64,000 bases of DNA, from IMG/VR virus record IMGVR_UViG_3300031787_010241, positions 1 through 64,000 of that record; one strand, 5' to 3'. How positions within the stretch are numbered: the first letter of the stretch is position 1; each line of letters opens with the position of its first letter. The translations under genes and the position numbers were made by a program. This DNA is from a virus. Positions 1-64,000 of the stretch are shown here, piece by piece. The notes below the pieces were generated by a model. The model made no database searches. It was given only the letters and a program-made list of their open reading frames with translations, and was not told the DNA's origin.

Positions 1-150
1 TGTAAAACCACCACCAACCGTTAAACCTGATTGAAAAATTGGATTGACTGGTATTAAACCACCAATCCTATAAACTACACCTGTCCCAATATCAGACTGT
101 AAAACGTAATTATATGAATCTTTAATTAACTGATTTGAAATATCAGACAT
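1..150 (-). CDS. Probable virion protein, N-terminal fragment cut by the left window edge
   Basis: Only the first 50 residues are visible; the frame stays open to the window edge, so the gene is partial. The reverse-strand ATG at 148-150 opens MSDISNQLIKDSYNYVLQSD, and the readable part ends in a Gly-rich stretch. No family is recognised. It precedes nothing visible, but lies downstream of a run of reverse-strand tail-fibre-type genes and has its own TATTTAT element 29 bases upstream, so a tail or baseplate component is the likeliest role (inference from context only). Confidence 0.6.
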   Translation of the reverse strand, partial: MSDISNQLIKDSYNYVLQSDIGTGVVYRIGGLIPVNPIFQSGLTVGGGFT

Positions 151-179
151 AGTATAATTTTACTAATTTTATAGTACTA

Positions 180-186
180 ATAAATA
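180..186 (-). promoter_or_regulatory. TATTTAT element, candidate late promoter
   Basis: Reverse-strand TATTTAT, 29 bases before the start of the partial gene at the left edge. It belongs to a set of 22 sense-oriented copies discussed in the findings. Confidence 0.4.
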
Positions 187-212
187 GTGCTAATCATTAA
201 ATGGATTGAACA

Positions 213-1145
213 TCAAGAACAATCCGTAATGTTAGTGATTGTACTATTATTAACTCTTATGATTATTGGGGGTCCTTCGGCCGGTGTATACCTGTTTTGA
301 AGTGAGTTTCTACTAACCCAATAATTTAAATCAGCCAAATTAGAACATGCAGAATTAGGAGATTGGGTTGCGGGGTATAATCTCATACCAATTTGTAACT
401 GAGTCCAGCTAGTTATATTAGCTCCAGGTGCCTTGAAATTAAAATCTCGACCACTAGGTGCTGTTGAAGTGACCCAAGGATTATATTGAACGCATCCCGC
501 TTGTCCGTTGAAGTCTATTGATGCAATATTTACTTGAACACTGGGGGTGGTACAGCTATAGTCAGCAGAATAATAAGTACTACTACAGGCTTTATATATT
601 CTATTTACTGATTTTATCAAAGATAGCTCATCAGGTGCAACACATTGACTACTAGGACATGAATTGTTAACACATTGTCCACTAATTGTGTAAGACATTT
701 TAATATCATTAGAAACGGGTTGAGAACCACATACTTGGTAGGTTAACCCACTTGTTACAACACCTACAGTTAATATTCCATTACAATCTAAATAACTGTA
801 CCCTATGTCAAACCCACTACCTGTATTATCAAATGTGATACATTGGCAACCATAAATGAGTCTTGTTGGTGATGGAGTTGGGGTAGGCGTATGTGATGGA
901 GTTACTGTAATACTAGGAGTTGGTAATAGACAACTGATAGGGGTAAAAAATTCACATTGATTTGAGTCAATTATTTTTACAATGATTTCTTTGGCCCCGT
1001 ATAAAAACGAAGGAAGTTCTAAAGATTGTGGTACTGTGGTCACAGCCGTTGCAACCAAAAAACAATATGTAATTGTGGTATCGCACACGTATATATCATA
1101 CGGTGCGCTACCTGATAAACTTGTTATATCTATAATCTGCATCAT
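213..1145 (-). CDS. Tail-fibre-type protein with a short Thr/Pro-rich linker and Cys-containing beta domains
   Basis: 310 residues. An N-terminal domain of about 70 residues is followed by a Pro/Thr/Ser linker (about 72-94) and then a Cys-rich, beta-looking domain containing YLDCNG. A similar arrangement, with a Thr/Pro tract next to a small Cys domain with a YC motif, appears in the 758-residue neighbour on the same strand, suggesting shared modules. No signal peptide, enzyme motif or named family is visible. The mucin-like linker and the adjacent S74 fibre gene argue for an exposed virion fibre or adhesin. Transcribed leftward from a 75-base divergent intergenic region. Confidence 0.6.
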   Translation of the reverse strand: MMQIIDITSLSGSAPYDIYVCDTTITYCFLVATAVTTVPQSLELPSFLYGAKEIIVKIIDSNQCEFFTPISCLLPTPSITVTPSHTPTPTPSPTRLIYGCQCITFDNTGSGFDIGYSYLDCNGILTVGVVTSGLTYQVCGSQPVSNDIKMSYTISGQCVNNSCPSSQCVAPDELSLIKSVNRIYKACSSTYYSADYSCTTPSVQVNIASIDFNGQAGCVQYNPWVTSTAPSGRDFNFKAPGANITSWTQLQIGMRLYPATQSPNSACSNLADLNYWVSRNSLQNRYTPAEGPPIIIRVNNSTITNITDCS

Positions 1146-1172
1146 TGAAAAATTAACATAAGTTTCAGGACT

Positions 1173-1179
1173 ATAAATA
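1173..1179 (-). promoter_or_regulatory. TATTTAT element in divergent intergenic region (leftward)
   Basis: Reverse-strand TATTTAT 27 bases before the 310-residue fibre-type gene. The same bases read TATAAATA on the forward strand, the T4 late -10 sequence, 41 bases before the divergent gene at 1221. Confidence 0.45.
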
Positions 1180-1208
1180 GAATAACTTTAACTTTATATA
1201 TTTTCAGT

Positions 1209-1215
1209 TATTTAT
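1209..1215 (+). promoter_or_regulatory. TATTTAT element in divergent intergenic region (rightward)
   Basis: Forward TATTTAT only 5 bases before the ATG at 1221. That spacing is too short for a -10 box feeding this start codon unless the real start lies further in, so its role is uncertain. Confidence 0.3.
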
Positions 1216-1220
1216 ATTAA

Positions 1221-1568
1221 ATGGCGACAATATGTTATGCTTGGGATGACGCACCCTTTAAATGGTTAGAAACACCTTTTACTTGGGTTGAAGGGTGTGT
1301 CATTGAGAAAATCATTATAGGTGGAGCTGGAGGTATGCAATCCCTCAAACGTGTTCGGGAAAGATTAAAAACTCTTACCGAAGACGAGAAAATGGTTCTC
1401 ATTAATCTATTTGTTAGATTAGATGTTGATGAGATTGTCTTCGAACAAAGAATGAATAAACAAAAAAACAAAAAGGTTAAAATAAAATTGAAGGATATTG
1501 AAGTTACGACGAGACAACAAAAAAATATAAACGTAAATGTTAATTTCAAAGATAAAGATATTTATTAA
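1221..1568 (+). CDS. Hypothetical protein with Trp-rich N-terminus and Lys-rich C-terminus
   Basis: 115 residues, not recognised. The N-terminal 25 residues hold four tryptophans in a WDDAPFKWLETPFTW pattern, followed by a Gly-rich turn (IIGGAGG), a helical middle (KRVRERLKTLTEDEKMVLIN) and a very Lys/Asn-rich tail. It forms a two-gene forward unit with the next gene, whose ATG lies 1 base after this stop. The position between reverse-strand fibre genes suggests a virion or assembly role, but nothing in the sequence proves it. A large reverse-strand reading over the same bases is treated as a shadow. Confidence 0.6.
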   Translation: MATICYAWDDAPFKWLETPFTWVEGCVIEKIIIGGAGGMQSLKRVRERLKTLTEDEKMVLINLFVRLDVDEIVFEQRMNKQKNKKVKIKLKDIEVTTRQQKNINVNVNFKDKDIY

Positions 1569-1569
1569 T

Positions 1570-2031
1570 ATGATTTATAATTTATATACCGATAAGCCAA
1601 ACAAATTCAATTGTAATATTGAAATCGAAGGCACTTCTTTATCTAAATCTAAAGTTAGATTAGTCGTAGAGACAGATGAAATATCTTACATGTTTAACGG
1701 TAGAATTGAAAACACCGGAATATGTGAAGTTAATATACCAAAGACAAAACATTTTTTACCTGAAGGAACACAAGGATTAATGAGATTAGAAGTAATCGCC
1801 GATGATGTTTATTTTGAACCTTGGTCCTCACAGTTTAATGTTAAAACAAATAAGAAAGTTAATGTTGTTGTTGCTGAACAAGTGGACGAAAAACCAAAAT
1901 TAAGAGTTCAGGTTATGGAACAACAAGAGGACGAAAAACCAAGAGTGGTTGAGTCCAAAAAATCTCAACCAATTCCCCCAAAAAAGGTTGAGATTACCAA
2001 AGAAGAGTTACTGAAGAAATTCAGAAAATAA
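1570..2031 (+). CDS. Hypothetical beta-rich protein with charged C-terminal tail
   Basis: 153 residues from the ATG at 1570, chosen because a longer in-frame reading from 1537 would overlap the upstream gene, while 1570 follows its stop by 1 base. About the first 100 residues look like an all-beta domain (alternating hydrophobic stretches such as KVRLVVETDEISYMFNG). The rest is an acidic/Lys/Pro tail with two copies of a DEKP-type segment and a basic helical end (ELLKKFRK). No family recognised; likely virion-associated by context. A strong hairpin follows the stop. Confidence 0.65.
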   Translation: MIYNLYTDKPNKFNCNIEIEGTSLSKSKVRLVVETDEISYMFNGRIENTGICEVNIPKTKHFLPEGTQGLMRLEVIADDVYFEPWSSQFNVKTNKKVNVVVAEQVDEKPKLRVQVMEQQEDEKPRVVESKKSQPIPPKKVEITKEELLKKFRK

Positions 2032-2035
2032 TAAA

Positions 2036-2059
2036 AAACCCTCACAAATGTGAGGGTTT
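2036..2059. terminator. Bidirectional intrinsic terminator between convergent genes
   Basis: A 10-bp stem (AAACCCTCAC/GTGAGGGTTT) with a 4-base loop lies in the 32-base gap between the forward gene ending at 2031 and the reverse gene ending at 2064. An A-run precedes it and a T-run follows it, so it can end transcription from both sides. Confidence 0.85.
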
Positions 2060-2063
2060 CTTT

Positions 2064-3344
2064 TTAGATATCCATCAGTGGGAATTTTTTCCATCCTGCT
2101 CCCGTCTTTATATACATAAAATTATCATCGAATACTTGGTCACCTTTTTCACCATATGGGTCACTGATTGATGTTGGTGTATATTCTTTTAACTTTGTTT
2201 TTTCGTTTAATTCTTTAACCGCTTCTACTAGTAATGCGCTTACACTTTCATAGTGTACTCCTTTATAATCTTCTTCAGGGTTTGGAACTTCAAAAGTTAA
2301 TTCAGGGACCACTTGCTCAACTTCTTGAGCGATGAAACCGATTTGATTACCAACTTCTTCATTACCAATCCAAGTAAAATTAACCCCCCTCAAATTTAAC
2401 ACCTTACTCAACGCCGAATCTATTGTTGACACGTCCTTTTTTAACCTAATATCAGATGTGTTTTGATACCTTAATTCTCCTGTAGATGAAATTCCTAAAC
2501 TCAAACTATAACTTGCACTAAGTACCGTTCTTACTCTCAAATTGCCACCAACATCAAGTTTTTCTGTAGGGTTTAATACATTAATTCCTACATTACCTTC
2601 TTGATATGTTTCAGTCCCATCAGCACCATTTCTACCACGTATGGTCATGTGAGGGATTGGGGTTTCGTCAACATTAACTCCGGCATAAAAATTAATGTTA
2701 TCTGTATAAGTATTTTGCGTGTCCATCCTTTTTACAATATTGAGATTGATGGTTCTACTTGACCCAACTAACGCGCATTCACCTGGGTCACACATTTCCG
2801 CAGCGACACTATTCCCATCACTTATACCTCTTACAAATATACCAATACTTCTAGTTCCTAGTCCATCACCACCATCAACCACCATCTGTGTACCTATAAA
2901 ATTAGATGTCGTTCCCGAATGGATAACTTGTAACCAAGAATCAAATGTATTACCTACAGGGTAATTGTCCCCCCATAAAAATCTTCCTTCTCCAGTATTT
3001 GAAAAAAAATCAAAAGTGTATTGAGGTGTATTTGTATGTAAACCTAATCTTGTTCTACCCGCAGCATCTATATCTAAATCTATAGTAAACCCGTCCTCGG
3101 CGGTGTTTTCTCCGAAATAAATATTACCTTCATCAAGTGGTTGTACAAATAAATTACCCGTATTACATCCGTGAATGTTCTTTACATAAAAATCATTTAC
3201 ACAACAACCACTCAAAAGTTGACCAACCGTTGCTTTATAAGAAGACCCTGCCGGATTTTGAGAAGTATCTGTGGTTTTTACAATGTGTAGTATATCATTA
3301 CACGCTACACTCGATGCTTGGGTTCTAGTTGTTAAATATGCCAT
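2064..3344 (-). CDS. Tail fibre/spike protein with C-terminal S74 intramolecular chaperone
   Basis: 426 residues. The C-terminal 130 or so residues form a peptidase S74 (endosialidase-type) chaperone: SDIRLKKDV at about 297-305 carries the conserved Ser, and it continues with GFIAQEVEQVVPEL and a VHYESVSALLVEAVKELN helix typical of the family. In this family the domain trimerises the fibre and then cuts itself off before the Ser. The N-terminal 290 residues are a repetitive Gly/Asn/Thr-rich beta region ending in NVGINVLNPTEKLDVGGNLR, the usual lead-in to S74. Role: receptor-binding or decorative fibre. No exact TATTTAT lies upstream, only a near match (ATATTTAAAA). Confidence 0.92.
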   Translation of the reverse strand: MAYLTTRTQASSVACNDILHIVKTTDTSQNPAGSSYKATVGQLLSGCCVNDFYVKNIHGCNTGNLFVQPLDEGNIYFGENTAEDGFTIDLDIDAAGRTRLGLHTNTPQYTFDFFSNTGEGRFLWGDNYPVGNTFDSWLQVIHSGTTSNFIGTQMVVDGGDGLGTRSIGIFVRGISDGNSVAAEMCDPGECALVGSSRTINLNIVKRMDTQNTYTDNINFYAGVNVDETPIPHMTIRGRNGADGTETYQEGNVGINVLNPTEKLDVGGNLRVRTVLSASYSLSLGISSTGELRYQNTSDIRLKKDVSTIDSALSKVLNLRGVNFTWIGNEEVGNQIGFIAQEVEQVVPELTFEVPNPEEDYKGVHYESVSALLVEAVKELNEKTKLKEYTPTSISDPYGEKGDQVFDDNFMYIKTGAGWKKFPLMDI

Positions 3345-3365
3345 ATTTTTTACTTTTAAATATTA

Positions 3366-5642
3366 TTAATCATCCATAAAATTATATGAATCGTTATTCA
3401 TAAATTCGAAACAATCGTCATTTTGGAATTGTTTATAGTCACAACCCGGAGAAGGTGTTGGGGTAGGTGTTTTAGTAGTCGTTTTAGTCGGGGTCGGAGT
3501 CTTTGTTCTTGTTGGAGTAACTGTCGGAGTCTTTGTTCTTGTTGGAGTGGATGTTGGGGTAGGTGTTTTGGTTGCGGTTACTGTAGGGGTTGGTGTCGGT
3601 GTTGCACATAAACACAGTGGGTCGGCGGTCGCGGTACCATTACCTTGTACAACAGTTACTCTCAATGCACAAGATAAGTTTACTTGAATATCCCTTACAA
3701 CAGTAAGTACTTCCGTTGATAAATTACAGTATTGAACACTAAATGTTGTTCCTGTAGATGTTGTTCCTCCATATAAGAACCATTCTGTACAACATGGCGT
3801 TGTATTACTTGGTGTCATTGTTTTAGTTGTGGTGACAGTCGGAGTAACTGATTTTGTGATAGATGGTGAAGGTGTTATACTAGCGGTAACTGAAGGCGTC
3901 ATTGAAGGTGTCTTCGTAACCGTGTTTGTTGGGGTAGGGGTTTTCGTAGCGGTTCTAGTCGGTGTGACCGATTTAGTAACACTTGATGTCGGTGTATTAC
4001 TTGGTGTAATACTGATAGTTGGTGTAATTGATTTTGTCGGTGTTTTAGTTGGTGCCGGAGTATCAGTAGGAGTTACTGATGGTGATAATGAAGGTGTAAT
4101 CGACTTGGTAGGTGTAGGTGTTTTTGTCATACTAACACTTGGTGGTGGTGTTTCCGCCGGAGTCTCAGACGGTGTTATAGAAGGAGTAATCGATTTGGTA
4201 GGTGTAGGTGTTTTTGTGGTGGTTTTGGTTGGTGCTGGAGTGTCAGTTGGTGTACGAGTCAATGTTATTGTAGGGGTGATTGATTTAGTAGGAGTTTTTG
4301 TAGGGCCTCTTCTTTCAGGAAAGTCTGTTTGAGTTGGGGTTGGTGTTGCGTCAATAGTTGAAGTCATTGTCGGAGTTTTAGTCGGAGTTTTTGTAGCCGT
4401 TTTTGTTGGGGCGGGAGTACTAGTTTGAGTTGTAGTTTTTGTTAAAGTTGGAGTTAAAGTAGGGGTTGTTGTTTTTGTTGGGGTTACTGTTGGAGTTGGG
4501 GCAGGTGTTTTAGTGGTTGTTGATGTAGGTGTTTTTGTTGGGGATAAAGTTGGGGTGTTACTTGGGGTTTTAGTATTAGTCGGTGTTGATGTTTTAGTTG
4601 GCGCTGGCGTATCAGTTGGTGTTATACTTGGAGTTACACTTGGGGTATTTGAAGGGGTTTTGGTAGGGCTAACCGTATTTGTTCTAGTCGGTTGTGGAGT
4701 TGATGAAGCGGTTGGGGTTGGTTTAACTGTTTTTGTTGGAGTTGGTGTTGCGGCAGGTGTTCTTGTTGCCGTCTTTGTAGGTACGGGAGTGTTAGTTGGT
4801 GTAGGAGTTGATTTAACAGTTTTTGTTGGTGTAGGAGTTGCGGCTGGTGTTTTAGTAGATGTCTTTGTTGGGGCCGGTGTACTTGTTTGAGTTTTAGTAA
4901 CTGTTGGTGTAACGGTAGGTGTTTTAGTTTGAGTTAAGGTTTGAGAATTTGTTGGAGTTTGAGTAGGTGTATCTGTTATAGTTGGAGTTTGAGTAGGTGT
5001 ATCTGTTATAGTTGGGGTAATTGTACTTGTTGGAGTTTGGGTTGGACTTTCGGTAGGTGTATTGGTTGGAGTTTGTGTCATTGTCATTGTTGGTGTCGGA
5101 GTGGCCGGAGCAATGATTAATGAGAAATCGTTAGGAGTACAAGCCGAAACTTTACAGTCAGGACAATCAGGATTAAACATCTGAAACTGAGTCATTCTTA
5201 ACTCAAAATTATGCTTAACTTCAGGTGCCGATAAAGGTTCTACGTAAAATCTAAACTGTGATATACCACCCTCAAATGTGCCGGCAAAGTTTTGTTCTAA
5301 AAGTATGTTAGTGGTCAATCCACTTAATGATGTACCTGAAAAATCTATTGTTGGTAAATTTTCTGGGTCTTGGATGTATGTACCATCTAGTACATAATTG
5401 ATTTTTTTAGGGGTTGGGGTAACGTATATTGGTAATGGTTGTGTTGACGAAATAATGAAAGAACACGTATAATTTATTCCGGTAAAATCTAAATTATATG
5501 TTCCATAAAAATAAGAATTGTTATAATCATATGGTATTATTTGAGTGCCGAGATTTATAGTTCCCCCGGTTTCAGGAAGAAACGTAATATTCGCGCTCTG
5601 ACCACTATAATTATAACTACCTATTTTTACCTTTGCTCCCAT
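3366..5642 (-). CDS. Giant Thr/Pro-repeat (mucin-like) fibre protein
   Basis: 758 residues. An N-terminal globular domain (about 1-180, with Cys pairs in CPDCKVSAC near its end) is followed by about 435 residues of almost pure TPT, KTPT and SPT repeats (about 181-615), then a small Cys domain (about 617-680, starting [10 protein letters not shown]), a second short TP tract (to about 733) and an acidic, Asn/Asp-rich tail. The tract would be extended and is rich in potential O-glycosylation sites. Long Val/Gly-rich readings on the opposite strand are by-products of the repeat. Probable exposed virion fibre; exact partner unknown. Confidence 0.75.
3795..5101 (-). repeat. Long Thr/Pro codon repeat tract
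   Basis: Low-complexity DNA encoding the Thr/Pro region of the 758-residue fibre. The units are degenerate triplet-based repeats interrupted by Lys, Ser, Val and Ala codons; sub-blocks are visibly duplicated, for example around 4716-4790 and 4804-4877. Confidence 0.85.
4951..5010. repeat. Exact 30-bp tandem duplication inside the Thr/Pro tract
   Basis: Bases 4951-4980 and 4981-5010 are identical. Each copy adds ten residues to the repeat region in frame, so this is a direct trace of recent repeat expansion by slippage or unequal recombination. Confidence 0.95.
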
Positions 5643-5672
5643 TTATCTTATATAGTTATATAGTTACTCATT

Positions 5673-8600
5673 TTATAAAAACGGAGTTAATACACTCCAT
5701 GTTGCACCATTGTTTGTTACAGTTTTAGGGGTATTACTTGTGTCATCAGTAAATGTACCCGAAGTTTTAGATGCTAATAAAAGTTTTGTGTCTGTTGATG
5801 ATATTACAGGACTTGTAGGTACGGTATAGGTCACTCCTGTGTAAATAGCCAATCCTTTTGTAAATCTGAAATTAGTAATTAAACCGTCCCAATTATCGTT
5901 GAATGGGCTGGCAGGATTATTACAACCAACATAAAGACTTGATGAAGTATCACTTATGTTAGAAGTATCTGTAAATGTGTCAATCCTTGTTCCATTAAAA
6001 TATGTGTTATAGGTACCCGATATTCTTGAAATCGCTATGTGATACCATGTATTTAATACTGTTGATACCGGCTGATTAGAAACTTTACTACCTCCAAAAT
6101 AACAATTTAATCTATTACCTCCTGAAGCCATAGCTAAACCAAAATTAGACCCTGTACCCAAACTAAATATGTAATTTTCGTTACCGTTAGAGGTTTGTTG
6201 TATAAAAGTTTCTACAGTAAAGTCACCAGTACCTACCGCCCAGTCGCTACTACCTGACATCGATAAGTAGTTATTTAATGTGTAATCAAAAGAAATACTT
6301 CCACCATTTAATTTAGTTGGGGTTGGGGTTTGTGTTGGTGTTTGAGTATTTGTTACTGTAATAGTAGGGGTTGGTGTTGATGTTGGGTCTGGTGATAATC
6401 CAGGCGTTTTAGTTACGGTTACTGTTGGGGTATTAGTAGGTGTGTCTGTAATAGTAGGTGTTGGTGTTGTAGTATTAGTAGTCGTATTAGTCACTGTATT
6501 TGTTGGTGTATTTGTTATTGTATTAGTAACTGTATTAGTCGGAGTGCTAGTAGGTGTTGGTTCTATGAAATTTTGAGTATTCGTCGGAGTGTTAGTAGGT
6601 GTTAAACTTGGTGTTTGTGTTTGAGTTTCTGTTAATGTTATAGTGGGAGTTATAGTGACCGTATTTGATGGAGTGGTAGTATTAGTTACTGTATTTGTAA
6701 TTGTTGGTGTTGGTGTTAAAGTTTCAGTTGATGTAATTGTTGGGGTAATTGTTTGTGTTAAAGTTGGGGTTACAGTAGGAGTTGAAGTTGGCGTTTCAGT
6801 TACAGTACTGGTAGGGGTTTCAGTCACGGTACTTGTTGGACTTTCTGTAATAGTAGGGGTTGGAGTTAATGTTTCTGTTGGGGTATTTGTTGGAGTTTCT
6901 GAAGGTGATACCGTTATGGTAGGGGTATTTGTTGGAGTCGGACTATTAGTTGGTGTGTTGGTTGGGGTTGGAGTTGGGGAAGGCGTAATGAACATTGTAT
7001 CCGAACTCACAATAAAATTAGAAGAGATGTTTGATGGTGTAACGACCGCATTTTCTATTAAACTAACCCCATCTAATTCATAGAAATCATCAGGTAGAGT
7101 AACAAATCCCTCTCCGTATAAATTACCTGATACAATTGTAACGGTGGAATTAAAAGTTATGAACTCACCATTTGTCTTACCTAGTTTGTGAGTAAAACTC
7201 AGAGTTATATTTTCGGCAAAAACAAACCCAGAATCTAATAGATATCTAATATTTATAGAACCCGAGGAAATGAAAATACTTAAATTGATGTCCACCTCAA
7301 CCCCAAAGGCAATGTCACATTCAGGTTTAGGGTTGAAGGTTAGATTTTCTCTTAATCCTTGCGTTCCTCCACCCCATGATATATTAAACGGAACACCAAC
7401 TTGTTTTTCTTTATCTGTGTTGAGGGCTCTTGGTATTACTTCCTCAAAATCATCGATTGTATAAATGATTCTACCATTCACATAAATTTTTAATTTACCT
7501 TTTCTGTAGTAAGAATCTAATAACCATTTTTCGTTTAACTGTACAATATCAATTTCTAAATCCTCGGTACCTCTTGTATATGGCGGGACAATTAAAGCTA
7601 CCGAATTATTCGCCAATGATTGGAGTGACACAGTTTGAGTTATATCCTCTAAACCACCTCGACTCCTCAAATCACAATAATCTAACCATGTATTTCTTTC
7701 CCAAACAACGTCGACTTGGAACCAATGTTCTGAATCTAAATAAGCGGGATTTATTGCTTCGCAATATGGATAAATCGGTGGGGAACAGTATTCAACTACT
7801 GTATATCCAGTTGCAAAGGTAATACCTGAAGTTTGACAACTTCCGGTACTTTCACAATCACCAGTAAATCTCAAAACCTTAACTCCGATACTTGGGTTTT
7901 TAGGGTCGCCACATAACCTTATTGCCAAGTTATTTGATATCGCATCCCATTTTGGGTCCTTTTCACAAGTATCCTCAATCGATGTAAACCCCTCAAATTC
8001 ACAATCATTACATGTATCACAAGTTTGACAAGTCGTACAAACTTCACAAGGTGTTGCCGTTATACAATTATAAGGTCCAGGTGTGGGGGATGGTGTAGGT
8101 GTTGGGGTTGGTAATATGACCGTACCACAAGTGTGTGTTTGACATTCCCACCCACAACTTTCGCACAATGTTAGGTTACATCCACATCCACAACTTGCAG
8201 AAGCTCTGGCATCCCCGTTACAAATATTGCAACCATAATTAGCGTGAGGGTCGTGAACACCATTAACCGAACGAGGGGGATATACATAGATACATCTACT
8301 GTTAGTAATTGTTTTATTACAACAAGCACAAGTCTCAATTGATGTTAATGGAGATGTAATTCGAGTATACCCTGTAAAGCAATTTGGGGTCCCGTCCGCA
8401 TAATGGTAGAATTTATTTTCAGCCCTGGTCCCTAAATAAAAGAATATGTTTTTGTTTTCAGGGTATATTTGATTTAATGTAGTTTTACCCGAAACCGGCG
8501 TATATTCATTAACCAGTCGAGGTTTCAATATCATCTCGACCGTCCATCCCTTATTTACCCTTTCAGGAAGAATATCATATTCATATCCATGTAATTTATA

Positions 8601-9182
8601 AAATCCTTGGTAAAAACCACCGTATAATTCATGGTAGTTACCAATATACATGTCGTATTTATTAACAACTTCATAAGCAACACCACCCGAAAAACCTGAA
8701 AATCTTACATTAGGTGAATCAGTATAAGCAGTAACCTGAAACATCTTAAAACGTCTGTCATAGAATTGCCTATTGAATTTTAGTCCCGGGCCAAAAAGAC
8801 CATTGGTGTAATAGATAGTTTGACCTGTCATTGACGAAACTAAACCATTATCAATACCTGTTAGTCCAATATCACAAGATGAACCTTCGGGCTCACAATC
8901 TAAATCAACGTTATTGGGATTATAATAATTTTGTGATATAAAGATATTGTATGGGTTATATGTACCGTATTGTAACTGATAATCTTGTACTGTATTTGGG
9001 TCGTTAGTATCAAAATAAATTGGTAATTTATTACCGTAAGTTTGAGCAATTAAGTATGGGGAGAACACTACCTCCTGATTGAAACCCGTATTATCGGATG
9101 ATAACGATATATCAGTAGTACCTACCGCAAATTTTGGGTATGAATTGGGAGGTACGTACTGATTAATATTTTGGCTCGCCAT
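5673..9182 (-). CDS. Very large fibre/adhesin with LamG-like domains, Cys-rich insert and Thr/Pro tract
   Basis: 1169 residues. The N-terminal half looks like a structural domain that includes a LamG/concanavalin-like fold ([12 protein letters not shown] near 200-220; [12 protein letters not shown] and [17 protein letters not shown] further on). It is interrupted at about 279-396 by a Cys-rich insert with many C-x2-C pairs ([26 protein letters not shown]). A Thr/Pro tract at about 730-954 leads to a clear C-terminal LamG-like domain (about 957-1169: [29 protein letters not shown]). LamG domains commonly bind glycans or proteins, so this is a good candidate receptor-binding or adhesion protein (inference). 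Confidence 0.8.
6319..6992 (-). repeat. Thr/Pro/Val codon repeat tract of the LamG-containing fibre
   Basis: Low-complexity DNA encoding about 225 residues of [16 protein letters not shown] and similar units. It resembles the tract in the neighbouring fibre gene closely enough that recombination between the two is plausible. Confidence 0.8.
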
Positions 9183-9192
9183 ACTTTTTCAA

Positions 9193-9199
9193 ATAAATA
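9193..9199 (-). promoter_or_regulatory. TATTTAT element (leftward, before the LamG fibre)
   Basis: Reverse-strand TATTTAT 10 bases before the start of the 1169-residue gene. It faces a second copy at 9213-9219 on the other strand, giving a compact divergent pair. Confidence 0.5.
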
Positions 9200-9212
9200 C
9201 CTTGTGTCGAAG

Positions 9213-9219
9213 TATTTAT
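9213..9219 (+). promoter_or_regulatory. TATTTAT element (rightward, before the 280-residue gene)
   Basis: Forward TATTTAT 12 bases before the ATG at 9232, mirror image of the leftward element at 9193-9199. Confidence 0.5.
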
Positions 9220-9231
9220 TGATAAAAAGCT

Positions 9232-10074
9232 ATGATTAGTTACAACAAAGAATACTTTAAAAACAATTTATATTTCTTCTTGAAAGATAGAGGGGATAAA
9301 ATTTCATTGTATTATTCTGTAGCAGATACTTTATCCGAATCAAGAAAAAAAGATGAGAAAAAAGAATTTAGTAAAAAACATGAAAGTAAGTTAAAAAAAA
9401 TCATACATAAATTTTTGAACTCGGGTAAAAAGGTAACTAAGAAAGAAATTGATAATAATTTAGATAACGTCGAGAAGAGCGGTGAAGTTGATGAATTGAT
9501 TGACACTGATGGTACATTTTTGAATTCAAAGATACCATTCTTGAATATGGCTTTACACCCAAGAAAAACTACTGACCAAACTGTTGCCATGTCAAGGGTA
9601 ACTAATGACCCTGTTACGAGAGGATACCGTGTATATTGGGGCGAAAGTGAAGAAAAGGATGGTAAAGTGGTAAATGAAATTGACTATTCGGATGCTTTTG
9701 GTTATGAAGAAACAAAGGATAAAGATTTTGAAGATACTGTTAAGACATTAAAACAAATGGGTTCTGATAATGCCGAAGAACGAGCATTAGAACAAGGGAA
9801 AGACCCTAAATTAGATAAAAAGAAAAAGAAAGGTGCTTTCACAAGACAAAGATTATCTGAATTAGAAACTATAGAAGAACAACAAAGAAAACAAATGATT
9901 AAAATGGTTGAGGATATTTTAGCCAAAAAATCAAAAGATAATTCTGATGTCGTAGGAAAGGATACGGGTGTTAGCAAAATATTAAATAAGAATTTACAAG
10001 CCATAAAAAAATTGGCAGAACGTGAAGGAATTAGTATAAACCAACTTATAAAAGCATTAAAATCAAGTGAATAA
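9232..10074 (+). CDS. Hypothetical Lys-rich, largely helical protein
   Basis: 280 residues, not recognised. Highly charged; the N-terminal 90 residues and the C-terminal 100 are predicted helical and Lys/Glu-rich, around a central more ordered part (NDPVTRGYRVYWGESEE near 125-141). The C-terminal helix pattern (AIKKLAEREGISINQLIKAL) resembles the end of a helix-turn-helix or a small oligomerisation helix, but this is not diagnostic. First gene of the forward block 9232-12414, in which genes touch or overlap, so it is probably co-transcribed with the small structural-type genes that follow. Confidence 0.7.
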   Translation: MISYNKEYFKNNLYFFLKDRGDKISLYYSVADTLSESRKKDEKKEFSKKHESKLKKIIHKFLNSGKKVTKKEIDNNLDNVEKSGEVDELIDTDGTFLNSKIPFLNMALHPRKTTDQTVAMSRVTNDPVTRGYRVYWGESEEKDGKVVNEIDYSDAFGYEETKDKDFEDTVKTLKQMGSDNAEERALEQGKDPKLDKKKKKGAFTRQRLSELETIEEQQRKQMIKMVEDILAKKSKDNSDVVGKDTGVSKILNKNLQAIKKLAEREGISINQLIKALKSSE

Positions 10075-10537
10075 GGACCTATACGGAAAAAAAGTACCAT
10101 TACCTGAAGATGTTCTAACTTATTTAGAGCAGTGTAAAGAGGCCGCGATTGGGGCCGATGACTCAACCGAAGGTTTCAAGAGAAATCAAGAATTGAGAGA
10201 TAGTAGAGAAGTGACCTACCAACAATTGAAAAGAATGAAAAATTTCTTTGATAACTTTAACGGACATGAGAACGAACTTCCATTTATATTAAATGGCGGT
10301 CATTATGTTAAAGGTTGGGTGGATAACACATTAGGGTCCATGAGAGATGGGATTGAACTTGGTAAAGAAGTTAAATCAGAAGTATTACCAAACCAATACA
10401 ATCAAGAATATGAACAGGATGATTTATCCGCAATGAATAGACCCTCACAATCACATAGACGAGTGGTAGATAATTATAATGTAGAAATAACTGAAAGCCT
10501 GAAAAGGATAAACGAATTAATTAAAAAAATAATTTAA
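10067..10537 (+). CDS. Hypothetical helical protein (GTG start)
   Basis: 156 residues. The start is a GTG at 10067 that overlaps the upstream stop (TAA at 10072-10074) by 8 bases; no ATG serves the N-terminal part. The protein is helical and charged, with VTYQQLKRMKNFFDNF near the centre, NGGHYVKGWVDNTLGSMRDG after it, and a C-terminal amphipathic helix ending in LKRINELIKKII. No family recognised. The tight overlap with both neighbours points to translational coupling in a structural-type operon. Confidence 0.7.
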   Translation: MNKDLYGKKVPLPEDVLTYLEQCKEAAIGADDSTEGFKRNQELRDSREVTYQQLKRMKNFFDNFNGHENELPFILNGGHYVKGWVDNTLGSMRDGIELGKEVKSEVLPNQYNQEYEQDDLSAMNRPSQSHRRVVDNYNVEITESLKRINELIKKII

Positions 10538-10538
10538 T

Positions 10539-10835
10539 ATGCCAGCAAGAGAGCCATTAAATTTTGACCAACCAAGCAATGAATTATCACAAATTGCCGA
10601 TTTGGAAAGAAAAAAATTATTACCCAAAAATGATTATACAAGAACCGCAAATGAATATTCTGCGGTAAATAAGGACGCTATCGCCGATGGTGATTTGTTA
10701 GGTAAGGGTACCGGAGACTTTTTAGATGTTTATAATCAATCCGCAGGTGCGATACAAGACATCATTGAAAGGAGGGCCGAGATTACTTTTAATGAATATA
10801 AAGCCAATAATCCTTATACTACTCCATCGGCGTAA
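10539..10835 (+). CDS. Small hypothetical protein
   Basis: 98 residues, starting 1 base after the upstream stop and sharing one base with the next gene (TAATG junction at 10833-10837). Polar and acidic, no hydrophobic segment, no recognisable motif. The Gly-rich middle (LLGKGTGDFLDVYNQSAG) and the tail are unremarkable. The position in a tightly packed operon supports it being real; function unknown. Confidence 0.7.
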   Translation: MPAREPLNFDQPSNELSQIADLERKKLLPKNDYTRTANEYSAVNKDAIADGDLLGKGTGDFLDVYNQSAGAIQDIIERRAEITFNEYKANNPYTTPSA

Positions 10836-11230
10836 TGAAACTTTACAACATCGCTAAATCACTTATTTTGGAAGTAGCCTCAATTGATGCTATTGTTGAT
10901 GCCATTAAGAAAAGGCAAAAAGTGGTGATTTATTATGATGGGGATGAACCAGGTGGTAGAGGATTAAGACAAATAGAACCTGTTTGTTTTGGTTACAGTA
11001 AGGCGGATAACCCTGTTTTACGAGCTTGGGATGAAGAAGGGTCCTCACATACAGGATACAAGGGGGAGCAACCCTTACCAGGGTGGAGACTTTTCAGAGT
11101 TGATAAAATACTTTCTTTCAAACAAATGGGGGAAAAGTTTTCAACTGTGAGACCCGGATATAACACCACAGGAGATAAAGGTATGGTTAAGGTAATTATA
11201 AACGCAAGATACGACCAAGAACCAATTTAA
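10835..11230 (+). CDS. Stand-alone WYL-domain-like protein
   Basis: 131 residues. After a short helix (MKLYNIAKSLILEVAS) the chain matches the shape of a WYL domain: an AI-x2-R-x-KVVIYYDG strand pair (about 21-36), IEPVCFGYSK (about 47-56), a Trp-containing strand and the characteristic FRVDKILSFK ending (about 87-96). WYL domains are small beta-barrel ligand-sensing modules, usually fused to a helix-turn-helix; here no DNA-binding domain is present. The N-terminal helix ends in Ile-Leu-Glu, resembling a prohead-protease site, so packaging in the head is conceivable. WYL assignment is by eye. Confidence 0.65.
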   Translation: MKLYNIAKSLILEVASIDAIVDAIKKRQKVVIYYDGDEPGGRGLRQIEPVCFGYSKADNPVLRAWDEEGSSHTGYKGEQPLPGWRLFRVDKILSFKQMGEKFSTVRPGYNTTGDKGMVKVIINARYDQEPI

Positions 11231-11241
11231 TTGTTATTGAT

Positions 11242-11829
11242 ATGACTAACGAAAACGAACTGTTACAAAAATTGATGATTTCTAAAAAAATCATGGATAG
11301 ACACAATGAAATCCCAAGAAGCCATAGTGAAGGTCAAACACTTTCAGCTCCTATGGTAGAATCATTTTCACCTATTCAAGCAAGTTATAACATTCCCCAA
11401 GAAATAGTACAGGAAAATGTTGCAGCAAAAATACCACAATATAATAATTCGCAAGACAGAATTATGTCCTCTAAATTACCTGATGCTATCAAACAATTGA
11501 TGATTGAACATCCAATAGCTCAACCGAATGCAATGGCAGGTCCAACTCTATCTAGTGAGTTGGTAGAAAAGGCGGCAAGATTAATGAATAGTAACAATGG
11601 TTATGTTCAAGAAAGTCATACAAAAAAACAAACAACTCAAAAAAGTCAAACACAACCATCAATAGATGATAAAAATTTAAAAGAGTTGTTAAAGGAAGTT
11701 GTTCGTGAAGTATTGGCCGAAAATGGAATGATAACCGAATCAGTTTCAAAAACTAATGATGTATTTTCATTTAAAGTCGGAAAACACGTATTCGAAGGTA
11801 AGGTCACGAAAGTAAAAAAGATACAGTAA
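11242..11829 (+). CDS. Hypothetical structural-type protein
   Basis: 195 residues. Long Gln/Asn/Ser-rich, probably disordered N-terminal half, then an amphipathic helix (KELLKEVVREVLAENG at about 149-164) and a C-terminal beta segment (FSFKVGKHVFEGKVTKVKKI). The helix belongs to the same pattern (L-x2-[IV][IV]K-x-VL-x-E) seen at the N-termini of several other small proteins in this window, but here it is internal. Last gene before the glycan island. No named family. Confidence 0.65.
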   Translation: MTNENELLQKLMISKKIMDRHNEIPRSHSEGQTLSAPMVESFSPIQASYNIPQEIVQENVAAKIPQYNNSQDRIMSSKLPDAIKQLMIEHPIAQPNAMAGPTLSSELVEKAARLMNSNNGYVQESHTKKQTTQKSQTQPSIDDKNLKELLKEVVREVLAENGMITESVSKTNDVFSFKVGKHVFEGKVTKVKKIQ

Positions 11830-11832
11830 AAT

Positions 11833-12414
11833 ATGGAAAATAGTTACAAAGATTTATCTATGAAACATCAGTTTATAACTGATAAATTAAGTTGGCAGGG
11901 AGATTACAATGTTAATGCCCATACCTATTCAGTAATTTATGATAGACTATTTGCACCTTTTAAACACAAACCAATAAATTTTTTAGAAATTGGAGTTTAT
12001 TTGGGGGGGAATATTGCAATTTGTTCTGAATATTTTGAAAATATTAATCATTATGGAATAGATATTGTAGACAATTTAAAGATAGATAAAAATTTATTCT
12101 CTTTTTATTTTGGGAGTTTCGATGACCCAAATATAATATCACAAGTGTCCGAAAGAAAATATGACATTATTTTAGAGGACGCCTCTCATATATTAGAACA
12201 TCAAATGGAGGCGATAAAAATTTACCTTCCTCTTTTAAATGAGGGAGGAATAATGATAATTGAAGATATCCAAGACCCGTCATTTATAGGTTCAATATAT
12301 AGTGTTATCGATATGCAAAAATATTTTGTATATACAATTGATTTAAGAGTTAACAAAAATAGATGGGATGATTTAATTGTGGTGATTGAACACAGAAGTG
12401 AAAAGTACAGGTAG
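11833..12414 (+). CDS. Class I SAM-dependent methyltransferase-like protein
   Basis: 193 residues. The SAM-binding motif I reads FLEIGVYLGGNI (about 50-61), followed by YGIDIVDN (motif II acidic position) and IILEDASHILEHQM, a DASH segment typical of methyltransferases of the cephalosporin-hydroxylase/macrocin type. GGIMIIEDIQD is the usual following strand. A likely role is O-methylation of a sugar or polyketide-like acceptor, here probably a glycan. It starts 3 bases after the previous gene and is followed by a strong terminator, so it closes the first forward block while opening the glycan island. Confidence 0.8.
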   Translation: MENSYKDLSMKHQFITDKLSWQGDYNVNAHTYSVIYDRLFAPFKHKPINFLEIGVYLGGNIAICSEYFENINHYGIDIVDNLKIDKNLFSFYFGSFDDPNIISQVSERKYDIILEDASHILEHQMEAIKIYLPLLNEGGIMIIEDIQDPSFIGSIYSVIDMQKYFVYTIDLRVNKNRWDDLIVVIEHRSEKYR

Positions 12415-12427
12415 AGTTATTTAAACC

Positions 12428-12456
12428 AACCCCTCCAAGTGAGGGGTTTTTATTTT
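12428..12456 (+). terminator. Intrinsic terminator
   Basis: An 8-bp stem (AACCCCTC/GAGGGGTT) with a 5-base loop and a T-rich tail, 13 bases after the methyltransferase gene. The following 55 bases before 12512 are A+T-rich and may hold a promoter (a TATATTTT segment is present), but no clear consensus is seen. Confidence 0.85.
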
Positions 12457-12511
12457 ACCATCGTTGATATTATGTGATTTTTAACTTATATTTTCCTCAT
12501 ATAAAAAAATT

Positions 12512-13732
12512 ATGAGCGAAAAAATTAAAGTTTTAGTTCTCCCATCAGATAGAACCGGAGTTGGTAAATTTAGGTCAACAGACCCTCACGTATATCTTCA
12601 AAACATGTATTCGGATGAATTTCATGTGGATATTGATTACGAACCAAAAGTAGATGATATTAATTATTGGAAAAAGTATCAGATTGTCCATGTCCATAGA
12701 AACATTGGACACAATTATGACAATACACCTAACCTAATTAAATTTTTAAAGTCTTTAGGTGTTGTAGTAATTGTAGATTTGGATGACTATTGGTTACCAA
12801 CCATAGAACACCCAATTCATCATTTGATTGTTCAGAATAAAATTCATGAAAAAATCATGGCTAATTTACGTGAAGCAAGTTACGTAACTACGACCACTAC
12901 CGTATTCGCGGAAGAAATTAAAAAGTTGAATAAAAATGTCGAAATATTCCCAAATGCGATAGACCCTCAAGAGACTCAATTCAAACAAGTAACACCTGAA
13001 TCTGATAGAATTAGAGTTGGTTGGTTGGGTGGTTCATCCCATTTACATGATTTAGCATTGCTCGATGGATTTGTTCAAAAAAATGGGAAAGAGTTAAATG
13101 ATAAAATTCAATATGTTCTTTGTGGTTTTGACACTCGTGGAACAATGACCGAGATTAACAAAGAAACAGGAGAACAAAAACAACGTCCTATCTTACCTCA
13201 CGAAACTGTATGGGCTCGTTATGAAGAGATATTCACAGACAAGTATTCAATCATTAGTGAAGATTACAAAAAGTATCTAATGGAATTTACCGAAACCGAA
13301 TACAAATTAGAGATAAACCTACCGTATCAAAGAGTGTGGACCAAACCTGTTACAACTTACGCAATGAATTATTCAAAGTTGGACATATCTTTGGCACCAA
13401 TTAAAAACCATATCTTTAATCGAATGAAATCACAACTCAAAGTTATTGAAGCGGGGTTCTACAAAAAGGCATTGATTGCTTCTAACATTGGTCCATATAC
13501 CATAGATTTGAAACATAGTCTTAAGAATGGTGAGTTTGTTGATGGGAATGCCTTATTGGTTGATGAACACAAAAATCATAGCGATTGGTCAAAATACATT
13601 AAGAAATTGGTCAATAACCCAAACATGATTAAGGATATGGGTGAGCGTCTTTACGAGACAGTTAAAGATACATATGATTTAAGAAACGTTACAAAAACAA
13701 GAGCCGAGTGGTATAAAACTTTGGTAAAATGA
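12512..13732 (+). CDS. Glycosyltransferase (GT-B, family 4-like)
   Basis: 406 residues, normal length for a GT-B enzyme. The N-terminal Rossmann half starts KIKVLVLPSDRTGVGKFRS and contains IVHVHRNIG and VVVIVDLDDYW (DLDDYW at 89-94); the C-terminal half has IRVGWLGGSSHLHD and the donor-binding end LKVIEAGFYKKALIASNIGP, in which the Glu of the E-x7-type motif can be seen. The enzyme would transfer a sugar from an activated donor; donor and acceptor cannot be told. First gene after the terminator and stop-overlapping with the next gene (13729), so it heads an operon. Confidence 0.85.
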   Translation: MSEKIKVLVLPSDRTGVGKFRSTDPHVYLQNMYSDEFHVDIDYEPKVDDINYWKKYQIVHVHRNIGHNYDNTPNLIKFLKSLGVVVIVDLDDYWLPTIEHPIHHLIVQNKIHEKIMANLREASYVTTTTTVFAEEIKKLNKNVEIFPNAIDPQETQFKQVTPESDRIRVGWLGGSSHLHDLALLDGFVQKNGKELNDKIQYVLCGFDTRGTMTEINKETGEQKQRPILPHETVWARYEEIFTDKYSIISEDYKKYLMEFTETEYKLEINLPYQRVWTKPVTTYAMNYSKLDISLAPIKNHIFNRMKSQLKVIEAGFYKKALIASNIGPYTIDLKHSLKNGEFVDGNALLVDEHKNHSDWSKYIKKLVNNPNMIKDMGERLYETVKDTYDLRNVTKTRAEWYKTLVK

Positions 13733-14430
13733 TAAAAATACCTATCACAAAAATATTATTTATCGACATTGAGACCGTTGGATGTTGTCCTGACTTTAGT
13801 AGTTGCCAGTCATTTAGTCCAAAAATCGGAGACCAATTTTTAAAATATTTTGATTGGTTTCAAAAAAGGTTTCCAGAGGATGAAGGTTTGTCTCATGATG
13901 AGGTTTTTGAGAAAAGAACGTCTTTGGTTCCTGAATTTGCCAAAATAGTTTGTGTGAGTGTAGCCTTTGTAACTGATAAAGGTGAAACGAAGACCCAAAC
14001 TTTTTCAGGTGATGATGAAAAGGAATTATTAATGGGGGTACAAAAATTACTTGATAGGTGTGGCAAATTAGATTTTCACTTGTGTGGACATAATCTAAAG
14101 AATTTTGACATACCAATGTTGGCAAAAAGAATGATTATTAATAATCTACTACCCCCTTCAATCCTACCATCATATGATACCAAGCCTTGGGAAATTAAAG
14201 CAATAGACACAAAGGAGATTTGGCAATACGGAGCATATAGTTCAATAGGGTCATTAGATTTACTTTGTTCTTGTATGGATATACCAACACCAAAAGATGG
14301 TGAAATAAGTGGGGATAAGGTACATAATACCTACTGGATTGATAGAAAATTAAAAGAAATTAGTGAATATTGTGAACGTGATGTTCAAGTCTTAATTGAC
14401 ATAATAAAAAAATTAAAGGAATTAGAATGA
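13729..14430 (+). CDS. DnaQ-like 3'-5' exonuclease (PolB-associated type)
   Basis: 233 residues. All three exonuclease motifs are visible: Exo I FIDIET (D13, E15), Exo II HNLKNFDIPM (D127) and Exo III YCERDVQ (D218). The long spacer with CPDFSSC and the FDIPMLAKRM context fit the predicted PolB-like 3'-5' exonuclease family rather than a polymerase proofreading domain. Probable role: DNA end trimming or nucleotide scavenging during phage replication. It overlaps the glycosyltransferase stop by 4 bases (ATGA) and the dUTPase start by 4 bases, so all three are translationally coupled despite unrelated roles. Confidence 0.88.
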   Translation: MIKIPITKILFIDIETVGCCPDFSSCQSFSPKIGDQFLKYFDWFQKRFPEDEGLSHDEVFEKRTSLVPEFAKIVCVSVAFVTDKGETKTQTFSGDDEKELLMGVQKLLDRCGKLDFHLCGHNLKNFDIPMLAKRMIINNLLPPSILPSYDTKPWEIKAIDTKEIWQYGAYSSIGSLDLLCSCMDIPTPKDGEISGDKVHNTYWIDRKLKEISEYCERDVQVLIDIIKKLKELE

Positions 14431-15020
14431 ATACTGACTTAAATTCTTTGAAAGAACAAGCAGAGATGCTTAACAAATATTTGGATGAAAATTTTGATGA
14501 TGAAACATTCCAAATGATTTTAGACGAAACAGGATTAGATATAAAACAACTTGAGGATGAAATGACATCCTATGTCCCCAGATTAAATTTGAAATATAAA
14601 AAACTTCACCCTGATGCTGTAGAACCAAATTATAATTATCCATCTGATTCAGGTTTTGATTTATATGCCACTGAGACCGTCTATTTACCAATGTTTGGTA
14701 GAGCCTTGGTTCCAACAGGACTTTCTTTTGACATTAAAGATGGATATGAAATCCAAGTTCGTTCAAAGAGTGGTCTTGCAATCAATCAAGGTTTGTTTGT
14801 TATGAACTCTCCAGGTACTGTTGATAATGGTTATACGGGTGAAATTAAAGTTATTATTTTTAATTCAAATAATTTTGCTTATACCATAGAAAAAGGTACA
14901 AAGGTAGGTCAAGCGGTTCTTTGTCCTGTGGTAAATGGAAAGTGGATTGAGTTAGAGGAAACTATGGAAGAAATAAAAAAGGATAGAAACGAGAACGGTT
15001 TTGGTTCAACTGGAATATGA
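14427..15020 (+). CDS. dut: dUTP diphosphatase (dUTPase)
   Basis: 197 residues with all five trimeric dUTPase motifs: SDSGFDLYA (73-81), VRSKSGLA (111-118), GTVDNGYTGEI (130-140), KGTKVGQAVL (156-165) and R187 with GFGSTG (191-196). The enzyme hydrolyses dUTP to dUMP and pyrophosphate, keeping uracil out of phage DNA and feeding thymidylate synthesis. A 50-residue acidic helical extension precedes the core, which is longer than usual. It overlaps the upstream exonuclease and the downstream glycosyltransferase by 4 bases each. Confidence 0.95.
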   Translation: MNTDLNSLKEQAEMLNKYLDENFDDETFQMILDETGLDIKQLEDEMTSYVPRLNLKYKKLHPDAVEPNYNYPSDSGFDLYATETVYLPMFGRALVPTGLSFDIKDGYEIQVRSKSGLAINQGLFVMNSPGTVDNGYTGEIKVIIFNSNNFAYTIEKGTKVGQAVLCPVVNGKWIELEETMEEIKKDRNENGFGSTGI

Positions 15021-16435
15021 TTACAATAGGATATAGCACAAGAAAATCTAACCCACAATATACAGAGATTTTAAAAAAATCTTGTGGATTAAAAAATGTT
15101 GAGGTTATCGAAATCGTGAATGATGGGATAATGTCATTACCCCAAGCTTACAATAAAATCCTTAATGAGTCATCAAATGATATTGTTGTTTTGTGTCACG
15201 ATGATTTAGAATTTGATACCAATAATTGGGGTAGTAAGTTACTAAAACATTATAGTAAAAACCCCGAATTCGGGGTAATTGGTCTTGCCGGCTCAAAGTA
15301 TTTACCTGACTCGGGTAAATGGTGGGAGATACCTCAAACAATGTACGGAATTGTTAATCATAAAAACGAAGGTAAAAAATGGACCAGTACATATTCTAAA
15401 CACATAAATAACAATATTGAGGAAGTTGTTTTAATTGATGGGTTATTTATGACTTTGGATAAAACCAAAATCAAACATAGATTTGACGAGGAGTTCAAAG
15501 GGTTTCACTTTTATGATTTGTCTTTCTGTGTCCCAAATCACATGGATAATGTTAAGATAGGAATTGTTACTGATATTAGAGTTACTCACCTTTCTATCGG
15601 TATGACCAATCAATCTTGGGAGGATAACAGAGTATTCTTCTCTGAAAAATTCAAAGAAAATCTACCTTTGGATATTACCAATAATGGTATTTGTGAGACA
15701 TTCATATTTTGTCATGACCAAAATATAATTTTGGATTATGAGAATTCGGGTAAATTTAAAAATCTTAAAAAATACAGATATGTATTTTTAGGTAATGGTG
15801 ACACAGATAAAATAGAAAATAATTCTAATATTATAGTTGCCAGAAATTTACCTCACAACATCGAGGAGTATCCCAATATAAATGCTTATACAGGGTGGTA
15901 CGCTTTATGGAAAAATAATCTAATAACAACCCCATATGTAAATTTGTTTGAATACGATGTTATTCTTAATCCTAATTTGGAACAGACTATGGACAAGTTT
16001 ATGTATGATGGTCAAAAAATGATTGGATACATCCCATTCCCTTGTACCAACTACCATTTTATAGATAACAAAGATTGGGTTGAAGAGTTATTCAACGCTA
16101 TTAAACAGGTATATAAAATTGATTTGGAAAAAACAATAAGATTATATATCAAACAAAACCCAAAACTTGCTTGGTCAACCACAAGTAATTGTACTATGGA
16201 GGTTTCATTCTTTAATAACTATATGAAATGGTTTGAGCCGTTGGCTAATTTAATAAAACATTCCAAAACCGCAGGTCACGGACATGAAAGGTCTGTTACA
16301 TTTTATTGTCTGATGTTTAAACAACAACCAATTCTTACGCAAGGATTTATAAAACATCTCCAAATGAATTCTCACGGAACCCAAGACCATTACGTTGATT
16401 ATGATAAAAATATGAAGGAATTAGTCGAGAATTAG
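15017..16435 (+). CDS. Two-domain glycosyltransferase: GT2-like plus a second domain duplicated next door
   Basis: 472 residues. The N-terminal domain (about 1-225) is a GT-A enzyme of the StrF/Glyco_tranf_2_5 kind: ITIGYSTRKSNPQYTEIL, then IVVLCHDDLEF with the DD metal-binding acidic pair, and GVIGLAGSKYL. The C-terminal domain (about 226-472, starting ETFIFCHDQNIILDYENSGK) is closely similar to the whole of the next gene, including FLGNGDTDKIEN, WYALWKNNL and FEYDV. The latter domain may itself be a glycosyltransferase (FEYDV could be a D-x-D-like site). Acts presumably in the cytoplasm of the infected cell. Confidence 0.82.
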   Translation: MITIGYSTRKSNPQYTEILKKSCGLKNVEVIEIVNDGIMSLPQAYNKILNESSNDIVVLCHDDLEFDTNNWGSKLLKHYSKNPEFGVIGLAGSKYLPDSGKWWEIPQTMYGIVNHKNEGKKWTSTYSKHINNNIEEVVLIDGLFMTLDKTKIKHRFDEEFKGFHFYDLSFCVPNHMDNVKIGIVTDIRVTHLSIGMTNQSWEDNRVFFSEKFKENLPLDITNNGICETFIFCHDQNIILDYENSGKFKNLKKYRYVFLGNGDTDKIENNSNIIVARNLPHNIEEYPNINAYTGWYALWKNNLITTPYVNLFEYDVILNPNLEQTMDKFMYDGQKMIGYIPFPCTNYHFIDNKDWVEELFNAIKQVYKIDLEKTIRLYIKQNPKLAWSTTSNCTMEVSFFNNYMKWFEPLANLIKHSKTAGHGHERSVTFYCLMFKQQPILTQGFIKHLQMNSHGTQDHYVDYDKNMKELVEN

Positions 16436-16703
16436 TATTTATCGTAAAAGTACTTTTAATATGAGAATTCAATCATTTATTTTTTGTCATGACCAAAATC
16501 TAATATTAGAATTTTTATCTAATGGCAAATTTAACCATCTACCTAATTTAAAATTTGTTTTTTTAGGTACTGAATTACCTGTAGACCAAATTGAAAATTT
16601 AGAAAATGTCATTATATGTAGAAATTTACCCATCAACATAGAAATATATCCTAAATTTACCTCATTCACCGGATGGTACGCTTTATGGAAAAATAATCTA
16701 ATA
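15896..16703 (+). repeat. Direct repeat marking a domain duplication (15896-15925 and 16674-16703)
   Basis: The two outer 30-base segments are identical and lie in the same frame at the same place in the duplicated domain. They show that the C-terminal domain of the 472-residue gene and the following 239-residue gene share a recent ancestor. Confidence 0.9.
16436..16442 (+). promoter_or_regulatory. TATTTAT element directly after a stop codon
   Basis: Begins immediately after the TAG of the preceding gene and 18 bases before the ATG at 16461, so transcription could restart inside the glycan island. Confidence 0.4.
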
Positions 16704-17180
16704 GACGCGGATTATGTAAATTTATTTGAATATGATATAGAAGTTGCAGGACATTTCTTACCTCATCTTCAAACTACATTAGAAAATAAACCTGATTTTA
16801 TTGGATATCGAGCCCTCCATGTTTCAATGTATTTTATAAACGACTCTACATGGATTGGCGAATTATTAATACCTGCAATAAAGAAACATTATGATATTGA
16901 TATTCCTGAATTAGTTGAAAATTGGAAAATAATTGGTGATGGTCATTGGAGTTCGGGAAGTAATTCTACAATTTCAGTAGAAAGTTTTTATGAATACATG
17001 TCTTGGTTTGAAATATTAATAGATGAGATTAAATACACTTGGAATAGTGGTCATGCTTTTGAAAGGTCAATTAGTTTTTTCAACTTTATTAAATTGAAAA
17101 AAATACTATACTTATCAGGATTAATACAACATCACCAAAATTGGTCTCACAATAGACACATGACTTGGCCAACTAGTTAA
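16461..17180 (+). CDS. Glycosyltransferase-like protein, paralogue of the preceding C-terminal domain
   Basis: 239 residues, matching residues 226-472 of the preceding protein along its length: SFIFCHDQNLILEFLSNGKF, CRNLPINIEIYP, GWYALWKNNL, VNLFEYDIE and GHAFERSISFF. No named family is certain; the FEYDIE acidic pair and the setting suggest sugar transfer. Free-standing copy of what is a fusion partner next door, so the two may act on the same glycan. Confidence 0.75.
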   Translation: MRIQSFIFCHDQNLILEFLSNGKFNHLPNLKFVFLGTELPVDQIENLENVIICRNLPINIEIYPKFTSFTGWYALWKNNLIDADYVNLFEYDIEVAGHFLPHLQTTLENKPDFIGYRALHVSMYFINDSTWIGELLIPAIKKHYDIDIPELVENWKIIGDGHWSSGSNSTISVESFYEYMSWFEILIDEIKYTWNSGHAFERSISFFNFIKLKKILYLSGLIQHHQNWSHNRHMTWPTS

Positions 17181-17188
17181 ATATTACT

Positions 17189-17998
17189 ATGAATAAAATA
17201 GCAATTGTAACTCTATCTCGAGGATATGGAGGATTATCGGACTATAATAGTTTGATAGAAAGAAATAATTCAATATATGAAAACATTGTCAAAAATTCAA
17301 AATATAACTTTGACAATATAATTTTTCACGAGGGGAATATTTCAGTAGACCATCAAAACTATATAAAAGTTTTGAGTAAAATCGAACTGACTTTCGTTGA
17401 CGTAAAAAGCAGTAACAGTAAAAATGGGTTCAACGACTCAAATGTTAAAACTGAATCTGAATTTTGTCACTCCACACCAGAATCAGGTTGGTTTCCTTTA
17501 GGGTATAAACATATGTGTCATTTTTGGGCGATAGATTTTTTTGATTATTTAGATGGATATGATTATATTATTAGGATAGATGAGGATTGTGTTGTACACA
17601 GGTTTAACCAAGATTATATACAACAACTTAAAGACGGAAAAAAAGTTTTCCTATCCCCACTTTTTCAAGGAAAAGATGAATCGTATGTTACGGTTGGATT
17701 GGAAAACTTATGGAGTAAGTTTTTAACCGATAATTCTATTATAGTTGATAAAAAATTTGATGACATAAAGTGCCCATATACAAACTTTACTTGTTTAAAC
17801 CTCAAATATTTTAAAGAAAATATCATGGTTCAAAAATTCTTACAATGTGTAAATGATTCTAATTGTATATACATAAACCGATGGGGTGATTTACCTATTT
17901 GGGGATTGGTTTTATCTTCATTTGTTGATGAGAGCTTATTTGGTTCGGCAAACGGAATTGGTTATTATCACCATAGTCACAGGTCACAGGTTAATTAA
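17189..17998 (+). CDS. Putative glycosyltransferase, GT15 (alpha-mannosyltransferase)-like
   Basis: 269 residues. A GT-A fold is suggested by IAIVTLSRGYGG at the start and by YDYIIRIDEDCVVH, an acidic D-x-D type site. The later segment CIYINRWGDLPIWGLVLSSF resembles the ERWGDAPVH region of Kre2/Mnt1-type (GT15) mannosyltransferases. No membrane segment is present, unlike the eukaryotic enzymes. Donor could be GDP-mannose, which is also the substrate of the dehydratase encoded downstream, but that link is inference. Confidence 0.7.
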   Translation: MNKIAIVTLSRGYGGLSDYNSLIERNNSIYENIVKNSKYNFDNIIFHEGNISVDHQNYIKVLSKIELTFVDVKSSNSKNGFNDSNVKTESEFCHSTPESGWFPLGYKHMCHFWAIDFFDYLDGYDYIIRIDEDCVVHRFNQDYIQQLKDGKKVFLSPLFQGKDESYVTVGLENLWSKFLTDNSIIVDKKFDDIKCPYTNFTCLNLKYFKENIMVQKFLQCVNDSNCIYINRWGDLPIWGLVLSSFVDESLFGSANGIGYYHHSHRSQVN

Positions 17999-18002
17999 AT
18001 AT

Positions 18003-18905
18003 ATGGATAATAGATACTCAATTGTACTTGTTCACCAAGGAAATGAATTTGTTGATTATATAAACGATTGTATAACACAAATATTAAAATTTAACAACTG
18101 TAAAATTTTTATAGCATCTAACAAAATACATCAAAATAAAATTATAAATGATGATTTAGTTAGTTTTGTTTCTATTGAAGAATTAGAAAAAACAGAAAAT
18201 CATAATAGTTTTAATAAAACTAAAGGTTATGATGTTAATTTCAGGGATGGGTTTTGGAAATCAGTTACTGAGCGTTTTTTGATTATTGAAGAGGTTATGA
18301 TTAAATTTTCTTTATCTAACGTATTTCACTTCGAGAACGACAATTTAATCTATATTAACATATCAGAACATTTGGAAACCTTTATAGAGAATTATACTTT
18401 TGCGTCGGTATTTGATAATGACTCAAGATGTATTCCATCTTTTATATACTTTAAATCTTTAGAATCAATACGTAAATTAAATGAATTTATTATTGGGTCT
18501 TCGGATTCAAATGATATGTCTCTCTTATCTGAATATAGATACCATAGTGGGGGTGAGATATATAATTTACCTCTATTCCCGGATTTCTATGATTTAGATT
18601 TAGTTTCTTCTATGGGGCACAGAACAAATAACCCATCTCATTACCATAATAATTTTAATAAATTTAATTCAATTTTCGATGCGGCTTGTTTAGGACAATA
18701 TTTGGGAGGAGTTGACCCTAGAAATATTGGAGGGGACACTACGGGGTTTATAAATGAAAGTTGTTTAATTAATCCGTCTTCGTTCAATTTTGATTTCAGA
18801 ATAGATGAGTTTGGTAGAAAATACCCTGTAACCATCTTCAAAGGTAAAGAAGTTAAAATTAATAATTTACATATGCACTGTAAAAATTTAAAAAAATTCA
18901 ACTAA
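18003..18905 (+). CDS. Putative glycosyltransferase (GT-A-like)
   Basis: 300 residues from the ATG at 18003; longer in-frame readings would overlap the upstream gene heavily and lack support. The start YSIVLVHQGNEFVDYINDCI looks like the first strand and helix of a nucleotide-sugar binding fold, and NVFHFENDNLIYINI contains an E-x-D acidic pair in the usual place. The C-terminal part has a conserved-looking FDAACLGQYLGGVDPRN and NHxxHMHCK-like His-rich end (NNLHMHCKNLKKF). No single family can be named; function inferred from fold cues and the surrounding cluster. Confidence 0.62.
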   Translation: MDNRYSIVLVHQGNEFVDYINDCITQILKFNNCKIFIASNKIHQNKIINDDLVSFVSIEELEKTENHNSFNKTKGYDVNFRDGFWKSVTERFLIIEEVMIKFSLSNVFHFENDNLIYINISEHLETFIENYTFASVFDNDSRCIPSFIYFKSLESIRKLNEFIIGSSDSNDMSLLSEYRYHSGGEIYNLPLFPDFYDLDLVSSMGHRTNNPSHYHNNFNKFNSIFDAACLGQYLGGVDPRNIGGDTTGFINESCLINPSSFNFDFRIDEFGRKYPVTIFKGKEVKINNLHMHCKNLKKFN

Positions 18906-18908
18906 AAT

Positions 18909-19574
18909 ATGACAAAACATAGGGTTATTATTTCTATTATTTCTTCAGAATTTGTACCATATGATTTACTTGAGGACACCATTAGAGAAACTTGGTTAAA
19001 TTTGAACTCTAATTCTGTTCCTGTTTATTTTTACTACGGTAGTAATGAATCTGAAAATAAAATTATTGATGATAGGATTTATATTAATACTACCGAGTCT
19101 TTTGAAAATGTTGGGATTAAAACTTTAAAAATGTATGAATTTTTGTACAATAATTTTGATTTTGATTATATTTTTAGGACAAATTTATCTTCCTATATTG
19201 ATATAGATAGACTTTATTCTTTTTTGGATAATAAATCAAAATCAAATTTTTATTTCGGTGAAATGGGGTGTCATGATGGTATAGATTTTTGTGGGGGGTC
19301 CGGTTACTTTTTGAGTAAAGATTTAGTTAAAATAATTATTGAAAATAAAAATTTGTGGGAGACAAGTCACATGGATGATGTTATTGTTGCCAAAATACTT
19401 AAGAGTTTTGGGGTTTACCCAATTCGAGGTCATAGATTTGATTTTCCTTCAGACAACCCTCCTATGGACTATTTTCATTATAGAGTTAAAGAAAATTTTA
19501 ATAATTACTGGGAACCCGACCGTAGTGTGGATGTTAGAAATATGAAGATAATATATAACTTAAAAACTTCTTAA
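18909..19574 (+). CDS. Putative glycosyltransferase, GT31 (beta-1,3-galactosyltransferase)-like, copy 1
   Basis: 221 residues. GT31 hallmarks: IRETW near residue 25, YIFRTNLSSYIDIDRL around the acidic site, DFCGGSGYFLSKDLV (about 122-136) corresponding to the CSGGGYVLS segment, and HMDDVIVAKIL corresponding to the EDV-G motif. Shorter than eukaryotic GT31 enzymes because stem and membrane anchor are missing. Tandem paralogue of the next gene. Confidence 0.75.
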   Translation: MTKHRVIISIISSEFVPYDLLEDTIRETWLNLNSNSVPVYFYYGSNESENKIIDDRIYINTTESFENVGIKTLKMYEFLYNNFDFDYIFRTNLSSYIDIDRLYSFLDNKSKSNFYFGEMGCHDGIDFCGGSGYFLSKDLVKIIIENKNLWETSHMDDVIVAKILKSFGVYPIRGHRFDFPSDNPPMDYFHYRVKENFNNYWEPDRSVDVRNMKIIYNLKTS

Positions 19575-19578
19575 ATTT

Positions 19579-19591
19579 AGTTTGATAAATT
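19579..19591 (+). promoter_or_regulatory. AGTTTGATAAATT element, possible -33 region
   Basis: A 13-base sequence 25 bases before the next ATG (element start at -38), found again at 25996-26008 with element start at -40. It contains TTTG, the Bacteroidota -33 box, but no good TAnnTTTG follows. Confidence 0.25.
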
Positions 19592-19616
19592 AATTAATTT
19601 TACTATTATAATAAAA

Positions 19617-20279
19617 ATGAAAGTCATCGTATCAATATTAGCAATGGAGGCGAGGCACTATCCGAGATTGGAGGCCGTCGTAAGAGAGACATGGTATAAT
19701 TTATATAAAGATAAATATAAAATTTTTTTCTATTATGGTAATAGAGAAAAAAATGAAATTGTTGATGAGAAAATTTATACAATATATGACGAAGGTTTAT
19801 ATGGAATTGGTTATAGAACTTTAGAAATGTTAGAAATTTTATATGAAAAATTTGATTTTGATTATATTTTTAGAACTACTTTATCGTCATACGTTGACAT
19901 GGAAAAACTAACCGAATTTCTTACAGATAAACCTAAAAATAATTTTTACTGCGGTGGATTTGTAAGTCATGACGGTATCCCTTTCTGCTCAGGTAGTGGT
20001 TATTTCCTGAGTCGGGATTTGGTTAAATTAATTTTAGATAATAAACATCTTTGGAATCATAACTATATTGATGATGTTTCTTTAGGTATTTTGATGAGAG
20101 ATTTTGGAATTCCTATGGTTGAGGGTCGCAGGCAAGATGCGTTATCAAATAGTCCTATGCCTATTGAGCAATTTGATTTAAGCCAATATCATTTCAGATT
20201 AAGGTCCGCAGATTATAATATTGATACAGATATTACCAATATTATAAATATACATAATTTAAAATTAAATAATGGATAA
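19617..20279 (+). CDS. Putative glycosyltransferase, GT31-like, copy 2
   Basis: 220 residues. Same motif order as its upstream paralogue: VVRETWYNLYKD, DYIFRTTLSSYVDMEKL, PFCSGSGYFLSRDLV and YIDDVSLGILM. The two differ in acceptor-side regions (around 175-200 here, RRQDALSNSPM), as would be expected if they add sugars to different positions. The stop overlaps the following 3-dehydratase gene by 8 bases. Confidence 0.75.
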   Translation: MKVIVSILAMEARHYPRLEAVVRETWYNLYKDKYKIFFYYGNREKNEIVDEKIYTIYDEGLYGIGYRTLEMLEILYEKFDFDYIFRTTLSSYVDMEKLTEFLTDKPKNNFYCGGFVSHDGIPFCSGSGYFLSRDLVKLILDNKHLWNHNYIDDVSLGILMRDFGIPMVEGRRQDALSNSPMPIEQFDLSQYHFRLRSADYNIDTDITNIINIHNLKLNNG

Positions 20280-21576
20280 AAGTTTAGAGACTTTGTTAAG
20301 TGAAATTGGCGAGTATTTAAAATTAAATGAGCCAAAATATCTTTATAACAAAAAATTTACTCCAGGTAGAGACCAAGTTCTTTATTCAGGTCCGTTTTGG
20401 GACGAACGAGAAATTGTATCCGCAATTAAAACTTTAATTTCAGGTAAATGGATTGTTGCCGGGGAAAATGTCCATAAATTTGAAAGTAAGTTTTCAAAGA
20501 TGTTCGGTGTTAAGTTTTCTCATATGGTTAATTCCGGTAGTTCGGCCAATTTAGTCTTAATCACCGCTTTAAAAAAGTTTTTTGGTTGGTCGGATGATGA
20601 TGAAATAATAGTTTCACCAGTTGGTTTTCCGACAACTATTGCCCCAATAGTTCAGAACAATTTAAAACCGGTGTTTGTCGATATCGAATGGAAAACTTTA
20701 AATTTTGATATTACGAAAATTGAAGAAAAAATAACTAAAAAAACAAAGGCTATTTTTGTTTCTCCTGTTTTAGGTAATCCTCCTGACATGGATTACCTAA
20801 AAAATTTATGTGAAAAACATAATATTCAGTTAGTTGGTGATAGTTGTGATAGTTTAGGCACTAAATGGGATGGAAAACCGATAAGTGATTATTATGTGGC
20901 ATGGTCATGCTCTTTCTATCCCGCACATCATATATCAACAGGTGAAGGTGGTATGGTTTCCACTAACATTGAAGGTCTTAAAAAATTATTTGTGAGTATC
21001 TCTTGGTGGGGTAGAGATTGTTACTGTGTTGGTTCAGCAAATCTATTGTCTTGTGGGACTTGTCAATTGAGATTTGGTAAATGGTTGGAATCATACGACG
21101 GAGTCATTGACCACAAATATGTTTTTACAAATATGGGTTATAACTTGAAACCTATGGATTTACAGGGTTCAATAGGTATGGAACAATTATTAAAATTTAA
21201 GGATATTGACACCAAAAGAAAAAATTCTAAAAAAATAGTTGAGTCAATCTTGTTAAGATACGTAAATGGGATTAAAGGGGTTAGTTCGTTAGACAAATCC
21301 GATGTATGTTGGTTTGGAACTCCTTTTATTTGTGAAGATAAAAAATTAAAAGATAAACTAGTTTCATTTTTAGAGGAAAACAAAATACAAACTAGAAACT
21401 ATTTTGCGGGAAACATTTTATTTCATCCGGGGTATTCTTATTTAGATGATTTAGATAAGTACCCCAACTCTAATAAGGTTTTGGATAAAGTTTTTTTCTT
21501 GGGGGCTGCCCCTCATTATGACGAAGTTGTTTTTAAGTATATTGAAGACATATTCAAAAAAAATTGGAAAAATTAA
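20272..21576 (+). CDS. rfbH: RfbH/DdhC-type 3-dehydratase (PLP or PMP and [2Fe-2S] dependent), 3,6-dideoxysugar pathway
   Basis: 434 residues of the DegT/DnrJ/EryC1/StrS fold. The aminotransferase Lys is replaced by His: SFYPAHHISTGEGG places H220 where the CDP-4-keto-6-deoxyglucose-3-dehydrase E1 has its His. Cys 192, 250 and 252 (C-x57-C-x-C) with Cys 261 or 264 match the E1 [2Fe-2S] ligand pattern in WWGRDCYC. The closing part (DHKYVFTNMGYNLKPMDLQ, RNYFAGNI) also fits RfbH. The family removes the C3 hydroxyl from a 4-keto-6-deoxy-sugar nucleotide with an iron-sulfur reductase partner; none is seen here. The natural substrate class is CDP-linked, while the only dehydratase in the window makes a GDP-linked sugar. 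Confidence 0.9.
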   Translation: MDKSLETLLSEIGEYLKLNEPKYLYNKKFTPGRDQVLYSGPFWDEREIVSAIKTLISGKWIVAGENVHKFESKFSKMFGVKFSHMVNSGSSANLVLITALKKFFGWSDDDEIIVSPVGFPTTIAPIVQNNLKPVFVDIEWKTLNFDITKIEEKITKKTKAIFVSPVLGNPPDMDYLKNLCEKHNIQLVGDSCDSLGTKWDGKPISDYYVAWSCSFYPAHHISTGEGGMVSTNIEGLKKLFVSISWWGRDCYCVGSANLLSCGTCQLRFGKWLESYDGVIDHKYVFTNMGYNLKPMDLQGSIGMEQLLKFKDIDTKRKNSKKIVESILLRYVNGIKGVSSLDKSDVCWFGTPFICEDKKLKDKLVSFLEENKIQTRNYFAGNILFHPGYSYLDDLDKYPNSNKVLDKVFFLGAAPHYDEVVFKYIEDIFKKNWKN

Positions 21577-21588
21577 ATCTCTAATTTA

Positions 21589-22419
21589 ATGAAAACATTG
21601 TTCATAACAAATGCGGGGGGAATTGACTATATGTCTGATGTCATATTCCATGGAGGTAAAAAAATTCATGGTAAAAATTTTTACGAAACAAATAAAATGT
21701 GGTATATGTACGACAATCTTGATATTGAGAGTAAAAAAAAACTATACGGTCGTGGATTTACTATTTCCGGAAAGATAGACCATTCATTGTATAATGAACT
21801 TCCTGGAAGTGTTGAAGAGTTAATCAGGGATAAATTTTTCGACAAAATTATTTATGGTTCAATTTGGAGGTGTCAAGATTATTGGGAGTTAGTTTCGAGT
21901 GTTTACGATAAGGAAGACATTATAATTATTGATGGCGAAGACGATTCAGAGATTATATTTAAGTTTGTTGAAAAAAGTACTTATTTCAAAAGAGAACTAT
22001 ATGAAAACCATCCTTACGTTTTCCCAATTAATTTTGGTGTCCCTGAAGAAGTAATTTTAAGTGAGGTTTCTGAAAAAAAAATATTAACTTCAGATATAAT
22101 ACCAAATTTCAGCAGAAATTATCTATATGAATACGAATCGGATTATTTTCGTCATTATGCCGAATGTTGGTTTGCCATTACTAAAATGAAAGGTGGATGG
22201 GATTGTATGAGACACTATGAAATAATGATGAACGGTTGCATCCCATTATTTGAAAATTTGGAACAATGTCCTCCTTTAACTATGGTTGATTTACCTAAAG
22301 TTGAATTAATAAAATTTTCAAAAGAAAAGGAAATAAATTTAGATAATAACAAATTTGTTTTAGACTATGTTAAAAATAATCTTACAACAAAAAAAATATT
22401 TAATAAAATTATAAATTAA
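21589..22419 (+). CDS. Putative glycosyltransferase (exostosin-like C-terminal motif)
   Basis: 276 residues. The start KTLFITNAGGIDYMSDVIF resembles the first strand of a GT-B enzyme. The most telling part is CWFAITKMKGGWDCMRHYEI followed by MMNGCIPLFENLEQCP, the pattern ending a donor-binding domain in which a host-range of enzymes pick the sugar (R-x2-E-x3-GCIP). No signal or membrane segment. Sugar and acceptor unknown. Confidence 0.68.
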   Translation: MKTLFITNAGGIDYMSDVIFHGGKKIHGKNFYETNKMWYMYDNLDIESKKKLYGRGFTISGKIDHSLYNELPGSVEELIRDKFFDKIIYGSIWRCQDYWELVSSVYDKEDIIIIDGEDDSEIIFKFVEKSTYFKRELYENHPYVFPINFGVPEEVILSEVSEKKILTSDIIPNFSRNYLYEYESDYFRHYAECWFAITKMKGGWDCMRHYEIMMNGCIPLFENLEQCPPLTMVDLPKVELIKFSKEKEINLDNNKFVLDYVKNNLTTKKIFNKIIN

Positions 22420-22423
22420 AAAA

Positions 22424-22981
22424 ATGGAAACTTACTTATTAGTGGAAAATGTAGTGGCAGGTCAAACTCCTGGAATTCAAATCCCATTTTTGAATATTCT
22501 ACAAGAATTTAATCAGATAGTCGAGATTGGGTTTCACCGAGGAGGATTATCTCTTTGGATGCATAAAAACAAAAAATTAGAAACTGATTTATTTTGTTAT
22601 GATATTACATTTGAATTTTTGCAAGTCCAAAATGAAAATATTAAATTCATAAAAGGAGATTGCTTCAGTGAAAACATAAAAGAAGATATTAAAAACATTA
22701 TTCAAAGGGAAGGTAAGACATTACTCCTTTGTGACGGGGGTAGTAAAAATCAAGAATTTAATCTATATTCTCAATTTTTAAAGTCAGGTGATGTTATAAT
22801 GTGTCACGATTATACTGATAATTTAAATGAATATCGTGAAATCCAGTCGAGAATTAACTGGCCTCATCCACCAGAGTCTAGTTACGGTGAAATAAAATTA
22901 TCTATCGAAATAAACAATTTAGAACCTTTTTATTATGAAGACTTCAAAAACGTATTGTGGGGTAGTTTTGTAAAAAAATAA
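22424..22981 (+). CDS. Putative methyltransferase, cephalosporin-hydroxylase-like
   Basis: 185 residues. VEIGFHRGGLSLWM (about 33-46) is the SAM motif I of small-molecule methyltransferases, followed by DLFCYDIT and a LLLCDGGSKNQEF stretch containing the acidic D-x-G site, then GDVIMCHDYTDN. The order matches proteins annotated as cephalosporin hydroxylase or macrocin O-methyltransferase relatives. Four bases separate it from the previous gene; the 76-base gap that follows is A+T-rich with no clear promoter. Confidence 0.7.
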   Translation: METYLLVENVVAGQTPGIQIPFLNILQEFNQIVEIGFHRGGLSLWMHKNKKLETDLFCYDITFEFLQVQNENIKFIKGDCFSENIKEDIKNIIQREGKTLLLCDGGSKNQEFNLYSQFLKSGDVIMCHDYTDNLNEYREIQSRINWPHPPESSYGEIKLSIEINNLEPFYYEDFKNVLWGSFVKK

Positions 22982-23057
22982 ATAATAAAACATATACTTT
23001 TTAATTTAATAAATTTTACAATGATAATACTATTATTTTCAGTAATTAAAAAATGTC

Positions 23058-23807
23058 ATGAATTACATTAGAGGAGAAAAATTCAGAACCATTGGTAACG
23101 GAAGAGTTTTTTATAGGGCAACTCATGAGGTCAATGAATTTTTTATGAGTCCACCTGATTTTGATTTTGTGTTAGTATCTCATAATAGTGATGGGAAAAT
23201 TGTGGATTATGACCAACAATATTATGCAAATATAAATTATATTCCAAAAAATTTAATAAAATGGTTTGGTCAAAATGTTTGTATAAAACATGAAAAAATA
23301 GAATCGATACCTATTGGTTTAGAGAATTCAGAGTGGTTTGTTCACGAACAAAAGTTAGATAATATAATTCATTACAGTAATTTAAACTTATCATATAAAA
23401 ATTTACTTTATATAAATTTTAATGTAGAGACAAATCCGCCTCAAAGATACGAACCATACAATATTTTTAATGACAAAAAATGGGTAACTATCAAAAGGGG
23501 AAGTAATGGTATTGATTTTAAGAATTATATTGAAGATGTAAAAACACATAAATTTGTTTTGTGCCCTGAAGGTAATGGTACTGATACTCATAGAACTTGG
23601 GAAACTTTATATGTTGGCTCAATTCCGGTAGAAAAAAGGAACATCAATAATTCATTTTACAAAGATTTACCAATTTGTTTTGTGGATTCTTGGACAGAAA
23701 TAAATGAGGATTTTTTGAACTCGGAATTCGATAGAATAAAAAGTAAAAAATGGAATTTAGAAAAATTAGATTTTGAGTTTTGGAAAAATAAAATACTTAG
23801 TTATTAA
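23058..23807 (+). CDS. Exostosin-like glycosyltransferase (GT47-type), copy 1
   Basis: 249 residues. FVLCPEGNGTDTHRTWETLY followed by VGSIPVEKR (about 174-203) is the GT47/exostosin signature that holds the donor nucleotide sugar. The N-terminal half is A+T-coded and divergent. The ATG at 23058 is used because the nearer ATG at 23053 is followed at once by an in-frame stop. Paralogous in its core to the gene at 24533. Confidence 0.78.
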   Translation: MNYIRGEKFRTIGNGRVFYRATHEVNEFFMSPPDFDFVLVSHNSDGKIVDYDQQYYANINYIPKNLIKWFGQNVCIKHEKIESIPIGLENSEWFVHEQKLDNIIHYSNLNLSYKNLLYINFNVETNPPQRYEPYNIFNDKKWVTIKRGSNGIDFKNYIEDVKTHKFVLCPEGNGTDTHRTWETLYVGSIPVEKRNINNSFYKDLPICFVDSWTEINEDFLNSEFDRIKSKKWNLEKLDFEFWKNKILSY

Positions 23808-23828
23808 CATTTTTTAAAATATTGTAAT

Positions 23829-24521
23829 ATGATATCAATAAGTTATGATGGGAGATTAGGAAATAATTTGTTCCAAAATTTTACGGGTATTATATTATCC
23901 GAAAAATTCAAAGAACACATTCAAAATCCTATTGATAATACTATTTTGATAAATCCAATTTTCGAAAAAAAAATTTGGTCGGAAACTAATAGAGTCGACA
24001 ATAATAATTTTTTTGAAATCCTTAATAAGGACGAAATTAATTTCAATCTAAATCTTAATGATTTTTTTCAAACAAGAGAAATTGTCGGTTTGATTAACGA
24101 TAAGAAAAATTTTATTAAAGAAATTAAACACACACCAAACAAGGATTTATTTGTACATGTAAGACTTGGTGATTTATTATACGACATAAATCCTGTTAAA
24201 AACAAATATGCTGACTATGATTATTACGAAAACATCATCGACAAAATCCCTTTCGAAAGGGGATTCGTATCAAGTGATTCTCCAAACCACCCAACCGTTA
24301 TTAAATTGATAAATAAATTCAATTTGACTTTATACGAAAATAATCCTTTGGGTACAATAATTTTTGCCAGTTCATTTGAATATAAGGTACTTTCACTTGG
24401 GACATTTTCTTGGTGGATAGGTTTTTTGGGGAACCAAAATAACATTTTTTACCCAGACCCAAAAAAATATACTATTTGGCATGGAGAAATTTTCGTACTT
24501 AATCATTGGAATAAAATTTAA
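23829..24521 (+). CDS. Putative alpha-1,2-fucosyltransferase-like protein (GT11)
   Basis: 230 residues. YDGRLGNNLFQN (6-17) is the N-terminal GT11 motif, LFVHVRLGD (107-115) is the H-x-R-x-G-D motif that binds GDP-fucose in this family, and GTFSWWIGFLG is the C-terminal SFSWW segment. GT11 enzymes transfer fucose from GDP-fucose. The window encodes the first enzyme of GDP-fucose synthesis (GDP-mannose 4,6-dehydratase) but not the epimerase/reductase. Confidence 0.82.
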   Translation: MISISYDGRLGNNLFQNFTGIILSEKFKEHIQNPIDNTILINPIFEKKIWSETNRVDNNNFFEILNKDEINFNLNLNDFFQTREIVGLINDKKNFIKEIKHTPNKDLFVHVRLGDLLYDINPVKNKYADYDYYENIIDKIPFERGFVSSDSPNHPTVIKLINKFNLTLYENNPLGTIIFASSFEYKVLSLGTFSWWIGFLGNQNNIFYPDPKKYTIWHGEIFVLNHWNKI

Positions 24522-24532
24522 AAAATTATATA

Positions 24533-25363
24533 ATGAATCAAATTTATAAAACTCCAGAATTGTTTTTAACAAAAACTAATCACAATTACCCACCTAATAA
24601 TTTCATGGTATTTGAGGAGTTTTTTTTTAATAAATTCAAAAACGAAACAAGGGTTACGAATATAAAATATTTACCCGTTCAGTGGACTTGTTTTTATATT
24701 AGTAGAAATTACTTATCAGACCCTACAGAAGATTTACAACAATTTTTGAACGAGGTTCCGTCCAATGAAAAATTATTTACAGTGGTACAATGGGATGATG
24801 GTATACGACACAATATAAGTAATTTAAATTTATATTCTTTTGCCAGTGGTGGCATTGGGGATTACCCCATTCCGTTAATTTGTTGTCCGGTCGAAAAAAT
24901 AGAAAGACCTCGAGACATTTTCGCCTCTTTTATTGGTGTTATAGGAGGAAGACATGATATCAGAGAACAACTTTATGGTGCGGTTCACAATAAAGAAGGT
25001 TTTATCTTAAAAGAAAGAACCAATTATGAGGATTTTAAACAGACCATGGAAAAAAGTATTTTTTCTTTATGTCCTAGAGGTTATGGTAGGACATCTTTTA
25101 GAATTTGCGAATCGCTTAATTTAGGCTCAATTCCTGTTTATATTTATGATACTCCTTGGATTCCGTTTCAAGATTTAGTTGATTTTAATAGTTACGGAGT
25201 TTTGGTTCACCAATCAGAAATAAATAAAATTGGTGAAATTTTACATTCATACAATGAAGATGATATTAAAAGATTGCAGGAAAATGGTAAGAAAGTCTTC
25301 GAAGAACTATATACCTATGAAGGATGTTATGAAAATATAATAAAAAAACTAGTTAATTTATAA
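24533..25363 (+). CDS. Exostosin-like glycosyltransferase (GT47-type), copy 2
   Basis: 276 residues. The core FSLCPRGYGRTSFRICESLN with GSIPVYIYD (about 182-210) is the exostosin signature. Upstream segments LFTVVQWDDG and FASFIGVIGGRHDIRE agree with bacterial GT47 relatives. The C-terminus is a helix typical of GT-B enzymes. Separated from the fucosyltransferase-like gene by 11 bases. Confidence 0.82.
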   Translation: MNQIYKTPELFLTKTNHNYPPNNFMVFEEFFFNKFKNETRVTNIKYLPVQWTCFYISRNYLSDPTEDLQQFLNEVPSNEKLFTVVQWDDGIRHNISNLNLYSFASGGIGDYPIPLICCPVEKIERPRDIFASFIGVIGGRHDIREQLYGAVHNKEGFILKERTNYEDFKQTMEKSIFSLCPRGYGRTSFRICESLNLGSIPVYIYDTPWIPFQDLVDFNSYGVLVHQSEINKIGEILHSYNEDDIKRLQENGKKVFEELYTYEGCYENIIKKLVNL

Positions 25364-25369
25364 AAAAAA

Positions 25370-25996
25370 ATGGAAATTATAGAAAAAATAAATAAAATTT
25401 TAGACTTTACTGACGGTTTTTACATTGAATGTGGAGCTCATGATGGGAAAACCCAAAGTAATACCTTATTACTTGAAACTGAAAAAAATTGGTCGGGATT
25501 GTTAATTGAACCTTCTCCTAAAGCTTTTGAACAACTGGTTGAAAATCGTTCTAAAAAAAATATTTTTTACAATGTGGCACTAGTATCACATAATTATATC
25601 GAAGAAACTGTATTGGGTGATTTTGACGGTACTTTAATGGCGTCCGTAAATGGTAGTCGATTAGGATTTAAAAATTTGATTTCAGTATCTGCCAAAACTC
25701 TGACCTCAATAATACAAGAAAATAATATTAAAAAAATTGATTTTTTTTCTTTGGATGTTGAAGGGTATGAATTGGAGGTATTGAAAGGGCTAGATTTTTC
25801 AATAGTAAGTCCTACATATATTTTAATTGAAGTATATAATTTTGATAAAGAAGTTTTGTTTAATTTCATGCTCGAAAACAACTATGATTTAGTTTGTAAT
25901 TTATCTGATTTTAAAAATAGTGATAATTTAATTTGGGACGGTACTCACGACGACTATTTATTCAAATTACGGGATTTGAATTTACAATATAATTAA
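25370..25996 (+). CDS. FkbM-family methyltransferase, copy 1
   Basis: 208 residues. FYIECGAHDGKTQSNTLLLE (about 17-36) is SAM motif I, WSGLLIEPSPKAFEQL is the acidic strand 2, and DFFSLDVEGYELEVLKGLDF (about 124-143) is the diagnostic FkbM segment. The family O-methylates sugars and secondary metabolites, which fits a glycan cluster. The next gene is a shorter, diverged FkbM paralogue. Confidence 0.9.
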   Translation: MEIIEKINKILDFTDGFYIECGAHDGKTQSNTLLLETEKNWSGLLIEPSPKAFEQLVENRSKKNIFYNVALVSHNYIEETVLGDFDGTLMASVNGSRLGFKNLISVSAKTLTSIIQENNIKKIDFFSLDVEGYELEVLKGLDFSIVSPTYILIEVYNFDKEVLFNFMLENNYDLVCNLSDFKNSDNLIWDGTHDDYLFKLRDLNLQYN

Positions 25997-26022
25997 GTTT
26001 GATAAATTTATTTAATCAAACT
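25996..26022. other. Inverted repeat AGTTTGAT...ATCAAACT
   Basis: Perfect 8-base arms around an 11-base A+T spacer, lying between the two FkbM genes. The left arm is part of the 13-base element also present at 19579. No T-run follows, so a terminator is unlikely; a regulator site or transcript-stabilising hairpin is possible. Confidence 0.4.
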
Positions 26023-26035
26023 AAAAAATATTATT

Positions 26036-26644
26036 ATGTTAATAACAAATTTAAAAAGTTTTTTTACAACTAAAATCAAAGGGGCTGTACACATTGGGGC
26101 CCATCATGCAGAAGAAAAACAGTGGTATACTGAAAACAATATTGAGGATGTAATTTGGATTGACGCCAACCCAAATTACTATCAAATAATAAAAGAAAAA
26201 GTTGGGGAAGATTTAGTAATAATTTCAGGAGTTGGCTCCGAGAACAAAAAGGTTAAATTCAATATATCTAATAACGGGCAATCATCTTCAGTTTTAGAAT
26301 TCGGCACACATTCGGGAAGTCATCCCGATGTTGTTTATATTGATTCAATGGAAATTGATGTTAGAACTATGGAAGAAATATATAAAGAAAATAATATAAA
26401 TCCTGGTAATTTTAATTTTCTAAATATGGACATTCAAGGGTATGAGTTGGAGGCTTTAAAAGGATTTGGGAATTTATTAGAAAACTTTAATTATATTTAT
26501 ACTGAAGTTAATACTAATGAAGTTTATAAAGGTTGTCCTCTTTTATCTGATATTGATGAATATTTGTCTAATTTTGGTTTTGAAAGAGTTGTTACAGAAA
26601 TAACCGGGTGGAATTGGGGGGATGCGTTATACTTAAAAAAATAA
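26036..26644 (+). CDS. FkbM-family methyltransferase, copy 2
   Basis: 202 residues. GAVHIGAHHAEEKQWY (motif I), DVIWIDANPNYYQII, and NFLNMDIQGYELEALKGFG (the FkbM LD-x-(E/Q)-G-x-E segment, with Q for E) identify the family. The stop overlaps the next start (TAATG at 26642-26646). Confidence 0.88.
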   Translation: MLITNLKSFFTTKIKGAVHIGAHHAEEKQWYTENNIEDVIWIDANPNYYQIIKEKVGEDLVIISGVGSENKKVKFNISNNGQSSSVLEFGTHSGSHPDVVYIDSMEIDVRTMEEIYKENNINPGNFNFLNMDIQGYELEALKGFGNLLENFNYIYTEVNTNEVYKGCPLLSDIDEYLSNFGFERVVTEITGWNWGDALYLKK

Positions 26645-27369
26645 TGAATAAAATCACTTTAGGTATACCAACTCTAAACCGTTTTGATTCTTTTCTAAAA
26701 AACAATTTAGAAAAATATTTACAGAACAAATTAATTGATGAAATTGTAATAGTTGATGAAAATGGGCAAGATTATGAAAAAATAAATTATTACTTCGACC
26801 ACGAAAAAATAAAAGTGTTTAAAAATGAAAAAATTTTAGGTCCTTTTTTAAATAAACTTGAGGTTTTAAAAAAATCCAAAAACGATTGGGTTGCACTTAT
26901 AGATAGTGACAATTTTGCCGAAGAAAATTATTTCAAAACTTCAATTTCCCTTATTAAAGATTTTAATTTTAACACTATTATATGTCCTAGTTTTGCGAAA
27001 CCTGATTATGATTTAACTTTCATGTCCAATTTATTTTTTGGGGAAAAAAATTTATATGAGTTTGATTTTAATAATTTAGCTTTTTTTATGAATGTAGGTA
27101 ATTATGTCATCAACAGAAAAATAATAGAAAATATAGATTTTAATGGTGACTTAGAATTAATACTTAATAGTCCGTGCTGTGACGTAAAACTTTTTAATAC
27201 AATACTTATGGAAAATACTGAAGTTCAGTTTTTTTGTTCTTCTGAATTGAATTATAATCATGTACGTCACGATGGAAGTATATATTTACAAACTATTTCT
27301 GATAAAATAGAATATTGTAAAATTGTATATGATAGATTCAAAAATTTATACAATAATTCAAAATTATGA
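26644..27369 (+). CDS. Glycosyltransferase family 2-like protein
   Basis: 241 residues from the ATG at 26644, which overlaps the previous stop; a longer in-frame reading from 26608 is not needed. ITLGIPTLNRFDSFLKNNLE is the opening GT2 strand, DEIVIVDENGQD the second acidic strand, and WVALIDSDNF carries the D-S-D metal-binding triplet. Inverting or retaining chemistry and sugar unknown. Overlaps the dehydratase gene by 4 bases. Confidence 0.85.
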   Translation: MNKITLGIPTLNRFDSFLKNNLEKYLQNKLIDEIVIVDENGQDYEKINYYFDHEKIKVFKNEKILGPFLNKLEVLKKSKNDWVALIDSDNFAEENYFKTSISLIKDFNFNTIICPSFAKPDYDLTFMSNLFFGEKNLYEFDFNNLAFFMNVGNYVINRKIIENIDFNGDLELILNSPCCDVKLFNTILMENTEVQFFCSSELNYNHVRHDGSIYLQTISDKIEYCKIVYDRFKNLYNNSKL

Positions 27370-28349
27370 AAAGAGCATTAATAACAGGAATAAATGGTCA
27401 AGATGGGTCTTATTTAGCCGAGTTTTTAATAGACAAAGAATACGAAGTTTATGGAGTATTGAAAAGAAATTCCGTGGCCGAGAATCAAACCGCTAGGTTG
27501 GACAATGTTTACTCCAAATTAACTTTAGAATATGCCGACTTGACTGACATGTCTTCGTTGGTAAGAGTAATTCAAAAAATAATGCCTGATGAGATATATA
27601 ATTTAGCCGCACAATCTCATGTTAGAATATCTTTTGACCAACCAATATATACCGCACAAGTAACTGGTTTAGGTACTTTAAATCTACTTGAAGCCGTTAA
27701 ATTAATAAAACCAAATACTAAAATATACCAAGCCTCATCTTCGGAAATGTTTGGTAACTCTATCGATTCAGACGGGTTCCAAAGAGAAACAACGCCAATG
27801 AATCCAGTTTCCCCATATGGATGTGCTAAAGTTTTTAGCTATAACATTTGTCGTAATTATCGTAACTCATATGGAATGTTTATTTCAAATGGTATTTTGT
27901 TTAACCACGAATCACCAAGAAGGGGAACTAATTTTGTCACAAATAAAGTTTGTAAAGAAGCGGTTAAGATTAAACTTGGGTTATCTAATGAGTTAAGATT
28001 AGGTAATTTAGATGCCACCAGAGATTGGGGTCATGCTAAAGATTATGTAAAGGCAATGTGGGAAATTCTACAATTAGATAATCCTGATGATTTTGTTTGT
28101 TCTACAGGTGTTTCACACTCTGTGAGAGAACTTGTTAATTATGTTTTTACAAGACTTGGACTTCATTGGTCTGAATATGTAAAACAAGATGAAAAGTTTT
28201 TAAGACCCGAAGAGTTACACGATTTGAAGGGTGATTCTTCTAAATTAGTTAAATCAACTGGATGGACTCACGATTATACATTTGAAACCATGTTAGATGA
28301 AATGATTAACTATTGGCAAGTATACTATAGTGAAGGTAATAATTATTAA
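27366..28349 (+). CDS. gmd: GDP-mannose 4,6-dehydratase
   Basis: 327 residues, slightly shorter than most. An extended SDR: GINGQDGSYL (G8, G11, G14) binds NADP, YQASSSEMFG (121-130) supplies the catalytic Ser/Glu pair, and SPYGCAKVFS gives Y151 and K155. LFNHESPRRGTNFVTNKV is a GMD signature. It converts GDP-mannose to GDP-4-keto-6-deoxymannose, the branch point to GDP-fucose, GDP-rhamnose, GDP-perosamine and GDP-colitose. GDP-mannose would come from the host. The final enzyme of any of these branches is not recognised in the window. Confidence 0.95.
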   Translation: MKRALITGINGQDGSYLAEFLIDKEYEVYGVLKRNSVAENQTARLDNVYSKLTLEYADLTDMSSLVRVIQKIMPDEIYNLAAQSHVRISFDQPIYTAQVTGLGTLNLLEAVKLIKPNTKIYQASSSEMFGNSIDSDGFQRETTPMNPVSPYGCAKVFSYNICRNYRNSYGMFISNGILFNHESPRRGTNFVTNKVCKEAVKIKLGLSNELRLGNLDATRDWGHAKDYVKAMWEILQLDNPDDFVCSTGVSHSVRELVNYVFTRLGLHWSEYVKQDEKFLRPEELHDLKGDSSKLVKSTGWTHDYTFETMLDEMINYWQVYYSEGNNY

Positions 28350-28364
28350 AATTTATTATTAAGA

Positions 28365-28997
28365 ATGTTAAAAAATTACGAAGAAGACAAAAATGGATTA
28401 ATATTTCAAATTGAGAAAAATAAAATAAACTATAATGTTGATTACGTAAATAATAGCTATAATAACTACGGACCTAAAGTAGATAATATGTCTTATTTAA
28501 GGTACGGTTTTATGAGCGGTGTTATACAAGAAAACATAAATTCAATTTTAGACGTTGGGTACGGTAATGGTTCGTTTCTAAATATTTGTAAAAAAAATAT
28601 AGATAAGTGTTATGGAACTGATATTAGCGGTTATGAAATCCCAAAAGATTGTATTTTTTTAGATATTGATAAAATTTATAATCGTCATTTTAACGTTGTT
28701 TGTTTTTTTGATTCTTTAGAACATTTTGATGATGTTTATTTTCTTGAAAAATTAAATTGTGATTACATTTATATCTCTTTACCCGAGTGTCATTATTTAT
28801 CTGACGAATGGTTTATGGGATGGAAACATAGAAGAGAAAATGAACACTTATGGCATTTCAATAGAACGGGAATGAAAAAATTTATGAAAGAACAAGGTTA
28901 TGAATTAATTTGTTATTCAAATATTGAAGACATAATAAGGAAACCGGTTGATTTATTACCAAATATATTGACTGGAATTTTTAAAAAAAATAAATAA
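28365..28997 (+). CDS. Class I SAM-dependent methyltransferase
   Basis: 210 residues. SILDVGYGNGSFLNICK (about 60-76) is motif I, CYGTDISGYEIPKD gives the acidic motif II, and VVCFFDSLEHFDDVYFLEKL is the UbiG-like motif. The segment HRRENEHLWHFNRTGMKKFM is common in glycan-cluster methyltransferases. Substrate unknown. The next gene begins 1 base after its stop. Confidence 0.85.
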   Translation: MLKNYEEDKNGLIFQIEKNKINYNVDYVNNSYNNYGPKVDNMSYLRYGFMSGVIQENINSILDVGYGNGSFLNICKKNIDKCYGTDISGYEIPKDCIFLDIDKIYNRHFNVVCFFDSLEHFDDVYFLEKLNCDYIYISLPECHYLSDEWFMGWKHRRENEHLWHFNRTGMKKFMKEQGYELICYSNIEDIIRKPVDLLPNILTGIFKKNK

Positions 28998-28998
28998 T

Positions 28999-29487
28999 AT
29001 GAAGTTAATAGAGTTTAAAGGAAAAAAATACCCCGAATTTCAATCAAAAGGGAATGGGTCTAAATTTTCAATTCCCTTCGCCCAAGAGTTTTGTGAAGGA
29101 TTTGGATATGATATTGGCCCTAAAAAAATTGAGTGGTCATTACCCGGTTCATTTCCAATAGATTTGGATTTTGATGATGAATACCATGCTTTAAATCTAC
29201 CTAAAAAATGTAATTACATATACTCTTCACATTGTTTGGAACATGTAGACAATTGGGTTGAGGTTATGGATTATTGGTACGAAATGATTGAGTCAAATGG
29301 AATTTTGTTTTTGTATCTTCCTGATTATTCACAAGAGTACTGGAGACCATGGAATAATAAAAAACATCGACATATTTTCTCATCTGAAATCATAAAAGAT
29401 TATATGATACAAAAGGGATACATTAATATATATTCAAGTGGAATAGATTTAAATAATTCTTTCATGGTTGTTGGACAAAAAATTTGA
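28999..29487 (+). CDS. Small methyltransferase-like protein
   Basis: 162 residues. It keeps the middle of a SAM methyltransferase (NYIYSSHCLEHVDNWVEVMD, ESNGILFLYLPDY) and a degraded motif I (GYDIGPKK). About 40 residues shorter than a full domain, so it may be a trimmed enzyme or work with the neighbour upstream. Confidence 0.7.
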   Translation: MKLIEFKGKKYPEFQSKGNGSKFSIPFAQEFCEGFGYDIGPKKIEWSLPGSFPIDLDFDDEYHALNLPKKCNYIYSSHCLEHVDNWVEVMDYWYEMIESNGILFLYLPDYSQEYWRPWNNKKHRHIFSSEIIKDYMIQKGYINIYSSGIDLNNSFMVVGQKI

Positions 29488-29500
29488 TTCACAATTATAA

Positions 29501-30244
29501 ATGAGAATTATTAATTTACACAATGATTGTCGTTTAGGTGATAATGTTTTTACAATTCATTTTTTAAACAAATACCTAGATTCGGATGTTTTATTTAATT
29601 ATTATGTTCATTCGCAATATATAAATGAATTAAAAAAACATATAATAGGTGAAAATATACAGATACATCCATATCATTTAGTACCGTCAGATTCGTATAA
29701 TACATGGATTGGAAGAGATGGTTTTTATTACCGTAAAATAAGTGAATATAATTTTAATCTTGATTTATTTTATGTTGATTTTTTCAATTTAATGTCATCT
29801 AATTTAGAATTATCACCAAAATTTTTTAGTAATACCGATTTATTATTTGACAACTCAAATTACGAAATTTCTACAAATAAAACATATGACTATTTAATAA
29901 TTAACTCCCAGCCAATGAGTAATCAATTTAATTATCAAGGAAATCAATTCTACTATTTGTGTGACTTGTTGACTAAATTAGAAAAAACATTTATCACCAC
30001 CCAAAAAATAAAAAATTACGAGTGTACGACAGACTACGGTATGTCATTAATTGATATTGGTAATTTATCAAACTATTGTGAAAATATAATAGCGGTCAAT
30101 ACCTCACCAATAATTAGAACTTTTACAACTCAAAATATAAATAAAATTAATAAAAGATTTGTATTAGATAATGAGTTAAGTTATTCTTATAATGAAAGAA
30201 TATACTCATTTAATTCACTTTCTCAAATTTTCGATAAATTATAA
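29501..30244 (+). CDS. Hypothetical protein of the glycan island
   Basis: 247 residues. The opening RIINLHNDCRLGDNVFTIHF resembles the first loop of GT-B enzymes of the heptosyltransferase kind (GLGD-type), and the C-terminal NIIAVNTSPIIRTFTTQNI could be the donor-side helix. Evidence is too thin for a firm call. Very A+T-rich and Asn/Tyr-rich, as are its neighbours. It ends 5 bases before the PhoH gene. Confidence 0.5.
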   Translation: MRIINLHNDCRLGDNVFTIHFLNKYLDSDVLFNYYVHSQYINELKKHIIGENIQIHPYHLVPSDSYNTWIGRDGFYYRKISEYNFNLDLFYVDFFNLMSSNLELSPKFFSNTDLLFDNSNYEISTNKTYDYLIINSQPMSNQFNYQGNQFYYLCDLLTKLEKTFITTQKIKNYECTTDYGMSLIDIGNLSNYCENIIAVNTSPIIRTFTTQNINKINKRFVLDNELSYSYNERIYSFNSLSQIFDKL

Positions 30245-30249
30245 AAAAA

Positions 30250-30972
30250 ATGACAAGAAAAAAAACCGTTCCGGTTCAAGATGAGCCAAGAAAAAATGTG
30301 AGTAGGAAAGACCAAATCACGGAAATAATAAAAAAGAAATCAAAAGAAAAATTTTTATCTGAAAACCAAAAAAAATATTACGACTTATTAGTAGGAAATC
30401 AAATTACAATATGTTCAGGGCCAGCTGGTGTCGGTAAAAGTTATATTGCTATGAAAGCGGCACTTGATTTATTATCAGACCCTGAAACTCCTTATGAGAA
30501 GATTATTATTGTAAGACCCGCAGTAGAAGCTGAAGAAAAACTTGGTTCATTACCAGGTAATGTGGAAGAAAAGTTAGACCCCTATATTTTCCCATCTTAT
30601 TACTTGATGAATAAAATCATTGGTAAAGAAGCTCGTGAAAAATTAAAACAAATTGATGTTATTGAGGTATTCGCGCTAGCATATATGAGAGGTATGAACA
30701 TCGATAATTCTATTCTTATTTTCGAGGAAGCACAAAATTCAACTCCAAATCAGATGAAACTTTTATTGACAAGAATAGGTTTTAATAGTAAATTTTTCAT
30801 ATCGGGGGATTTAGAACAAACTGACAGATATAAAGATAAAAGACAGTCGGGGCTTTGGGATGCTATTGAGAAATTCAAAGAGTTACCTGATGTTGGTGTA
30901 TTCGAATTTGATAATAAAGATATTGTAAGAAATCCTCTGATTAGTAAAATACTTAAAAGATACGAATCATGA
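30250..30972 (+). CDS. phoH: PhoH-like P-loop ATPase
   Basis: 240 residues. Walker A GPAGVGKS at 57-64 and Walker B ILIFEE at 155-160, with VRPAVEAEEKLGSLPGN between them and KFFISGDLEQTDR after, as in all PhoH proteins. A Lys-rich N-terminal 45 residues precedes the domain. PhoH is common in marine and freshwater phages; its biochemical role in infection (RNA helicase-like, phosphate-linked in some hosts) is unsettled. It overlaps the HAD-like gene by 4 bases. Confidence 0.93.
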   Translation: MTRKKTVPVQDEPRKNVSRKDQITEIIKKKSKEKFLSENQKKYYDLLVGNQITICSGPAGVGKSYIAMKAALDLLSDPETPYEKIIIVRPAVEAEEKLGSLPGNVEEKLDPYIFPSYYLMNKIIGKEAREKLKQIDVIEVFALAYMRGMNIDNSILIFEEAQNSTPNQMKLLLTRIGFNSKFFISGDLEQTDRYKDKRQSGLWDAIEKFKELPDVGVFEFDNKDIVRNPLISKILKRYES

Positions 30973-31622
30973 GAATTGGAATCGAGATAAATGGTGTCTT
31001 GCGGGACACTATTGGGAAAATTACGCAAGTTTATCAAAAAAATCTAATCGATACTATTGATGAAGAGCGATTTGAAAAAACTTATGAATTAGATGTTTCG
31101 GGTAATACTGAAGAAATAAGTGAGATTGTTCCATTTGAATATAAAATAAATCTACCGGTAGGCAGCTTAGAAATTTCAAACCACTTCATTTTTCAGAACA
31201 AAGAAGAGGAATATTCATTTCTATTTGAGGATTATGTTATGGAAATATTTGGCCATGCGGCGTCTTCAGAGTATACTACATTTAACGATTTGAATGATGT
31301 GTATATTAATTTACGAGATAAACATGACTTTATTGTAGTTTCAGATGAGATTGGTAAATCGAAACCAGCTTCATTATTTTTCCTATCAAAATTTGGTTGC
31401 CAATTAGAAAAAGTGGTATTTTATAGTAATTACACAATTAATTCTATGTGGAATGAAATAGATATTTTACTTACATCCAATCCATCGTTATTATTAGAAC
31501 ATCCGTCAGATAAATTAGTTATAAAATTTGAAACGGAGTATAATAAAAAAATAGAATCAATTCATACTATTACAACTATGAAGGAGTTCGAAGAAAAATT
31601 AAAAGAAATTATTCCATGCTAA
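30969..31622 (+). CDS. HAD-like protein with altered nucleophile motif
   Basis: 217 residues. The overall plan follows phage HAD hydrolases/5'-nucleotidases: MRIGIEINGVLRDTIGKI at the start, FIVVSDEIGKSKPASLFFL in the middle and MWNEIDILLTSNPSLLL near the end. However, the expected D-x-D-G-[VT] nucleophile reads E-I-N-G-V, so both key acids are changed. That makes phosphatase activity doubtful; a binding or regulatory role, or a pseudo-enzyme, is possible. Stop overlaps the next gene by 7 bases. Confidence 0.55.
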   Translation: MRIGIEINGVLRDTIGKITQVYQKNLIDTIDEERFEKTYELDVSGNTEEISEIVPFEYKINLPVGSLEISNHFIFQNKEEEYSFLFEDYVMEIFGHAASSEYTTFNDLNDVYINLRDKHDFIVVSDEIGKSKPASLFFLSKFGCQLEKVVFYSNYTINSMWNEIDILLTSNPSLLLEHPSDKLVIKFETEYNKKIESIHTITTMKEFEEKLKEIIPC

Positions 31623-31885
31623 AAATTCTTAACGAATATTATTATTTGGATTTGGACCAAATTGATGAATACATCAATATTGAGCCTTCAGTTGATTCAA
31701 CAGGTTCTTCAGAAAACCATATAAGTGTTGTTAAATATGAAATGGTTAAAACATTAATTGAAATTTTAATGACCGAAAATGAAGGTGTTGATGAAGCGTT
31801 AGGCCCAAAAAGCTCCGAATTGTCAATCCCATTTAAAATCTCATTCAATACATTATTAAATAAAAAATTATTAAACAAGTATTAA
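31616..31885 (+). CDS. Small acidic hypothetical protein
   Basis: 89 residues, starting inside the stop region of the HAD-like gene. Acidic N-terminal half with YYYLDLDQIDEYINIEP, then a helix (KYEMVKTLIEILMTENEG) and a short basic tail. No family. Its tight coupling to neighbours is the main support for its being a gene. Confidence 0.65.
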   Translation: MLKILNEYYYLDLDQIDEYINIEPSVDSTGSSENHISVVKYEMVKTLIEILMTENEGVDEALGPKSSELSIPFKISFNTLLNKKLLNKY

Positions 31886-31888
31886 TAT

Positions 31889-32956
31889 ATGAACCAAGAA
31901 CAAATTAAAAAATTAGAGACATCTATAATAAACATGAAGGACAAAAAGTCTCGAATTTATCTTCTTGTCCAAGACACTAAAGGTAATGCGAAAGCTTCAA
32001 TTTCTTACATTTACCATTTAGGTATGTCATTATCCAAAGCGGGATATAATCCAATTATGTTACATGAAAAACCAGATTACGTTGGTGTTGAGTCATGGAT
32101 GGGTGAGGAATTTATGAAGTTACCTCATAAATCTATCGAGGGACAACAACTCGAGGTTTCACCTGAAGACTTTATTGTTCTTCCTGAATTGTATGGTTTT
32201 GTAATGCCTCAGATTGCTAATTTACCTTGTGGTAAAATAGTATTGTGTCAAGCTTACGACCATATTTTGGAAACATTACAACCAGGTCAAACATGGCAAC
32301 AATTTGGGTTCTTCAAATGTATAACAACGTCTGAATTCCAAAAAGAATATGTCTCAAATATTATGAGAACCGCTTCTTTTGATATTCTCCCTCCATTTAT
32401 TTCAGATAGTTTTACAGAACAACAATACCCACCAAAACCAATTATTGCGATTCATACTCGCGAACCAAGGGATACTGCAAACATTATCAAATCATTCTAT
32501 TTGAAATTCCCTCAATACAGATGGATTTCTTTCAAGGATATGAGAAATCAAACCGAAAAGGATTTTGCTAAAAATTTACAAGATTGTTTTCTGTCAATTT
32601 GGGTTGATGAAACTAGCGGGTTTGGCACGTACCCTCTTGAATCAATGAAGACAGGTGTTCCTGTTTTAGGTTTGGTACCTAACTTGCTTCCTCATTGGAT
32701 AAATGAGAACAACGGATTTTGGGTTAATAACAAAAATCAGATTACGGATTTTGCCGCCGACTTCTTACAAAATTGGTTAGAAGATAATATCAAAGAAGAA
32801 TTATATTCTGAAATGAAAACCACAGTAGAGTCTTTATCCACTAAAGAAACTTTTTATAAAAATGCGGTAGAATTATTTGAGGGTTATTTGAATACTCGTC
32901 TCGAATCTTTTGAAGAACAACTTAATAAACTTGCTGAAGTAGAAACAATTGAATAA
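31889..32956 (+). CDS. Glycosyltransferase (GT-B, family 4-like)
   Basis: 355 residues. After a helical lead, IYLLVQDTKGNAKASISYIY and LGMSLSKAGYNPIMLHE form a first Rossmann domain; FIVLPELYGF and KIVLCQAYDHIL follow. The donor half ends with GFGTYPLESMKTGVPVLGLV, in which the PLESMKTG-PV pattern is the classic GT4 E-x7-E-like end. C-terminal 50 residues are helical. Role: sugar transfer to an unknown acceptor. Starts 3 bases after the small acidic gene. Confidence 0.82.
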   Translation: MNQEQIKKLETSIINMKDKKSRIYLLVQDTKGNAKASISYIYHLGMSLSKAGYNPIMLHEKPDYVGVESWMGEEFMKLPHKSIEGQQLEVSPEDFIVLPELYGFVMPQIANLPCGKIVLCQAYDHILETLQPGQTWQQFGFFKCITTSEFQKEYVSNIMRTASFDILPPFISDSFTEQQYPPKPIIAIHTREPRDTANIIKSFYLKFPQYRWISFKDMRNQTEKDFAKNLQDCFLSIWVDETSGFGTYPLESMKTGVPVLGLVPNLLPHWINENNGFWVNNKNQITDFAADFLQNWLEDNIKEELYSEMKTTVESLSTKETFYKNAVELFEGYLNTRLESFEEQLNKLAEVETIE

Positions 32957-32957
32957 T

Positions 32958-33776
32958 ATGGAAAACACAAATAAAGAAACTTTTAATGTATCGGTTATTC
33001 TTCCGATTAAAACCTCATCGGTTCATTCATTCGATGATTATTTTAAAAAATGTATTGATTCGTTAATTAATCAAAGAGTCGGTATTCATGAATTAGTTAT
33101 TGTTCATACTGAAGAAACAAATTTAATTGAATTTTTAAATTCGTATGACTTTGGTGATTTAAATGTTAAGAAATATTCATGGGGTGGAGAGGGGAATTAC
33201 TCACTTCAAGTGAATTATGGAGTAAGTGTTGCGGAATCCGAATGGATTTCTCTTTACGAAATTGACGATGAATTCTCCAGCATTTGGTTCAAAAATGTTA
33301 AAAAATACAGTGAAGTATACCCTGATGTTCAGGCATTCTTACCATTGGTTATTGATGTGGATGAAAAGGGCGTATTTGCCGGATTTACAAACGAGGCAAC
33401 ATTTGCTTTGAATATCTCATCTGAAATGGGTATTCTCACTAACGACACTCTTCACACATATCAAAATTTTCAGATATCAGGAATGGTTATGAAGAGGTCG
33501 GTATTCCAAGATTACGGAATGATGAAACCAAACTTCAAATTAACATTTGGTTACGAATTCTTTTTAAGAATGACTTACAATTCTGTAAAGATTATGTCAA
33601 TTCCTAAAATTGGTTACAAACACGTAAATTTACGTACTGGCTCAATCTTTTGGAATTACAAAAATGGAGACAATATGTTGACCGAGCAAGAAGTTAAGTT
33701 TTGGATTGAGTCTGCTAAAAAAGAGTATTTCTTCACAAAAGAAAGAGACATAAAATACGAGCCAGAAAATATTTGA
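32958..33776 (+). CDS. Glycosyltransferase family 2-like protein
   Basis: 272 residues from the ATG at 32958 (1 base after the previous stop; an in-frame TTG at 32949 is a weaker choice). VSVILPIKTSSVHSFDDYF opens the GT-A fold, HELVIVHTEETN is the second strand, and EWISLYEIDDEF carries the D-D-E metal site. KPNFKLTFGYEFFLRM is typical of GT2 acceptor loops. Last gene of the glycan island; its stop overlaps the sigma-factor start (TGATG). Confidence 0.85.
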   Translation: MENTNKETFNVSVILPIKTSSVHSFDDYFKKCIDSLINQRVGIHELVIVHTEETNLIEFLNSYDFGDLNVKKYSWGGEGNYSLQVNYGVSVAESEWISLYEIDDEFSSIWFKNVKKYSEVYPDVQAFLPLVIDVDEKGVFAGFTNEATFALNISSEMGILTNDTLHTYQNFQISGMVMKRSVFQDYGMMKPNFKLTFGYEFFLRMTYNSVKIMSIPKIGYKHVNLRTGSIFWNYKNGDNMLTEQEVKFWIESAKKEYFFTKERDIKYEPENI

Positions 33777-34525
33777 TGACTGAAACCAGCACTTTGTCAG
33801 GAGACACAAATGTTGAGTTAAAGAAGAAGGGTAGAAAACCAAAACAAGCAAATTATTTTGATGTCAGAGAAGAACAGGCGGTTATAAGATACCTTAACGC
33901 ACAAACTTTTGATGAAAAAAATAAAATCTACAATGAGTTTTTACGAAAACCCTTAGACAAAATGATTTCTTCGATTATTCGAAGATACAAATTATATAGA
34001 AAAGATATGGACTTCTATGAAATCCATATAGACACTCACTCATTTTTGATGACCAAAATAGATAAGTTTAAGCCTGCTAAAGAAAAGAAGGCTTATTCTT
34101 ACTTTGGTACCATATGTAAAAACTATTTGATGGGTCAAATCATCAAAGACCAAAAAGATATGAATCGTAAGATTTCTTACGAGGATATATCTTCTAATTT
34201 AGAAAACAATACTGACTTTTCTTATAGTATTGACAGAGAAGTTTTCGATAGTGAGTTGGTCATTAAAAATTTTTTAGGTGAGATTAATGACTTTATAAGT
34301 CAAGATGGGTTATCTGAAAATGAAATTAAATTAGGTCAAGCTCTTTATGACCTGTTTGAGAATTATGACAATATTTTTATTGGTACCGATAACAATAAAT
34401 TCAATAAGAATATAATTTTATTGTCTTTGAGAGAAATGACTAATTTAAGTACAAAAGAAATTAGAAGTTCTATGAAGAAGTATAAAACTATATATTTTGA
34501 TTTAATTCAAAAAATGATTAAATAG
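33776..34525 (+). CDS. Sigma factor-like protein, T4 gp55-type late sigma candidate
   Basis: 249 residues from the ATG at 33776. A basic linker (KKKGRKPKQ) is followed by a region-2-like domain at about 60-135: LDKMISSIIRRYKLY, then YSYFGTICKNYLMGQIIKDQ and KDMNRKISYED, the SYF-x-[TI]-KNY arrangement seen in gp55-like late sigma factors. There is little sign of a region 4 apart from the C-terminal STKEIRSSMKKYK, as expected for gp55. It would recruit host RNA polymerase to late promoters. Its presence beside structural genes and the many TATTTAT elements fit. No gp33 or sliding clamp gene is seen in the window. Confidence 0.78.
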   Translation: MTETSTLSGDTNVELKKKGRKPKQANYFDVREEQAVIRYLNAQTFDEKNKIYNEFLRKPLDKMISSIIRRYKLYRKDMDFYEIHIDTHSFLMTKIDKFKPAKEKKAYSYFGTICKNYLMGQIIKDQKDMNRKISYEDISSNLENNTDFSYSIDREVFDSELVIKNFLGEINDFISQDGLSENEIKLGQALYDLFENYDNIFIGTDNNKFNKNIILLSLREMTNLSTKEIRSSMKKYKTIYFDLIQKMIK

Positions 34526-34532
34526 TATTTAT
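34526..34532 (+). promoter_or_regulatory. TATTTAT element directly after the sigma-factor stop
   Basis: Starts right after the TAG at 34523-34525 and ends 4 bases before the ATG at 34537; too close for an ordinary promoter of that gene. Confidence 0.3.
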
Positions 34533-34536
34533 AGTT

Positions 34537-34908
34537 ATGCCTAGACCACAAAAAAAAGAGATTAATCTCACCAAAGAATCAATGTTATCATTGATGCAGG
34601 AAATCTATAATGAGCTTGTAGAGCAAAGAAATACCGCGATACGAATCCAAAATAAAATGTTGTCAATGATGAAAGAGACCGAAGATATGACCGTATTAGG
34701 GCCAATCATCAAAGAACAACAGAAAATCATCAATGATTGTGTAGAGAAAAAATTAACTCTTTCTAAATTACAGTCCAGTATTTGGGAAAAATCAAATTCA
34801 AAACAAGAATCGTTTTCTATTTCTGATTTAGATGTTGATGATGACATTTTACAAAATTTAATCGAAAAAGACATTTCTAAAAATGACGGGTCATATAAAA
34901 TGAAATAA
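34537..34908 (+). CDS. Small coiled-coil hypothetical protein
   Basis: 123 residues. A basic start (PRPQKKEINLTKE) is followed by a long amphipathic helix, likely coiled coil, at about 15-85 (NELVEQRNTAIRIQNKMLSM, KEQQKIINDCVEKKLTLSKL), and an acidic tail (SDLDVDDDILQNLIEKD). Unknown function; possible virion chaperone or regulator because it stands between the late sigma factor and a large structural-type gene. Confidence 0.65.
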   Translation: MPRPQKKEINLTKESMLSLMQEIYNELVEQRNTAIRIQNKMLSMMKETEDMTVLGPIIKEQQKIINDCVEKKLTLSKLQSSIWEKSNSKQESFSISDLDVDDDILQNLIEKDISKNDGSYKMK

Positions 34909-34916
34909 TCAATGGC

Positions 34917-36818
34917 ATGGCTTTAGATTTAGAAGAAAGTTACAAAAAGGCTAAGGATAAGATAAGTTCAATTAATTCTTACAAAGACCTCAAAAAACAA
35001 TACGATGAAGCGGTAAAAAAAGCTGGTGACTCTCAGGAGCAGGCCAAACAAGATATTACTGAACAACTTGATAAGGCCAAAGAACAGGTAAAAAGATATC
35101 AAAAAGAAGTTAAAAATCAACTTGAGGAATTATTAGATATCAATAATGTAACTGGAGGTAAAGGTAGTAATAGTATGAGATATATTAAAAATCTCATGAT
35201 TAAAGCTATTAAAAATATTCAACCAAAAATCAGGGAAATATTATTAGAAGAAATTAATAAAACAACAGGATGTGACCAACAACAAACATATATCGCTCAA
35301 ACCGTATATGTAAAAGTTGCCAGTGTTGATTTAGGAGGGTTGCTAAAAAAAGACCCTATTTCTAAAGTAGGTAAAGCATTATACGAAAAAGACAATGTTT
35401 CAATTCAATCGAATCCGTTTTCTATGAATAAGGAGTTGTACTATAGAGTACAAAATCCAACACAATCTTATAGTTCAGCAAATGGTCAATTATATAATGG
35501 AGTATCAGGACAAGAATTATTTAATATAACTTTTGAAGAATATGATAATTTTGGACAGTATGGTCCTTGGTTTAAAGTAGACCTACCTAATAGGCTTAAT
35601 AACGTAAACGTTGTTGGTGAATTTTTAAATGATTACTACCAAACAATTAGTGTTGTTAATTTTTCATCTATTATGGCCAGTATAATGGATTCTTTAAGTG
35701 GGGCTGTTTCAATTCAGGCAAACGTAAGTATAAACGAGGTTGAAGACTCATCAAAATTCCAAAGATATTTGGCCAGAATATTAGGTTTATGTTTTGATAG
35801 TAGAAAAAAAATTGACGTTAGTGGGGTTGCGAAAGTTGCGGAATTAGATGGTATTGATGACTCATTTTATGAGTTAACTCAAGTTGAATTGAGAAATGTT
35901 GAACAACAAATAAGTAATTTTAAACTTGGGGTTGTAGAATATTTAGATTGTACCACTCAAAAATTACCTGTAAATTCTGAACAAATTGTAAATGCATTAT
36001 CGGAATTAAATAGATATGAAGGGTCTCAATTAGAAAAAGCAGCGAGTGAATTAACTGATATTTTAGCAAACAATCCACAGTGGACTGGTATTGAAATTGG
36101 TGGGAACATTAAAGCCGCCATCGATTTAAATTTTATTAAATTAATTACTCAAGGATTAATTATTTCATTATTGGGCCCAAAAGTAATTTTACCAATTTTA
36201 GTGATGTTAAAAGCTATTGGTCAAGAATTGTGTGGAGATATAAAAGGATTCGTAGAATTTTTCTTATGTTTTAAAGAATTTGTTAAAAACTTAGTTTCTA
36301 GAATTGGGGCCATCTTTGTCCAAGAATTATTCAAATTAATAAAAAGAGATATATTGGCATTAATTCAAAGTGTCATTAAAGATTTACAGAAAGAACAGGC
36401 GAATAAAAAAGTTATAATGATTTTAAAATTAGTCCAACTTCTGATTGTAATAGCTCAATTTGTTTCGGATTGGCGGGAATGTAAAAGTGTAATTGACGAA
36501 ATACTTTGGTTATTAAAGATTGCGGTGGGGGGATTAAAGCTACCATTACCATTAGTATTCGCATCTCAATTTCTTGACGGGTTTTCAGCGACTAGAGCAT
36601 TTATTGGTACAATAGAAGATTTACAGAAATTAGGTATACCAACAGGACCATTACCTGACGGTAGTCCTAATTTAGAAGTGTTAAGTGTTTTGAGTACCAT
36701 AAAATCATTAGTAAATGAAGAGGCGGAAAATGGTAAAGTCCAAATAGCTATACCTCCTTTAACAATTACTCCTGCTGGACTATCAATACCATCTAATGCG
36801 TTTGGGAAAAAAATGTAA
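34917..36818 (+). CDS. Large tail/baseplate-associated structural protein (unidentified)
   Basis: 633 residues. The N-terminal 80 residues are a charged coiled coil (KKAKDKISSINSYKDLKKQ...). The middle (about 100-400) is mixed alpha/beta. The C-terminal third is strongly hydrophobic and helical (KLITQGLIISLLGPKVILPI near 410-430; MILKLVQLLIVIAQFVSDW near 500-520), unusual for a baseplate wedge and more like a membrane-contacting or tape-measure element. The next but one gene is a gp5-like hub protein, which supports a baseplate or tail-tip role. No named family. Confidence 0.65.
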   Translation: MALDLEESYKKAKDKISSINSYKDLKKQYDEAVKKAGDSQEQAKQDITEQLDKAKEQVKRYQKEVKNQLEELLDINNVTGGKGSNSMRYIKNLMIKAIKNIQPKIREILLEEINKTTGCDQQQTYIAQTVYVKVASVDLGGLLKKDPISKVGKALYEKDNVSIQSNPFSMNKELYYRVQNPTQSYSSANGQLYNGVSGQELFNITFEEYDNFGQYGPWFKVDLPNRLNNVNVVGEFLNDYYQTISVVNFSSIMASIMDSLSGAVSIQANVSINEVEDSSKFQRYLARILGLCFDSRKKIDVSGVAKVAELDGIDDSFYELTQVELRNVEQQISNFKLGVVEYLDCTTQKLPVNSEQIVNALSELNRYEGSQLEKAASELTDILANNPQWTGIEIGGNIKAAIDLNFIKLITQGLIISLLGPKVILPILVMLKAIGQELCGDIKGFVEFFLCFKEFVKNLVSRIGAIFVQELFKLIKRDILALIQSVIKDLQKEQANKKVIMILKLVQLLIVIAQFVSDWRECKSVIDEILWLLKIAVGGLKLPLPLVFASQFLDGFSATRAFIGTIEDLQKLGIPTGPLPDGSPNLEVLSVLSTIKSLVNEEAENGKVQIAIPPLTITPAGLSIPSNAFGKKM

Positions 36819-36820
36819 TT

Positions 36821-37036
36821 ATGGAAGATAAACATAGAGCCGAAAAAGTAGTTCAAATCATAAAAGAGTATAAATCTTTACCTAATAAGGATTTAATTTA
36901 TGCGTTAGACTTCTTAAAAGAAGATTTTGACAGAACTAAAGACAACATTATCAATTTAACCAAACATTTAGATAAATTGGAAAATTCTTATAATTTAATT
37001 TTGAAAGAATATCAAAATAGAACTGTTACAAAATGA
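36821..37036 (+). CDS. Small coiled-coil protein of the baseplate operon
   Basis: 71 residues, almost entirely helical, with a heptad-like pattern (DFDRTKDNIINLTKHLDKLE). It lies 2 bases after the large structural gene and overlaps the hub gene by 4 bases, so it is translated with them. May be a chaperone or small baseplate part; no family known. Confidence 0.7.
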   Translation: MEDKHRAEKVVQIIKEYKSLPNKDLIYALDFLKEDFDRTKDNIINLTKHLDKLENSYNLILKEYQNRTVTK

Positions 37037-38643
37037 GTAATCCATCATCTATAGATAGTAGTAACGAACATCAAATAATATTTCCAGGGTTTGTTTATGA
37101 TAACCAAGACCCTATGATGTTAGGTAGGTTAAGAGTAATACCTGAAACAAAAATTTATTCTGCGCTTATAGCTTCAGTTGAAAATTGGAATGAAGAAAAA
37201 GATAAATGGACTAGTAGAGACCCAATAATTTTTTTACCATTATTACCATTTTATTTGAATCAAGTTCCTGAGAAGGGGGAATATGTCCATATTATATATC
37301 AAAATAAAAAATTCCAATCTCAAAACCAATTCTACATACAGGGTCCGTTTTCTTCTCCGGTAAATACACCTTTTGAAAATTATCAAGGAGCCAAGAAATT
37401 TTTAGCATCTGGTGATAGAATAGAACAATCTTTGAGTATTAAGGATAAAAATTCAAACAATTATAGGAAGATAGAGAGTAAGGGTGTTTTTCCTGAACCT
37501 GGTGATAATGGGTTTTTAGGTAGAGGCACATGCGATTTAATCGTCAAGCGAGACGAATTACTATTAAGGTCAGGTAAGGTTAAAAAAATTAATATACGAG
37601 AACTCCCAATTGAAAACCCCCAAAGGGCCTTTTTACAATTGTCAAACTTCCAACAGAAAAGAGTAAAGAAACCAAAAGAAACAAAAGTCAATTTAATCGA
37701 GAAAACCAAAAATGTACAAAAAATGGTTATGTGGAATATTGATAATTTAGAAAATGATTTTGATTTGTTTAGTGGTTCAATAGGTCTATATTCTGTTATA
37801 CCAAAACCTGTTGGTGATAGTAACCCTGTTTCTACCAAAAATTTTAAGCAAAGTACTATAAAAAATATGACAATTGGTACTGATTACCAAGGTCCTTTAG
37901 AAGAAGTAATAATTACAAATAAAAGTTTTTTAGAAGTTGTAAACATTTTTAATTCATTCATTATAGGGGTATTTAACGGACTATTAATTGTTCCAGGATA
38001 TGCAACAAGGAACCAACAAAATGTCTCAAAAGATAAGGTATTTCCATTTGTAGTAACTCCGTCTAAACAAACTTTAGAAAATGGTGATAGATTTACAAAT
38101 ATTATAGACGCGGTTCAAAGAACGGAAGGTAACAATTTTAAGAAATTTTACTCGGAGATAAAAATAGCATCAGCACCAACCAAAACAGGGTTTTTTGTAG
38201 TATCTGAAAATAAAAATGAAACACCTGTATTTGGCTCTCCAAAGGATATACAGTTAAAAACGTTCGCCCCAATAGATTTCCAACCTAGCCAAGTGACTTA
38301 CGGTGTTTTAGGGGCTCAAAAAATTTATCTATTATCCCACGATACAAAACATCCAAGTGGAAAACAAATTGATTTGAGAAATACTTTATACGGTATTCCT
38401 CAGGATAAATTCATCGGGGATGAAAGAAGTATAGAATCACTGAGTTTTTCAACAATCAGGGGGGAAAAATTAATAGAATTATTAAGAAAAATGTTCGCTT
38501 TCGTTAAAGGTCACGTACATCCCAAGGCAATTATGAAACCAGTACCTGTAGCTTCAGGTAACGGTCAAACCACCGTAGAAATAGATGAATTACTGGCAGA
38601 TGCTGAAAACACTATTCTGAATCAAAATATCCGTATTAATTGA
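37033..38643 (+). CDS. Baseplate hub/spike protein, T4 gp5-like OB-fold
   Basis: 536 residues. The N-terminal 125 residues follow the gp5 OB-fold plan: PGFVYDNQDPMMLGRLRVIP, PIIFLPLLPFYLNQVPEKGE and NQFYIQGPFSSPV. This domain sits at the junction between the hub and the spike in T4-like phages. The middle has Lys-rich loops, and the C-terminal 70 residues (MFAFVKGHVHPKAIMKPVPV) may begin a spike or contain a His-based metal site. No lysozyme domain is seen, unlike T4 gp5. Function: part of the cell-puncturing device (family inference). Confidence 0.78.
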   Translation: MSNPSSIDSSNEHQIIFPGFVYDNQDPMMLGRLRVIPETKIYSALIASVENWNEEKDKWTSRDPIIFLPLLPFYLNQVPEKGEYVHIIYQNKKFQSQNQFYIQGPFSSPVNTPFENYQGAKKFLASGDRIEQSLSIKDKNSNNYRKIESKGVFPEPGDNGFLGRGTCDLIVKRDELLLRSGKVKKINIRELPIENPQRAFLQLSNFQQKRVKKPKETKVNLIEKTKNVQKMVMWNIDNLENDFDLFSGSIGLYSVIPKPVGDSNPVSTKNFKQSTIKNMTIGTDYQGPLEEVIITNKSFLEVVNIFNSFIIGVFNGLLIVPGYATRNQQNVSKDKVFPFVVTPSKQTLENGDRFTNIIDAVQRTEGNNFKKFYSEIKIASAPTKTGFFVVSENKNETPVFGSPKDIQLKTFAPIDFQPSQVTYGVLGAQKIYLLSHDTKHPSGKQIDLRNTLYGIPQDKFIGDERSIESLSFSTIRGEKLIELLRKMFAFVKGHVHPKAIMKPVPVASGNGQTTVEIDELLADAENTILNQNIRIN

Positions 38644-38650
38644 TATTTAT
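38644..38650 (+). promoter_or_regulatory. TATTTAT element, in palindrome TATTTATAAATA
   Basis: Starts at the last base of the hub-gene stop (TGA TATTTAT) and lies 14 bases before the ATG at 38665. The overlapping 38648-38655 reads TATAAATA, the T4 late promoter, with 9 bases to the ATG. Confidence 0.6.
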
Positions 38651-38664
38651 AAATAAAACTATAA

Positions 38665-40131
38665 ATGTCGATTCACAATTCTTATTTCAAGAAGAATAAT
38701 ACGATAATATCAAACAGTTATACAAACACAGGAAGAAATCCTGTGACTGAATTATTTTATGGTAATTTTGTATATTCCACATTCCCAAATGGATATAGTA
38801 GATTTATATTCGATTTAGATTTAACTTTATTAAATGCCAAAGTTGCCGATGGTACAGTCTCTACAACTTGCGGTGGCTCATTAACTCATACTCTACGTAT
38901 GACAAATACCTCGTCATTTGAGGAAGAGTTAAAGAATACCCAAACATCTAATGGTAGAATGAGGGCAACTTCCTTTGATTTAATATTATTTAGAATACCA
39001 TACACAAATGCCGAAACTCTTACACCACAAGAATGGGACGAGGGTGTAGGGTACGATTTTGCCGATTTAATATATGAATACTCCGAATACGATAAAAACT
39101 TCTCGGATAGACCTTCAAATTGGCTCAAGACAACAACAGTAACTTCTTGGACTCAAGAGGGTATATATAATAATAAAAACACCGGTACTGTTAATTACAA
39201 TGATTTAACCATTGTAGATACTCAACATTTTGAATTTGGTGATGAGAATATCTCGTTTGACATGACCAATGAAATTAACAATATACTTAATGGTTCATTG
39301 GTTAATACAACAGGATGGGGTATTGCCTTCAAACCTCAAGTTGAAAACTTAACAGGATTAACTCAACCATATGAAGTTCAATTTTTTACCCGTCATACTC
39401 AAACATTTTACGAACCATTTTTAGAAACCAACTATAATGATATTATCGATGATGACAGAAACAACTTTTCATTAGGTAAAATAAACAAATTGTATCTTTA
39501 TTTATATGAAAATGGTAATCCGATAAAGTTGGATTCACCTCCTATAGTTGAGATACAAGATGGTAATGGAGACCCAATACCGAGTGCTTCGGCTATAACG
39601 TCTTGTTTGAGAACAAAAGGTGTGTATGAAGTAACGATTCCTGCTTTAATAGGTTATAAGACACCTTGTACATTTTCTGATATTTGGAAAAACATGTCGC
39701 TAAATGGGATTTCAATATCTAATTTATTTAATGAATTTACTGTATACCCATTAAAAAAAGTATTGAGTGTTGGTACCGATTCATTAGACCCAAAAATATA
39801 TGGATTTGATTATTATGGTATCAAACAAGATGAAAAGATATTGAATACTGATATTCGAAAGGTTGGTGTTATAATTAAACAAGCCTATAGCACGGCTAAA
39901 CTTTTACCAAACGTAGAAGCCTACTATAGAATTTATGTTAGGGAAGGCCAAATTGAAGTACAGGTGCAAGATTGGACTAAAGTTAATAGAACTCCTAATG
40001 AATACTATTTTATATTTGATACTCGTGATAAAATACCAAATGAATATTATGTAGATATCCAAGTAAAAAGCAGTGGTGAAATTAATACTTATAAAAGACA
40101 AATTAAATTTCAAATTGTAAGTTATAAGTAA
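38665..40131 (+). CDS. Tail/baseplate structural protein, beta-rich
   Basis: 488 residues with no signal peptide. Rich in Asn/Thr/Tyr and beta-like throughout: NSYTNTGRNPVTELFYG at the start, a central carbohydrate-module-like part (FDMTNEINNILNGSL, TGWGIAFKPQ, YEVQFFTRHTQTFYEP at about 200-260) and a C-terminal domain with KIYGFDYYGIKQDEKIL and YYRIYVREGQIEVQVQDW. The layout (independent late-type promoter, position after the hub gene) fits a wedge, tail sheath-initiator or fibre-socket component. Family not recognised. Confidence 0.65.
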   Translation: MSIHNSYFKKNNTIISNSYTNTGRNPVTELFYGNFVYSTFPNGYSRFIFDLDLTLLNAKVADGTVSTTCGGSLTHTLRMTNTSSFEEELKNTQTSNGRMRATSFDLILFRIPYTNAETLTPQEWDEGVGYDFADLIYEYSEYDKNFSDRPSNWLKTTTVTSWTQEGIYNNKNTGTVNYNDLTIVDTQHFEFGDENISFDMTNEINNILNGSLVNTTGWGIAFKPQVENLTGLTQPYEVQFFTRHTQTFYEPFLETNYNDIIDDDRNNFSLGKINKLYLYLYENGNPIKLDSPPIVEIQDGNGDPIPSASAITSCLRTKGVYEVTIPALIGYKTPCTFSDIWKNMSLNGISISNLFNEFTVYPLKKVLSVGTDSLDPKIYGFDYYGIKQDEKILNTDIRKVGVIIKQAYSTAKLLPNVEAYYRIYVREGQIEVQVQDWTKVNRTPNEYYFIFDTRDKIPNEYYVDIQVKSSGEINTYKRQIKFQIVSYK

Positions 40132-40140
40132 AATAAAAGA

Positions 40141-40147
40141 TATTTAT
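40141..40147 (+). promoter_or_regulatory. TATTTAT element before the 127-residue gene
   Basis: 14 bases before the ATG at 40162, the same spacing as at 38644. It runs into TATAAAGA (40145-40152), one base different from the T4 late -10 box. Confidence 0.55.
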
Positions 40148-40161
40148 AAAGAAAAACTGAA

Positions 40162-40545
40162 ATGGCAAATAGATTTATGACAGGTACAACCTGTTCAGGT
40201 GGACAAGTTTTGACGTTCGTTGCTAGTGACAATGGAGTATCGGTAAATGACTTTTTCCAACTCGGAGATGGCAGATGTATTCAAATAACATCAACTGGTG
40301 CAACAACTGAAGGAGCGGTTACCGTAAATTTGGCAATAGAATTTGCTAGTTGTGCAGCTTGTTTAGCCCCATATAGTGCAAATACAGCTCAATCAATACC
40401 TATTTATTTGAATAGTAGTTTAAGTCAAGGTACTGCTACCGCATCCACATATAACCCACCAAATCCAGTGTGGTTAGATAACCAACACCACGCAGTAGTT
40501 CAATTAAATGCGGTTACTATAGGAGGTAATGGATTAAATTCTTAA
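40162..40545 (+). CDS. Small virion-type protein
   Basis: 127 residues, beta-rich and Cys-containing (TGTTCSGGQVLTFVASDNG, FASCAACLAP). Balanced composition and its own promoter-like element suggest abundant late expression, as for a minor capsid or tail decoration protein. No family recognised. Confidence 0.65.
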   Translation: MANRFMTGTTCSGGQVLTFVASDNGVSVNDFFQLGDGRCIQITSTGATTEGAVTVNLAIEFASCAACLAPYSANTAQSIPIYLNSSLSQGTATASTYNPPNPVWLDNQHHAVVQLNAVTIGGNGLNS

Positions 40546-40549
40546 TACT

Positions 40550-41044
40550 ATGAAAAAAATTAAATTGACCGAATCTGAATTGACAAATATTGTTAAAAGA
40601 GTTTTAGAGGAGCAGGGGTCCGATAGGTATATGTTTTTCTCAAATTTAGAACAGATGAGAAGACAGTGTGATATATTGTTAAGTAAAAATCGTGATGAAA
40701 TTGATACTATTTTAGATAACGGTCACGATTGGGCTCAAGACCATATTGCCGAAGCAAAAAATAATATGGACCAAGTGTTTGATTTCTTGATGAATGAATT
40801 TGAAAATGAAGAAAGTTTAGATGACCAAACAGATGATGAGGAAATGGTAATGATGGAAGGTCGTAAAAAAACAGGTACAAAGCTTTGTGCTAGAGGATAT
40901 GCCGCCGCCAAATCCAAGTTTAAAGTCTTTCCCTCTGCTTATTCGAGTGGTTATGGAGTACAAGTATGTAAAGGGAGAATGCCTGGATTAGATGGTAAAA
41001 AAAGATGTTCACCACCTTATTGTGGTTCAAAAAATAAGAAGTAA
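40550..41044 (+). CDS. Small Lys/Cys-rich protein with capsid-targeting-like N-terminus
   Basis: 164 residues in three parts. An N-terminal amphipathic helix (KIKLTESELTNIVKRVLEE, 3-21) ends in L-E-E|Q, a prohead-protease-like site. A helical acidic middle follows (about 25-103). The C-terminal 60 residues are basic and Cys-containing (KLCARGYAAAKSKFKVFPSA, YGVQVCKGRMPG), a small domain common in aquatic phage proteins. The layout resembles T4 internal head proteins: leader, cleavage site and a basic, DNA-compatible domain. DNA binding is inference. Confidence 0.72.
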   Translation: MKKIKLTESELTNIVKRVLEEQGSDRYMFFSNLEQMRRQCDILLSKNRDEIDTILDNGHDWAQDHIAEAKNNMDQVFDFLMNEFENEESLDDQTDDEEMVMMEGRKKTGTKLCARGYAAAKSKFKVFPSAYSSGYGVQVCKGRMPGLDGKKRCSPPYCGSKNKK

Positions 41045-41079
41045 TTCTTATTTTTTTTAATTTTTTTTGTTTACCCATA

Positions 41080-41086
41080 TATTTAT
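41080..41086 (+). promoter_or_regulatory. TATTTAT element, in palindrome TATTTATAAATA
   Basis: Ends 4 bases before the ATG at 41091; the companion TATAAATA at 41084-41091 overlaps the start codon itself, so a transcript starting from it would be leaderless or miss this ATG. Confidence 0.35.
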
Positions 41087-41090
41087 AAAT

Positions 41091-41585
41091 ATGGATACAC
41101 AAAAAAAATGTAAAATTTGTAATGAAGTAAAATCCTCGGACGAATTTTATAAATCACAAAGAGGTTTAAGATGTAAGATATGCGTATTAGAATCAACAAG
41201 AGAATATAAAAAAAATCGAAGAAAAGATGCGGAGTTTAGAAAAATAGAAGGACAAAAACAAAAGGAAAGAAGAGTAAGACTTTGGAAAAATACCTTGATT
41301 CATGACTCCAAACACAGAGGTATTGAAAATACTTTGACTGTCGATGAAGTTAACGAACTTTTTGAAAACCAAAAAGGTCTATGTTATTGGTTCAAAATAC
41401 CGTTAATACCGTCAAATAAGCCAAAACATCCCCAACAACCTTCTTTAGATAGATTAGATAAAAATAAGGGGTACACTAAAGATAATGTTGTCCTGTGTTG
41501 TTATTCGGCTAACATAGGTAGAAATGAAAATGATTTAGAAACTTGGGTTGAGTTTTTGAAACTACTGAAACCAGATATTTATTAA
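41091..41585 (+). CDS. HNH endonuclease
   Basis: 164 residues from the ATG at 41091; a longer TTG-initiated reading from 41067 is less likely. An N-terminal zinc knuckle (C7, C10, C28, C31 in KKCKICNEVKSS and LRCKICVLE) is followed by a basic linker and an HNH-type core: QKGLCYWFKIPL, QPSLDRLDKNKGYTKDNVVL (about 116-135) and SANIGRN. This pattern is typical of phage-borne, free-standing homing-type HNH nucleases. It sits between structural and lysis-like genes, a usual place for such insertions. Confidence 0.85.
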   Translation: MDTQKKCKICNEVKSSDEFYKSQRGLRCKICVLESTREYKKNRRKDAEFRKIEGQKQKERRVRLWKNTLIHDSKHRGIENTLTVDEVNELFENQKGLCYWFKIPLIPSNKPKHPQQPSLDRLDKNKGYTKDNVVLCCYSANIGRNENDLETWVEFLKLLKPDIY

Positions 41586-41586
41586 T

Positions 41587-41949
41587 ATGTTATTTTTAAA
41601 AAAATACTGGTATTATTCCGTTATACTAGGTCTGTTATTATATGTAATAACCGTACCTAAAAAAGTGTATAATGTCTATCCAAAAGAAACTGAAAAGTTT
41701 AAGAAAACTATCGTGAGCCTATCCGATAGTATCGAGCTATTGAATTATGAAAAAAAATTACTATTATTAGAAGACACGAAAACGATTGAGGTTGATACGG
41801 TTTTCATCACCACACCCTCAAAACCAAAAGAAACAATAGTAATTGAGAGAGATGAAGTTATTAAAGAAATTGATTGTACTGAGTATTATAATGACCCTAA
41901 ACGTGATAGTCTATGGTCAAAAAGAATTACCAAAAAGGATAATCCTTAA
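41587..41949 (+). CDS. Small membrane protein, spanin-like candidate
   Basis: 120 residues. A single N-terminal membrane segment (WYYSVILGLLLYVITV, about 8-23) after KK is followed by a periplasm-exposed helical/charged region (ETEKFKKTIVSLSDSIELLN) and a Pro-containing strand (TVFITTPSKPKETIVIE). N-in/C-out topology with a coiled coil is the plan of inner-membrane spanins (Rz). Its end is overlapped for 98 bases by the next gene in another frame, as Rz1 often overlaps Rz. The call is inference from topology and arrangement. Confidence 0.55.
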   Translation: MLFLKKYWYYSVILGLLLYVITVPKKVYNVYPKETEKFKKTIVSLSDSIELLNYEKKLLLLEDTKTIEVDTVFITTPSKPKETIVIERDEVIKEIDCTEYYNDPKRDSLWSKRITKKDNP

Positions 41950-42340
41950 GGGTGATTCAGGTATCTTCTTCACAAAAAAGCAAGAAATCAAATTATTAGA
42001 AAAGTTATCAAGATTAGAAAAATGTTCTGCAGAGAATGATTCTTTAATCAAGTCTAACGATAAACTTACTGACCAATTATCACAAGCCGATTACGATTAT
42101 AATTTATTGTCTCAACGTTATTTCCAGCTTGTAGACACATTACAAGTATCACAATTAAGAAATGAAGTTACTTCTATAACTCAAACAGAATCAATAAGGA
42201 AATGGAAAAAAAACACATTATGTGTTAGTGTTGCCGCGGTTGGTATATTATTAGGAGGTGTAACTGGTGCTTGGTTACCCGCAATTGCGGTTTTAGCGGT
42301 TACCGAATCTGCCATCATATTCACGAAAAAAAAGAAATAA
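41852..42340 (+). CDS. Exported coiled-coil protein with C-terminal membrane segment, spanin-like candidate
   Basis: 162 residues from the ATG at 41852 (an in-frame TTG lies 9 bases upstream). The N-terminus is a signal-like segment (KLLKKLIVLSIIMTLNVIVY) followed by GQ, a Bacteroidota-style cleavage site; no lipobox Cys is present. The middle is coiled coil (EIKLLEKLSRLEKCSAENDS), and the C-terminal 40 residues are hydrophobic (VSVAAVGILLGGVTGAWLPA) with a KKKK end. A signal or anchor at one end and a membrane segment at the other is the plan of unimolecular spanins. It overlaps the upstream membrane-protein gene by 98 bases. Confidence 0.6.
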   Translation: MKLLKKLIVLSIIMTLNVIVYGQKELPKRIILKGDSGIFFTKKQEIKLLEKLSRLEKCSAENDSLIKSNDKLTDQLSQADYDYNLLSQRYFQLVDTLQVSQLRNEVTSITQTESIRKWKKNTLCVSVAAVGILLGGVTGAWLPAIAVLAVTESAIIFTKKKK

Positions 42341-42344
42341 TTTT

Positions 42345-42375
42345 TTTGTAGATATAGGTTTTATTTGTACTTTTG
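42345..42375 (+). promoter_or_regulatory. Bacteroidota housekeeping promoter (TTTG-N19-TAnnTTTG)
   Basis: TTTG at 42345-42348 and TACTTTTG at 42368-42375 match the -33 and -7 boxes of the Bacteroidota primary sigma factor exactly, with 19 bases between. The start point would fall around 42380, leaving a leader of about 15 bases before the ATG at 42396. The only clear host-type promoter seen in the window. Confidence 0.78.
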
Positions 42376-42395
42376 TAGTAATAAATCAAACACTC

Positions 42396-42839
42396 ATGAA
42401 AAAAATTCTTAATCGTTGGCTTAAAAAACTCTATGTAAAATCAGCAATTTGGCTGGCAAAAAAATCTAATTATAATTCTGCACCTGCGGATGATAATGTA
42501 CGGATTTGTAGTACAATCTGTAGAAAGTTGATTAATCACCCTAGTTCTAAATTCCTTATAGCCCCCATTTCAGGTAAAAGGTATATTAAGAATTCCGAAC
42601 TTGGATTGTTTGTTATCTTGGATGGTGGAAAGATTAGTGTAACAAATCACGTATATCACTATGATGTGGTACTCAGTTTTAAATCGTGGGAAAGATTATC
42701 ACGTATGTATGATAATAGAACAGAACGTGAAAGACAGACCTATGAGACTGAAATTACATCACAAATTGAGTATTCATTGTCATCTATTCTCAAAAAAATT
42801 GATAATAATGAAAGAATTAGTCCTGAACAATCTCTCTAA
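42396..42839 (+). CDS. Hypothetical protein with its own host-type promoter
   Basis: 147 residues. Basic amphipathic N-terminus (KKILNRWLKKLYVKSAIWLA) and a central mixed domain (SKFLIAPISGKRYIKNSELG; ISVTNHVYHYDVVLSFKSWE). Not recognised. Its promoter suggests expression by unmodified host polymerase, hence an early role such as take-over or defence evasion, in the middle of late genes. Its end overlaps the convergent reverse-strand gene by 23 bases, and a hairpin-plus-T-run lies just beyond. Confidence 0.68.
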   Translation: MKKILNRWLKKLYVKSAIWLAKKSNYNSAPADDNVRICSTICRKLINHPSSKFLIAPISGKRYIKNSELGLFVILDGGKISVTNHVYHYDVVLSFKSWERLSRMYDNRTERERQTYETEITSQIEYSLSSILKKIDNNERISPEQSL

Positions 42840-43548
42840 TTATTTTCTTAACCAATTTTTCTAAAGACTCATTTTGGGTCTTTTTTTTTGGTTTGTACGA
42901 AGTCATAGTTGGTGAATTACCTGTTCCTACTTTTGGGTCACTTTTTTCGGCTCTTCTTTTTTGAGCACAAGCCGCTCTTTTTTGTGAATCAGTCATTTTA
43001 GAAGCGACACCCGCTGCTCTACATTTTGGGTATCCTTTTGAATCGGCTTCAGGTCTTCCACATGGGGGATGTCCACCTCCTTCTTTTTTTCTACATATAT
43101 TAACCCAAGGACCTTTTGGTTGTTTACTACCCTTTGGTTTTTTCTTTGTACCAAACCAAACCGCCAAATCTTCAGATACTGTTTCCTCATTTATTTCCAC
43201 CCATTCTTTAATAGGTACAACATTTAATCCTTTACCTGGTGTTTGATTTATATTGTTACCGTCCTCATCACTAAAGGTTAAATAAGGTTTTTTTTTCATC
43301 TTATCTGTGATTTTTTCAGCCTGTTTTTCTATTTTTTTTATTTGGTCCAATCTCATACTCATTTCACCATCATAACTATCATATTGTAACAAAGGACTAT
43401 CATAATCAGATACGGCTTGGATGAATGGTTGTAATTGAGTTTTATCAAAATTTCTTAATCCGGGTTGTAGAGCCGTAATGTACGCACCGGCACCTCCAGA
43501 ATCACCAGACGCTTCCCTTAAAACTTTTTTTATTATCTCACTTAACAT
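42817..43548 (-). CDS. Lys/Cys-rich protein with capsid-targeting-like N-terminus (DUF5872-like)
   Basis: 243 residues. The leader MLSEIIKKVLREASG ends in L-R-E|A, an exact T4-type prohead-protease site at residues 10-13. After a mixed middle, residues about 140-205 form a Lys/Cys/Gly-rich block (KPKGSKQPKGPWVNICRKKE, GGGHPPCGRPEADSKGYPKC) resembling the family known as DUF5872, found in phages and giant viruses. A second amphipathic helix of the leader type (SLEKLVKKIIREIVQD) ends the protein. Suggested role: basic protein packaged with the genome; not demonstrated. Confidence 0.72.
   Translation of the reverse strand: MLSEIIKKVLREASGDSGGAGAYITALQPGLRNFDKTQLQPFIQAVSDYDSPLLQYDSYDGEMSMRLDQIKKIEKQAEKITDKMKKKPYLTFSDEDGNNINQTPGKGLNVVPIKEWVEINEETVSEDLAVWFGTKKKPKGSKQPKGPWVNICRKKEGGGHPPCGRPEADSKGYPKCRAAGVASKMTDSQKRAACAQKRRAEKSDPKVGTGNSPTMTSYKPKKKTQNESLEKLVKKIIREIVQD
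42863..42889 (+). terminator. Probable intrinsic terminator for the host-promoter gene
   Basis: A 6-bp stem (AAAGAC/GTCTTT) with a 9-base loop and a run of nine Ts, 24 bases after the gene. It lies inside the 3' end of the convergent reverse-strand gene. Confidence 0.5.
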
Positions 43549-43571
43549 TATGAAATTTATTGTCTATAATT

Positions 43572-43578
43572 ATAAATA
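43572..43578 (-). promoter_or_regulatory. TATTTAT/TATAAATA element shared by divergent genes
   Basis: Reverse-strand TATTTAT 23 bases before the Lys/Cys-rich gene. On the forward strand 43571-43578 reads TATAAATA, 9 bases before the ATG at 43588. Confidence 0.5.
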
Positions 43579-43587
43579 TCAAATATT

Positions 43588-43836
43588 ATGGAAAATCAAA
43601 CAGACGAATTATACGGTAAAATTTTTGACGAAGTACCTCTTCTAAGCGAAGAACATTTAGAGATAATCATTGAGTCGATGTCAAATCAAGAAGCCATTTA
43701 TTTTTTAACAATGGCCTGTAAATCAGCCTTTCATAGAGGTGCGTTTTCTCTTGGGGAAAGTGAAATAATATCTAAAGCAATTAGAGTTATTTCTAATAAA
43801 GAAACTAAAAATACCAATGAATCAGAAGTGAATTAA
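43588..43836 (+). CDS. Small acidic hypothetical protein
   Basis: 82 residues, helical and acidic (LSEEHLEIIIESMSNQEAIY, GESEIISKAIRVISNKE). It is the only forward gene in a reverse-strand stretch and ends overlapping the next reverse gene by 4 bases. No family known. The TATAAATA with 9-base spacing upstream supports it as a true late gene. Confidence 0.65.
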   Translation: MENQTDELYGKIFDEVPLLSEEHLEIIIESMSNQEAIYFLTMACKSAFHRGAFSLGESEIISKAIRVISNKETKNTNESEVN

Positions 43837-44516
43837 ACGGTTGTTTTTGTTTCTGTCCCTTTTGTTGCCGGAAATGCATTACAGGCGCTAAATACTGATT
43901 CATCTCTTACTAACATATTATTCGATATACAACTTCTTAATGCGTCACACAAAGATTGACTTGCAACTTCTTTTTTGAATGGGTTGACAGGGTTTATGGC
44001 TCTACCAACTTTTCTACACATCTCCTGTGTTATTTTCCCTTGTTGTTTAATTTTTTCAGCCTCCAACTTAGCCGCTTGTATTGCCTGGTCCGCGTCTGCA
44101 GGTGTTTTAATATCTTTGTTCGTTTGGGATATTGGAGAAGCCGTTGAAATTGGTGCTAATGGTGCGGTGGTTGTACCAGTTGTTGTGCCAGTTGTTGTGC
44201 CAGTAGTGGTCTGAGTTGCGGTTGATGTGGGTATCGATGTTACTTGTTTACTTTGCATCGGTTTAAAATAATCAGACGCTTGTCCACTTTTTACCATATC
44301 TAAAGCACTGCCTATAGCCCCAGCGGTTAAAGGACCAAATTTATTATCGGCGGTTAATTTAGCATTATATGGTGCCCTATTTAATATAGTTTGTAAATCT
44401 TGTACTGTGTAATTTTGTTGTACTGGTGCTTCTTGTTCAATAATTATTTTTTTTTCTCTATACAAATTTAAAATATTGTTTTTATCTGATTCGGATAATA
44501 AATTTAGATTTTTCAT
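43833..44516 (-). CDS. Peptidoglycan-binding-like protein with Thr/Gly linker
   Basis: 227 residues. N-terminal segment (KNLNLLSESDKNNILNLYRE) leads to a peptidoglycan-binding-type module (YTVQDLQTILNRAPYNAKLT followed by DNKFGPLTAGAIG, about 39-72). A Thr/Gly repeat linker (TTTGTTTGTTTGTTT near 105-118) joins a C-terminal helical Cys-containing domain (MCRKVGRAINP, CDALRSCISNN). No catalytic domain is visible, so it may hold the virion or a lytic partner to the cell wall. No signal peptide. Confidence 0.65.
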   Translation of the reverse strand: MKNLNLLSESDKNNILNLYREKKIIIEQEAPVQQNYTVQDLQTILNRAPYNAKLTADNKFGPLTAGAIGSALDMVKSGQASDYFKPMQSKQVTSIPTSTATQTTTGTTTGTTTGTTTAPLAPISTASPISQTNKDIKTPADADQAIQAAKLEAEKIKQQGKITQEMCRKVGRAINPVNPFKKEVASQSLCDALRSCISNNMLVRDESVFSACNAFPATKGTETKTTV

Positions 44517-44531
44517 ATAAAACTTTTTATA

Positions 44532-44538
44532 ATAAATA
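44532..44538 (-). promoter_or_regulatory. TATTTAT element before the peptidoglycan-binding-like gene
   Basis: 15 bases upstream of the start at 44516, and 13 bases beyond the terminator of the preceding transcription unit. Confidence 0.5.
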
Positions 44539-44551
44539 TCCGTTAAACAAA

Positions 44552-44575
44552 AAAAGGAGACCTAAGTCTCCTTTT
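44552..44575 (-). terminator. Intrinsic terminator after the subtilase gene
   Basis: 10-bp stem (AAAAGGAGAC/GTCTCCTTTT), 4-base loop and a T-run on the reverse strand, 20 bases past the stop of the subtilisin-like gene. Confidence 0.85.
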
Positions 44576-44595
44576 AATATTAGTCATTTTATTTT

Positions 44596-46905
44596 TTAAT
44601 TAACAGAAATCTTCCTAATTTCAACTGTTCCATCAGAGTAATGAATGTGAATAACATTCAATCCTTTTTCGAGTATTGCCTCATCCAAAGAATTATATCT
44701 TAAAGGTTTTTCATATAGTTGACTAAATTGTCTAACTTCAACATAATCAACCTCACCACCACCAAGAACTCCATCATTGTTAACAGCCGTCGCAAGTCTT
44801 GTTACAATACAATCAACCTGATTGTTATTTAAATTACCATCGCCAGTCCCACCATTTACTGTGAGAATTCTCATTCTCATTGTATTAGTTGAACCTAGTG
44901 GTAGAGCACAACTTGTTGCACTAAAACAAACATTTGATGACATCCAAGATGCTGAAAATTGATTTGTTATAGTTCCACCTTGGGGTAATAAAATATATTG
45001 ACCCGGTAATAGTGGTCCTTGCCAAGATGTTGATGTAGGCCAAGTTAAAACAGGTGCGGTTTGTGTAATCCAATTTCTGTCCCAAGTAAAGGAAGTAATA
45101 GGAACTGAACCTGTGTTTGTAATTTTCCATTGGAATGACACCGCAACCTGTGTTGGTGAAATTGTAACACTAGATGTTGATGGTGAAGTAAGGGTTGCAG
45201 ATAAGTCGGCTCCTGAAATTGCTGGTTGACTTGATATAAAACTAGCCTGTCTTGTATTATCTGTAGATACGGTTTCTGAAATAGACCCCATATAATTAAC
45301 TCTACTAATAATATATCTTGTCCCTGTTATATTTCCAACAGTATAAATAATTGTTTCAACATCAGTTGCAACTCCACCACCAAGATTACCACTAGTTGTT
45401 CCGATTACAATGTCATCAGCATCACCCCAAGTTGTATTGGTTGATAGTCTATGTTGGGTCATTACATTAACCGATGGATATGTAGGGTTTTGAGTTGCAA
45501 TCGTCGCCGTTATAGTAATATTGTTACCAGCGATAACTGATGTTGGATTAACAGTTAAAGTGTTAATAACAAAATTATGAATTTGTGTAGGAGGTGGTGG
45601 AGGAGGTGGAATTACTCCACCAGGGTTTGGTGTGGCATTAATAGCGTCCTTCAAGTTAATTCTACCATATCCAAGTTCGTTACTTCTTGTTGAGAGTGGC
45701 CACGTAGGATTGTTGGAGTAAGTATATCCTCCTACTTTCTCGCATGTTTGAGCAAGTATCTGTAATACTTGGTCGTCAGTAAGTTCCCAATTTTTATAGA
45801 ATATAAATGCCGCTGCGGCGGCTGTTATCGGGCACGAAAATGATGTTCCACTAATACTACGATAATCACCAGGGTCGTAACCTGCAGCTCCCAATCTATC
45901 TGTAGTTCTAATACTTACACCAGGTGCTGAAATGTCACAAATTTGTCCGTAGTTTGAGAAAGAAGCTCTTACATCTGTTGAAGAAGTTGCTCCAATTCCC
46001 CAAACATTATTGTAATTTGCGGGATACTGAGCCGCGGTTCCTGAGTATTGATTACCTGATGATGCCATAACCACCATACCTTTACCACCTCTTGCAGTTG
46101 TTCTTGCAGCGTTAAAAGCCGCTTCAAGAGACGCCGAGTATGATGAACCACCATAGGACATCGCAATTGCAACACAAGTTGGGTTTGCCATTGCAGCATT
46201 TACTCCATTAATTTGAATAACGTCTGAAGTAGCAAAACTACCTCCATCATAAACTTGTGACATAATATTAACTGGCATTACTTTTACTTTGTTGTTACCA
46301 ACACTACTAACACCAATACTATTATTTGTTACTGCGGCAATTGTTCCTGAACAAGCTGTTCCGTGTTTATCAAAAGAATTCACATAGGGGATTGACGTTG
46401 TACTATTAACTGCGTTAAATGGGCTGTTAGTATTACCAACTAGGTCAGGAATAGTTAAATCCAATCCCCCGTCAAACATTGCAACACTAACAAATGGATT
46501 GTCGGTCGGAACTAAATCCCAAGCTTCGTCCGCATCAATATCCTTATCGGTAGATTGTTTAAGATGCCAACAAGATGTGAACTCGGCGTCGTTTGGAATA
46601 TAATCCAATTGCATCTGTCTTGCCTCGTCTTTGTAAAGATTTTGAACGAAACTTAAACTTTTGTTTTGATTAATAAATTCATCTTGGTTTACACCATTCG
46701 GAATCAGGACAACATACCATCCAAGTTGGTCAAATTCGACTACAACTTTTGTATCACCTTGATTAAAGTGATTCTTTGCTTGTGGTTCCATTCCTTTTTT
46801 CGGAACCACAATAATTTGTCTGTCAATATTTTTAGATAAGTCGTATTGACTATACCCGAAAATAAATGAGAAAACAAACAGTAATGATAAGATTACTTTT
46901 TTCAT
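44596..46905 (-). CDS. Secreted subtilisin-like serine protease (S8)
   Basis: 769 residues. Sec signal peptide MKKVILSLLFVFSFIFGYSQ, then a prodomain-like stretch to about 130. Catalytic triad: D145 in AMFDGGLD, H181 in DKHGTACSG and S355 in SGTSFSCP, with oxyanion N285 in ASSGN. A Pro-rich linker (PPPPPPP near 430) is followed by beta-sandwich, CARDB-like domains (about 440-700). The last 35 residues (KGLNVIHIHYSDGTVEIRKI) resemble a T9SS type A sorting domain of Bacteroidota. An exported protease is unusual in phage; it may digest surface proteins or aid lysis. Probably acquired from the host lineage. Confidence 0.9.
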   Translation of the reverse strand: MKKVILSLLFVFSFIFGYSQYDLSKNIDRQIIVVPKKGMEPQAKNHFNQGDTKVVVEFDQLGWYVVLIPNGVNQDEFINQNKSLSFVQNLYKDEARQMQLDYIPNDAEFTSCWHLKQSTDKDIDADEAWDLVPTDNPFVSVAMFDGGLDLTIPDLVGNTNSPFNAVNSTTSIPYVNSFDKHGTACSGTIAAVTNNSIGVSSVGNNKVKVMPVNIMSQVYDGGSFATSDVIQINGVNAAMANPTCVAIAMSYGGSSYSASLEAAFNAARTTARGGKGMVVMASSGNQYSGTAAQYPANYNNVWGIGATSSTDVRASFSNYGQICDISAPGVSIRTTDRLGAAGYDPGDYRSISGTSFSCPITAAAAAFIFYKNWELTDDQVLQILAQTCEKVGGYTYSNNPTWPLSTRSNELGYGRINLKDAINATPNPGGVIPPPPPPPTQIHNFVINTLTVNPTSVIAGNNITITATIATQNPTYPSVNVMTQHRLSTNTTWGDADDIVIGTTSGNLGGGVATDVETIIYTVGNITGTRYIISRVNYMGSISETVSTDNTRQASFISSQPAISGADLSATLTSPSTSSVTISPTQVAVSFQWKITNTGSVPITSFTWDRNWITQTAPVLTWPTSTSWQGPLLPGQYILLPQGGTITNQFSASWMSSNVCFSATSCALPLGSTNTMRMRILTVNGGTGDGNLNNNQVDCIVTRLATAVNNDGVLGGGEVDYVEVRQFSQLYEKPLRYNSLDEAILEKGLNVIHIHYSDGTVEIRKISVN

Positions 46906-46938
46906 TTTTTTAATTTTATTTTATTTGTTTATTAAACA

Positions 46939-47520
46939 TCAATTAACCCTATATAAATTAGGGTCAGATGATTTCGGTTCTTCATTTTTGAAGAAATATT
47001 TTTCTTTTTTATTATTATACATAATTGTCTTAGTAAAAGAATCGGGAACTGTGGCCCCTGTTGACAGGACTTTTGAATTTTTACTGTAATTAATTCTTAT
47101 TTCAACAGATACTTTATATTGTTTTGAGAGTTCTCTCTCACGAGATTCTAGTAATCTCCAAACCCCTCTATTTAATCTTTCGTGTTGTAGAACACAATTC
47201 AAGTAAGAAAATGTTTGTTTTAGATAGTCTTGATTACAATTGAAGTCCGCTGCGGGTGCTAGATGGCCCTTATCATAAATATTATTTTCATAATCTTCAT
47301 TTGTAGAAGTAACTATTCCCTTTATAGGATAAAAATCTAACCCTTTTCTAGATATTTTACCATCGTGACATATCACGTTATATTCAACCCACTTAGGTTG
47401 TTGTAATTTTTCAGAATAGACAATATTAAAAATTTCAGTCTTAACATAGACCGAATCTCTTAACTGTGAAAAAACACTAATTTGTAAAAATAATAAAATC
47501 GAGAATAAAATAAACCTCAT
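46939..47520 (-). CDS. Secreted DNA/RNA non-specific endonuclease
   Basis: 193 residues. Signal peptide RFILFSILLFLQISVFSQ, then the NUC core: YDKGHLAPAADF (H86 as the general base of the D-[RK]-G-H motif), the metal-binding and aromatic stretch SYLNCVLQHERLNRGVWRLL (N followed by the LNRGVW segment), and a beta C-terminus. The family cuts single- and double-stranded DNA and RNA outside the cytoplasm with Mg. In the periplasm or medium it could degrade competing DNA or released host DNA. Located between the protease and the beta-barrel gene, all exported. Confidence 0.88.
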   Translation of the reverse strand: MRFILFSILLFLQISVFSQLRDSVYVKTEIFNIVYSEKLQQPKWVEYNVICHDGKISRKGLDFYPIKGIVTSTNEDYENNIYDKGHLAPAADFNCNQDYLKQTFSYLNCVLQHERLNRGVWRLLESRERELSKQYKVSVEIRINYSKNSKVLSTGATVPDSFTKTIMYNNKKEKYFFKNEEPKSSDPNLYRVN

Positions 47521-47538
47521 ATAAAAAACAATTCATAT

Positions 47539-47545
47539 ATAAATA
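47539..47545 (-). promoter_or_regulatory. TATTTAT element before the exported nuclease gene
   Basis: 18 bases before the start at 47520; a second reverse-strand TATTTAT follows at 47551-47557. Confidence 0.55.
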
Positions 47546-47610
47546 TCTTAATAAATATTCATATTCTGTTTCTATAAGATTTTATGTCGAAGGATTAAAT
47601 ATTTTTGTCT

Positions 47611-47639
47611 AAAAAAAAAGGAGGGTTATACCCTCCTTT
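47611..47639 (-). terminator. Intrinsic terminator after the beta-barrel gene
   Basis: 9-bp stem (AAAGGAGGG/CCCTCCTTT), 5-base loop and a long T-run on the reverse strand, 22 bases past the stop at 47661. Confidence 0.88.
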
Positions 47640-47660
47640 AATCAAAAATCTTATATCAGA

Positions 47661-48455
47661 TTAAAATAATATCTGTAGATTGGCCGTAATAGGTCTATTA
47701 GCAACCGTTGAGTTTGGTACAATTGCCGTTTTATACATAGGATTTACCATAATTGTAAGTCTTGTATTTGCGTCAGTTGTTTTAGAGAATTGTAATGTTC
47801 TTTTAACAACAACACCGACATTAGTGAAACCCGCCTTTTGTTGGAAATTAACTTGGGATTCTCCTGTCACGTATCCTACGAATAGGTCCGCGTTATAATC
47901 CAAGTGGTAGGTTGCTTCAAAATATGCCGCTCCTTTTTTGTAAGCTTCGTTTTGGTAGAACACATAAGTTGCTAAAAAGTCAATTCTACTTTTAGCATCA
48001 CCCTTATATCTAATAGCCGCTTCTAAAAAGTGGGAAGTTGTTTTTTTATTATAATGGAAATAATTTGTATCACTCTGTAAAAAAGTGTTTTGAGTAAAGT
48101 AAATGTCCTGAACGCCTAAAGAAGTGTTATAGATATTGAACATTGCTTGATTCTTCACTGTGTTTCCATAACCATCTTTAAATTGATTATACACCACATT
48201 CGCCTCTGAAGTTAGTGTAAACCAATCTACTGGTTGATAATCCGCAATCATTTTTATTACGGGTTGCTTACCTACATCAACACCTCTCCAAAGATTAGAT
48301 GTGGCAATACCAAATTCACTTGTGAACGGACTTTGTTTTTTAGCCGGTTTGTAGAATAGACCACCGGTTTTTGTCGTATCTACAGGAACTGAAGTTTGGG
48401 CCATTGTAAATAACGACATAATCATTAAGGTTAAAAATAAGATTTGTTTTTTCAT
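47661..48455 (-). CDS. Outer-membrane beta-barrel protein
   Basis: 264 residues. Signal peptide KKQILFLTLMIMSLFTMAQ, then a chain of alternating strands (FTSEFGIATSNLWRGVDVGK, WFTLTSEANVVYNQF, RIDFLATYVFYQNEAY, AAYFEATYHLDYNADLFVGY) ending in ITANLQILF. A C-terminal Phe and this strand pattern are the usual signature of a barrel inserted by the BAM machinery. Resembles putative outer-membrane proteins of Bacteroidota (DUF-type) that include SNLWRG near the start. A phage-made outer-membrane barrel could block superinfection, change permeability or assist uptake; which is unknown. Confidence 0.82.
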   Translation of the reverse strand: MKKQILFLTLMIMSLFTMAQTSVPVDTTKTGGLFYKPAKKQSPFTSEFGIATSNLWRGVDVGKQPVIKMIADYQPVDWFTLTSEANVVYNQFKDGYGNTVKNQAMFNIYNTSLGVQDIYFTQNTFLQSDTNYFHYNKKTTSHFLEAAIRYKGDAKSRIDFLATYVFYQNEAYKKGAAYFEATYHLDYNADLFVGYVTGESQVNFQQKAGFTNVGVVVKRTLQFSKTTDANTRLTIMVNPMYKTAIVPNSTVANRPITANLQILF

Positions 48456-48486
48456 TATTTGTTTTTTAAAATTTATTATAATAATG

Positions 48487-48493
48487 ATAAATA
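48487..48493 (-). promoter_or_regulatory. TATTTAT element before the beta-barrel gene
   Basis: 31 bases upstream of the start at 48455. A second reverse-strand copy at 48555-48561, within palindrome TATTTATAAATA at 48550-48561, lies right after the capsid-gene terminator. Confidence 0.5.
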
Positions 48494-48561
48494 TAGTCTA
48501 ATTCACGCAATTTGTAAAATAAACTTATTATGTGATGTTTTTTACAATATATTTATAAATA

Positions 48562-48589
48562 AAAAAGGGACGATTTCTCGTCCCTTTTT
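48562..48589 (-). terminator. Intrinsic terminator after the major capsid gene
   Basis: 12-bp stem (AAAAAGGGACGA/TCGTCCCTTTTT) with a 4-base loop; A/T runs on both sides. It lies 19 bases past the stop of the capsid gene and should end its transcript. Confidence 0.9.
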
Positions 48590-48608
48590 AATTATACTAT
48601 AGATAAGA

Positions 48609-50462
48609 TTATCTAAGTTCTTGTAAGTCAAATGTACGTACACCATCAACTGTGATACGTCCGTAGAAACGGTTATTAACCATTTTCTTCGCGTAACGTG
48701 TCATGATACCCTTGATAGGTGTAAAGTTGAATGGGTTGTACATAGTTGGAGTTAATTGAAGTGGTACATACGGTGCGTAAATGTAACCAGTATCAAGTAA
48801 CGATGTACCTTTATGACCAATCAATACTTGGTTTGATGGGAAGTATGGGTCACGATATACTTGGTAACGACCAGCAAGTGTACCCACTCTCTCAATACCC
48901 ATGTTGTATTGGTCTTGTTCAGGTGACGCATTTGAAACGTGGAAATATTCCAAGTCATCAAAGATAGCTGAAACTTCGGAAGAAACAACAATCCAGTTTG
49001 CTCCACCACGAAGTGTTGACTTGTGAATTTGAGCAGATAATTGGTTGATTGCTGTAATCAAAGTTTGGTTCCAGTCTTTTTGAGTGTAAGAAGTTGTATT
49101 AGCAACTCTTCTCCATCCGTTGTAATCCCAACGTAAATTCCAAGCCGCTCCTTTACGAAGGTCACGAAGAATTTCACGGTCAATTTCAGCCGCAACTTGT
49201 TCTGACAATAAAGCTGTCAATTCGGCTTCAGCGTCGATGTTGTGGAATGCCGCAACGTCTTGAGCAAGTTCTGGTGACCACTGAGCTCTCAACTTTCTTT
49301 CAGTCACAGAAACTGTTACTGACTCAAGGTCGAAAGAAACTTCACCGATTTTATCTTCGAATTCGAGTTCTTCATAACGTCTCCAAGCTACGTTAAATGC
49401 TGAACCTGAGAAAATGTTAGTGATAGTTGCACCTGTGTAACCATCGATAGTGTCACTACCACATGTTGGACATGTAGGACATGACAAATCAACTTCTAAA
49501 TAGATATAACCTGTCTGGTCACAAACTTTATCATAAGTACCACCACCACCATCGGTAGGCCAAGTAGTTGTTGTTGGAGTGTAGGTAGGACTAACAATAC
49601 CCTTACCATACTGTTGAGTTACAACTCTATACAAAAGTGGTCCTGTAGAAATCGCACATGGTGTTGTTGACGCGCTAATACCTGTACCAGTATAAACAAT
49701 CAAACTAGCCAAGAAAGTTTCAGTATCAATCTCATTACCATCAGGTGCTATTAATTTACCTACACCAGTGTTAGTGAAACCACCAACTCTGATAATAACT
49801 TTTCTTATGTTGTTACCGATGTAAACTGACTGAGCGGGTTCTAGTGTACCATTAGACCAAGCAACAACTGTAGCTGATGTGGTTACTGCCGACCAACGAC
49901 CTTTTGAATAGTCAAAAAGACCTGCTGGGTTCAATCCAGGTTCAGTGCCTTCATAGAATAAATCATAAAGGTTTTTAGCATAAGTACCGTTGTATGAACC
50001 ATTTGACAAAGTGTAACCAGAATTTGGGTCACCAGGGTAATTACCAGGTGAACCTACAGGTGCGTAGTGCTGACCTGAACTTGAGTCAAATGGTCCGGTT
50101 GAGGAACCACCAACACCATTGTTATAACCTTGAATCTTCGGTACGAAGTAGAACAATTTACCAATTGGTAAGTTCATAGCTTGTACAGATACAATGTCGT
50201 TAGCAAGTAACTTAGAGAATACACGTCTAACGATTGGGAATACAACAGTTTCAAATGAACCTGAAGAACCGTCAGAAGTTGCTTCGTTAATCAAATGTGA
50301 CGCTTGGTTTTCATATAACTGCGCAACATTTTCTTTTAGGTGGCCCTTAAGACCTTCGAGGAACCCTAATTTGTCCCATTTGTTGATAGTATCTTCTTTG
50401 ATAACTTTAAGGTGCTTAAGACCGATGTTACCAACAAGACCTGATTCTAATAATGCTCCCAT
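48609..50462 (-). CDS. Major capsid protein, T4 gp23-like
   Basis: 617 residues. The N-terminal part follows gp23: KLGFLEGLKGHLKENVAQLY, ENQASHLINEATSDG, then FETVVFPIVRRVFSKLLAND and MNLPIGKLFYFVPKIQG. I58-N59-E60|A61 fits the prohead-protease rule and is close to the gp23 cleavage point (after residue 65), giving a mature subunit of about 557 residues. The middle includes a Gly/Ser/Thr-rich insert with CPTCPTC (about 330) likely at the capsid surface. Function: hexamer-forming shell protein. Lies directly downstream of the core/scaffold gene; no TATTTAT lies just before it, so it is likely co-transcribed. Confidence 0.95.
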   Translation of the reverse strand: MGALLESGLVGNIGLKHLKVIKEDTINKWDKLGFLEGLKGHLKENVAQLYENQASHLINEATSDGSSGSFETVVFPIVRRVFSKLLANDIVSVQAMNLPIGKLFYFVPKIQGYNNGVGGSSTGPFDSSSGQHYAPVGSPGNYPGDPNSGYTLSNGSYNGTYAKNLYDLFYEGTEPGLNPAGLFDYSKGRWSAVTTSATVVAWSNGTLEPAQSVYIGNNIRKVIIRVGGFTNTGVGKLIAPDGNEIDTETFLASLIVYTGTGISASTTPCAISTGPLLYRVVTQQYGKGIVSPTYTPTTTTWPTDGGGGTYDKVCDQTGYIYLEVDLSCPTCPTCGSDTIDGYTGATITNIFSGSAFNVAWRRYEELEFEDKIGEVSFDLESVTVSVTERKLRAQWSPELAQDVAAFHNIDAEAELTALLSEQVAAEIDREILRDLRKGAAWNLRWDYNGWRRVANTTSYTQKDWNQTLITAINQLSAQIHKSTLRGGANWIVVSSEVSAIFDDLEYFHVSNASPEQDQYNMGIERVGTLAGRYQVYRDPYFPSNQVLIGHKGTSLLDTGYIYAPYVPLQLTPTMYNPFNFTPIKGIMTRYAKKMVNNRFYGRITVDGVRTFDLQELR

Positions 50463-50490
50463 TTTGTTTGGTTTTTTATTAATTTAAAGT

Positions 50491-52011
50491 TTATTTTAAT
50501 TTATTCATCAAATCTTTCATTCTCAGGAATTGAGGGTTTTCATATGTTTTTGACTCAATTAAGTTGATTGCTGAACCTGTTGATGGTGCCTTTTCGATTA
50601 CTTGACCGATTGACTCATTCATTGGTTGAGCAGAACTTCCTGACAACTCATCTTTGATTGATTTGTACAAATTCTTCGATTCTTTCAATGTTTCAACAGA
50701 ATCAAATCTTCTCAAGATGTTAATTTTCTCTTGTTTAGATGTTGAGTGTTCAGTAAATAAACGAGTTGCGTATGCCAAATTTGAATTAAACACGGCAACT
50801 TCATTTAATTTGTTTCTGAATACGTTCAACGCTTTTCTGTATTCTTCATTCTTTTCACGAAGAAGTTGTAACTCACTGCTATCCACACTTTCAAACTTCA
50901 AGTTTCTGTTAGGTGTGATTCCTTTTCTTAAACCACGTCCTTCTTTAGAACCATTTCCGTATGTACGTGCAGCTTCTTTTGTTTCCGCCTTCTTAACGCC
51001 TTTTGGTTTAATTTTAAATTCGCCGTCAAGATTTTCACCATTCTTGTCATAGGAGAAGCCTTTTTTAGCACTTCCTGTTCCCATAGTTTTGTTGGCGGTT
51101 TTCTTAACAACTTTAAACCCTTCGCCTTGATTCGGATTTTTACGATACTTGAATTTTGAAGCCTTACCCATGCCCATGCCTTTAGCCCTGGTGGATTTTT
51201 TACCTTCTTCCAAGTAACCTTCATTTTCTTGGTCATATGATTCATCCATGTCCTCTTCGATTTCTTCATCCATTTCGATTTCATAGACAATACCTTCAGA
51301 TTCCTCATCAGTATCATCCTCATCATCGTCAGATTCTTCATTCATGTCGATTTCATAGACGTAACCTTCTTCTTGTTCTTCATTACCTTCATCGAATATG
51401 TCATTAACGATGTCTTCAACACTTTTTTCAGATAGATATTCTTCTTCTTCCATAGGAATAACGTCGTCATCTTCCATCATTGTGTCATCCATCATTGTGT
51501 CATCCATCATAGCATCACCCATTTCTGAGTCGTCCGCCATGTCATACATGTCTTTTTCCATAGATGTGTAATCAGATTCTTCTCCTTCACCAACAATCAT
51601 GTATTCTTTGTCAGTTTCAGTATCTTTCACACTAATGTTACCGCTGTCATCTTTAGTAACAACGATATGGTCATCAGGACCCATTAATTGGAAAACACGT
51701 AAAACCTCCTCATCTGATTTGTCAGTTAAGTCGATAGGTTCGTCATCTTCGATGTTATCAGTGTCCATTTCCATACCCATATCCATTTCGTCTGAGTCCA
51801 TTTCGTCCTCATCTTCCATTTCGGGTTCTTCCATGTCCACTTCCATGTCAACCTCTTCTTCGCCTTGTTCGTTAAGAGATTCTTTTACTAATTCTTTGAT
51901 TTCTTCCTTCATAGTCGAAGCAAGTATTCCTTTTGCATTTTCCGCAACCGCTTCTTCCAAATTTTTCATTTGGAGGATTGCTTCTTCAACAATAGATTTT
52001 TCTTTTGCCAT
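50491..52011 (-). CDS. Prohead core/scaffold protein, T4 gp22-like
   Basis: 506 residues, long for gp22 but in its place between protease and capsid genes. N-terminal helix (SIVEEAILQMKNLEEAVAEN), then a very acidic Asp/Glu/Met region (about 50-260) with DDTMMDDTMM repeats, a basic Gly/Lys stretch (about 265-360) and a C-terminal coiled coil (LREKNEEYRKALNVFRNKLN, HSTSKQEKINILRRFDSVET). Many L/I-x-E tripeptides (for example SLNEQG) could be cut by the protease so that the core leaves the head. Acidic/basic blocks are typical of core proteins. Drives prohead assembly. Confidence 0.85.
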   Translation of the reverse strand: MAKEKSIVEEAILQMKNLEEAVAENAKGILASTMKEEIKELVKESLNEQGEEEVDMEVDMEEPEMEDEDEMDSDEMDMGMEMDTDNIEDDEPIDLTDKSDEEVLRVFQLMGPDDHIVVTKDDSGNISVKDTETDKEYMIVGEGEESDYTSMEKDMYDMADDSEMGDAMMDDTMMDDTMMEDDDVIPMEEEEYLSEKSVEDIVNDIFDEGNEEQEEGYVYEIDMNEESDDDEDDTDEESEGIVYEIEMDEEIEEDMDESYDQENEGYLEEGKKSTRAKGMGMGKASKFKYRKNPNQGEGFKVVKKTANKTMGTGSAKKGFSYDKNGENLDGEFKIKPKGVKKAETKEAARTYGNGSKEGRGLRKGITPNRNLKFESVDSSELQLLREKNEEYRKALNVFRNKLNEVAVFNSNLAYATRLFTEHSTSKQEKINILRRFDSVETLKESKNLYKSIKDELSGSSAQPMNESIGQVIEKAPSTGSAINLIESKTYENPQFLRMKDLMNKLK

Positions 52012-52032
52012 TCTTTGTTTTTATTTTTCTAT

Positions 52033-52039
52033 ATAAATA
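52033..52039 (-). promoter_or_regulatory. TATTTAT element before the core/capsid genes
   Basis: 21 bases upstream of the scaffold start at 52011; probably drives both scaffold and capsid genes. Confidence 0.55.
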
Positions 52040-52093
52040 TGTATCAAATCATAAAAATTTTTTATTATTCGTTTTGATACTAAATATTTTTTA

Positions 52094-53050
52094 TTATTTT
52101 TCTCCTGATTTTCCTAACTTTTGTTTTTCAAGCTCAATCATTTTTTCGATTTCCGCTTTTCTAAATTCTAGATTTTGTAATCTTCTTTCTCCGACTTTGA
52201 ATATATCGTCTTCGACAGGAGTGTTTCTATATGACTTAACTTTTGTTTGACCTTCAAAATTTATATTGCTTAACAGATACGGTTCGTCATACCTTGTTAT
52301 TTCAGTTGTTACTTTTCTAATTTTATTTTTCTTATTAGCGAATGCAACATATCTTTTTCTATCTAAATCAACGAATAAAAATACTTGTACATTTGATTCA
52401 GAATATTTTGTAGAGTCAAAACCCCTTGATGTTACTTCAAAAAAAGTATCACCATCTTTATCAACCAAACTTCTTATGTAGGTAAATGGTTTTACTTGTA
52501 CGTGAAATGTTTTACCACCCGCAGTTACCGCAATATCCATTCCCTTTCTAGTGTCTCTAATATCACCAGAACAAAATCTTACAATTTTGGCGTTCTCACC
52601 GAAAAATTCTTGTAATATTTGAATTGCATAATCTTCATTTTGATTTCCCCTCTCAATTGTGGTTTTATTCAATTCTACTAATTCATCAGTGATTGGACCC
52701 TTAAATAATCTTTCTGCGTTCAGAGTAATCCACTCCATGAATTTTTTAGGAGTTAATTCAGTATCAGGTTCATCCTCATGAAACAAGGACTCCATTTTTC
52801 GTCTTACTTTGGTATTGGTGTCAAATCTGTTAAGTATCGACCATTCATCTTTACCAGGTATATGCTGATAAACCCCAATGACCCCAAAATCGGTGGCACA
52901 ACCCTCATCAGGGTTTTCAATTTTACCCCAATTAGATGGGGAATAAACATCTTTCAATGTTTTCCTAATATGAGCGGCAATAGGGTCTGTTGGTCTTTTG
53001 AAATATTCTGATAGTATCTTATACTGACCCTCTGAAATTGTAATTTTCAT
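52094..53050 (-). CDS. PD-(D/E)XK nuclease-like protein in the head module
   Basis: 318 residues. After a helical domain, residues 130-190 follow a PD-(D/E)XK core: ERGNQNEDYAIQILQEFFGE (E139), then SGDIRDTRKGMDIAVTAGGK (D172) and FHVQVKPF (Q185-V-K187), i.e. D-x12-Q-x-K. The leader MKITISEGQYKILSEYF has I-S-E|G at 5-8 and L-S-E|Y at 13-16, both prohead-protease-like. A head-packaged nuclease delivered with the genome, or a DNA-end processing enzyme, are possibilities. No T4 head counterpart is known. Long C-terminal helix (EFRKAEIEKMIELEKQKLG). Confidence 0.72.
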   Translation of the reverse strand: MKITISEGQYKILSEYFKRPTDPIAAHIRKTLKDVYSPSNWGKIENPDEGCATDFGVIGVYQHIPGKDEWSILNRFDTNTKVRRKMESLFHEDEPDTELTPKKFMEWITLNAERLFKGPITDELVELNKTTIERGNQNEDYAIQILQEFFGENAKIVRFCSGDIRDTRKGMDIAVTAGGKTFHVQVKPFTYIRSLVDKDGDTFFEVTSRGFDSTKYSESNVQVFLFVDLDRKRYVAFANKKNKIRKVTTEITRYDEPYLLSNINFEGQTKVKSYRNTPVEDDIFKVGERRLQNLEFRKAEIEKMIELEKQKLGKSGEK

Positions 53051-53055
53051 ATCTG

Positions 53056-53062
53056 ATAAATA
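53056..53062 (-). promoter_or_regulatory. TATTTAT element within a small inverted repeat
   Basis: Only 5 bases before the nuclease-like start at 53050. It is inside CTGATAAATATATCAG (53053-53068), a perfect 6-base inverted repeat, which may be a regulator site. Confidence 0.35.
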
Positions 53063-53075
53063 TATCAGAATAAAA

Positions 53076-53099
53076 AAAAGGAGGGTTTCCCCTCCTTTT
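53076..53099 (-). terminator. Intrinsic terminator after the small DUF4494-like gene
   Basis: 10-bp stem (AAAAGGAGGG/CCCTCCTTTT) with a 4-base loop and T-run on the reverse strand, 22 bases past the stop at 53122. It separates protease and nuclease-like units. Confidence 0.87.
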
Positions 53100-53121
53100 A
53101 CAACTATTGATAATTTTTTGA

Positions 53122-53331
53122 TTATCCTATCACTTCATCAATTTTACTTTCTACAATAGCTGTTATTCTCCAGTCTTCCGAATAGTTCTCAAAAACCTTT
53201 GTCACTTTTGCTTCAACATCAGTCGGTGAATAACCTTTAACTAATTTTTCCTGTCTTAATTTTTTAATTTTACCTGTTTCGGAGTCAGGCATGTCTGTTG
53301 TAATTTTTGCTACAAAATATTTTTCGTCCAT
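53122..53331 (-). CDS. Small DUF4494-like protein
   Basis: 69 residues. KYFVAKITTDMPDSETGKIK, then KLVKGYSPTDVEAKVTKVF and a beta end (RITAIVESKIDEVIG). This matches the layout of the Bacteroidota family DUF4494 (a strand, a variable dGk loop, a Y-x-V-x-A-S-x-T-E-A-E-like helix and a final strand). Function of that family is not known. It lies 11 bases after the protease gene and could be its partner, or a host-derived small regulator. Confidence 0.6.
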   Translation of the reverse strand: MDEKYFVAKITTDMPDSETGKIKKLRQEKLVKGYSPTDVEAKVTKVFENYSEDWRITAIVESKIDEVIG

Positions 53332-53342
53332 TTTATTGAGTT

Positions 53343-54068
53343 TTAGTAACCCAAATAATCGTTCAATTTCTTCATTAAGTCAAGCGATTTGTCGGTTGGG
53401 CCACCAAATTCTCTTTCAGCTTTCATTTTTTTCTCCTCATCCAAGTTTTCTTCAAACTTAAATCTGTCATCAGGTTCAGTGAAAAGATAAGCACCAGGAG
53501 TGGATGGAGACCATACAAGGTCAAAACAAATCAACTCAAAGTCATCCTGTACTTCGTTTTGTTCCCCAATTTTTTTAAGCGACCCTACACCACGAGATGA
53601 TATACCAAGTGTAACACCTTGTCTTAAAAGATTTGCCGCTTGGTCTCCTTTGGTTGATACAATACCTCTCTCATGAAAACCTGGTGAAGTTAATAATTTT
53701 AATTTACCCATAAGAACAGGACCTTCCCACCATATATCACTAATTGAATGAGAAACTCTGTCCAAGTCAACAAGTGATGACTCAGGGTGATTAAGTTCGG
53801 ATAAAGCAATACCCTTGTTAATCATTTTCTTATAATTGTCGGCTTCTCTCTTTAATACTTTTTCAGGATATATTCTTCCGTTTCTGTTTGGGGTGTTAAA
53901 TTTCTGAAGTACTGCGTAGAATTCAAATGGTTTTGAATGGTCCAACATTCCTTTGGACTCATGTATCAAATCAACATTACGTTTTTCAGTTGGTGATAAG
54001 TATCCAGCATCGTATTCGATTAGAATGCCTTTGCCTGATTGTCCGGGTTTCAAAACTTCCATATTCAT
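53343..54068 (-). CDS. Prohead maturation protease, T4 gp21-like
   Basis: 241 residues. Fits the gp21 (S80) family: KFNTPNRNGRIYP (about 57-68), IALSELNHPESSLVDLDRVS with catalytic H94, and VTLGISSRGVGSLKK with the Ser near 157-158. Gp21 cleaves the core and shell proteins after L/I-x-E during prohead maturation and then digests itself. A second in-frame ATG lies 2 codons inside. Position beside the core and capsid genes is as in T4. Confidence 0.92.
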   Translation of the reverse strand: MNMEVLKPGQSGKGILIEYDAGYLSPTEKRNVDLIHESKGMLDHSKPFEFYAVLQKFNTPNRNGRIYPEKVLKREADNYKKMINKGIALSELNHPESSLVDLDRVSHSISDIWWEGPVLMGKLKLLTSPGFHERGIVSTKGDQAANLLRQGVTLGISSRGVGSLKKIGEQNEVQDDFELICFDLVWSPSTPGAYLFTEPDDRFKFEENLDEEKKMKAEREFGGPTDKSLDLMKKLNDYLGY

Positions 54069-54076
54069 TTTTTATA

Positions 54077-54083
54077 ATAAATA
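54077..54083 (-). promoter_or_regulatory. TATTTAT element before the prohead protease
   Basis: 8 bases before the start at 54068. Confidence 0.45.
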
Positions 54084-54092
54084 CTTTGTTTT

Positions 54093-54557
54093 TCAACTTT
54101 GTAGTATAGTTTCCTTTGGTTTGACGGTTTTACGTAAATAAAATTTGAAGTATTCGTTTTTTGTGAAGTGTATTGATATTATTTCCTTGGTTACTTTTTT
54201 CAATATATCCTTTAATTTTTTTGATTTAAAATCTAAATCTTTCTTTTTAATATAAAAATTTATCTCTAGATTTAAAAACGATTTTTTCTTTAGAGATAAT
54301 CCACTTGACCTTAAATCTAAATCCACAATAAAGTTTTCCTCAAAGACTAATCTATCTAATATTTCATGTACCGTATGTTTAATCGACCTTGTTAGATTTA
54401 ATACAACCCTTTGCCAGTTATCAGAATCAACAATTGGTTCTACCCAAGTTTGTATGTTTAAATATAAAGACTTAAATTCAACTGAATCTACCGTGCCATA
54501 AATCACCTTCGCATTTTTAAATCCTGCGATTGGTGAAGTTTTCCCTTTTTTCATCAA
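54093..54557 (-). CDS. Hypothetical protein of the head module
   Basis: 154 residues. Basic start (KKGKTSPIAGFKNAKVIYG), alpha/beta middle (SLYLNIQTWVEPIVDSDNWQ, TRSIKHTVHEILDRLVFEEN) and a Lys-rich beta end (KDLDFKSKKLKDILKKVTKE). No family recognised. It stands where T4 has small core genes (67, 68) but has no visible similarity to them. Divergent with the bS21 gene. Confidence 0.65.
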   Translation of the reverse strand: MMKKGKTSPIAGFKNAKVIYGTVDSVEFKSLYLNIQTWVEPIVDSDNWQRVVLNLTRSIKHTVHEILDRLVFEENFIVDLDLRSSGLSLKKKSFLNLEINFYIKKKDLDFKSKKLKDILKKVTKEIISIHFTKNEYFKFYLRKTVKPKETILQS

Positions 54558-54595
54558 CTTTTCATTTTACCGATGTTTATTTTTAAAAAAATAAG

Positions 54596-54603
54596 TATAT
54601 TTG
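54596..54603 (+). promoter_or_regulatory. TATATTTG, possible host -7 box before bS21
   Basis: Fits TAnnTTTG of Bacteroidota promoters, 45 bases before the ATG at 54649, but no TTTG lies at the correct distance upstream (only TTTA at 54576-54579 with a short spacing). Confidence 0.35.
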
Positions 54604-54636
54604 TATCGGTAGTCAAAAAAAATTCAATTTAAGCGT

Positions 54637-54643
54637 TATTTAT
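54637..54643 (+). promoter_or_regulatory. TATTTAT element before bS21
   Basis: 5 bases before the ATG at 54649. With no Shine-Dalgarno sequence between them, this element is the only leader signal close to the start codon. Confidence 0.35.
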
Positions 54644-54648
54644 TATAT

Positions 54649-54837
54649 ATGTTAATTGTCAAAGTAGATAAAAACGGTATTGAGAGAGCATTAAAGTTAC
54701 TCAAAAGTAAAGTGATTAAGACCCGACAGTCAAGTCAACTCGTCGAAAGAAAGGAGTATGAAAAGAAGTCGGTTAGAAAAAGAAAAATGTTGAAAAAGGC
54801 CAAGTATGTTCAGAAAATGAAAAACAAAGACTTTTAA
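54649..54837 (+). CDS. rpsU: Phage-encoded ribosomal protein bS21
   Basis: 62 residues, the length of bacterial bS21 (about 60-70). MLIVKVDKNGIERALKLLKS opens as in Bacteroidota bS21 (MLI-x-V-x-[ED]G-x-[IS]-[ED]RALK), followed by the basic helices KEYEKKSVRKRKMLKKAKYV and QKMKNKDF. bS21 sits on the 30S platform near the mRNA exit and the 3' end of 16S rRNA and affects initiation. It is the only forward gene in the head module and overlaps the reverse gene at 54834 by 4 bases. The host-type gene in flavobacteria has a strong Shine-Dalgarno sequence; here none is present, so the phage copy should escape that autoregulation (inference). Confidence 0.93.
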   Translation: MLIVKVDKNGIERALKLLKSKVIKTRQSSQLVERKEYEKKSVRKRKMLKKAKYVQKMKNKDF

Positions 54838-55550
54838 AGATTCTCGTTAAGATTCTTTAATTTGAAATAAGTAAATTTGTCGTATTTTTCTGAAACCACC
54901 TTTTCCAAAGTTTCATTAATCCTACTTTTAGTTTCTGTGTCAGCATTCTCTTTAATTGTCTCCAATTTTTTGGTGACACTTTCTTTTAGTTGCTCAAAAT
55001 TACCCTCTAATTCTTTATCGTCAGTCTTAAGAAAATCAACTAATTCTTTCTTTTCAGACTCATTCAAACTTTCAATAAAATTAGAAATTGTTTTATTAGC
55101 AACATTTACCATAGTACTTAATGGTAAATTAACAACTTCTTTTTTATCTGCAGGTTTTTTCTTTAACGACTCTTTAATCAATTTTTTGCTAGATAATCTA
55201 GATTCAATTGTGAGAACATCATTAGAGAATAGATTGTCGATAGTAGAGTAATTGTTATCTGACTTTACATTAACCACCCAATTAGATAAATCAACAAGGG
55301 TTGAATTTTTAATCTTATTGATTGTATTTTCATATATCGTTATACATTCGTAGATATAATCATCCACAATAGATTCATTCAAACCTTTATTAGAATTCAA
55401 TTCATCATATAGATAAAAAAGTTTTGAAATGTTTTTATTTTCCAATACATTCTTTTTGAAATTTTTCATTTCAGTCTTGAATGTTCCGTTAGAATAAGAT
55501 TCTAACATCAATTTTTCTATCTTTGATTTTAATAAACCGAACTTTACCAT
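54834..55550 (-). CDS. Helical head-module protein, probable core component
   Basis: 238 residues, almost wholly helical, Lys/Glu/Asn/Ser-rich, with KFGLLKSKIEKLMLESYSNG at the start, and several L/I-x-E tripeptides further on (INETLEK, LNESEKK). Located between portal and protease, where T4 has core genes 67 and 68, and its composition suits a core protein. No direct similarity to them is visible. Own promoter-like palindrome upstream. Confidence 0.65.
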   Translation of the reverse strand: MVKFGLLKSKIEKLMLESYSNGTFKTEMKNFKKNVLENKNISKLFYLYDELNSNKGLNESIVDDYIYECITIYENTINKIKNSTLVDLSNWVVNVKSDNNYSTIDNLFSNDVLTIESRLSSKKLIKESLKKKPADKKEVVNLPLSTMVNVANKTISNFIESLNESEKKELVDFLKTDDKELEGNFEQLKESVTKKLETIKENADTETKSRINETLEKVVSEKYDKFTYFKLKNLNENL

Positions 55551-55562
55551 GTCTTTTTATTT

Positions 55563-55569
55563 ATAAATA
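55563..55569 (-). promoter_or_regulatory. TATTTAT element, in palindrome TATTTATAAATA
   Basis: 12 bases before the start at 55550. On the same strand the companion TATAAATA (55558-55565) leaves 7 bases to the ATG. Confidence 0.55.
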
Positions 55570-57369
55570 TCAATCCCTCAAGAGTTTTGACAATTCAGAC
55601 TCAATTTCCCCCAAAGAATTTTTAGCTCTTGATAAATCGATAAAACTATCTGATTCAGTTAGACTATCATTCTCTAGTAAAATTTTCAAATTATCCCTCT
55701 TAAACGACTCGGGAATTGGCGGTTCTTCACCTCCTGCCGGTGGAGATGGTGGGGGAGCTCCTCCCATTTCTTCACCTCCTGGTGGTGGAGGTGGTGCTCC
55801 TCCAGCCGCAGTACCTCCAGTGATAGAACCATATAATTTATCGATATTATCAAATATACCTGTATGTGTAATGATTGTTGCGGTGTTAGTCAATTCTGCA
55901 CCAACTGCCTTTTCAATTCTTTGTTGTTGTAAATCAAGTTTAATTTCTTCATCAGAAAAACCAAGTACGTGTTTTTTAGCCCAAGAAACTGACACAGGTG
56001 CAATACCTTCGATGGCGGTAACCGCGTCTTTATATAATAAAACTTTTTCTTTCCAAACGTCAATTTTAAGTAAATCTGCTTGGGTTGACGGATTGGTTAA
56101 CCCTAATGTAAAGTTTGATAACTCATCTTCAAATCCCATCAAGAACAAGTGAATGATTGCGATTTTATTTAATTCGGCAATCATACATTTTTGAATTCTA
56201 TTGATTGTGCGAGCAAAACGAATATCCTGTAATGATAAATTTTTACCTTCACCAACAACTTCTTCAAACCCTAAAAATGCTTTTGGTACGCGAAGTGCGG
56301 TCAAAAGTTTCTTTTGGATATATTCAATATCCGCAATTTCTGACAGGTTTTGAGCACCAGGTAATGTATCAATTGGGTTTGGAGCTGCCGCGTCTCTAAC
56401 AGGGATAAAGTAATCTTGGTCAACGGCCATTTGATTAAATCTCATATCAACATTACCTGTTTTATTGTCAACAACTTGGTCACGTTTGAATTTGTTGGCG
56501 ACACGTTGTACATACGCCTCCACATCTTTATCGTCCATATTACCAACAAACACTTTGAATACCCTTCTTTCAGGTGCTCTCGATGTTCTATAAATCAACA
56601 TAGCATCTTCAGATAACAATAATTGTTTCCAAATACGACGAGCCTTTTCCAACATAGATGTACCGTATGGCAGCTTTCTGTCATCACCCATCAATCTAAA
56701 GTGAGCAATTTCCCATGAATTAAATTCCATGTCCTTTGCTTTCCACTTAAATCTTAACCCTCTATTTTCTTTTGGTTCTTCTACATTCTGTGATTTTGCC
56801 GGCATACCACGTTCCAAACGCTCAATCTCAATGTTCGGTAACTGCATACACCCAACAACACCCTTTTCAGGGTCTAATTTCAAATACACAAAGTTATCAC
56901 CATACTTACAAGTGTTTCTAGTCCACATAGGTAAGTTGGTGTTAATATCTAAAACATTGTTAAATAAATCGGTTAGAATACCCTTAATTCTTTTTGATTC
57001 AGAATAAATCTGAAGCATATAACCATTCTGGTCAACGGTTGTTGACTCTTCACCGTAGATATCCAAAGCCGCTGAAATCTCGGGAGTATATTCCATAGAT
57101 TCATAATCATAAAACGAAGCCAATCTTGTTGGTTCGTAATAAACCGCTTGGGTATAAAGATTACTTTCTATTTTAGTCCATTGATTTGCTAAATAAAAAG
57201 TTTGTTGAGCTTGTAACAGCTCTTTATCGTATTCTTGTTTTGAAGTTGTGCGAAGTAACTCCTTCTTATCGAATTTGTAGGTTGGATAATCCTGGTTGAG
57301 TAACGCATTTGGACCAAATGCTCTCGTTAACCTTTGCCAAACCGTAATTTGATTATTGTTATTCTCCAT
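55570..57369 (-). CDS. Portal vertex protein, T4 gp20-like
   Basis: 599 residues, near the size of gp20 (524) with extra C-terminal length. Gp20-type features: YDYESMEYTPEISAALDIYG (about 87-106), GDNFVYLKLDPEKGVVGCMQ, IAHFRLMGDDRKLPYGTSML, LEKARRIWKQLLLSEDAMLI and RRVFKVFVGNM; then IEYIQKKLLTALRVPKAFLG. The C-terminal 60 residues contain a Pro/Gly stretch (GGAPPPPPGGEEMGGAPPP) and acidic helix. Forms the dodecameric ring through which DNA enters, nucleates prohead assembly, and binds terminase. Confidence 0.95.
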   Translation of the reverse strand: MENNNNQITVWQRLTRAFGPNALLNQDYPTYKFDKKELLRTTSKQEYDKELLQAQQTFYLANQWTKIESNLYTQAVYYEPTRLASFYDYESMEYTPEISAALDIYGEESTTVDQNGYMLQIYSESKRIKGILTDLFNNVLDINTNLPMWTRNTCKYGDNFVYLKLDPEKGVVGCMQLPNIEIERLERGMPAKSQNVEEPKENRGLRFKWKAKDMEFNSWEIAHFRLMGDDRKLPYGTSMLEKARRIWKQLLLSEDAMLIYRTSRAPERRVFKVFVGNMDDKDVEAYVQRVANKFKRDQVVDNKTGNVDMRFNQMAVDQDYFIPVRDAAAPNPIDTLPGAQNLSEIADIEYIQKKLLTALRVPKAFLGFEEVVGEGKNLSLQDIRFARTINRIQKCMIAELNKIAIIHLFLMGFEDELSNFTLGLTNPSTQADLLKIDVWKEKVLLYKDAVTAIEGIAPVSVSWAKKHVLGFSDEEIKLDLQQQRIEKAVGAELTNTATIITHTGIFDNIDKLYGSITGGTAAGGAPPPPPGGEEMGGAPPPSPPAGGEEPPIPESFKRDNLKILLENDSLTESDSFIDLSRAKNSLGEIESELSKLLRD

Positions 57370-57427
57370 AGGGTAATTTTAATCACCACAAATAATAACT
57401 AAATAGATATTATTTTGTTGGTTTTAT

Positions 57428-57434
57428 ATAAATA
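57428..57434 (-). promoter_or_regulatory. TATTTAT element, distant, before the portal gene
   Basis: 58 bases before the portal start, directly abutting the terminase stop at 57435; may be the promoter of a portal transcript with a long leader. Confidence 0.35.
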
Positions 57435-59195
57435 TTATCTACCTCCAAATAACCAACCGTATTTCATATAATCATCTTTGGTTATATTATTACCGTTAAA
57501 TTGATTGGTTCTATCTGTATAATTTGGTATTACCGGATTAAATGCGATTTGAGCACTTACATTATCGTTATTACTGACAGACCAAGATTCTAACATCGCT
57601 TTTGTCTGTTCTGTAACTTTTGTTAATTGTGAGAATGAAGATTCCGCAACATAACAAGCCATAGCGATTGACATGATTAAGTCATCGTGGTGACCTTTTT
57701 GGTGGTCAGGTCGTCCGTTTATATAAACAAACGTATTCATCTCGTTAAACAAACGATTACTGTAAATCTTAAATTCGTGTCTCATTGCTTCCTCAAAAGC
57801 CGCAATAATCTGTACTCGTTTATTGTTAAAATTTATTCCCGGTATTTTTTCAGCAGCCTTTGGGTCCCACTTCCATTTGTTCGCGGTATCAACACCATCA
57901 ACATATAAGTCCTTATATCCTATTTCTTGCATTTTTCTTGCGGTAGAAACGCCCATTCCACCAGTGATATCAATCACAACAAAACAAGAATACATATTTG
58001 CCCATTTGTAACAAACATCGGCCATGGTGTCAGGAGGAAGTTTTCCAACAAACTCCGCAACTTGTTCTCTAGTATCAAAATCAATTATTTGAAACGAACT
58101 AAAATCTTCACTATCACCCCTACTAACATCGACACCCATCACATACTTATGACCAATAACAGGTTCTTTCCAAATCCAAAGGGCGTTACCCATCATTTTA
58201 TTTTGTGGTTCTCGTATATAATTTTCCCTAACTTTTTGTAACAAATTTGAGTCAAATACGTTATCACCTGACCCCAAAAAGTTACATTCCAATTCCTGTG
58301 AAACCTTACGTTTGTCGTACTTAAGTTTCTTAACCATCCCCTCAAACCAAGCAGAACATGGCTTATAACCTGTGTCCATAATTGATTTTAACTCAACGTA
58401 ATCTCGTTTTTCAAATGGTATATTTTCCCAACTTATAATATCATCAGGATTATATTCTTCTTTATTTAATAGATAATGAATAATGTCTTTTGTCTTAACA
58501 AGATATAAATCTTTTGTATATCTTGGGTCTCTAAACCAATACATTTCAGAAATTTTGAAATCGTTCATATTCCTTAATGCTTGGTCGTAGATTTCATAAT
58601 AGATTGGGTCATATCCGTTAGGAGTTGATACAACTATTACTTTACCACCCGTAGACAACGACGCCATACAAGCCGCCCAAAAATCACTGTCAGCGTCTAT
58701 AAATGCCGCCTCGTCAAATATTAATATCGTTGGGGTAAATCCACGTAATGCGTCTTTAGATGTTGCCACGGCTTTAACCTCACAACCATTATTTAATTTA
58801 TAATGTTTCTGTGAGTCTTTTTCTGTTGAAAAATCAATCCCAACCCAAGACGGCCATTGTGTCATAAATGCCCTAATTTTATTTGCCATTTCTTGAGATG
58901 TATCAAGTTTGTTGGCGATTATAAGAATTTTTTCAGGCTTAATTTTTTTAGCGAACGCCAGTTTTTTTGATATCCAAGCGGCGGTCACCGTAGATACCCC
59001 CGCCTGTCTATATTTTAACGCAATGTTTTCATTAAAGTTCTCATAATCCTCAAGTAAGGATATCTGGTCAGGGAATAATTCCAAAGGAACGTATTTTGAA
59101 ACTGTATTGTCATAGGTTTGTAGATATGTACGAAGGGCATATGAAGTATCCTTCATACACCTAACGTATTCAATCATCACTTGTTCTTTTGTCAT
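57435..59195 (-). CDS. Terminase large subunit, T4 gp17-like
   Basis: 586 residues. ATPase: Walker A-like KYRQAGVSTV (61-70, in the SRQ-x-G-[KS]-T position), Walker B ILIFDEAAF (157-165), coupling motif VVSTPNG (188-194). Nuclease: GVDVSRGDSEDFSS (D356), VIDITGGMG (D409) and HHDDLIMSIAMA (D504, D505). It packages and cuts concatemeric DNA as part of the motor docked at the portal. The Walker A Lys of standard P-loops is at a different place here (V67-S68-T69), a variation seen in gp17 relatives. Gene lies next to the portal. Confidence 0.95.
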   Translation of the reverse strand: MTKEQVMIEYVRCMKDTSYALRTYLQTYDNTVSKYVPLELFPDQISLLEDYENFNENIALKYRQAGVSTVTAAWISKKLAFAKKIKPEKILIIANKLDTSQEMANKIRAFMTQWPSWVGIDFSTEKDSQKHYKLNNGCEVKAVATSKDALRGFTPTILIFDEAAFIDADSDFWAACMASLSTGGKVIVVSTPNGYDPIYYEIYDQALRNMNDFKISEMYWFRDPRYTKDLYLVKTKDIIHYLLNKEEYNPDDIISWENIPFEKRDYVELKSIMDTGYKPCSAWFEGMVKKLKYDKRKVSQELECNFLGSGDNVFDSNLLQKVRENYIREPQNKMMGNALWIWKEPVIGHKYVMGVDVSRGDSEDFSSFQIIDFDTREQVAEFVGKLPPDTMADVCYKWANMYSCFVVIDITGGMGVSTARKMQEIGYKDLYVDGVDTANKWKWDPKAAEKIPGINFNNKRVQIIAAFEEAMRHEFKIYSNRLFNEMNTFVYINGRPDHQKGHHDDLIMSIAMACYVAESSFSQLTKVTEQTKAMLESWSVSNNDNVSAQIAFNPVIPNYTDRTNQFNGNNITKDDYMKYGWLFGGR

Positions 59196-59211
59196 AAGAT
59201 TGTATTTGTAT

Positions 59212-59218
59212 ATAAATA
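59212..59218 (-). promoter_or_regulatory. TATTTAT element before the terminase gene
   Basis: 16 bases before the start at 59195 and directly downstream of a terminator, so terminase would be separately transcribed. Confidence 0.55.
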
Positions 59219-59220
59219 TT

Positions 59221-59244
59221 AAACCCCCAACAATGTGGGGGTTT
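59221..59244 (-). terminator. Intrinsic terminator after the 441-residue head-module gene
   Basis: 9-bp stem (AAACCCCCA/TGGGGGTTT) around a 6-base loop, with T-rich sequence on both sides, 4 bases past the stop at 59249. Confidence 0.85.
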
Positions 59245-59248
59245 TTAA

Positions 59249-60574
59249 TTAAAGACCTAAACTACTTAAATCTACGTCATCGATATCATCGTCTTCCCAT
59301 TTGGAAGCTTCTTGTTCATATTCTTGTTTCTTCAAATCAGAAACAATCTCATCAACCATTCTTTGTATCGCTTTTGTTCCTGCCGGGTCTCCGTTTAATA
59401 CCGCTTTGGCAAATTTGAAAAAGTCCTCAGCCGGTAATTTAGAAAATCTCATGAACAAGTAATGTTGGATATGTTTCTTATCATCATCAAATAATTCAAT
59501 TGGATATGCCGCGGTGAATTTTTCCCAAAATATCGGACCTAATCTCATATCCCATATTTCCGCAGGTAATGTATCTTCAGACCCCATAACCATTTCGGCT
59601 TGACGTGGGTCATCAGGTAATCCGTGAGTACCAAATATTTCATAAACACCCTTAATCAATTCGTGAATAAGGAGTGGAAAAGTTGCGGCTCTTGCTTTAA
59701 CTGTTGGGGGGTCTGTTTCAGGGTCAACACTAGTTTGCCCCATTTGACCTCCACCGCTAGCAGCCATACTTTCCATATCAGGCATTACCCAATATAAATG
59801 GTCCATAAGCGATTGATTAACACCATATAAATTAACCAAATTCGGGTCAAGACGATTTAGTTCATCTCTAACCAACTCAAACATATAGTGTCCTTTTTTA
59901 GACGCACCTTGTATCAATGAATTAATAAATCTTCTTTTTGACTTCTCCAAATTAAATTTTTCAAACTCATCGGCAAAATCCTCAAGTTCTTCTTGGTGTT
60001 TGAAAGCCTGTTTTACATCTTCCTTACTTGGTGTTTGAGGTTCGGCTCTCATTCCTTCAGCCGAAGACATTGGACCTGAAACTAACTTCGCATCAAACTG
60101 CATTGCTCCTTCAGGAATTCCCATTTCTTTTTTAACCAAATCAACTGCCAGTCTTTCGAGATATTCCCTGTTCTGGAATTCAATTCTCATAACTTGTTGT
60201 AGCGATTGCATCGCCATTCCCATAAGTTGCATCAAAGGATTACGACCTTGTAAAGGTGCGGTAGTTCCTAAATAACGACCAACATTCTCTACAGAGTTTT
60301 TAAATCTTTGAGATGAAACCAATTCAACGAAATCACGGTCACCTGTTGGCATTGCCGGACTAGATGAAAATGGAGTTTCTCTACTTGTAATTTTTCTCTC
60401 GATATTGGGGTCCATTCTTTCAGGACCTTCATAATCGATTGGAGCTTCATTAATTTTTGTTTTCAACTTTTTCAAAGTATCTTTTTCTTTTTTTGTTAGA
60501 CCTTCAGTAACTAATTTTTTTTCCAATTTAGTTTTTGTCTCTAAAGTTTTTTTCATATTAGGATTAAAGCTCAT
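59249..60574 (-). CDS. Conserved-looking head-module protein, probably processed
   Basis: 441 residues. The Lys-rich N-terminus ends KLKTKINEAPIDYEG, with I41-N42-E43|A44, the same I-N-E|A as in the capsid protein, so protease processing is likely. A helical middle (LMQLMGMAMQSLQQVMRIEF) follows, then KSKRRFINSLIQGASKKGHY, a Met/Gly/Ser loop and an acidic helical C-terminus ending WEDDDIDDVDLSSLGL. No T4 homologue is recognised. Strong candidate for a virion head or neck component. Confidence 0.7.
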   Translation of the reverse strand: MSFNPNMKKTLETKTKLEKKLVTEGLTKKEKDTLKKLKTKINEAPIDYEGPERMDPNIERKITSRETPFSSSPAMPTGDRDFVELVSSQRFKNSVENVGRYLGTTAPLQGRNPLMQLMGMAMQSLQQVMRIEFQNREYLERLAVDLVKKEMGIPEGAMQFDAKLVSGPMSSAEGMRAEPQTPSKEDVKQAFKHQEELEDFADEFEKFNLEKSKRRFINSLIQGASKKGHYMFELVRDELNRLDPNLVNLYGVNQSLMDHLYWVMPDMESMAASGGGQMGQTSVDPETDPPTVKARAATFPLLIHELIKGVYEIFGTHGLPDDPRQAEMVMGSEDTLPAEIWDMRLGPIFWEKFTAAYPIELFDDDKKHIQHYLFMRFSKLPAEDFFKFAKAVLNGDPAGTKAIQRMVDEIVSDLKKQEYEQEASKWEDDDIDDVDLSSLGL

Positions 60575-60575
60575 T

Positions 60576-61535
60576 TTACTTCAAATTAATACCAATAGCG
60601 TCAAATGTTATCCACTGTGGGATATCCTCCGCTTTTGGGGCTGGTTTATGTTTTGGTTGATATGGAGTTGCCGGTCTTGGTCTTTCAGGTTTAACGTCAG
60701 GTTTGACAGGGGTTTCTACTTCTTTCTCACCCGCCTTTGGGGCTGGTTTATGCTTCGGTTGATACGGAGTTTGTGGTCTTGGTCTTTCAGGTTTAACATC
60801 TGGTTTAACAGGTGTCTCAACTTCCCTTTCCGCTTCAGTGATTGTTTTTATAAAATCTTTTTTGGTCATTTTTGGTGTTATGTGTTTGTTTACCATGTTC
60901 ATAATACTTTCTTCCAATTTACCTTCGAATGTTGGTCTTAATGAGTTTGGAACCTCTTTAGCAATATTTCCCGCTATAGTACTTCCAACCTTTTCTAAAT
61001 AATTTTTGAAGGAAAAATCTTCATTTGTTTCATCTTTTTTTTCAGGTAATTTACTAAAGTTTTTGGTAGAATCGGCGAATTCTTTTGCCATTTTACACCA
61101 TTTTTTTTGTTCTTTAGTTTTACCATCACCACATTTAGCAAAAAAATATTTCTGTTGTTTCTTGGATTCAAATTTTTCTTTTAAGTCTTCACTCATCGCT
61201 AAACCTAAATCAGGGTCTTTCTCACTTACCGCTAAAGCAATATCCTCGGTTTCAGTGTCATCTATTTCTTTTAATGGAGTTATTCTGGTTTTACCTCCCG
61301 TAGTATCAACCTCAAGTCCATTAACCATAGTTTTACTATTTGGTTTAACTTCATATGATGTGATTGTTTTACTTGTTGCGGTTGTATTTTGGGGTGTTGA
61401 CTGTTCTTTATTTTCTTCTTTAGCCTCAACCAATCTATTGTATAACGCTTCAATCTGCTTTGGTTTCAGGTCTGCTAATGTAGATGTATTGAACCCATGT
61501 TCCAATAATCTTAATATCTTTTTTTCAATGTTCAT
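60576..61535 (-). CDS. Head-module protein with duplicated Pro/Lys repeat and protease-type sites
   Basis: 319 residues. Protease-like sites: L35-V36-E37|A38 and I232-T233-E234|A235. A small Cys/Lys domain lies near 125-155 (KKQQKYFFAKCGDG, KKWCKMAKEFADS). The C-terminal part is two near-identical units of about 31 residues (EVETPVKPDVKPERPRP, then TPYQPKHKPAPK). The second protease site immediately precedes the repeats, so a basic Pro-rich peptide could be released. Unknown family. Shares an 11-base overlap with the gene upstream. Confidence 0.65.
   Translation of the reverse strand: MNIEKKILRLLEHGFNTSTLADLKPKQIEALYNRLVEAKEENKEQSTPQNTTATSKTITSYEVKPNSKTMVNGLEVDTTGGKTRITPLKEIDDTETEDIALAVSEKDPDLGLAMSEDLKEKFESKKQQKYFFAKCGDGKTKEQKKWCKMAKEFADSTKNFSKLPEKKDETNEDFSFKNYLEKVGSTIAGNIAKEVPNSLRPTFEGKLEESIMNMVNKHITPKMTKKDFIKTITEAEREVETPVKPDVKPERPRPQTPYQPKHKPAPKAGEKEVETPVKPDVKPERPRPATPYQPKHKPAPKAEDIPQWITFDAIGINLK
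60631..60825 (-). repeat. Two tandem copies of a 102-base unit (34 codons)
   Basis: Copies begin at 60631 and 60733 and differ at a handful of third positions plus one codon (Ala versus Gln). Encodes the duplicated Pro/Lys segment of the 319-residue protein. Confidence 0.85.
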
Positions 61536-61935
61536 AAACCACTTTTTTTTCGAACTCTAATACTAAATCTCGTTCGTAAAGTTTATTTTTAACCGTTTCT
61601 TCTTTTTCTCCGAAACGAAAAACTAATCTTTTTTTCGTATCGAAATTAACTTCTTCACTATCGTTCTCCCAAGATAGGGCAATAACTCCGTCAATTGCGT
61701 CTATCATAGAAAAAAAATCGGAGTTCTGAATAACTGACATACTAATTGTATCGTTTTTTAGAACTCCTACCTTTTTTATAAATTCCAAGTCCGGTGGTGA
61801 TGGGTAACCGTTTGACGGTTTTGATTCCCAAGAGTCACCCCAAACTCCGTCTAAACTATCCGAGAAAATAAACTCATAAATGTTGTCTCCCTTATAGTTT
61901 GGACCTAACTCATTTACATAAATCAAATAACTCAT
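61525..61935 (-). CDS. Hypothetical protein of the head module
   Basis: 136 residues with a beta-rich look: SYLIYVNELGPNYKGDNIYE, then IFSDSLDGVWGDSWESKPSN and ISMSVIQNSDFFSMIDAIDG. Acidic and aromatic; possibly a small virion protein or chaperone. Its start overlaps the next gene upstream by 4 bases, and its end overlaps the 319-residue gene by 11 bases. No family recognised. Confidence 0.68.
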   Translation of the reverse strand: MSYLIYVNELGPNYKGDNIYEFIFSDSLDGVWGDSWESKPSNGYPSPPDLEFIKKVGVLKNDTISMSVIQNSDFFSMIDAIDGVIALSWENDSEEVNFDTKKRLVFRFGEKEETVKNKLYERDLVLEFEKKVVYEH

Positions 61936-63173
61936 AGAATTTCACCTTTTGGGGTTACTCTAACTTTTGATTCATTTATTTCAAAAACTAAATCTTTTTT
62001 CTTTGTTCTGCCAAGTAATTTAGCGTCAGAAAATTTGTTAATCAATTTACGTGAGATAACTTCTTGTTCCACATTTTCACTCAACTGATTAATTTTCCAA
62101 ATCATTTCTTTTTTTCTATCTTTCTTTTGTTCAGTGATTACTTTTTCAGTTTCACTTACATTGAAATATTTTTTCAGGATTTGGTCAACTTTCGACTCAC
62201 TAAACAAACCTTCAATCATGTCCTCAACCCCAAACGAATGTTTGTCATCAAGACCTTTGATTTTAGCCATTCTTGGTTCTTCAGGAGCTTCTGATTCATA
62301 TTCATCAAACATCTCCATCATTTCCGCAGGTATTTCTTCAGCCCCCATTTCATCCGCAGGCATTTCTTCATCACCCATATCACCCATATCTTCCATTCCC
62401 ATCTCATCACCTGCCATTTCTTCACCTTCGAATTTACCCATGATTTCATCTCTGTCTTCTTCATCCAATAAATTCAAATCAAATGCTGATAAAACAGAAT
62501 TAATTACATACTTAATGTCTTTTGATGACATTGGGTTTTCCTCGTCAGCCGCAAGTGTTCTAATTTTTTGAGCCAACTTACCTGTTAATTTCTGAATGGT
62601 TTTGAAAGTTACAATCTCTTCATCTTGTTCATCACCCATTTCAGTCTCCGCATCCATTTCAGGTTCCATTGGTTCCTCTGGCATTTCAGGAGCTGGTTCT
62701 TCAGCCGGTACTTCCGCAGGCGCCGGAGCAGGTGCCGGAGCAGGTGCCGGTGCGGGAGCCGCGGTGGGAGGAGCTTGTTCCATTTTCAGGAAATATTTTG
62801 TTTTATCCTTCTTCTCATCACCTTCATTGAACAATGAAACATTTTTTTCGTTACCCACCAAACTATTAACTTCTTTGGTGATTAAGTTCAATCTCTTGAA
62901 TGCTTGCGAGTATGAAGAATAATATTTTCTATTTTTCATTGGTTCAATATAATCCATTTCAGACTCATTAAGTCCTTTAACGATTACATAACCATTCTTC
63001 TCCTTATCAATTCGGTAAGTATGTCCGTCAGGTAAAACTTTTTTGTACTCAACAGAAGCATCTTCATTGATTGGATTTGGTATGTTTTCTTTGTATCTAG
63101 CAATCTCAATCATACGATTGATTTTGTCCATACCCTGAAGTTTTTCACTTCCAATAGGCTTTAATTTTCCCAT
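61932..63173 (-). CDS. Acidic core-like head protein with Ala/Pro repeat
   Basis: 413 residues. N-terminal region (KLQGMDKINRMIEIARYKEN) ends PNPINEDAS with I35-N36-E37|D38, a protease-like site. Then an ordered basic part, an Ala-Pro repeat (APAPAPAPAPAPAP near 140), a Met/Glu/Asp-rich region (about 155-310) and a helical basic C-terminus (KVDQILKKYFNVSE, RKEMIWKINQLSENVEQEVI). The acidic repeats resemble core/scaffold proteins. First gene of the leftward head operon with its own TATTTAT. Not matched to a T4 gene. Confidence 0.68.
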   Translation of the reverse strand: MGKLKPIGSEKLQGMDKINRMIEIARYKENIPNPINEDASVEYKKVLPDGHTYRIDKEKNGYVIVKGLNESEMDYIEPMKNRKYYSSYSQAFKRLNLITKEVNSLVGNEKNVSLFNEGDEKKDKTKYFLKMEQAPPTAAPAPAPAPAPAPAPAEVPAEEPAPEMPEEPMEPEMDAETEMGDEQDEEIVTFKTIQKLTGKLAQKIRTLAADEENPMSSKDIKYVINSVLSAFDLNLLDEEDRDEIMGKFEGEEMAGDEMGMEDMGDMGDEEMPADEMGAEEIPAEMMEMFDEYESEAPEEPRMAKIKGLDDKHSFGVEDMIEGLFSESKVDQILKKYFNVSETEKVITEQKKDRKKEMIWKINQLSENVEQEVISRKLINKFSDAKLLGRTKKKDLVFEINESKVRVTPKGEIL

Positions 63174-63201
63174 GTTATTTTTTTGTGTAAATTATTTTTA
63201 T

Positions 63202-63208
63202 ATAAATA
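63202..63208 (-). promoter_or_regulatory. TATTTAT element before the acidic core-like gene
   Basis: 28 bases before the start at 63173. Confidence 0.5.
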
Positions 63209-63230
63209 TATCAGTTTTATGAAAATTTTT

Positions 63231-64000
63231 TTACATCTTACCTCCGTATTGACTGTAAAAAGATTTTAATATCTCGAAATTCATGTGAGTACCTCCTTTA
63301 TTGAAGCATACTACTCGCCCAGCATATTGATTTTTGTTCGCACAATACCATTCAAGTCTTTTTCTAGTTTGACCATAAAAACCTGAAGTTCCCCAATTTT
63401 TAGGGTCACAATAAAGAATAGTATTTGAACCAAAAGTTAAACCTGTCTCATAAGTTGATGGGTCAATCAAACCAACCAAACTCAAAGTACTGTCGTCAGC
63501 ATGTTCCCAAGCTTCCTTGCCTCCTTGTGAAAATCCGGCGATAGACGTAACAATTCCACCAAATTTTTCTTTAACATATTGTCTAACATTTGCCAAAGTG
63601 TTTTGGTGATGAGTTACAACAATAATAATATTATTTGCATAAGGTGTCATTACACCAATATATTTTCTAATATTTTGTGGTTTAGCACTATTTGGGGAAT
63701 AACCTGAAGTGTGAGCACCTCCAAATAATACGTGAACTCTATTTCCTTTGTATCCATTAGGTCTAATTATCGCATACTCATTATCTGAAGTAGATGATAC
63801 TTCAGAAGGTGACATTTCATTCGGTTTTGGCCCATCAGGCATAGTTTCCACCTTAGTTTTTTGTACATCACCAACCGCATCTGGATTCTTTTCTATTGTA
63901 GTCGATACCAAAGAAACCAATTTTTCAATATCATATGGTGATATTATTCCTGTTTCTTCTAACCCAATGGACTGTTGATATTTTTTAACAGCCGCTTCTG
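63231..64000 (-). CDS. Peptidoglycan-binding plus alpha/beta-hydrolase protein, cut by the right edge
   Basis: The frame is open to the window edge; 256 residues are visible and the true start is beyond 64000 (a TTG at 63920 is not needed). The first visible residues, EAAVKKYQQSIGLEETGIIS, are the end of a peptidoglycan-binding domain. After a Ser/Pro linker a hydrolase-like domain follows: VHVLFGGAHTSGY, SIAGFSQGGKEAW (G-x-S-x-G nucleophile coded at about 63519-63536), SLVGLIDPSTY (acid) and GGTHMNFEI (His at 63285-63287). It could be a cell-wall-directed esterase or amidase used in lysis or entry. Substrate unknown. Confidence 0.72.
   Translation of the reverse strand, partial: EAAVKKYQQSIGLEETGIISPYDIEKLVSLVSTTIEKNPDAVGDVQKTKVETMPDGPKPNEMSPSEVSSTSDNEYAIIRPNGYKGNRVHVLFGGAHTSGYSPNSAKPQNIRKYIGVMTPYANNIIIVVTHHQNTLANVRQYVKEKFGGIVTSIAGFSQGGKEAWEHADDSTLSLVGLIDPSTYETGLTFGSNTILYCDPKNWGTSGFYGQTRKRLEWYCANKNQYAGRVVCFNKGGTHMNFEILKSFYSQYGGKM

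What the first reader, a model, noticed from the sequence alone, without database searches (positions are those of the whole stretch)
54649..54837. Phage-encoded bS21 placed antisense inside the head module, with no Shine-Dalgarno sequence
The 62-residue product matches Bacteroidota bS21 in length, start and basic helices. It is the only forward gene between terminase, portal, protease, scaffold and capsid. Published work on freshwater Bacteroidota phages (Chen, Banfield and colleagues) describes exactly this placement and proposes that phage bS21 enters host ribosomes late and favours phage messages. In flavobacteria, bS21 helps hide the anti-Shine-Dalgarno, and host rpsU uses a strong Shine-Dalgarno for feedback. 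The phage gene has none, so it should be free of that control. The missing Shine-Dalgarno is seen; the escape is inference.
Basis: partly seen in the sequence, partly recalled or inferred. Interest (0 to 1): 0.85.

Follow-up and report, generated by a model that had tools for sequence, protein, structure and literature searches.

The report
Phage ribosomal protein bS21 gene
A large phage, probably of flavobacteria, carries its own copy of the small ribosomal protein bS21, a known kind of phage gene; unlike the bacterial gene it lacks the strong ribosome-binding signal through which bacteria limit bS21, so the phage copy probably escapes that control.

Summary
Window 54649-54837 (+) encodes a 62-residue bS21 (PF01165, 33.7 bits, cut-off 27), the only forward gene called between terminase and capsid, without a Shine-Dalgarno (SD). 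Placement and the "late ribosome substitution" idea are published (Chen 2022, PMC9723584): a new member of a known kind. Added here: (1) 0 of 61 distinct phage bS21 genes reach -7 kcal/mol, against 80 of 80 Flavobacterium-like rpsU at -19 or stronger. (2) SD absence is ordinary for this phage: 1 of 209 genes reaches -7, so SD cannot separate phage from host messages. (3) bS21 overlaps its convergent neighbour tail-to-tail in 59 of 59 testable loci, 54 by exactly 4 nt, with no terminator found; the published transcript evidence, whose methods section states no strandedness, could partly be antisense read-through. (4) Promoter-like boxes stand on bS21's own strand; the stronger is host-sigma-like, so early expression is not excluded. 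Best reading: a working bS21 that enters host 30S subunits, is made outside host autoregulation, and should lower host bS21 synthesis through the host's own feedback. Incorporation, feedback and timing are inferred; preference for phage messages is untested.

The parts
54649..54837 (+). bS21 (rpsU-like) gene, 62 aa; Tyr53 aligns with F. johnsoniae Tyr54
   Evidence: Y, H or F at this column in 61 of 61 distinct phage variants
54627..54646 (+). stretch where an SD would lie; no pairing with the 16S tail (-0.7 kcal/mol)
   Evidence: 0 of 61 relatives at or below -7, 80 of 80 Flavobacterium-like rpsU at or below -19
54595..54605 (+). promoter-like box GTATATTTGTA (holds TATATTTG, of the TAnnTTTG type recalled as the -7 box of the Bacteroidota primary sigma factor)
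   Evidence: score 10.7; TAnnTTTG 20-75 nt upstream in 27 of 61 variants; TAnnTTTG as such is not enriched in the window, 105 sites against 102.7 expected
54593..54617 (.). conserved bipartite element ARGT-N14-RGTCAAA in the divergent promoter region; direction of action unknown
   Evidence: 36 of 61 variants with fixed spacing; 29 distinct aligned, chosen by this very pattern
54634..54644 (+). weak match to the phage-wide ATATTTAT motif, ending 4 nt before ATG
   Evidence: score 4.6, shuffle p 0.20 here, stronger at the same place in some relatives; a box in the last 16 nt in 33 of 61 variants
54834..54837 (.). TTAA shared by the stop codons of bS21 (+) and the convergent gene (-)
   Evidence: overlap of exactly 4 nt in 54 of 59 loci, 6-18 nt in the other 5; no terminator-like site in 54300-55600
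54834..55550 (-). convergent neighbour gR, 238 aa, predicted all-helical; no family match for this protein
   Evidence: found in 60 of 61 variants; no Pfam or PHROG match at 0.001; model pLDDT 84.9, pTM 0.54
54093..54554 (-). divergent neighbour gL, 153 aa, alpha/beta fold; no family match for this protein
   Evidence: found in 61 of 61 variants; model pLDDT 90.7, pTM 0.84; no PDB match at E<=0.001
53343..54068 (-). prohead protease (Peptidase_S77)
55570..57369 (-). T4-type portal protein (Gp20)
57435..59195 (-). large terminase
48609..50462 (-). major capsid protein (Gp23)

Best explanation
This is a functional phage bS21. It is transcribed on its own strand from promoter elements in the 94-nt gap before it, and translated, like nearly all genes of this phage, without an SD, so ribosomes that already hold bS21 and hide their anti-SD can make it. 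Its product joins host 30S subunits at the bS21 site and keeps the Tyr54-type contact that hides the anti-SD. Host rpsU is translated best by ribosomes that lack bS21, so phage bS21 filling those vacancies should also turn host bS21 synthesis down, replacing host by phage bS21 without a dedicated inhibitor. Shown here: gene, family, conserved residues, purifying selection, SD contrast, conserved locus. From the literature: the rpsU feedback in F. johnsoniae, and incorporation of another phage's bS21 into E. coli ribosomes. Inferred: incorporation of this protein, the feedback step, own-strand transcription and its timing. Untested: any preference for phage messages.
For: PF01165 over cut-off. 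Aromatic residue at the Tyr54 column in 61 of 61 (56 Y, 3 H, 2 F); dN/dS median 0.27, 0 of the 170 pairs with dS 0.1-1.2 at or above 1. SD energies: host rpsU 80 of 80 at or below -19, mean -21.2; phage 0 of 61 at or below -7, mean -1.3, as in mock regions (mean -1.2). Neighbours kept in 60-61 of 61. Own-strand promoter-like boxes. Literature: bS21-lacking ribosomes initiate faster on rpsU (PMC9976891: abstract, one section, passages); pelagiphage bS21 enters E. coli 70S (PMC6375957, passages).
Against: The host is not known. In the phylum-wide sample 8 of 13 usable host loci had an rpsU SD of -7 or stronger (17 of the 30 fetched were dropped), so the feedback need not exist in every possible host; the 80 hosts were picked as the best matches to one Flavobacterium bS21. 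SD absence is shared by nearly all phage genes. E. coli ribosomes with tagged pelagiphage bS21 made about 5% of normal product, so incorporation may poison rather than replace. The phage loop (I23, R/K26, Q27 against D24, G27, T28 in 80 of 80 of those hosts) might change function. TTG at -33 is found in only 17 of 80 host rpsU promoters, so my promoter typing is weak.
Confidence: 0.52

Rival explanations
1. Message selection as proposed by Chen et al.: phage bS21 enters host ribosomes late and its changed N-terminal half makes them prefer phage messages.
For: Phage bS21 differs from Flavobacterium-like bS21 at invariant positions around residues 20-29, the region Chen also found divergent; published co-expression with structural genes.
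Against: SD cannot be the discriminator, both sides are SD-poor. The host genes sampled are neighbours of rpsU, many of them orthologues. No strandedness is stated for the expression data and the locus allows antisense reads. The stronger box before bS21 here is host-sigma-like.
Confidence: 0.18
2. Host shut-off: phage bS21 enters ribosomes and lowers overall or host translation.
For: E. coli ribosomes purified with tagged pelagiphage bS21 had about 5% activity, tagged E. coli bS21 about 75% (PMC6375957, passages).
Against: Phage messages would suffer too unless they differ; the authors say species mismatch is possible. The contact residue linked to anti-SD hiding is conserved.
Confidence: 0.12
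3. Simple top-up: phage bS21 keeps ribosomes complete late in infection when host mRNA is gone; no specificity and no feedback role.
For: Conserved bS21 core and purifying selection; needs no special property.
Against: I23, Q27 and a basic residue at 26 are kept in all 61 variants, more than a plain substitute would seem to need.
Confidence: 0.13
4. A non-ribosomal role, for instance a basic protein packaged in the head (Chen et al. mention packaging).
For: Fixed position inside the head module.
Against: Opposite strand to the head genes; ribosome-contact residue aromatic in 61 of 61.
Confidence: 0.05

Closest known systems
bS21-encoding freshwater Bacteroidota phages of Chen et al. 2022 (PMC9723584)
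   Same: bS21 on the reverse strand between two hypothetical genes within the terminase, portal, protease and capsid region; aromatic residue at position 54; record GC 33.1%, within their 31.0-33.7%; the contig of locus L007, identical over 10,186 bases, is 322,372 bases, within their 293-331 kb.
   Different: Not shown to be one of their genomes; no TerL tree was built. Added here: SD comparison, tail-to-tail overlap, promoter-like boxes.
Host rpsU of Flavobacterium (autoregulated bS21 gene, McNutt et al. 2023, PMC9976891)
   Same: Same protein family; a TAnnTTTG box upstream in 80 of 80 hosts, in this phage gene and in 27 of 61 phage variants.
   Different: Host SD -19 to -21.5 kcal/mol in 80 of 80; phage none, 0 of 61 at -7. 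Loop residues differ.
Pelagiphage HTVC008M bS21 (Mizuno et al. 2019, PMC6375957)
   Same: Phage-encoded bS21 of a myovirus.
   Different: Its host is Pelagibacter, a proteobacterium; that anti-SD hiding is a Bacteroidota trait is taken from McNutt et al., not tested here.

Membership tests
bS21 (PF01165) | profile score over curated cut-off | tested here: met
   33.7 bits against 27
bS21 (PF01165) | Bacteroidia-type aromatic residue stacking on A1534 (Tyr54) | tested here: met
   Tyr53 aligned to Tyr54; Y, H or F in 61 of 61; the stacking itself not tested
bS21 (PF01165) | bound in the 30S subunit | not testable with these tools
   needs ribosome proteomics
Chen 2022 bS21 phage group | bS21 antisense between conserved hypothetical genes in the head module | tested here: met
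Chen 2022 bS21 phage group | genome of 293-331 kb | tested here: inconclusive
   record of 165,622 bases, often a fragment in this class; contig with an identical 10,186-base locus is 322,372 bases
Chen 2022 bS21 phage group | TerL phylogeny in clades a-e | not tested
   no tree built
Autoregulated rpsU of Bacteroidota | extended SD, below -13 kcal/mol | tested here: not met
   -0.7 here; 0 of 61 relatives even at -7

The most novel reading that the evidence does not exclude
The phage uses the host's own bS21 feedback as the off-switch. An SD-less phage bS21 fills bS21-vacant ribosomes; this hides their anti-SD and silences host rpsU, typically the one strong-SD gene of Flavobacteriales (McNutt et al.). 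The ribosome pool drifts to phage bS21 while the phage's own supply is immune. The sense-antisense overlap with the head operon may tune the dose.
Probability: 0.3. Interest if true: 0.75.

Novelty: new member of a known kind. Interest (0 to 1): 0.45.

Why it matters
McNutt et al. call bS21 by far the most common phage-encoded ribosomal protein, and Mizuno et al. say its effect during infection remains to be shown. A host rpsU with a strong SD against a phage copy without one gives a clean, testable handle: does phage bS21 escape, and trip, the host's bS21 feedback? The tail-to-tail overlap also means that the published evidence for late expression should be repeated strand-specifically.

Tried and rejected
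Subtilase 44596-46905 as the protease that McNutt et al. speculated might target host bS21: found in 1 of 8 bS21-phage records searched, the contig of L007; some of the other records are short and may be fragments. Dropped.

gL as a ribosome factor: confident model, no PDB match at E<=0.001, one viral match at E<=0.001, uncharacterised. Relatives of gL and gR gave only scattered weak family matches (best for gL: PHROG 'tail protein' in 5 of 44, E 1.7e-4). gR's model was not searched against structures. Whether gL or gR is Chen's 'bS21_CN' could not be decided: in Flavobacterium phage immuto no bS21 is annotated and three pairwise comparisons (gR with one gene, gL with two) gave no match.

Leaderless bS21 mRNA: the ATATTTAT motif often ends 4-6 nt before ATG, but no transcript start is known and the box is weak here (p 0.20). 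Not claimed.

ARGT-N14-RGTCAAA as bS21's own promoter: read backwards it is also a TTGACT-17-TATTTT match for gL, in a scan that found 9 sites against 6.6 expected. Direction left open.

G27 as a residue of all bacterial bS21: rejected, L249 of the phylum-wide sample has K there.

Searches without result: tblastn of the phage bS21 and of gL in the phage collection, Rfam, PHROGs for bS21, tRNAs in the window, first genome-contig scan, three paper searches without a relevant new paper.

Dropped rows: L077 (38 nt upstream) from the 61-variant set; 2 of 61 variants without a measurable gR end; 17 of 30 phylum-wide host loci without ATG where my rule expects it; genes under 80 aa in the SD count.

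Full report
OBSERVATION. The ORF at 54649-54837 (+) encodes 62 residues and matches PF01165 above its cut-off (33.7 bits); it is the only such match in the 165,622-base virus record that holds the window. Closest solved proteins are bS21 chains of 9i5v and 7jil. On the minus strand around it lie terminase, T4-type portal, prohead protease and Gp23-type capsid. Gene calls from 48609 to 59195 are otherwise all minus. Locus L007 is identical to the window over 10,186 bases and lies in a contig of 322,372 bases, so the window's record is likely a fragment.

KNOWN BACKGROUND. Chen et al. 2022 (PMC9723584; abstract, discussion, first part of the results, sections 13, 14 and 32, passages) describe this placement and the late-substitution idea. 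McNutt et al. 2023 (PMC9976891; abstract, section 32, passages) show that F. johnsoniae rpsU is autoregulated through an extended SD read by bS21-lacking ribosomes, and speculate on phage bS21 exchange. Mizuno et al. 2019 (PMC6375957; passages) show a pelagiphage bS21 in E. coli ribosomes, which then made about 5% of normal product. No SD analysis of phage bS21 genes showed up in the listings of my paper searches or in what I read; most listed papers were not opened and papers outside the library were not searched.

SD TEST. Two scans of viral contigs gave 123 loci (each shows only its best 80 of more); with the window 124, of which 61 distinct by protein plus 60 nt upstream, the window being one of them with L002 as its twin. 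Duplex energy with the Flavobacterium 16S tail: phage bS21 mean -1.3, 0 of 61 at or below -7, like mock regions (mean -1.2). Host rpsU: 80 of 80 at or below -19, mean -21.2. Those 80 are the best matches to one Flavobacterium bS21; 72 of 80 titles say Flavobacterium or Flavobacteriaceae. Against a special meaning: SD is scarce in the whole phage, 1 of 209 genes of 80 aa or more at -7 against 11 of 209 mock regions (Fisher p 0.006). With ORFs of 120 aa or more: phage 0 of 159, host genes near rpsU 5 of 252, mocks 8 and 11. The same table shows phage starts richer in A just upstream (at -3 52% against 33%), a possible difference between phage and host messages. In a phylum-wide sample of 118 genomes, 30 loci were fetched, 13 usable, 8 of 13 with an rpsU SD of -7 or stronger. 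Of 22 phage records found with the host bS21 I read 5: one, from a 735-kb phage, has an SD (-12.1, its mock -6.4), four do not reach -7.

PROTEIN. The Tyr54 column is Y in 56, H in 3, F in 2 of 61. I23 and Q27 are in 61 of 61 and 26 is R (50) or K (11), where the 80 Flavobacterium-like hosts have D24, T28 and G27; one other host has K at the G27 place (L249). Chen et al. report divergence in the same region. dN/dS has median 0.27, 0 of 170 pairs with dS 0.1-1.2 at or above 1.

LOCUS. gL is found opposite to bS21 in 61 of 61 variants, gR in 60, protease in 60, portal in 56, terminase in 33, within the fetched flanks, many of which end early. bS21 and gR overlap at their 3' ends in 59 of 59 measurable loci, by exactly 4 nt in 54; no terminator-like site in 54300-55600 (expected 0.2). 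Leftward transcription from gR to gL would run through bS21 in antisense. Chen et al. report that bS21 and an opposite-strand neighbour may be transcribed together, from mapping whose methods section states no strandedness. Antisense reads are a fair alternative; this is inference. They also say that the region was not transcribed as one operon, which speaks against long read-through.

PROMOTERS. ATATTTAT stands in 52 of the 70-nt regions before 239 genes, against 3.6 expected. A motif model trained on these genes without bS21 scores above 7 in 62% of 128 gapped genes and in 8% of shuffles (trained on the same genes, so flattering). ATATTTAT sites rarely have TTG near -33 (8 of 47), TAnnTTTG sites more often (15 of 27; Fisher p 0.001), which suggests a phage class and a host-sigma class; but host rpsU promoters themselves have it in 17 of 80, and TAnnTTTG is not enriched in the window as a whole (105 against 102.7), though TATATTTG is before genes (15 against 1.8). 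bS21 has GTATATTTGTA at 54595-54605, which fits TAnnTTTG and scores 10.7 on the phage motif, and a weak box next to ATG (score 4.6, p 0.20). GTTTAT stands in the gap in 60 of 61 variants against 10% of shuffles; TAnnTTTG in 27 of 61; a near-ATG box in 33 of 61. The gap is a divergent promoter region for gL too, so not each conserved element need belong to bS21. Whether bS21 is early, late or both cannot be told.

MECHANISM. The best reading is a bS21 that works in host ribosomes and is made outside the host's SD-based autoregulation; by filling bS21-vacant ribosomes it should also turn host rpsU down. Incorporation, feedback and timing are inferred. Since phage and host messages mostly lack SDs, bS21 exchange cannot favour phage messages through SD; another basis is open. 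In checking I moved message selection from 0.15 to 0.18 and the main reading from 0.55 to 0.52, because of the A-richness.

VERDICT. Real, conserved, and already known as a kind; the SD contrast and the overlap make the open question testable.

Noticed in passing
whole record; e.g. before window 53343-54068 (-), 57435-59195 (-), 61932-63173 (-): A motif ATATTTAT stands before many genes (52 against 3.6 expected), its end often 4-6 or 14-18 nt before the start codon; likely a phage promoter, and some messages may be leaderless.
   Followed up: partly
window 44596-46905 (-): 769-aa subtilase next to the head module; found in 1 of 8 bS21-phage records searched.
   Followed up: partly
window 54093-54554 (-): gL, found in 61 of 61 bS21 variants, has a confident alpha/beta model without a significant PDB match; one match to an uncharacterised protein of Myoviridae sp. 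ctPuP5.
   Followed up: partly
L209:4096-5076 (-) (record 88096-89076): One of two further places in the record with ARGT-N14-RGTCAAA, and the one that stands just before a gene start, in the same orientation as at bS21; 326 aa, no family.
   Followed up: no
L215:2001-2201: bS21 gene of a 735-kb uncultured phage does carry an SD (-12.1 kcal/mol), unlike the head-module bS21 genes.
   Followed up: no
window 5673-9182 (-): 1169-aa protein with a C-terminal laminin-G/concanavalin-like domain, possibly a receptor-binding protein.
   Followed up: no
L208 and L212: Five tRNA genes outside the window (2 Met, Leu, Arg, Glu), none in the window.
   Followed up: no
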